22,373 nucleotides of DNA from a virus, in the IMG/VR virus record IMGVR_UViG_3300021197_001429, positions 1 to 22,373 of that record; one strand, given 5' to 3'. Both the position numbers and the translations under genes were made by a program. The notes under the pieces were generated by a model. It had not been told where the DNA came from, did not search any database, and saw only the letters and a program-made list of their open reading frames with translations. This document shows, piece after piece, positions 1 through 22,373 of the stretch (position 1 is its first letter; every line of letters begins with the position of its first letter).

Positions 1-8
1 CCACGCAC

Positions 9-33
9 GAAAGCCTCCCGTTAAAGAGAGGCT
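9..33 (-). terminator. Intrinsic terminator after the leftmost gene
   Basis: On the minus strand an 8-bp stem (AGCCTCTC with GGGAGGCT, one U-G pair) closes a 6-nt loop and is followed by TTTCG. It lies about 20 nt beyond the stop codon of the small virion-like gene at 56-421, so it probably ends the window's last transcript. The U-tract is short, which lowers certainty. Confidence 0.6.
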
Positions 34-55
34 CTTGTGATTAATAAATGCTAAA

Positions 56-421
56 TTAGCTAGTGACGTAGCGCGCGAGTACATCGTTACTGGGTGATGT
101 TGTATTGGCTTCGGCGGCGCCGGTTACACACCAATGACTAAATCCGGCCGAAAACGCGATCCCTGTTGGAAATACATAGCTCATTTTGGTGGACGCAGGT
201 ACCATTAAAACAAGGTTTGCTGCAGTAGTTCCACCAGTAGCGTTTGTTGAGTCTGCCATTTTAAAATAAACGATACTGGAGTTGGCTGTATTATCTACCT
301 CAACCATGTAAAGTGTTCCGGTTGTTCCGGTTGTATTATCAGCAGCGGTGCTGGTAACGTCAGTATCGTTGACGAGGCGTGAACCGATAGGGTTTGATTG
401 ATTGGTAACTGTGACAGCCAT
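56..421 (-). CDS. Small virion-like protein downstream of the capsid gene
   Basis: A 121-aa protein of unknown family. It is rich in Thr, Ser, Ala, Asn and Val, has one Cys, and lacks a signal peptide or membrane helix. Its composition suggests a compact beta-sandwich like small capsid or fibre decoration proteins. The ATG at 421 has a good ribosome binding site (AAAGGAG) about 9 nt upstream. The gene follows the major capsid gene but is separated from it by a strong terminator, and it has its own promoter-like element at 448-457, so it may be expressed at a level independent of the capsid protein. I see no similarity to T4 Soc, Hoc or gp24. A capsid decoration role is inferred only from position and composition. 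Confidence 0.85.
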   Translation of the reverse strand: MAVTVTNQSNPIGSRLVNDTDVTSTAADNTTGTTGTLYMVEVDNTANSSIVYFKMADSTNATGGTTAANLVLMVPASTKMSYVFPTGIAFSAGFSHWCVTGAAEANTTSPSNDVLARYVTS

Positions 422-447
422 GTTTGAGGGCTCCTTTTGAATGCTAT

Positions 448-457
448 AATATATAGT
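448..457 (-). promoter_or_regulatory. Candidate late promoter element (ACTATATATT)
   Basis: The minus strand reads ACTATATATT 27-36 nt upstream of the ATG at 421 and just downstream of the terminator at 467-499. It matches the AT-rich element seen upstream of three other genes here (3575-3584, 6135-6144, 10162-10171). A promoter between terminator and gene is needed if the terminator is efficient. No convincing -35 box is visible, as expected for T4-type late promoters. Confidence 0.45.
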
Positions 458-466
458 CTGCTAAAA

Positions 467-499
467 GCAAAAAACCCGCCCTCCGAAGAGAGCGGGTTT
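467..499 (-). terminator. Strong intrinsic terminator after the major capsid gene
   Basis: On the minus strand a 12-bp stem (AAACCCGC, a U-G pair, then CTC/GAG) is capped by a UUCG tetraloop in the stable C(UUCG)G context and followed by a run of six T. It lies about 20 nt after the capsid stop codon. The T-run lies on the minus-strand 3' side, matching the gene direction. Confidence 0.92.
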
Positions 500-520
500 C
501 TTTTAAGGAATTACTAGTGT

Positions 521-2332
521 TTAGCTAGTAGCGCCTGCCTCACCAAGGAGTCCACGGACGATAACAAGACCGTACATATCGGGACGTACCATCTTCTTGG
601 CGTAACGTGTCATCACGCCCTTACGAGGCACGAAGTCCTCTGGTCCAAAGATGGTTGGTGTGGTTTGCAGTGGGACGTATGGGGCGTACACGTATCCGCT
701 TTCAAGGAAAGAGGATCCGCGGCGACCAATAAGGATCACGTTGCGGAGGAAGTAAGGATCAACAATAACGTCGAACTTCTTGCTCAGCGAACCAACATTC
801 ACTGCACCGACAGAACCGGTCTCATCGTCATGTGTGACGGAAGCACGGAAGCCAGCAGTAAACTCAAGGATGTTGGCAACTTCAGGTCCGCAGACGATAA
901 AGTTAGCACCACCACGCAGAGTCTTGCGGTGAATTTGTGCAGAAACATCATTGATTGTCTCAATGAGTGTCTCGTACCACTCGGAAACAGTACCGGTGAA
1001 GTCGGGAGCAGCAGAAGCAGCACCGATCTCAGTACCAGTTGCCTTGTTAAGGAACAGGCCAGGGGAGCGCGACCAGTAATAGGTAGCAGCCTTAGCACCG
1101 TTCACCAAGTCACCGAGAATCTCACGATCGATTTCAAGAGCAACTTGCTCAGAGAGAATCGAAGTAAGCTCAACCTCAGCATCAAGGTTGTGGTAGGCGT
1201 TAAGGTCTTGACCTAACTCCGGTGTCCACTTAGCCTTAAGCTTCTTGGTTTGAGCGGTGACAGCCACAGAGTCGACCTTGATGTCGATTTCTGGGATGGC
1301 AGCATTGCCTTCAAGGCCCCATGCAGTAGCACCCTCGATAGCACCGAGAGGACCAGCAGCTTGGAATCTATCAACGATAGCACCAGACAGGCAGAGACCA
1401 TCAGTGGTCAGAGCAGCCGAGTTGCCTTGTGCAACAGTAGTCAAGAAGTACAAGTTAACATATGTTACACCGTCTCCAGCAGACGTGCTCAAGTTCGTCA
1501 GGCGACGAAGTTGATTCGTGTCTGCTTCCACAGGCGCACCATCAAGAGTTGCAGCGTAGTCCAGTGAACGAATACTTGCAGAGAGTGTCGACAAGTTATC
1601 GAAGTCAAAGGTTCCAACAGTCGGAGCAGAAGCAGAAAGCTTCGCCTTGTTGATGGAAACGCGAACAACCCAAGTAGCAGTAGCTGTACTAGAGGAAAGT
1701 GCGAGAACATCCGGATCGAACGAAACGTGCTTCTTTTGAAGCTCGGACGAACCAGTGATACCCCAGACTTGAGAGAAACCATCACCAACGTGGAAAGACG
1801 CAGATGGAGATGCATAAGCATAACCACGAGCACCGACTGTACGTGCACCACCGAGGTCGCCCTCAAGGTTGCCGAGTAGGTCGACACCACCAGTAATCTG
1901 CATACCAACCTCGTCACCACCGTAAATCGATTTTCCGGCGGGGTTACCAAATCTTCCGTCGGCTTGTCCGTTCGCAACACCAGCAATATCCGGTGAGAAC
2001 GTAAAGTCGAGGAAGAAGATGAGTCCACTTGGCAGACTCATGGGCTGAACACTAACGAGATCGTTTGCGATCAGTCCTGCGAAAACACGACGAACGATGG
2101 GGAAGGCGACGGCAGCAAAGCCCTCAACATCACCAGCACTCATGCTGCTGCTCTCACGAAGAAGCTCTTTAGCTTGGTTTTCTAACAACCTTGCCATTGA
2201 GTTCTTTTTACGATCATTTCCAAGTCCTTCGAGAAGACCTGTGCGCTCCCACTTTGATAACAAAGCGTGACCTTCGGCGCGCATATCACGGTTAACAACA
2301 CCTTCGGTTAACCTTTCTACTATTCCAGCCAT
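521..2332 (-). CDS. 23: Major capsid protein, T4 gp23 type
   Basis: A 603-aa homologue of the T4 gp23 capsid protein, which forms the hexamers of the head. The N-terminus (residues 23-60) resembles the gp23 delta region: SKWE..LLEG, then ARLLENQAKELLRE. Next comes the family core VFAGLIANDLVSVQPMS.PSGLIF (about 83-107). Around 345-405 lies the motif IDIKVDSVAV...KKLKAKWTPELGQDL..YHNLDAEVELTSIL, the counterpart of T4's SRQLKA..S.ELAQDL..VHGMDAD.EL. The protein is about 80 aa longer than T4 gp23 (521 aa), with extra beta-rich, Ser/Thr-rich sequence in the middle. A probable gp21-type cleavage site is LLRE/S at residue 60. The start at 2332 has AGGAGGT 8 nt upstream. It follows the scaffold gene by 33 nt, the T4 order 22-23. 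Confidence 0.95.
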   Translation of the reverse strand: MAGIVERLTEGVVNRDMRAEGHALLSKWERTGLLEGLGNDRKKNSMARLLENQAKELLRESSSMSAGDVEGFAAVAFPIVRRVFAGLIANDLVSVQPMSLPSGLIFFLDFTFSPDIAGVANGQADGRFGNPAGKSIYGGDEVGMQITGGVDLLGNLEGDLGGARTVGARGYAYASPSASFHVGDGFSQVWGITGSSELQKKHVSFDPDVLALSSSTATATWVVRVSINKAKLSASAPTVGTFDFDNLSTLSASIRSLDYAATLDGAPVEADTNQLRRLTNLSTSAGDGVTYVNLYFLTTVAQGNSAALTTDGLCLSGAIVDRFQAAGPLGAIEGATAWGLEGNAAIPEIDIKVDSVAVTAQTKKLKAKWTPELGQDLNAYHNLDAEVELTSILSEQVALEIDREILGDLVNGAKAATYYWSRSPGLFLNKATGTEIGAASAAPDFTGTVSEWYETLIETINDVSAQIHRKTLRGGANFIVCGPEVANILEFTAGFRASVTHDDETGSVGAVNVGSLSKKFDVIVDPYFLRNVILIGRRGSSFLESGYVYAPYVPLQTTPTIFGPEDFVPRKGVMTRYAKKMVRPDMYGLVIVRGLLGEAGATS

Positions 2333-2365
2333 TTTAAAATACCTCCTGTTTAATTGTATTTGTAT

Positions 2366-3544
2366 CTATTTGATACCAGCTAGTCTCTTCATCCTCTCTT
2401 GGAGAGGGTCAGAGGGTGTGTTCTCTTGACGAGAAGCACGCATAACAGAGGAACGACGTCCAATAGCTTCGCTCAGTGATTGTGGTCCACGTTTTGGCGT
2501 AGACTCCACTGTGCTCTGAAGCGTATTAAAGATAGTCTTTGCTTCTGTTACTGAACCAGCCTTTGAAATCGCTTCGACAATCTTTTCTTTTTGTCGCTCA
2601 TTCAGGGAGGTATTTCTAAGTACACGGTTCGTATAAAGCAAACGAGCGTTGGAAAGGTTTACAGTTTGTAAGTTTTCCCGTAGCTCATTAAATGCTTGCT
2701 TATATTGTGAGTTTTGCTCATTGGCTTGTTTATTTTCGAAAACTAAGTCTTCATGAGCCTTCTTCAAATCTTTTAAATCTTGTTCGAGGTCGGTAGAGCG
2801 GCGATGTGCTAGCTCTTTCTCCATCTCGTGTTTAACACTGTCAGACGATCTTCCGGCCCAGCCAGAAAGATCCGCGCCCATATCAACGGTAAGTTTTTCC
2901 ATGATGGCGTCTACAAGGGCGTCAGCATCAAGTTCTTCGTTTGTGGCGTTAATCTTATCTCTAACATCTTTAGGAAGAAAATCTGCTTTATTTTTCTTAT
3001 CTTTAGGAGGAGTGCGTGCGGCAACGTCGTCATCGGTGTCGTCTTCCTCTTCTTCATTAAGTTCCTCTTCCATTTGATCCATATCATCTTTGTCTTCTTC
3101 AGCAGTAACTTCACCGGGGCCTCCAGTGATAGCAATCTCCTCAAGTTCTTCTTCATCTTCAGCGAGGATGTTGGTGAGTTCTTCTTCGTTGATCTCAATT
3201 TCTTCCGACTCTTCTAAATCTGCCTCTAATGCAGCGACAGCTTCTTGGAGCGCATCGAGCGAAATGTTTACGGGAATATCTTCACCCTCAGTAGCAATAC
3301 CGGGGGGAACGTCGCCATCTTCCTCATCGAGGTTGTCGGTAGCCGCCAAAGGAATGTTGGGGACGACCTCTTCGGTGGAGCCAGCAGGCTCTTCCATTCC
3401 AAGTTCATCCTGCTCTAATAACTGATTCACAGCTTCGCGGACCTCGTCAGAATATTTCTCGATAATGGTGGTTTCCGCATTTTTGAGTGCGGAGTCGCGA
3501 AGTGCGTTAGCATCCACGATGGCTTCTTTAAGTAAACTAGACAT
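2366..3544 (-). CDS. 22: Prohead core scaffolding protein, T4 gp22 type
   Basis: A 392-aa acidic protein, the likely internal scaffold around which the capsid protein assembles and which the prohead protease degrades. After an N-terminal helix (MSSLLKEAIVDANAL) comes a very acidic Glu/Asp stretch (about residues 45-190), then a coiled coil (about 230-290). A segment reading LNERQKEKIVEAI.KAGSVTEAKTIF resembles the gp22 C-terminal segment LTESQREKVSALVE. Many I/L-x-E sites are present, as expected for a protease substrate. I place the start at the ATG at 3544, with AGGAG 8 nt upstream, rather than the in-frame TTG at 3574. The identification rests mainly on position directly before gp23, acidity and coiled coil. 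The C-terminus ends MKRLAGIK, a tag shared with the 479-aa protein at 10826-12265. Confidence 0.85.
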   Translation of the reverse strand: MSSLLKEAIVDANALRDSALKNAETTIIEKYSDEVREAVNQLLEQDELGMEEPAGSTEEVVPNIPLAATDNLDEEDGDVPPGIATEGEDIPVNISLDALQEAVAALEADLEESEEIEINEEELTNILAEDEEELEEIAITGGPGEVTAEEDKDDMDQMEEELNEEEEDDTDDDVAARTPPKDKKNKADFLPKDVRDKINATNEELDADALVDAIMEKLTVDMGADLSGWAGRSSDSVKHEMEKELAHRRSTDLEQDLKDLKKAHEDLVFENKQANEQNSQYKQAFNELRENLQTVNLSNARLLYTNRVLRNTSLNERQKEKIVEAISKAGSVTEAKTIFNTLQSTVESTPKRGPQSLSEAIGRRSSVMRASRQENTPSDPLQERMKRLAGIK

Positions 3545-3574
3545 GCATTGTGCTCCTAAAAGGCAATTGTACAA

Positions 3575-3584
3575 AATAAATAGT
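3575..3584 (-). promoter_or_regulatory. Candidate late promoter element (ACTATTTATT)
   Basis: The minus strand reads ACTATTTATT 31-40 nt upstream of the scaffold ATG at 3544, in the 75-nt gap after the 830-aa fibre gene. It matches the elements at 448-457, 6135-6144 and 10162-10171 at nearly the same distance from a start codon. It would drive scaffold and capsid genes. Confidence 0.45.
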
Positions 3585-3619
3585 AAGGAGACAACGAAAA
3601 ACCCTTTTTTGTGGGGCGC

Positions 3620-6112
3620 TTAAGTAGTCGTGAAGTCATATTCCCAAATGCAAGTCATGTTGACGCTGCCGACGGCGCTTTGAGGAGTAATTTTGACACC
3701 CACAATGTCGACTGATGCAAAGTGGTTCGAGCCACTTGTCGCAAACGTATAAGCTGTATCGCGCGCTGTCATCGTAGTAGTCACACGCTCAGCAATAGAT
3801 GAAGGACCTGTTGTAAAGTTAGTAACTCCATCGCCTGCTATCATTACATCCATATTAATAGAGCCACTCTGTCCATTGGACGTTCTTACTATCGCTTTGA
3901 CAAGGCGTCCGTTCGCAGGAGCGATATATTGCTGCAAGTAGCCCGGGCTCGTATTTTCTACTGTAGACATGAAGGGTATATAGAATGCAGCTACACCGCT
4001 GTTGGCGAAGTTGTGTACAGTGGCGTGTAATTGTTTTGCTCGAAGACTACCGTTAATGGTTGTCTTTTGATTTTCATCAATAGTAACAGCAGTTGTAAGT
4101 GTCGTGCTGTTTGCAGGGACCGTTCTGATAACAATCTTACCCGGATGAGAGCTACCCCCAATAGGTGTTCCTGCTTGCACATATATATCCGCATGCGATG
4201 CGTATGCAGAGCCATCCCACCCCTTGAAGGAAACCTGAGAGAGAAAGTCGTTTGGCTGGACTTCTGCGGGGGACCCAAAGTCGCCGCGGGATTTTTTAAA
4301 GTCAATATTTGGAGCGTCAGTGCCGTCATTGCTTTGTTGTATAGCAAGGACAGTTCCCCCGCTGGTATCACTTGTTATGTGAGCGATCGCTTGGGGATCT
4401 CCTGTACCTATTCCTACTCGGTTCGTGGAGCCTTTGACAAACAACGTGTGGGTATTTGTATCCCCTTCGACACGGAAGTCAACCAAAGATTCGGAACCCT
4501 CGTTGACAACAACTTCCGGCACAGCGCCGTTAAGTCTGAAGCCTTCTCTGGTTGTTCCGTTGTCATTGACTTTAAATACGATATGCTTGTTGATTGTGTC
4601 GTTTTGAATTAAAATATTGTCCGATGAATTCATCCCAATCTGGCCTAGGCTTGCGCCGGCGCTTGAGCTAAAGTTAATAGTGGGATCAGTATTTCGAATC
4701 ACCACGTTACCGGACATAAATAACTCACTTGAGGTGCCGAGCAATCCAGAACCTGTTACGTAGAACTGCTCCAATGAACTATTGTATAACGAGAGTTTGG
4801 TGCCGGAAAAGCGTAAATTTGCTTCCACATCCGCTGTGGATGCATTGGCGTAGGTTACAAGTCCGTTCGCAGTGGATCCGTTAAAAGAAATTCCGCCACC
4901 ATCACCAACATTGGTTAGCTGGCTTCCATCACCATAAAAATAAGAAGCTGAGACTGATAAGGAACAGCTTAACGGTACTGAAGCTGTCATGGCGCCGCGG
5001 CCACCATCTAAACGCAACATAGTGGTTTGTGCAGCGGCTACTTTCGCACCCAGTATCACATCAGCATTGGAAGTGGTATTGCCAAGAACCATGTCGCTGG
5101 TGGCACCTATCACTTGGAGATATCCCTTAGCGGCGCCACCAATTCCTAAGCGGAAGTAAGCGTTATTGGTTCCGTCAGCAAAAACACTCGCGTCATTACC
5201 CTTAGCATGGATCTCGTATGCAGGAGCGTTAGTATTGACACCCACTGAATTTGATACTACCGCACCAAAACTTGAGGTAAGCTTTTTGGTATAGACGGTG
5301 CCCGAGCCAGATACATCTCCTATAACAGCAAGCTTGCTTCCATCAAACGTGAGGGCTGCTAACCCATTCACTGTCCCGCCGGTAGCGGTGCCGGCGATGA
5401 TGCGATGATTAGCTTGGTTGGTGTATGCTGTAATTGGGCTAAATGTAAGATTGCTTTGCAAATAAGTTGCGAGAGTGCCGACAGTCATGCTGCGGAGCGC
5501 TGGTGCTGCTGGGCTTGCGCCGGCGACGTCTTGCACAAAGAGCTTGTCGCCAGTTGCCAATGACTGGCCGCCATTAGAAATATCGTAGGTCTGGCCGGCA
5601 TCTAACATCAGGGCGGTTGTATTAAGGTTTAAGCCACCGTATGTGTCGAGGTTCGGCTTAACTCCGGTGGCCGTCACGGTGATGCCTGCCCCGCCAGAAA
5701 CAACAAGAGTACCTGAATCACTTTTTACACCATTGCCGAGCACCAGGTTAGATGCACTGATGAAGCCCTGGAATTTATCTGTGCGAATATTCGTAAGGCC
5801 GGCTGCTGATCCTGAATAAAGTGTAGCGCTCAAAAGCCCGCTACCTGCGGCAAATGTAAAATTAGTATTTCCAGCGACACCTGAAGCTCCATCAAAATAT
5901 GTTACCCGAGTGGCGGCGGCGTTTGTGACGCTACTAATAACAGGCGGTGCCAATACTGTACCATTAAGTGTAATTGCGCTTGCAGTTATTCTTTGGAGAA
6001 ATGTTTTCCTACCATCGATGGTTTGGATGGAGTCATCCGTACGTACGGTATTTTCTAGCGATCCGTTTGCGCCGGCGAACTCTACAGTACCGCTTAAAGT
6101 GTTATATGCCAT
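3620..6112 (-). CDS. Large fibre-like virion protein
   Basis: An 830-aa Ser/Thr/Gly/Ala/Asn-rich protein made of short beta-rich repeats, typical of phage fibre or appendage proteins. Recurring units include LTFDGSKLAVIGDVSGSG, LRFSGTKLSLYN, SASYFYGDGSQLTNV and the fibre motif TNRVGIGTGDPQAIAHI (about 610-630), seen in many surface fibres. The last 130 residues form a distinct, less repetitive domain (from about HNFANSGVAAFYIPF). The N-terminus MAYNTLSGTV resembles MAHNSLTGTV of the protein at 8212-8937, suggesting a common attachment segment. The start at 6112 has AAGGGAG about 9 nt upstream. No chaperone or peptidase motif was recognised. Whether it sits on head, neck or tail cannot be told. 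Confidence 0.85.
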   Translation of the reverse strand: MAYNTLSGTVEFAGANGSLENTVRTDDSIQTIDGRKTFLQRITASAITLNGTVLAPPVISSVTNAAATRVTYFDGASGVAGNTNFTFAAGSGLLSATLYSGSAAGLTNIRTDKFQGFISASNLVLGNGVKSDSGTLVVSGGAGITVTATGVKPNLDTYGGLNLNTTALMLDAGQTYDISNGGQSLATGDKLFVQDVAGASPAAPALRSMTVGTLATYLQSNLTFSPITAYTNQANHRIIAGTATGGTVNGLAALTFDGSKLAVIGDVSGSGTVYTKKLTSSFGAVVSNSVGVNTNAPAYEIHAKGNDASVFADGTNNAYFRLGIGGAAKGYLQVIGATSDMVLGNTTSNADVILGAKVAAAQTTMLRLDGGRGAMTASVPLSCSLSVSASYFYGDGSQLTNVGDGGGISFNGSTANGLVTYANASTADVEANLRFSGTKLSLYNSSLEQFYVTGSGLLGTSSELFMSGNVVIRNTDPTINFSSSAGASLGQIGMNSSDNILIQNDTINKHIVFKVNDNGTTREGFRLNGAVPEVVVNEGSESLVDFRVEGDTNTHTLFVKGSTNRVGIGTGDPQAIAHITSDTSGGTVLAIQQSNDGTDAPNIDFKKSRGDFGSPAEVQPNDFLSQVSFKGWDGSAYASHADIYVQAGTPIGGSSHPGKIVIRTVPANSTTLTTAVTIDENQKTTINGSLRAKQLHATVHNFANSGVAAFYIPFMSTVENTSPGYLQQYIAPANGRLVKAIVRTSNGQSGSINMDVMIAGDGVTNFTTGPSSIAERVTTTMTARDTAYTFATSGSNHFASVDIVGVKITPQSAVGSVNMTCIWEYDFTTT

Positions 6113-6134
6113 TAAAGTGTATCTCCCTTAGATC

Positions 6135-6144
6135 TATAAATAGA
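6135..6144 (-). promoter_or_regulatory. Candidate late promoter element (TCTATTTATA)
   Basis: The minus strand reads TCTATTTATA 23-32 nt upstream of the ATG at 6112, between the terminator at 6182-6215 and the fibre gene. The plus strand of the same site holds an exact TATAAATA, the T4 late promoter octamer, pointing away from the gene. The sense-strand reading fits the spacing seen at the three sibling sites. Confidence 0.45.
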
Positions 6145-6181
6145 TAGTTATTTTATTCCCTTCACTCTATAAGTAGTTTAT

Positions 6182-6215
6182 AAAAAAGAGGACGCCCCCC
6201 AAAAGGAGGGCGCCC
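6182..6215 (-). terminator. Strong intrinsic terminator after the 610-aa structural gene
   Basis: On the minus strand an 11-bp GC-rich stem (GGGCGCCCTCC with GGGGGGCGTCC, two G-U pairs) closes a TTTT loop and is followed by TCTTTTTT. It lies 40 nt beyond the stop codon of the gene at 6255-8087 and just before a promoter-like element. Confidence 0.92.
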
Positions 6216-6254
6216 AATATAGAAGAATAATCTTCCGGAGTGCAAAAGCAAATC

Positions 6255-8087
6255 CTAGAAGATAACCCAGCTGTTAGAACCAACGTACATCATCGAAACA
6301 GCACCGCCGTTTGACTCAACCTCGATTTGTTCAGCACCATCGATGCGATGAGCAGCAGAACCCTTGAGGATGATAAGCTCGTTTCCACCAAGGCTTCCTG
6401 GAGCTTTGACTTGTACAACATCACCTTCAGATGGGGCAGCTGGAAGTGTCCAGGTGCGATCTGCGGTAAAGTTGACGTTACCAGCGTTCATACCTTCTGT
6501 AAGGGTTGCGTTTGCATCCCCAACGATTGCAACTGCACCGGCTTGTGTCGAAAGAACACCGTTAGAGGCGGAAAGACCACCACCAGCCATCGCGCTAACA
6601 AGGTCAGCAATGCTTTCTTTCTTAGAGTTGTTACTGTCGTCAGCGTCGATGATAGCGATGCTATCAGCACCAACATTAACAACCGCAGCGGTCAACTCGT
6701 TAAGGTCGAGAGCTAAGACTGCTGAAGCAGCAGACAGACCAACACCAGCGAAAAGAGTAGCGATATCGTCGATAGTCTCTTTCTTTGGAATGTTACTTCC
6801 GTCAGCGTCGATAAGAATCATTGAGTCGCCAGAAGCAATCGAAGCAGCTTGTAAGCTGTTAGGATCGAACTGAAGTTTACCACCAGTAGATGCGAAGCCA
6901 GGCTCCGAAGCGACAAGTGCAGCAGCATAGTCAACGAATGTATCGCGACGTGTAACGGTTCCGTCTGCATCGATGAAAATCAACGAGTCAGCAGCAACGT
7001 TAACGGCAGCTTCGGTAAGCTCTGTCAAGGAGACTGAGAGGACACCAGCGGACGCGGCGAGACCGTCACCGGCAATTGCAGTAGCGTAGTCGGCGAAGCT
7101 TTCCTTCTTCATGAGACCATCGGAATCAAGGAAGTACAAGTCATCGTTAGCGACAGCAGCGGCAGCTGCAGCAACACCAGCAAGTTTAACGGTACCATGT
7201 GAGGTTACGTTGCCGACAACATCTAACGTGCTAGAAGCCGAAAGAGTTGTAGAAGCAACACCAGCAGCATAAGTGGCGAGACCGTGGTAGCGACTGATGC
7301 CAACAACGTCTAACGTACTAGAAGCAGAAAGAGTTGTGAATTGACCAGTAGACTGGGCCGCGGCACCAATAGCAGCACCATCGACAGAGCCACCATTAAT
7401 ATCAGCAGTTGTCACGGTACCAAGATCAGCACAAGTGCGACCAGCAGCTGTCCAGTTAGAACCGAACGAGAAGCTAGAACCGTCAGCAGAAATGCTATCT
7501 AAAGCGATGTCACCAACGTTTGTGATGTTTGCATCGCCCATTGATGCACCAGCGTGAGCAGTCAGCAGACCGAACACACCAGCTGTACCATTGATAACAG
7601 CGTTGTCAGCAATGCTTAAGTCGCCAGAAGCCGAAAGGCTTGTGAATCGACCAGAAGATTGCGCTGCAGCACCAATTGTGGCACCATCGACAGAACCGCC
7701 GTTGATATCAGCAGTGGTGACTGTGCCGAGATCAGCACAAGTGCGGCCGGCTGCAGTCCAGTTAGAACCGAACGAGAAGCTAGTACCATCGGCAGAGATG
7801 CTATCTAAAGCAATGTCGCCAACATTTGTAACGTTTGCATCACCCATTGAGGCGCCAAGCTTGAAGACAGCTGCTCCACTAACGTGTAATTCGTTTTTAA
7901 GTTCTGCGCGCCCTACGACGTTAAGAACAGAAGAACCTGACAACGAAACCGCTGTCAAGTTGCGGTTAGCATCCGAAAGTTGGACGCCCGCTAATTTAAG
8001 AACTCCAGCATCTGTAATATCTAAAGTACCCTCTTGCTCAAGAGTACCAGACATAACACTGGGTCCGAATTGAAATTTATAAGCCAT
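6255..8087 (-). CDS. Repetitive structural protein with two repeat families
   Basis: A 610-aa Ala/Ser/Asp-rich virion-like protein. Residues 79-151 and 181-253 are near-identical copies offset by 102 aa (GDAN.TNVGDIALDSISADG..FSFGSNWTAAGR). Residues about 305-520 hold four tandem units of 51-54 aa, each with DS....IDADG, then KKE....D.A, then G.GLSAS.GVL. The C-terminal 70 residues (TADRTWTLPA...IDGAEQIEVESNGG...YVGSNSWVIF) form a domain shared with the next two upstream structural genes. The gene starts at 8087 with GGAGGG about 9 nt upstream and ends before a strong terminator. It is likely an elongated, multi-domain fibre or surface protein. The exact location on the virion is unknown. Confidence 0.88.
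   Translation of the reverse strand: MAYKFQFGPSVMSGTLEQEGTLDITDAGVLKLAGVQLSDANRNLTAVSLSGSSVLNVVGRAELKNELHVSGAAVFKLGASMGDANVTNVGDIALDSISADGTSFSFGSNWTAAGRTCADLGTVTTADINGGSVDGATIGAAAQSSGRFTSLSASGDLSIADNAVINGTAGVFGLLTAHAGASMGDANITNVGDIALDSISADGSSFSFGSNWTAAGRTCADLGTVTTADINGGSVDGAAIGAAAQSTGQFTTLSASSTLDVVGISRYHGLATYAAGVASTTLSASSTLDVVGNVTSHGTVKLAGVAAAAAAVANDDLYFLDSDGLMKKESFADYATAIAGDGLAASAGVLSVSLTELTEAAVNVAADSLIFIDADGTVTRRDTFVDYAAALVASEPGFASTGGKLQFDPNSLQAASIASGDSMILIDADGSNIPKKETIDDIATLFAGVGLSAASAVLALDLNELTAAVVNVGADSIAIIDADDSNNSKKESIADLVSAMAGGGLSASNGVLSTQAGAVAIVGDANATLTEGMNAGNVNFTADRTWTLPAAPSEGDVVQVKAPGSLGGNELIILKGSAAHRIDGAEQIEVESNGGAVSMMYVGSNSWVIF
6528..7175 (-). repeat. Four tandem 51-54-aa coding repeats
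   Basis: Within the 610-aa protein, the pattern D(S/D)L.F(I/L)D(A/S)DG...KKE(S/T).(A/D)D.A....G.GLSAS.GVLS recurs at residues about 316, 367, 421 and 475. The third unit's repeat spacing is the same as the fourth's (54 aa). The second unit has diverged in its KKE box (RRDT) and in GLSAS (GFAST). Confidence 0.85.
7334..7550 (-). repeat. Direct repeat, copy 1 (306-bp offset)
   Basis: This 217-bp stretch aligns without gaps to 7640-7856. The two share long identical blocks, one exceeding 25 bp around 7457-7484 and 7763-7790, with scattered third-position differences. It encodes residues 181-253 of the 610-aa structural protein. Confidence 0.9.
7640..7856 (-). repeat. Direct repeat, copy 2 (306-bp offset)
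   Basis: Partner of 7334-7550. It encodes residues 79-151 of the 610-aa structural protein, which differ from the other copy mainly by conservative changes (for example ANVTN against ANITN and GRFTS against GQFTT). Confidence 0.9.
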
Positions 8088-8158
8088 GTTTAAAAACCCT
8101 CCATTTTATAGTTTTATAATGGTTATCTGTTTAGGAATACACCTATCCAGATTTGATC

Positions 8159-8174
8159 CGTGAATCCCTTCACG
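8159..8174. other. Intergenic inverted repeat
   Basis: CGTGAA and TTCACG form a perfect 6-bp stem around a 4-nt loop in the 124-nt gap between the 241-aa and 610-aa structural genes. There is no T-run on either strand, so it is not a standard terminator. It could be an RNA processing site or a pause hairpin. On the minus strand the rest of the gap holds the AT-rich element ACTATAAAAT (8103-8112), but that abuts the ribosome binding site and is a doubtful promoter. Confidence 0.4.
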
Positions 8175-8211
8175 TGTCGCTTATAATTAGAAGGCTCACA
8201 GCTAAAAAATC

Positions 8212-8937
8212 TTAACAGATGAAGTATTTATTTGCGCCGTTACAATAAAGCTGCACGGACGCATAGGGCGACTCCAAAACTATCGAATTTTGACCGTCGA
8301 TTGTTTCGGCACCAGAGGCTAAAATTGTGATATTGTTGTTGATAGCATTGCCTCCCTCATCCTTTACCACGTACGTTTGACCATCTAGCATAAGTGACGC
8401 GCTTGGTAGGCGTACACTTATCGGACTATTGGTGGAATCTACACCAATGTAGTAACTTGTAGTCGATGCGGTGATAGTGGAGTTTGTAAACGTCCGTTGT
8501 AATTGGAACCCTCCCGCTAAAGCCAGGCGGTTGTTGTTAAACCTTAGCCCGAAAGAACCTGTTAAGTTTCCGCTATCATTTTTAAACTGAACCGAATAAT
8601 TGGGGCCCGATGGGCTCACATTACTCACGCCCGTTAGTTGACTGCCATCCCCATAGAAAAACGATGCAGAAACGGGTGCGCTAGCGCTCATCCCACCAAC
8701 AATTCCAAGCGAAGAACCATCAAACGTCAGGTTGGTTTCACAATTTAAAGAATTCGCATTGCCGCCTACATTGGTTACAATACCATTATCAGTCGCGTTT
8801 TGTACGCGAGGGACATTAATAATGCTCGCGCCATCGGACGTGCTTAAGTTGCCCGAGAGGATGTTGGTCCCAGCATCAATGCCTGGTCCGAAATATGCCG
8901 GCGCAATTACTGTGCCCGTCAGTGAATTATGAGCCAT
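8212..8937 (-). CDS. Fibre or decoration protein with shared C-terminal domain
   Basis: A 241-aa Ser/Asn/Gly-rich virion-like protein. The N-terminus MAHNSLTGTV resembles that of the 830-aa fibre. The middle segment TNLTFDGSSLGIVGGMSASAPVSASFFYGDGSQLTGV (about 65-105, described by its key boxes LTFDGS and FYGDGSQLT) also has a counterpart there. The C-terminal 70 residues (SVRLPSASLMLDGQTYVVKDEGG...ETIDGQNSIVLES...LYCNGANKYFIC) match the ends of the flanking structural proteins. It looks like a short relative of the large fibre. AGGAGGA lies 9 nt before the ATG at 8937. Confidence 0.85.
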   Translation of the reverse strand: MAHNSLTGTVIAPAYFGPGIDAGTNILSGNLSTSDGASIINVPRVQNATDNGIVTNVGGNANSLNCETNLTFDGSSLGIVGGMSASAPVSASFFYGDGSQLTGVSNVSPSGPNYSVQFKNDSGNLTGSFGLRFNNNRLALAGGFQLQRTFTNSTITASTTSYYIGVDSTNSPISVRLPSASLMLDGQTYVVKDEGGNAINNNITILASGAETIDGQNSIVLESPYASVQLYCNGANKYFIC

Positions 8938-8960
8938 TTACCAGTTCCTCCTAAAACTAA

Positions 8961-9713
8961 TTAGAAGACAAACCAGTTGCTTCCATCCGAATACAAGTTA
9001 ATTGCCGGCATATTGCCAGTTAGCTGGTAATATGAAGAGCCGTCGATGGTATCTCCACCACCGGATCCAGATATTGTTAATTTATCACCTATTGGTCGAC
9101 CAGAAATCTGATCTTTAACCACAAGCACAGTACCCGCACCAACAACACTTGGTGCTAATAAACGTAAACCTGTCTTACCAGTACCAGCACCGGCGGTAAA
9201 TCCGTAAATGAGCGCTTGGTTATCAGTTTTGCTAGCTCCAATCATCGTCGCAAAAGATGCAGTCGTATCCGTAGTGATGGCTTGATATCTGCCTTGAAGT
9301 GAGCGAACATACACTCTTCTATTCTTTGCAGATGCGCTTAAAATTGGTTCTGTGCCTGTGTTCCAAGCTGCTCCGACTGCACCCGATACAACGTTCAAAC
9401 TACCAGTTCGAAGATGGATGTCGGGAGCGTCATTACCAAAAATGGTTGAGCCGGACATAATTTCTGTATCAATGATCTTGTAAGAGCTAGCTGTGATAGC
9501 CCCCTTCACAATAAGGACACCCGACATAACAAGCGTTCTTGCTTGATAATAGGGGCTTCCGCCCGCGGGATAAGACGCAGTATAATACATAAGCGATTGC
9601 GAACCTGTCTGATTCGATCCGCTTGTATGAAACTGTATAGAACCAGTAGGTCCCGTGGCTGATGCGCCACCGGTGCTAGCAGTACAGTTTATATATGCCC
9701 ATCCGGTAGCCAT
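8961..9713 (-). CDS. Fibre or decoration protein with shared C-terminal domain
   Basis: A 250-aa protein rich in Gly, Ser, Thr and Ala, with no signal peptide. The N-terminal half is beta-rich and unrecognised. The C-terminal 75 residues (LRLLAPSVVGAGTVLVVKDQ...DTIDGSSYYQL...INLYSDGSNWFVF) belong to the same domain as the ends of the proteins at 6255-8087 and 8212-8937. The start ATG shares one base with the stop of the upstream gene (TAATG), implying translational coupling. Likely an exposed virion protein; the family is not named. Confidence 0.83.
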   Translation of the reverse strand: MATGWAYINCTASTGGASATGPTGSIQFHTSGSNQTGSQSLMYYTASYPAGGSPYYQARTLVMSGVLIVKGAITASSYKIIDTEIMSGSTIFGNDAPDIHLRTGSLNVVSGAVGAAWNTGTEPILSASAKNRRVYVRSLQGRYQAITTDTTASFATMIGASKTDNQALIYGFTAGAGTGKTGLRLLAPSVVGAGTVLVVKDQISGRPIGDKLTISGSGGGDTIDGSSYYQLTGNMPAINLYSDGSNWFVF

Positions 9714-10129
9714 TATCCAACTCCAGCAGAACCTGACCAGTTCGGACCGAGGCGTCCTGCTGTCTTTTTACGGTCAATACATGTGAGACCAGCAACAACG
9801 TCAACGGCGGAGGCGCCGGCGTCACCATAAATCCAAATTCCGGAGACCTTCATATGATAAATGTCGGACTTTCCGAAACCAGTTACGCTTCCCGAATTGG
9901 GCACCACAAAGTGATTAGACCCAGAAACTCCCACCGCCGAAAAACCAACCTTGACAGGGTTAGCTCCGCGGTTGATCACTTGAAACCATGTGCTAACCAT
10001 TGGAAATGCTATCTCTGCTGCCGAGCCGGCAGTATGCGTGCTAGCGTAGGGGCGGCCGCTTACTTGATATGAGCCAACGTTGTTGAGTCCAACTTCCGGT
10101 ACTCTGATTGGTGCTAATCCTTTTGCCAT
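9713..10129 (-). CDS. Small virion-like protein
   Basis: A 138-aa protein, beta-rich, ending in a Gly/Ser-rich tail (GPNWSGSAGVG). Notable boxes are YQVSGRPYAS, FPMVSTWFQVINRGANPVKVGFS and VDVVAGLTCID. The composition (Gly, Ser, Val, Ala) and the presence of a GANPVKVGFSAVGV strand pattern resemble small capsid or fibre decoration proteins of T4-like phages from the sea, but I do not recognise a named family. The start at 10129 has GAGGAT about 8 nt upstream and a promoter-like element at 10162-10171. It is coupled to the next gene by a TAATG overlap. Confidence 0.83.
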   Translation of the reverse strand: MAKGLAPIRVPEVGLNNVGSYQVSGRPYASTHTAGSAAEIAFPMVSTWFQVINRGANPVKVGFSAVGVSGSNHFVVPNSGSVTGFGKSDIYHMKVSGIWIYGDAGASAVDVVAGLTCIDRKKTAGRLGPNWSGSAGVG

Positions 10130-10161
10130 GTTTTAAATCCTCTGAAATTTGTTGTATTCAT

Positions 10162-10171
10162 TATAAATAGT
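10162..10171 (-). promoter_or_regulatory. Candidate late promoter element (ACTATTTATA)
   Basis: The minus strand reads ACTATTTATA 33-42 nt upstream of the ATG at 10129, filling the gap after the bS21-like gene. It is the best copy of the recurring element. The plus strand holds an exact TATAAATA at 10162-10169 facing the opposite way. Confidence 0.45.
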
Positions 10172-10416
10172 CACTTATTTGTTCTATTGCGCCTTTCTTT
10201 GGCACGTTCTCGTTTTCTTTCTTCACGGGCGCGCTGTCTTCGGGCGCGCTCACTCTTCTCTCGCTTGGCGACGGAAGGTTTCGTATAGTGCTTTCGGTCG
10301 CGCATTTCCTCAATTAGACGCTCGCGCTTTGTTTTTTTGATAAATTTTCTTATCATTTTTTCGTGGTTGCCGCGGCACTCGCGAGCAGTCACTTTAAAAT
10401 TGTATTTTTTAGCCAT
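10171..10416 (-). CDS. rpsU-like: bS21-like ribosomal protein
   Basis: An 81-aa, extremely basic protein. The core MIRKFIKKTKRERLIEEMRDRKHYTKPS (residues 21-48, boxes RKF..K..RE.LIEE.R.R..Y.KPS), followed by an Arg/Lys-rich tail (KREKSERARRQRAREERKR), fits the bS21 pattern of FKR...K.G.L.E.R.R..YEKP then KR..K...ARR. In bacteria bS21 joins the 30S subunit near the anti-Shine-Dalgarno end and aids initiation. Phage-encoded bS21 is known from pelagiphages and uncultured viruses. The ATG at 10416 (AGGAA 7 nt upstream) is preferred to the TTG just before it. It sits inside the virion operon, 8 nt after the preceding gene. The alternative is a generic basic nucleic-acid-binding protein, but the KPS box and spacing favour bS21. 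Confidence 0.75.
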   Translation of the reverse strand: MAKKYNFKVTARECRGNHEKMIRKFIKKTKRERLIEEMRDRKHYTKPSVAKREKSERARRQRAREERKRERAKERRNRTNK

Positions 10417-10424
10417 CAATATTC

Positions 10425-10829
10425 CTACTTCATTGCCTTCCAGACAGCGCTAGCGCCACCCACAAGAGAGCTAATGTCGACGCCAGCATCTCTAGAACTA
10501 CCCATGTCTGGGGTTCCAGGGGCTGGCGCGCCGGCATCCATTGGAGTGGTGCCTTCGAACAGATTCACTCCGTTATAACTATCGTTACCGATCGCATCCA
10601 TCATTTTTTTGCGCTGCTCAGACATACGCTTGTTGGTTTCTTTGGTTTTGTTTTCTCTAAATGGTTTGTCTTCAAATGACCTTGGCCGGGCCTCAGTCAC
10701 CATATTACCCTGCATTCCTTTTGCCACCTCAGAGACCACACTTGATAAAAGCCCTTCCTCAATAAGGACCTCGTGAATGCATTCCTTGACAAGTGGCTTG
10801 ATTAATTGTTTTAAGTCTGTTTTTTTCAT
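10425..10829 (-). CDS. Hypothetical protein with amphipathic N-terminal leader
   Basis: A 134-aa protein of unknown function. It begins with a helix MKKTDLKQLIKPLVKECIHEVLIEEG, of the same style as the MKI.K..LK.II.EE leaders at 19812-20129 and 21468-22151. The middle is charged (about 45-75, Lys/Glu/Arg) and the end is Gly/Ala/Pro-rich. The start overlaps the stop of the 479-aa gene by four bases (ATGA), so the two are probably translationally coupled. Possible head core or internal protein by context; this is not shown by any recognised domain. Confidence 0.8.
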   Translation of the reverse strand: MKKTDLKQLIKPLVKECIHEVLIEEGLLSSVVSEVAKGMQGNMVTEARPRSFEDKPFRENKTKETNKRMSEQRKKMMDAIGNDSYNGVNLFEGTTPMDAGAPAPGTPDMGSSRDAGVDISSLVGGASAVWKAMK

Positions 10830-12265
10830 TTTATTCCTGCGAGCGCTTTCCAGCGGCCGATTGTTTTAGATTCATTAAGTTTGTTTTCTGCCGCTCTCCT
10901 CTGGGTGGGTTCGGCGGGATTTTGTGTAGCTGGTGGTGGGCTCTTTGTTGACAAGTCTACTACTTCTGCGTCTTGATCGCTCACCATTTTGGTGCGTACA
11001 TTACGCATAAGAACATTTAGTAGAGCGCGCGCCTGCTTTTTCATAAATATTTTAGACATCCTTTCGATCTTCTCTGCTTTCTTTGGATCTTTTCTACTTA
11101 AATTCTTAAATTGCAGCAGGATCCTCTCTTTGTTCTTTTTCAGATATCCATCATCTGCTATCTTCTCTACTGGGTTGTTCGAAGTTTTCTTTTCACTTAA
11201 AACATACTCTGGTAAATATGGACCAATAAAGTTTACAAAAGCGTCTAAGTCTGATTTGAAATTAACATTTGCTCCTTTATTTCTATTAACGCTGTTCCAG
11301 CTGCCTTTTAATTTATCGAGTTGTTGAAAATCATCTGCCAAATAAAACACTTTTCGGTCTTGAGGTTTGGCCGCGGTCGGCTCGGAGGTGCTTGGAACCT
11401 CTTCGGCGCCGGTGGGATCGTAAGTATCGGAACCTGCAAATCCAGATTTACTCCAGGGACCGTCGGCGTCGGCGTCTGGAAAAAAGCGGCTCCTTTCCCA
11501 AGTGCCGGCATCTGGGACTTCCTTAGTATCTGGGATTTCCTCAGCATCTGGGACTTCCTCGACATCTACCGGGGTGCGCTCGCGAGGCGCGGTTTTCTTT
11601 GGAGTGCGATCTTCCGGAGTGTCCCAATCATGTGGCACCTCCCATGGTTTAGGCTTTTCCTTTTCTGGTGTCGGTGTAGGCTCTGGTGCCTTACCAAACC
11701 AGTCGGGTATCTGATCGCCGTCTTTACCAAAAAAGCCACCGCGTGCTAAAATCTTATGTAAGTGCGCTTTGGTCTTTGCGTTGGTCAATGCACCATTAAA
11801 AAGTTTAGTCAGATTGGGATACTTAGCTAAGTCACCCAGCTTAGGCATACGGCCGGGGGGTAAAATAACCGATGCCTTGTGAATAGCTTGTTCTTCAATC
11901 GTATAGTTGTTCCCTTGGGGATCGGTGAGGAGCGCCTCCAATTCATCATAAAGTATCTTCGGAGCGATGCCAAGATTTAAAGCTTTATTGATATCGCCAA
12001 GCGCTTTTGACAACGCAACAACATCGTCTGCATTGTAAGTTACTTGTTCTTCTTGTTCACCTGGGGTGCCTGCTCTTAATCTCTTAAGGTAGCCGCCTTC
12101 ATCATGTGACAAGCCATACTTACCACCAGATTTTGCCTTGGCTCCACTAAAGAATTCATCTAATGGCACCTCTGTCTGTGACTTAGGTGCAACACTTTCA
12201 TTGAGAAAACTCTTCCAAGCATCGCTTTGGCGTTTGGCGCCCTTAAAGCTACTCCAATCACTCAC
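10826..12265 (-). CDS. Pro/Glu-rich protein with shared terminal tags
   Basis: A 479-aa protein of unknown family following the prohead protease gene. N-terminal boxes are MSDWSSFKG and DAWKSFLNES (about 15-24). The middle (about 195-305) is low-complexity and rich in Pro, Glu, Asp and Thr, including three copies of a 6-aa unit (EVPDAE, EIPDTK, EVPDAG). The last 180 residues are Lys/Arg-rich and likely helical, ending LNESKTIGRWKALAGIK. The LAGIK end is shared with the scaffold protein. The LNE/S boxes resemble gp21-type cleavage sites. The gene overlaps the protease gene by 8 nt and the next gene by 4 nt. A head-core or scaffold-associated role is inferred from position and tags. Confidence 0.82.
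   Translation of the reverse strand: MSDWSSFKGAKRQSDAWKSFLNESVAPKSQTEVPLDEFFSGAKAKSGGKYGLSHDEGGYLKRLRAGTPGEQEEQVTYNADDVVALSKALGDINKALNLGIAPKILYDELEALLTDPQGNNYTIEEQAIHKASVILPPGRMPKLGDLAKYPNLTKLFNGALTNAKTKAHLHKILARGGFFGKDGDQIPDWFGKAPEPTPTPEKEKPKPWEVPHDWDTPEDRTPKKTAPRERTPVDVEEVPDAEEIPDTKEVPDAGTWERSRFFPDADADGPWSKSGFAGSDTYDPTGAEEVPSTSEPTAAKPQDRKVFYLADDFQQLDKLKGSWNSVNRNKGANVNFKSDLDAFVNFIGPYLPEYVLSEKKTSNNPVEKIADDGYLKKNKERILLQFKNLSRKDPKKAEKIERMSKIFMKKQARALLNVLMRNVRTKMVSDQDAEVVDLSTKSPPPATQNPAEPTQRRAAENKLNESKTIGRWKALAGIK
11510..11563 (-). repeat. Three 18-bp tandem repeats
   Basis: On the plus strand units beginning ATCTGGGA(C/T)TTCCT recur at 11510, 11528 and 11546, each 18 bp. They encode three copies of (D/E)(V/I)P-D-type hexapeptides in the disordered Pro/Glu-rich region of the 479-aa protein. 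Such in-frame units can expand or contract by slippage. Confidence 0.88.
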
Positions 12266-12863
12266 CGTCTAGTACCTCATTTAACAATCTATTGATTCTA
12301 TCGGCCTTTGTGAAGACTTTATTAGTAAAATCCTTTGCTTCTTGCATCATAAATGCGCCAGGAGTTGACGGCTCGGAAACAAAATCAAAACAAATCAACT
12401 GAAAGTCATCTTCGACGACAGTGTTTCCTTGAGATTCTGTAACTGATCCCATACCTCGTGAGGAAATACCAATACTAACTCCTGACTGCACAAGAGTTTT
12501 TAGCACTTGACCAGACGGCGTATCTAATACTTTGGCTTTACCCATAACATTCTTACCGTCCCACCAAACCTTTGTCATCATGTGGGAAGCATTCTTGAGA
12601 TTGATCACGGAATCTTCTGGGTGATCTAGCTCGCCTAGGGCGCGCCGATCAGTGACAAGCTTTTCATAATTTTTCATCTCACGCATTAAAACGTTATAAG
12701 GATATACTCGGCCATTTCCGTTAACCGTATCTGCTTTTTGAATAATGCCAGTTAAAAACATGCCGCCGGCGGCGACAAAGGCTTTTTCTTCTTCTGTTAG
12801 CAGATCTTGGCAAACTCCGCCATCGCAGAGTTCATAATATTCTCTTAATAGCTTCTGACCCAT
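12258..12863 (-). CDS. 21: Prohead maturation protease, T4 gp21 type
   Basis: A 201-aa serine protease that matures the prohead by cutting scaffold, core proteins and the capsid N-terminus after I/L-x-E. Family boxes in order: GGMFLTGIIQKADTVNGNGRVYP (34-55, like T4's GIFLQAEVVNRNKRLYP), the histidine box ALGELDHP (His81), the substrate-strand region MMTKVWWDGKNVMGKAKVL, and the serine box GISSRGMGS (Ser134/Ser135). The length is close to T4 gp21 (212 aa). The N-terminus LLREYYELCDGG differs and may be a propeptide. The start at 12863 has AAAGGAT about 10 nt upstream. It overlaps the 479-aa gene by 8 nt. Confidence 0.95.
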   Translation of the reverse strand: MGQKLLREYYELCDGGVCQDLLTEEEKAFVAAGGMFLTGIIQKADTVNGNGRVYPYNVLMREMKNYEKLVTDRRALGELDHPEDSVINLKNASHMMTKVWWDGKNVMGKAKVLDTPSGQVLKTLVQSGVSIGISSRGMGSVTESQGNTVVEDDFQLICFDFVSEPSTPGAFMMQEAKDFTNKVFTKADRINRLLNEVLDGE

Positions 12864-12908
12864 AGCTAAGATCCTTTGCAGCAGCGTCTAACTGGCTGCA
12901 GCATCCAC

Positions 12909-13232
12909 TTATTTGTCCACGTATTTGTGTTCATGTTTAACTCCGTTGTCTCCAAAGACCATGTTTAATATATAGGATGTTCCTGAAGATAACCATCCCA
13001 GCAGGAAAAAGTTAAACACAGAAACGTCAAAACTAAATAGTTCCGTAAATGGAGAAAGCAGCATCAAAAACCAACCCACATGGAAACCCATGCACATAGG
13101 GCAGTGAAAGACTTTGCCATAACCGCCTCCAGCTTCCTTTGGGGGGCGTAATTTTTGTAAAGCGGGCAGATCGCTATATACTAAAATTTGAGTGAGCCCG
13201 TAGGCGCACAGTATAAAAGTTAGTAGTTCCAT
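12909..13232 (-). CDS. Membrane protein with CPMCMGF motif (DUF1360-like)
   Basis: A 107-aa integral membrane protein. Predicted hydrophobic segments are about 1-20, 50-66 and 70-92. The box FHCPMCMGFHVGWF (42-55) is the hallmark of the DUF1360 type of small membrane proteins, whose function is unknown; two Cys spaced CxxC could bind metal or form a redox pair. A basic stretch follows the first helix. AGGAGA lies 7 nt before the ATG at 13232. Its placement in the head operon, directly before the protease gene, is unexpected for a membrane protein. A lysis-accessory or entry-blocking role is possible but not supported by the sequence. Confidence 0.8.
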   Translation of the reverse strand: MELLTFILCAYGLTQILVYSDLPALQKLRPPKEAGGGYGKVFHCPMCMGFHVGWFLMLLSPFTELFSFDVSVFNFFLLGWLSSGTSYILNMVFGDNGVKHEHKYVDK

Positions 13233-13240
13233 TTATTCTC

Positions 13241-13840
13241 CTATAAACCTTGTCCGGCGCCGGCGAGCGCAGTTGTTAAGCAGGTGAGAGATAACTCATC
13301 TACGCATGCTGAAGCGCCGCCGGCGGCTAAAACGGCCGTGAGCGCCAGCCTTAGTGGGGTGCCGCCTTTGTCAATGGTATTTTTAATAACTGGGATATTC
13401 AGTAAGTTTCCATTAGCTAAAGTGTTAACAAAGTTAAATTCTGCCGCATCTTCCATTTGTTTAATTTCCGCTTTGGCCTCATCATAAAGTTGTCTTTGTT
13501 CTGGCGTAAAGTCTTTTAATTTAACGTCAGTGAGGCCGGCCAATTCTTTAATTTTCCTAATTCTTTGCTGGCGTGCTTTTCGCTGCATGCGTCCTTTGCG
13601 GGCTGCCGAACCTTCGCCAAGCTGATCTCCAATTTCTTGGGCTGTCTCTTGCGTTTCGGTGTCAGCGTCTTCAACAGCATCAGCTAAAGCCATAATTGTT
13701 TTTAAAAGCTCCTCAACAGCCCCTATTTGTTGATCAGTAGGCGGGGTTACCTCGCCTGCAGCGGTCGGCTCTTCAGTGGCATCACCACCAAGTTCGGCTT
13801 CATCAAGAAACTTATTCCAATTTTCAATTAAACGTTTCAT
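13241..13840 (-). CDS. Leader-bearing putative head core or internal protein
   Basis: A 199-aa protein of unknown family. It begins MKRLIENWNKFLDEAELGGD. The first 11 residues are identical to the start of the upstream gene product, and FLDE/AELGGD closely resembles the T4 gp23 cleavage site FLTE/AEIGGD. The rest holds an acidic helical part (about 40-75), a basic cluster (RKGRMQRKARQQRIRKIKELAGL, about 81-103) and a hydrophobic Ala/Gly-rich C-terminal third with two Cys. I chose the ATG at 13840 over an upstream start at 13909 because the leader begins there and it follows the previous stop by 4 nt. AGGAA lies 12 nt upstream, rather far. A processed head protein is the leading idea. Confidence 0.8.
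   Translation of the reverse strand: MKRLIENWNKFLDEAELGGDATEEPTAAGEVTPPTDQQIGAVEELLKTIMALADAVEDADTETQETAQEIGDQLGEGSAARKGRMQRKARQQRIRKIKELAGLTDVKLKDFTPEQRQLYDEAKAEIKQMEDAAEFNFVNTLANGNLLNIPVIKNTIDKGGTPLRLALTAVLAAGGASACVDELSLTCLTTALAGAGQGL
13808..13840 (-). repeat. 33-bp perfect direct repeat, copy 1 (leader coding)
   Basis: These 33 bp are identical to 14235-14267 and encode the MKRLIENWNKF leader at the start of the 199-aa protein. Identity includes all synonymous positions and ends exactly at the ATG on one side. Confidence 0.97.
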
Positions 13841-13844
13841 CGTA

Positions 13845-14267
13845 TTACATAGTTCCTGTTGCCTGGATATACCTGGCTCCACTCCAGTTAGAAGGTGCAC
13901 CTGATGCATTTAAATATTGAATATTGTTAATAGAACCACCATCAGTTGCTCTGTCAAAGGAAGTTTTTACTTGAGAATTTGCAGCATTTCTTGCCGTACC
14001 TTCATTGCTCATATTTTTAAGCATGCTTATGTCAACAGTATATGATACAGAGCCATCTGAATTTTTAACAAGCGTATTAACATTAACCTCGGCGTCAACT
14101 TGTTGTGTTGTTTGAGCCCCAGAAGAGGTGTCTGTATTGTTTTGCTGTGTGTTTGGTTTTACTCCGCCACCCATTGCCAATGCTGTCGCTAATGCCGCTG
14201 TTCCAACGCCTTCTTCTATATCGTCTTCATTTATAAACTTATTCCAATTTTCAATTAAACGTTTCAT
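13845..14267 (-). CDS. Leader-bearing putative head core or internal protein
   Basis: A 140-aa protein beginning MKRLIENWNKFINEDDIEEG, with the same 11-residue start as the next gene. FINE/D fits the gp21 I/L-x-E cleavage rule. After an Ala/Gly-rich segment (GTAALATALAMGGG) it is Asn, Thr, Ser and Gln-rich, with beta-prone strands (AEVNVNTLVKNSDGSVSYTVDISML). No named family is recognised. The ATG at 14267 follows the previous stop by only 1 nt, with no obvious strong Shine-Dalgarno, so re-initiation is likely. The four-nt gap to the next ATG makes this a tandem pair with the 199-aa gene. Confidence 0.8.
   Translation of the reverse strand: MKRLIENWNKFINEDDIEEGVGTAALATALAMGGGVKPNTQQNNTDTSSGAQTTQQVDAEVNVNTLVKNSDGSVSYTVDISMLKNMSNEGTARNAANSQVKTSFDRATDGGSINNIQYLNASGAPSNWSGARYIQATGTM
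14235..14267 (-). repeat. 33-bp perfect direct repeat, copy 2 (leader coding)
   Basis: Partner of 13808-13840, 427 bp away, encoding the same leader in the 140-aa protein. The flanking sequence differs on both sides immediately outside the 33 bp. Confidence 0.97.
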
Positions 14268-14268
14268 T

Positions 14269-14808
14269 TTAAATTGTATACAGATAACTTAATGCGTAGG
14301 GATCCCTAACATAACCAGGTCGAATAGAACCCTTCTCAGCGGCCTGTGGTACTTCACCAAGCTCAGTGGAATCTTCCTTATCTGGGTGGATCAACTCATC
14401 ATCAGTCATTGATATAATTGCCTCAGTGGATTCGAAGTAGGGGCGCTCTTCTTCTATAAACCCTGAAATATTCAGCAGGGTGAACTTAGCTGCGTTTAGG
14501 CTCTCCTTGAACGGCTGATCCATTGTAGCCTCAAACGAACCGTAAAAGGCGCCGGCTTTGATCGACTCGGGTATAACGAGGCCCTTCTTGCGCAAATGTG
14601 CAAATAATCTATTTTGTGCGCCGTATACCAAATCATTCATTGTATCTTTGGGGAACGCGACTACCTTGTTGCTCGACGGGGACAGGACAATATCAATATC
14701 ACCGTGCCCGAAAATCATCAAATCTCCATTGAGTGCTTTGCGTAAGTCCATTTCAAGCCGAACTACGGCAGTTTGGTTTTCTCGACCTATTTTAACTGTT
14801 ATCGCCAT
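14269..14808 (-). CDS. Hypothetical protein of the head gene cluster
   Basis: A 179-aa soluble protein of unknown family. The N-terminal part (MAITVKIGRENQTAVVRLEMDLRKAL) and boxes such as GHGDIDIVLSPSSNKVVAFPKD and GAFYGSFEATMDQ suggest an alpha/beta fold; the C-terminus is acidic and ends DPYALSYLYTI. No cleavage leader or membrane segment is seen. The ATG at 14808 lies inside the end of the preceding gene (17-nt overlap) with GGAG about 10 nt upstream, so the two are coupled. Position between portal and protease is where T4 has core genes 67 and 68, but there is no sequence likeness to them. Confidence 0.82.
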   Translation of the reverse strand: MAITVKIGRENQTAVVRLEMDLRKALNGDLMIFGHGDIDIVLSPSSNKVVAFPKDTMNDLVYGAQNRLFAHLRKKGLVIPESIKAGAFYGSFEATMDQPFKESLNAAKFTLLNISGFIEEERPYFESTEAIISMTDDELIHPDKEDSTELGEVPQAAEKGSIRPGYVRDPYALSYLYTI

Positions 14809-15625
14809 CGGTGTTGAACTCCTCTACTAATTTTTGTGTCTTTAAAACAGTGAGCAAGACATGCTCCGAGATCTCTTCAGTTGCGAAAGATTGTAATCTC
14901 TCCATAATTTCTTGGGCCTTGTGTGACATGTCTGCATCATCCATAAAGATTTCAGTTTTCTGTGCACTGATCACTGCCTCTTTGAGGCGCGCTATTTCAT
15001 CATTAAGGTACATCTTCAATGATAGCGAGTTGTCTGCAAAGGAACTAATGTATCTACTCAGTAGTTCTTGCTGTTCACCCAACAAAGAGTTGGAATATTT
15101 TTTATTGAACTTCTCCACAAAGGTCTTGAGTAACACACTGTCGACTTCTTGTTCTGCTTGCGAACTCTCTCTATCAAGAACCATATTTTCAATTATTTCA
15201 TTTTCTAAAATCACTTTACTCTTAGGGTCGACCTTGAGATTAAAAATTTGATCAATTGTGGCTAAAGTTTTATAATTGGGAACAAAATTATTAAACACAT
15301 CGTTATCGATCTCTTTGTTGACATCGTGTATCATTTCAGTTTGTGCTTTAAACAACCCAGTTGGGTCTATCATCATCTTCTGTATTTTTGCTTCTTTGAC
15401 AATCTTTTCCGATGTTGATTTGTCTATGCTTTGATTTTCATATAAAGCTCGGTAACATTCTAGGTCAGCTTTAAGAACTCCGCCATTTGCAAAATGTTTC
15501 TTGATCACGTCAACCACTTTCTGTTTACGTTCTATGTCACCTTTCATAATAGAGACAGTGGCCTCTTTGATTAGGGCTTCATAAACAAACGCAGTGTTGC
15601 GCTTTTTATTATGCTTTGTCTTCAT
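14792..15625 (-). CDS. Hypothetical protein following the portal
   Basis: A 277-aa Lys/Glu-rich protein, mostly helical, with a basic start (MKTKHNKKRNTAFVYEALIKEA). A box near 100-120 reads KAQTEMIHDVNKEIDNDVFNNFVPNYKTL, and the C-terminal half is charged with likely coiled-coil character. No known domain was recognised. Its start overlaps the portal's end by 17 nt and its end overlaps the next gene by 17 nt. GGAG lies about 10 nt before the ATG at 15625. The immediate portal linkage suggests a prohead assembly or neck role, inferred only. Confidence 0.83.
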   Translation of the reverse strand: MKTKHNKKRNTAFVYEALIKEATVSIMKGDIERKQKVVDVIKKHFANGGVLKADLECYRALYENQSIDKSTSEKIVKEAKIQKMMIDPTGLFKAQTEMIHDVNKEIDNDVFNNFVPNYKTLATIDQIFNLKVDPKSKVILENEIIENMVLDRESSQAEQEVDSVLLKTFVEKFNKKYSNSLLGEQQELLSRYISSFADNSLSLKMYLNDEIARLKEAVISAQKTEIFMDDADMSHKAQEIMERLQSFATEEISEHVLLTVLKTQKLVEEFNTDGDNS

Positions 15626-17660
15626 TTTTTTGCTCCATCAATTTATTATTATTCTCCAGACCCTCAAGTAAGTCTCGAATTGATTCGTTGATAACAAACA
15701 ACTTATCCTCTTCACTCTGCTCTCTCAAATTATAAATAGAGCGTTCTTGCTCATAAATACCTTTTGCTATACTTGGGATTTTGTTAATCTCTGCGCCCGG
15801 GTAAGTTGGTCGAGTTGAACCTCCTGCTTTTTCTTTATTATATTGTGCAGCATAATTTCTTGTTCTAGGGCCAGCATCCTTACGACGATCATTCTTTACT
15901 GGGTCGTAGCTACTTTTTTCGTATTTGCGCGTCTTCTTATTCTTACTTGTTCGTGGTGCATTTCTAGAGCCTGGTGGTACAGCCAATAGAGGAGATTCAT
16001 CTCCTCCGCCAGGTTCTTCTCCAGCCGGCGGGGCTCCTGCATTACCGGCCGGCATTTCTTCTGGGCCACCAAGGTCTCCCAAGCCACCTTCATCGGCGCC
16101 GAGATCTCCCAAACCACCTTCATCGCCACCCAAGTCACCAAGACCTCCGCCTAGACCACCACCTAAACCACCGGCATCGGCGCCTCCGGCGCCCTCAGCA
16201 ACAGCCTGTAAAGATGCGTCATGAGAACGATCGTAATACATTTCGCGCTGGTTACGCTGAAATTCTTCGTGGTTCATGCCAAAGATATTTTCTGAAACCC
16301 AGCGACGCGAAAAGAACCCTTCGGTTGCTGATCCAGCTATGTCAAACTTCTGCTTCCAGTGTTCAATTTCTTGAAGCTCTGCAATTTTAGATGGGTTATT
16401 GAGAGCCAATTTGAAACTCAACAAATCGTCTCCGCGAAAACCAAGAGTATAAAGGTGAATAATTGCTACCTTTTCTAATTCAGCAATCACCACACGCTGC
16501 AAACGTTGTACAGTGCGCGAGAAGCGAATATCTTTCTGAGCTAATGTGGTTTTATCTTCTGCTGCGCCCTCCCCCATAGCAAGATATGCTTGGGGAATTT
16601 TTAGCGCGGAAAAAAGTTTATCTCGAAGATATTTAATATCATCAATCTGTGTGATATTCTGGGCGCCGGCGAGTGTGGTAATTTCAGTCGCAGATCCGGC
16701 GCGGACCGGGATAAAATAGTCTTCTTCAATAGACATTGGATTATACCGCAAGTCAACGCGGCCACTACTTGGATCAACTACCGAGTGTCTTTTAAGTTGT
16801 GTCACAATCTTTTGCATGTATTGTTCGACATCTTGTGGCGGCACAGCGCCAACATCAATCTTAAACACGCGGCGTTCTGAAGAACGAACAACACGGTAGG
16901 CCATCATTGCGTCTTCCATAAGTGTAAGCTGGCGCCAAATGCGTCGGGCTGGCTCAAGAATAGAAGTGCCGTATGGCGCATACTTATCATTACCAAGAAT
17001 ACGGAAATGTGCAACTTGCCAGTTCTCAAAAGTCATTCCTGCTGAATTCCACTGGTATTGGACATAGTTTGGGTTGGTTGAATCTTCGCCCTCCAATCTT
17101 TCAATTTCTTGCCCAGGTAACGCGACTACAGACTTAACACCATATTTTTCATCAATATCCAGATATAAAAAGAAATCTCCATACTTACACATTGTCCGAG
17201 ACCAACCAAAGAGATTGTACTGTAGGCTCAGGATATTATCAAAAAGGACCGCTAAAACTGCAGTGATCTCCTCATTGGCACACTTGATATTTAGCATCGG
17301 TCTCAAGTCGGAGTAAGTGGTCATCTCATCAGCGTAGATATCTAAGGAGGATGCAATTTCAGGCATGTACTCCATTTGGTCAAAATCTACATAGCGTTCA
17401 GAGCGACGCTGGTTAGCTATAGCGTTGGTTGCTATGGTATCAAGAGGGTTATGTAACGCCTTCTTAAATTGTTGACCAGAAGCTGATTTAAAGCGAGAAG
17501 CATATTTATCAAGATGCTGGCGCCTAATCCTGCGACCAGACTGGGACCGATAATTTACTATTGGACCCGAGAAAAGTCTCGTGAGCGCTTTGAATAGTTT
17601 GGAATCTTCGTTTGCTGGGTTATTAGCGTTACTTCTATTTCTTCGGTTAGGGGGTGCCAT
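15609..17660 (-). CDS. 20: Portal protein, T4 gp20 type
   Basis: A 683-aa homologue of the T4 portal, the dodecamer at the head vertex through which DNA is packaged. Diagnostic regions are the MPEIASSLDIYADEM box (about 98-112), KYGDFFLYLDIDE.YGV, the EPARRIWRQL..MEDAMMAYRVVRSSERRVFKID segment, EEDYFIPVRAGSATEITTLAGAQN and DDIKYLRDKLFSALKIPQAYL. T4 gp20 is 524 aa; this one has about 150 extra residues at the C-terminus: a Gly/Leu/Asp repeat linker (about 487-545), a Lys/Arg-rich stretch, and a final acidic helix (INESIRDLLEGLE). The start at 17660 has AAGGAT 6 nt upstream. It follows the terminase by 8 nt. Confidence 0.95.
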   Translation of the reverse strand: MAPPNRRNRSNANNPANEDSKLFKALTRLFSGPIVNYRSQSGRRIRRQHLDKYASRFKSASGQQFKKALHNPLDTIATNAIANQRRSERYVDFDQMEYMPEIASSLDIYADEMTTYSDLRPMLNIKCANEEITAVLAVLFDNILSLQYNLFGWSRTMCKYGDFFLYLDIDEKYGVKSVVALPGQEIERLEGEDSTNPNYVQYQWNSAGMTFENWQVAHFRILGNDKYAPYGTSILEPARRIWRQLTLMEDAMMAYRVVRSSERRVFKIDVGAVPPQDVEQYMQKIVTQLKRHSVVDPSSGRVDLRYNPMSIEEDYFIPVRAGSATEITTLAGAQNITQIDDIKYLRDKLFSALKIPQAYLAMGEGAAEDKTTLAQKDIRFSRTVQRLQRVVIAELEKVAIIHLYTLGFRGDDLLSFKLALNNPSKIAELQEIEHWKQKFDIAGSATEGFFSRRWVSENIFGMNHEEFQRNQREMYYDRSHDASLQAVAEGAGGADAGGLGGGLGGGLGDLGGDEGGLGDLGADEGGLGDLGGPEEMPAGNAGAPPAGEEPGGGDESPLLAVPPGSRNAPRTSKNKKTRKYEKSSYDPVKNDRRKDAGPRTRNYAAQYNKEKAGGSTRPTYPGAEINKIPSIAKGIYEQERSIYNLREQSEEDKLFVINESIRDLLEGLENNNKLMEQKNEDKA
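15731..15739 (-). promoter_or_regulatory. Possible internal promoter element (CTATTTATA)
   Basis: Inside the end of the portal gene the minus strand reads CTATTTATA, the same core as at 10162-10171, about 106 nt upstream of the ATG at 15625. The distance is larger than at the other sites and the site is coding, so it may be coincidence. Confidence 0.2.
16071..16130 (-). repeat. Two 30-bp tandem repeats in the portal linker
   Basis: Units 16071-16100 and 16101-16130 are 30-bp imperfect copies coding (G/A)DEGGLGDLG; a degenerate third follows to about 16160. They form the Gly-rich linker between the portal core and its C-terminal extension. Confidence 0.85.
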
Positions 17661-17668
17661 TTAAATCC

Positions 17669-19252
17669 TTATTTGATGATCCAACTAAATTGGTCATACA
17701 TTTCTTGTGCTTCATTCATTTTATCAAAGATATTATCTTTTTTGTAGCCTTCTTGGCCTTTTATTTGAGTGTTCATAGAAGTTTTCGATGTTACAATCGA
17801 TGACAAAAAAGCTTTTGAGTAGTTTAGATCTCGTGCGCTTGACTGCAATGCTGTGTCCCTCACCCAACATGCGATTGCTAATGCCATGATTAAATCATCA
17901 TGATACCCTTTCATCGCTTGAGGCTTTCCATTCTTCCAAATGAATGTTTTCATCTCGTTAATTGTACGAGAAGAATATATGGTAATTAGTTTGTTTCTAA
18001 TAAACTCCTCTAATTTTGCAACTATCAAAGGCCGTGTCTTCATCGAGGTAGTAAATCCGGCAACCGCAGAATTCTTAACTTCTGCTTGATGTTGTTCTAT
18101 GTACTCGTGTGTAGACTTAATAGAGTAGTACAAATTTGGGTAAGCATGTTCAACCAGTTTATCGAGGACTGTGTAACCGATGTTATTGTTTTCTACCACA
18201 AGCATCGCATTTCCAAATTCTCGCCCTACTTGATTCAAGAAGTTTGCATACATATCTGGCGTTGGCTTACCTTGGTACTCGCCTACTATTTCGAGAGTCT
18301 CTAATTTAATCATGTGTAAAGTGGAGAAGTCGGCGCCGTCGCCGCGTGAAACATCGGCGACAGCAAGATAGTTACAACTAGGGTCAAACTCTTCCCAGAT
18401 CCAAAAATTCCTGTCGAAGCCTGTTCTGTGCTTCGGTTCTTTAACGGTATCAAGAAGCCACTTCATACAATCAGGATCAATTACAGTTTCTCCCGAGGTG
18501 TTGAAGTTGCATTCCAACTCCTGTGCGATCTGTCGTTTTGACATGTTCTTGGTTTCTTTTTTGTACCAAGCTTCGTCGCGATCAGGGTGCACGTCCCAGG
18601 ACAATGTAGTTAAATTAAAGTTATTTGTATTGCTATCAGCATCGGTGCATGTCTTGTGAAACCAATTTCCAACCCCATTCGGAGTGGACAACGCTATACA
18701 ACGACCACCAGTAGACAGCGTTGGATACAAACCAGTCCATAGTTCTTCGAGACCTTCGATGTGAGCAGCCTCATCAAGAACTAAAAGAGACAGTGCTTCA
18801 GAGCGACCAGCATCTCCAGATGTTGATGCGGCTTTGATTGACGATCCATTAGAAAGTTCAAAAGAGGTTCGGTTATCAACAGTAATGGTAGCAATACTTA
18901 GCCAGTCTGGGACATTTCTCATTATGCCCTTGACTTTCTTTACAAGGTTACCTGCTGTGGCAAACTTAGTAGCCATTACTAAAATTGCTTTGTCGCGGTG
19001 GAACAACATAAGCCAGACAATGTATCCAGCTGTAATAGTTGATATTCCTAGCTGTCTGGCTTTTAGAATAACGTTAAAACGATAATCATTAAAATCACGT
19101 AAAAGGTCGTCTTGGAAATCATAAGTATCAAAAAGAATTAACCCATGCATAGGATGGGATATTCTAGCATAGGTTTTTAAAAAATAGGCAGGATCTTTAC
19201 CACATTTTAATATTTCTTTAACTTGTTGTTTTTTGTCTAACTGAAAAGCCAT
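17669..19252 (-). CDS. 17: Terminase large subunit, T4 gp17 type
   Basis: A 527-aa packaging motor that uses ATP to pump DNA into the prohead and cuts the concatemer. The ATPase domain has a Walker A variant LKARQLGIST (63-72), Walker B LLVLDEAAHI (156-165, catalytic Glu161) and the coupling motif LSTPNG (188-193). The nuclease domain has Asp300 (VADVSRGDGADFS), Glu354 (LVVENNNIGY) and HDD at 451-453 (GYHDDLIMALAIA), the RNase H-like acidic set. It is shorter than T4 gp17 (610 aa), lacking part of the N-terminal extension. The start shares one base with the preceding stop (TAATG). Confidence 0.95.
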   Translation of the reverse strand: MAFQLDKKQQVKEILKCGKDPAYFLKTYARISHPMHGLILFDTYDFQDDLLRDFNDYRFNVILKARQLGISTITAGYIVWLMLFHRDKAILVMATKFATAGNLVKKVKGIMRNVPDWLSIATITVDNRTSFELSNGSSIKAASTSGDAGRSEALSLLVLDEAAHIEGLEELWTGLYPTLSTGGRCIALSTPNGVGNWFHKTCTDADSNTNNFNLTTLSWDVHPDRDEAWYKKETKNMSKRQIAQELECNFNTSGETVIDPDCMKWLLDTVKEPKHRTGFDRNFWIWEEFDPSCNYLAVADVSRGDGADFSTLHMIKLETLEIVGEYQGKPTPDMYANFLNQVGREFGNAMLVVENNNIGYTVLDKLVEHAYPNLYYSIKSTHEYIEQHQAEVKNSAVAGFTTSMKTRPLIVAKLEEFIRNKLITIYSSRTINEMKTFIWKNGKPQAMKGYHDDLIMALAIACWVRDTALQSSARDLNYSKAFLSSIVTSKTSMNTQIKGQEGYKKDNIFDKMNEAQEMYDQFSWIIK

Positions 19253-19812
19253 TAGTCATTTTTTGATTTTGGTCTCGTGTCGTTATCGGGGCGATCTCCG
19301 CCCTTGCCATTCCAGCCACCCTGATCTAAGAAGCTTTTCCAATTGGCTTCGACTGGGTTTGTTGAACCGCTGTTATCATCATTCATCTCTTCCGAAAGCC
19401 CACCAACCTTAAAGTGTTTTTTGGCTTGCACCCATGTGCGTACGCGGGAAGAATTCTGAACTAACACATCAACTTCACCTTCTTCTGTGAGTGATATCGA
19501 GTTGCCGGTAATCTTCTTATATTCTTTTTTAAGGAAGCCGGCAATGTCTGTAATACGCTGATCGATCTCTTCTTCAAAGCCGCCGGCGTACACTTCTTTT
19601 AGTTGTACATCAGACTGATAGGTGAGGCACATGAGGTTGCCATAGAACTTAACGTTAAAGCCATCAATTACTCTTTGATCAATGAGCGCATCGCCCTCTT
19701 CACGGCGAAGAACGCCTGTTTTGGTTGTTGACTCATCTTCACCCAGCGCGCCATCATATGCGTTTGCTGCTGCTTGTGATAAGCCTTGAATTATTTCATA
19801 TACTGTTGCCAT
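19252..19812 (-). CDS. Hypothetical protein directly before the terminase
   Basis: A 186-aa protein. Residues 1-150 look like a compact alpha/beta domain (MATVYEIIQGLSQAAANAYDGAL, then VLRREEGDALIDQRVIDGFNVKFYGNLMCLTYQS); the tail is disordered, with Asn, Ser, Gly, Asp and Lys. Near the C-terminus is ANWKSFLDQGG, echoing DAWKSFLNES in the 479-aa protein. In T4 the gene before gp17 encodes the small terminase gp16, and the position would fit, but no helix-turn-helix or gp16-like coiled coil is evident. The start shares one base with the previous stop (TAATG), and GGAG lies 10 nt upstream. Confidence 0.82.
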   Translation of the reverse strand: MATVYEIIQGLSQAAANAYDGALGEDESTTKTGVLRREEGDALIDQRVIDGFNVKFYGNLMCLTYQSDVQLKEVYAGGFEEEIDQRITDIAGFLKKEYKKITGNSISLTEEGEVDVLVQNSSRVRTWVQAKKHFKVGGLSEEMNDDNSGSTNPVEANWKSFLDQGGWNGKGGDRPDNDTRPKSKND

Positions 19813-20129
19813 TATTGGGGTTCTCCTTGTGGTGCTGCAGCGGCAGCTCTTTGATCTTTTTGAACAGCGGTCTTCACTTGAGTGAGAGTTGATGGGTCAA
19901 TTTCTAAAGCTTGCATAAGACCAGTTAGGAATTCAATCTGAACAGAACGGCCTACTTTTGTTAGGCGCTCCCCAACCTGTTGGACAAACTTTTGGACCTG
20001 TTGGTTTTTTACTGTTGCCTTTGCTGTTCCACCGAGGGCGCCAACAGCTTGAGATATATTAGGGTTTTCTTGCAGGTTTTGCATTTCTTCAAGAATAATT
20101 TTCTTTAATATTTCTTTATTGATTTTCAT
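19812..20129 (-). CDS. Small helical protein with MKI.KE leader
   Basis: A 105-aa protein with an amphipathic start, MKINKEILKKIILEEMQNLQE, of the same type as MKITKSQLKQIIKEEL at 21468-22151. The middle is Gln/Val-rich and likely helical (VKNQQVQKFVQQVGERLTKVG), and the end is Ala/Gln-rich. No known family. GGAG lies 5 nt before the ATG at 20129, inside the end of the zinc-ribbon gene (14-nt overlap). It overlaps the next gene by one base. LQE within the leader could be a gp21-type cleavage site. A head core role is speculative. Confidence 0.8.
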   Translation of the reverse strand: MKINKEILKKIILEEMQNLQENPNISQAVGALGGTAKATVKNQQVQKFVQQVGERLTKVGRSVQIEFLTGLMQALEIDPSTLTQVKTAVQKDQRAAAAAPQGEPQ

Positions 20130-20502
20130 GTGGTCTCCATCCTTTTAACCATCTTTCTTCTCTGTCTTCGACATATTGAATATAGCAACTATTGCAGCAT
20201 TCAAATTTTACTAAACAGACGTCATCCTTTGTGCTCTTTGGGAAATTCCCGCAGACAGGACAAGTTTTTAAAGATTCTCTATTAAGTAGTTTTTTTGTCA
20301 CCTTTATACCATTTACATCTACTTTTTCTTCATGCTCTCTATTCTTAGCTACGCGAGCATATAGCTCTCTCATCTGTTGCAGATATTCTTTTTCCTTGCT
20401 CTCATCCCAATCAGCGCGAGGGTTTTTGATCGCTTCTTCACCATATTTTTGAGCGATTGCCTTCTCAATTGCGGCAATATCATTAGGATCTTTCTTACTC
20501 AT
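20116..20502 (-). CDS. Small zinc-ribbon-type protein
   Basis: A 128-aa protein. The N-terminal 75 residues are charged and helical (DPNDIAAIEKAIAQKYGEEAI). The C-terminal part has CPVC (Cys81, Cys84) and CNSC (Cys103, Cys106) separated by 18 residues, the spacing of a four-cysteine zinc ribbon, plus extra Cys96 and Cys102. Then comes a Trp/Arg-rich tail (RWLKGWRP). The start is the ATG at 20502, which overlaps the end of the preceding gene by 8 nt and has AAGGTG about 5 nt upstream; an in-frame ATG at 20523 lies inside that gene and lacks a good site. Function unknown; nucleic-acid binding or terminase/late-transcription partner are possibilities. Confidence 0.8.
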   Translation of the reverse strand: MSKKDPNDIAAIEKAIAQKYGEEAIKNPRADWDESKEKEYLQQMRELYARVAKNREHEEKVDVNGIKVTKKLLNRESLKTCPVCGNFPKSTKDDVCLVKFECCNSCYIQYVEDREERWLKGWRPHENQ

Positions 20503-20923
20503 CAAACACCTTATATGCTCCATACGATATAGCCATTCCGCTAGCTACACCCAAAACAACCCAGAGTGCCGGGCTTCTCTTGCTTTGTTTTCTTAACGCT
20601 TCCGAAAGAGAATTGTTCTCTCTTTTTAAAGACTCAAGTGATGTAGTATATTCCTGCGTGAGGGCGTCATGTCTTATCGTAAGGTTTTCTAATTTTAACT
20701 CATATTCAGTAGCTTGTATACCTAATTCATATTTTAGTCGGACGTCACACTGAATCTTGGCAGACTGAATGTTCGTCAAGACTGTGGCGTTTGCGATAGG
20801 ATCGTATAGCACACCTTCGAATGGTGCACACTGGCTCAGCCCTAAGAATGTAAACTGGCCGCCGTCATTTGCTAATGCAGCGTTACTCCACATACTCAAA
20901 GTCAAAAGTGTTAATAATCTCAT
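20495..20923 (-). CDS. Secreted coiled-coil protein with C-terminal membrane helix (spanin partner candidate)
   Basis: A 142-aa protein starting with a signal peptide (MRLLTLLTLSMWSNAALA, likely cut after Ala18). Then comes a short domain with two Cys (32, 59), a coiled coil (about 60-112), a basic RKQSKR and a hydrophobic helix (about 119-137). No lipobox cysteine follows the signal peptide, unlike classic o-spanins or u-spanins. The gene starts inside the i-spanin-like gene (41-nt overlap, different frame), with AAGGAGG 8 nt before the ATG. The overlap resembles Rz/Rz1 architecture. Topology is puzzling: the basic residues before the last helix would favour a cytoplasmic side. A spanin-complex role is inferred from neighbours. 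Confidence 0.72.
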   Translation of the reverse strand: MRLLTLLTLSMWSNAALANDGGQFTFLGLSQCAPFEGVLYDPIANATVLTNIQSAKIQCDVRLKYELGIQATEYELKLENLTIRHDALTQEYTTSLESLKRENNSLSEALRKQSKRSPALWVVLGVASGMAISYGAYKVFDE

Positions 20924-21266
20924 TTGCTAATGCCTCCTTATCTTGCGAGAACTGCCTCTCGTATTCTTTAGTTTTTTTTTGCTTTTCATTTTCTAAGTCT
21001 TCTTGAGACTTTTCATATTCATCTCTCAACTCTTTCATGGCTTCTTTGTAAGTATCAATTGCTTGCTCTCTGCGAGCGAGTTCTTCACTATGGATATACT
21101 GTAGTGCCTCAATACGTTCTTCGGTTTCTTGTTTTGAGATCTCGTAAGCTTTATTAAGTGCGTTATAATCCATACGCATTTTAAGAGATACAAGTGACAA
21201 AGAAAAAATGACGAGAATTTCTCGCCAGTTCTTAAGTGCAAATTGTAGAACTTTAGCCCAACTCAT
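20883..21266 (-). CDS. i-spanin-like protein (Rz-type)
   Basis: A 127-aa protein with a short cytoplasmic N-terminus, one membrane helix (about 15-29, WREILVIFSLSLVSL) and a long charged coiled coil reaching nearly to the C-terminus (about 36-115). This is the architecture of Rz-type i-spanins, which sit in the inner membrane and help fuse it with the outer membrane in the last step of lysis. It follows the holin-like gene with an ATGA overlap and contains the start of the next gene near its 3' end. Spanin sequences are poorly conserved, so assignment rests on topology and context. A generic membrane coiled-coil protein is the alternative. Confidence 0.72.
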   Translation of the reverse strand: MSWAKVLQFALKNWREILVIFSLSLVSLKMRMDYNALNKAYEISKQETEERIEALQYIHSEELARREQAIDTYKEAMKELRDEYEKSQEDLENEKQKKTKEYERQFSQDKEALANEIINTFDFEYVE

Positions 21267-21460
21267 GCAACACCTTTTAGTTTCGCGATGCCATCAATGA
21301 CTGTCTGACCACCGATGTAAATAGCAGAAATAATTACCCAGTCTCCAGATTGCAAATCAGAGAAGGCAAGTAGTCCGGTAGCTGTAAGCCACACAAGAAA
21401 CTTGCGTGATATCATCTTTTCAACTAATCTGTCTAACTTTCCTTGAACATAGCTCATCAT
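21263..21460 (-). CDS. Small holin-like membrane protein
   Basis: A 65-aa protein with two membrane segments (about 21-34 and 41-57, LVWLTATGLLAF and VIISAIYIGGQTVIDG) joined by a short loop with Asp and Ser (SDLQSGD). A basic, amphipathic N-terminus and short Lys-containing tail complete it. Size and topology fit a small holin that opens the inner membrane at lysis time. Two adjacent ATGs (21460 and 21457) are possible starts, and a dual start could matter because some holins use one. GAGG lies 5 and 8 nt upstream of them. No endolysin gene is visible in this window. Confidence 0.68.
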   Translation of the reverse strand: MMSYVQGKLDRLVEKMISRKFLVWLTATGLLAFSDLQSGDWVIISAIYIGGQTVIDGIAKLKGVA

Positions 21461-21467
21461 GCAAGCC

Positions 21468-22151
21468 TCACTTCTTTTTTGCGTCAGCTTCTCGCGCTTT
21501 CTTTGCTGCTTCAGAAGCGTACTTCGCTGCTTTGTTAATTATCTTCTTTCTTTCGGCGTCGGTGGTTCCGTGACCTCGCAACTTGAGAGCAGCTAAAGCA
21601 CTCTTTTTATCGAAAATAGGAAATCTGTCGTCGCTTAGAGTGGCATGATCATCACGCGCATCTTGAGTAACATTGCCTTTGGCAGTGCGATCGCCTTCTT
21701 CTTCTAATTCTCTATTGTTTAATTTCTTTTCTATTGCCATCAATAGAGGAGTTCCGATAGCAAGCAGGCCGAGCATTGGGGCCATTTTCTTTAATACATT
21801 AAAGAGCACCATAAGATTTTCAGGAGTAATATTTTCAATACCCTCTTCTAGTCCAAGTTTTTTGGATACATTTTCACCCGAGGCTGGAATGAGTGCGGCA
21901 ACCGTATCAGCTAGAGCTTCTACTTCTTCTGGGTTTGCTTCGCCTAATTCCCCTAATAGGTTCCGGAACAGCTGGGCTAATTCGCTGCGAGATCCTTCCG
22001 GCTGGTTAGCAATATCACCTGCCGCAAACTTGTCAGCCATAGTGCGACTTGGTGACACGTCATAAAAGTCGTCCATATTGGCTGCAGAAGACATAATCTC
22101 GCTCAGCTCTTCTTTAATAATCTGTTTAAGTTGTGATTTTGTGATTTTCAT
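21468..22151 (-). CDS. Hypothetical protein with MKITKSQLKQIIKEEL leader
   Basis: A 227-aa protein. It begins with an amphipathic leader (MKITKSQLKQIIKEELSEIM), has an acidic helical middle (about 50-110), a hydrophobic stretch (about 128-150, MAPMLGLLAIGTPLLMAI) that could be one membrane helix, and a Lys/Ala-rich end (KKIINKAAKYASEAAKKA). No known family. The ATG at 22151 begins the shared leader and lies 1 nt after the previous stop; an in-frame GTG at 22166 inside the upstream gene is less likely. The end of the gene carries the GAGG site of the holin-like gene. Confidence 0.8.
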   Translation of the reverse strand: MKITKSQLKQIIKEELSEIMSSAANMDDFYDVSPSRTMADKFAAGDIANQPEGSRSELAQLFRNLLGELGEANPEEVEALADTVAALIPASGENVSKKLGLEEGIENITPENLMVLFNVLKKMAPMLGLLAIGTPLLMAIEKKLNNRELEEEGDRTAKGNVTQDARDDHATLSDDRFPIFDKKSALAALKLRGHGTTDAERKKIINKAAKYASEAAKKAREADAKKK

Positions 22152-22152
22152 T

Positions 22153-22373
22153 TTATAGTTTTCCACTTAATTTTGCAGCGACGCCGGGATGATCAAGCTT
22201 AAAGTCGGTAATCGCAGCGCGGACGCTTTCTTCATCGGAGGTTCCATCATACCACTGTTCAAACAATTCAATGGCGTTAACTTCGGCTAATCTTTTGTCG
22301 CCAACACCAGCTTCGTTGCATATACGCTTAAACACCTCAGAGCACGGCTCTTCTATAATATCCAACGTAGAAG
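22153..22373 (-). CDS. Hypothetical protein, 5' end outside the window
   Basis: An acidic reading frame of at least 70 aa with no stop before the window edge, so its start lies to the right. Visible boxes are EVFKRICNEAGVGDKRLAEVNAIELFEQWYDG (given by its key residues Cys, Phe, Leu and Trp) and a helical end DFKLDHPGVAAKLSGKL. No family is recognised. It ends one base before the next ATG. It may belong to the same operon as the lysis genes. Confidence 0.65.
   Translation of the reverse strand, partial: STLDIIEEPCSEVFKRICNEAGVGDKRLAEVNAIELFEQWYDGTSDEESVRAAITDFKLDHPGVAAKLSGKL

Follow-up and report, generated by a model that had tools for sequence, protein, structure and literature searches.

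What is a gene for a ribosomal protein doing among the genes that build a phage head? The question is raised by a 22,373-nucleotide stretch of viral DNA (hereafter the window; 22.4 kb, GC 45%) from an uncultured, marine-type virus of bacteria, in which every gene lies on the minus strand. A preliminary description, made from the letters alone, had read one 81-residue product as a bS21-like protein encoded inside the virion operon and therefore made late with virion proteins, and had suggested that it could bias host ribosomes toward phage mRNAs late in infection, or be packaged and delivered. The commonest ribosomal protein in viruses is phage bS21.

The rpsU-like gene (10171..10416, minus strand) starts with an ATG at 10414-10416, runs for 81 codons down to 10174 and ends with a stop codon at 10171-10173; a mechanically called reading frame has 82 residues owing to a TTG one codon upstream, and the ATG is the likely start. 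Its assignment to bS21 was confirmed by the HMM comparison that the preliminary description had called for, as the protein scored above the curated cut-offs of both the equivalog family TIGR00030 (E 7e-9; 35.3 bits, cut-off 28.95) and PF01165 (E 9e-8; 32.2 bits, cut-off 27). It also matched the PHROG bS21 family (E 0.003), and the top matches in a sequence search of the PDB were all bS21. A scan of IMG/VR seeded with the protein gave 35 loci with relatives, and all 19 of the relatives that were aligned matched TIGR00030. Purifying selection is evident from dN/dS values of 0.02-0.11 in ten pairs of relatives, values that are rough as dS is often near saturation. An AlphaFold model (pLDDT 84) has helices at residues 18-31, 34-42 and 47-80. 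Foldseek and VIA comparisons of this model with the PDB provided no independent confirmation of the bS21 fold: Foldseek returned bS21 chains or ribosome entries, all weakly and with E above 1, and VIA alignments to bS21 chains reached a Z of up to 4.6 at an rmsd of 8.3 A, a weak match. Away from rRNA, bS21 does not adopt a compact fold, and two or three helices on their own would be anticipated to match only weakly.

The proposed virion-operon setting was also upheld, as on the same strand as bS21 are genes for a terminase large subunit of the T4 gp17 type (TerL; 17669..19252; PF03237 E 2e-9, phrog_2 E 1e-53), a gp20-type portal protein (15609..17660; PF07230 E 1e-80), a gp21-type prohead protease (12258..12863; PF03420 E 1e-33, phrog_207 E 2e-56) and a gp23-type major capsid protein (521..2332; PF07068 E 2e-71). 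Adjoining the capsid gene, in the gp22 position, is a gene for a probable prohead core or scaffold protein (2366..3574, minus strand; likely start near 3544, at the ATG of MSSLLKE), which is acidic, has several conserved [LI]xE/[AGS] motifs and has no Pfam match. The immediate neighbors of bS21 agree in part with the head-core and decoration genes first suggested: the upstream gene, g10425, encodes a probable prohead-core protein, but downstream is g9713 (138 aa; 9713..10129, minus strand), whose position is kept in many relatives and which had no match in Pfam or PHROG, followed by fibre-like proteins, and no decoration protein was identified. Four fibre-like proteins come in succession at 8212-9713 and 3620-8087. 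The one at 6255-8087 has internal repeats (GASMGDANxTNVGDIALDSISADG) and shares with those at 8212-8937 and 8961-9713 a similar C-terminal block containing an IDG plus a final aromatic/hydrophobic run. No tRNAs were found in the window. A candidate T4-like late promoter, TATAAATA, was rejected, as none of its three matches is on the gene-bearing strand and that number was reached in 6 of 100 shuffles. By TerL, the nearest cultured phages are Flavobacterium phage immuto (48%) and Microcystis phage Mel-JY01 (44%); no cultured phage was found with a close bS21.

Short terminal motifs are common to the products at 10826-12265, 2366-3574, 13241-14267, 19812-20129 and 21468-22166, the N-terminal ones being MKxxKxxLKxIIKEE or MKRLIENWNKF and the C-terminal one RxLAGIK. 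Many operon products also have an [LI]xE/[AGS] site close to the N-terminus; over all window products, eight such sites fall within the first 45 residues versus 2.3 expected. Such terminal motifs and N-terminal cleavage sites may serve to target internal head proteins to the capsid.

A consistent feature of the locus is the pairing of bS21 with g10425 (134 aa; 10425..10829, minus strand). In the window the two genes are separated by 8 nt, and at their junction (10417..10430, minus strand; ATG AAG TAG GAATATTG ATG) the AGGA ribosome-binding site of bS21 overlaps the g10425 stop codon, the TAG being part of TAGGAA. In 34 of the 35 bS21-seeded loci g10425 is upstream of bS21 on the same strand, and where contigs are long enough the protease is upstream of both, with variable genes in between. 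Since that scan had been seeded with the bS21 sequence itself, the retrieval was repeated with an alignment of g10425. In the best 80 IMG/VR loci so obtained, bS21 is directly downstream of g10425 and on the same strand in 78, and the other two contigs end within 86 nt. The stop-to-start gap in 77 loci ranges from -4 to +18 nt, with an ATGA overlap in 21, and in total the operon and the gene pairing are conserved in about 110 loci. The near-overlapping ends, with the stop codon of one gene inside the ribosome-binding site of the next, predict that bS21 is translationally coupled to g10425. Head operons that lack bS21 (L040, L043 and that of immuto) also lack g10425, with one marginal match (E 0.005) in a further such operon, L041. 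The converse occurs as well, in that bS21 is present without g10425 in L042, L052 and Mel-JY01; in the last of these a gene upstream of rpsU was considered as a g10425 counterpart and discarded, as it has no detectable relation to g10425.

The nature of g10425 is suggested by its conserved gp21-type cleavage motifs. Among 34 syntenic relatives, IEE/G at residues 23-26 is present in 33 and LFE/G at residues 90-93 in 32, and g10425 homologs average 2.0 [LI]xE/[AGS] motifs each, compared with 0.36 in shuffled sequences. As positive controls, the same scan recovered conserved motifs in the capsid protein (7/7 and 6/7) and the core protein (9/9, 8/10 and 8/10), and it found none in three of the four fibre-like proteins, the protease, g12909, g9713 or bS21. 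It had one clear false positive, LDEA in TerL (15/15), which we read as the Walker B motif. A family search with g10425 produced no match above chance, and its structural model is mostly helical and of low confidence (pLDDT 63). The internal proteins of T4 are targeted to the head by short N-terminal sequences that are cleaved at L/I-X-E (PMC9026906). On the strength of its two conserved motifs, we class g10425 as a probable prohead-core or internal head protein.

The phage bS21 sequences were compared in a set of 63 unique proteins that was unbiased in having been fetched via g10425 and not via bS21 itself. V11, I24, F27 and K32 (alignment numbering) are invariant, and the core positions MIR[RK]F, K32 and K-P-S nearly so. 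Cys16 is present in 60 of the 63 and Asn19 in 54, forming an ECxxN segment that, with one extra residue, precedes the MIR[RK]F helix. This looser signature is what remains of the unusual N-terminus in the preliminary description. A hyperconserved RGNHEKMIRKF, seen in the first 35 loci, was dropped because NHEKMIRK was the search seed and the exact string occurred in only 4 of the 78 loci fetched with g10425. The claim of a more Arg-rich tail held moderately, the C-terminal tail being 36% Arg versus 22-28% in four proteobacterial bS21s, but its net charge of +11 is the same as theirs (+10 to +12). The gp21-type cleavage motif is absent from 61 of the 63 sequences, and bS21 has no recognizable targeting sequence. 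A position of particular relevance is the equivalent of Tyr54 of Flavobacterium johnsoniae bS21, a residue that helps to hide the anti-Shine-Dalgarno sequence in Bacteroidetes (PMC9976891); it is Arg in the window, and among 62 relatives it is Arg in 60 and Lys in two.

Shine-Dalgarno (SD) usage was scored as SD-anti-SD pairing of -7 kcal/mol or better and compared with that at mock positions. SD sites precede 42% of the window genes versus 8% of mock positions, and 26-34% versus 2-6% in four relatives of 108-155 kb, with SD strength being uniform along the phage genomes. The control, Flavobacterium phage immuto, has none in 28 genes and no bS21. Genome-wide SD use points to a host that most likely uses SDs itself and is not a Flavobacteria-type bacterium, against which the Arg or Lys at the Tyr54 position also argues. 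A search of bacterial genomes with the capsid protein found only distant phage contigs in unrelated MAGs (best 59% identity), scoring of cellular bS21s with a model of the phage protein did not separate phyla, and Pfam annotation of a 154-kb relative gave no host marker, the genes it revealed including sugar, chaperonin and PhoH genes. The contents of that relative (G033; L075-L082) include a C-terminal piece of Cpn60, transketolase, GDP-mannose and dTDP-sugar enzymes, PhoH and six tRNAs.

How, then, might a bS21 made with head proteins act? The explanation that we consider probable is that phage bS21, co-translated late in infection with the prohead-core protein g10425, replaces host bS21 on the 30S subunit and shifts initiation to phage late mRNAs. 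Its conserved core would bind the platform of the host subunit and so displace host bS21, which is exchangeable, as virion protein synthesis surges; there it would alter initiation beside the 3' end of 16S rRNA in a manner that favors or sustains translation of SD-bearing late mRNAs. The sequences show family membership, selection, a conserved head-operon position, the tight pairing with g10425 and SD use by the phage; that bS21 is made late and coupled to g10425 in translation, that it enters host ribosomes and that it affects mRNA choice is what we infer. The late expression anticipated in the preliminary description is supported by the anatomy of the locus (the shared strand, the 8-nt gap to the upstream gene and the conserved coupling), and bS21 of lake phages is transcribed late, together with structural genes (PMC9723584). 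A pelagiphage bS21 has been demonstrated to enter E. coli ribosomes in vivo, and GFP synthesis by such ribosomes was ~5% of normal (PMC6375957). A late translational bias, with metatranscriptomic support, has been proposed for other phages by Chen et al. 2022 (PMC9723584), and a late bias of host ribosomes by the window protein is plausible. The uniform SD strength gives no hint of a special dependence of late genes on a ribosome altered by bS21. We regard it as quite improbable that a bS21-derived basic protein has instead lost its ribosomal role and been repurposed as a head-core or DNA-binding protein: the strongly basic tail, the head-operon position and the tight pairing with g10425 would suit such a protein, but that tail is no more charged than in ordinary bacterial bS21, and the ribosome-contacting core is under strong constraint and scores above the equivalog cut-off.

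The pairing also bears on packaging, which Chen et al. 2022 likewise proposed (PMC9723584). Here the prohead-core protein would carry or accompany bS21 into the head, from which bS21 would be ejected, acting on ribosomes as soon as the next infection begins. The constant, nearly overlapping placement of g10425 directly upstream, the resemblance of its cleavage motifs to those of the capsid and core proteins, and the T4 precedent of internal proteins with cleaved N-terminal sequences are indirect hints in its favor. Another is L074 (1441-2184, minus strand), a phage contig that had been placed in the bin of a Woesebacteria MAG and in which one reading frame of 248 aa spans g10425 and bS21; a Lys/Asn-rich linker joins the two parts, and the junction has no ATG. 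We accord that frame little weight, as it may be a real fusion or a one-base assembly error in a run of A, and the strict cleavage motifs have been lost from its g10425 part. With nearly all of the bS21s devoid of a cleavage motif or targeting sequence, and with bS21 occurring without g10425 in Mel-JY01 and L052, packaging appears unlikely, and the specific scheme in which bS21 is loaded via the protease-cut g10425, injected and re-programs host ribosomes already in the first minutes of an infection is decidedly so. A further possibility is that a Bacteroidota host bS21 hides the anti-SD and that the phage protein, without the aromatic residue, exposes it, switching ribosomes to SD-bearing phage mRNAs. 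The uniformly basic residue at the Tyr54 position and the SDs of the phage genes fit this, one of the cultured phages related by TerL and capsid has Flavobacterium as its host, and strong-SD mRNA is translated more in F. johnsoniae when bS21 carries Y54A or is lost (PMC9976891). Yet SDs are equally common genome-wide, even though the early genes have to be translated at a time when no phage bS21 has been made; proteobacterial bS21 normally has a basic residue at the Tyr54 position; the phage of Flavobacterium itself, immuto, has neither SDs nor bS21; and no host evidence points toward Bacteroidota. The uniform SD usage disfavors unmasking in a Bacteroidota host, which we judge very improbable.

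Replacement of host bS21 late in infection, our preferred reading, is not in itself a new idea, as both the late bias and packaging have been published for other phages by Chen et al. 2022 (PMC9723584), who reported that prohead-protease genes are located close to bS21 in 310 of the 900 published phages. Their lake-water Bacteroidetes phages resemble the window in being myoviruses with bS21 near the TerL, portal, prohead protease and major capsid genes, but their bS21 and head genes lie on opposite strands, whereas in the window and its relatives the two share one strand. They also have an aromatic residue at the Tyr54 position (61/61), unlike the basic one of the window clade, and a GC content of 31-34%, compared with the window's 45% GC, SD-using genes and tight pairing of bS21 with an upstream head gene. 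A same-strand bS21 in a head operon already exists in the deposited genome of the cultured T4-like phage Mel-JY01 (PP395634; RpsU at 22183-22410), where rpsU comes two genes downstream of that for the prohead protease and ahead of the capsid gene; its product lacks the C..N signature of the window clade. Pelagibacter phage HTVC008M, the source of the bS21 that was demonstrated in E. coli ribosomes (Mizuno et al. 2019, PMC6375957), is likewise a T4-like myovirus, but its gene is between those for CobS and Hsp20/DNA clamp, outside the head operon. Proteobacterial cellular bS21 has in common with the phage clade the family core, a basic C-terminal helix (in the phage protein a modelled one) and Arg or Lys rather than an aromatic residue at the Tyr54 position, and lacks the clade's ECxxN N-terminus; only the core aligns well, for example at 40% over the matched part with a deltaproteobacterial bS21. 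As far as the literature searched shows, what is new is the obligate pairing with g10425, the protease-substrate signature of g10425 and the basic Tyr54-position residue in an SD-using clade. In these SD-using phages the start codon of bS21 is tied to the stop codon of a probable prohead-core gene, an arrangement that makes late ribosome re-programming and virion packaging directly comparable in one clade and indicates that the Bacteroidetes-specific residue for masking the anti-SD is not needed for bS21 to reside in a head operon. A Bacteroidota-like Tyr at the Tyr54 position was seen in the bS21 of L070, contig 14 of the Prochlorococcus single-cell record AG-409-L21, and the same cyanobacterial single-cell assembly also contains a T4-like phage contig (L051).
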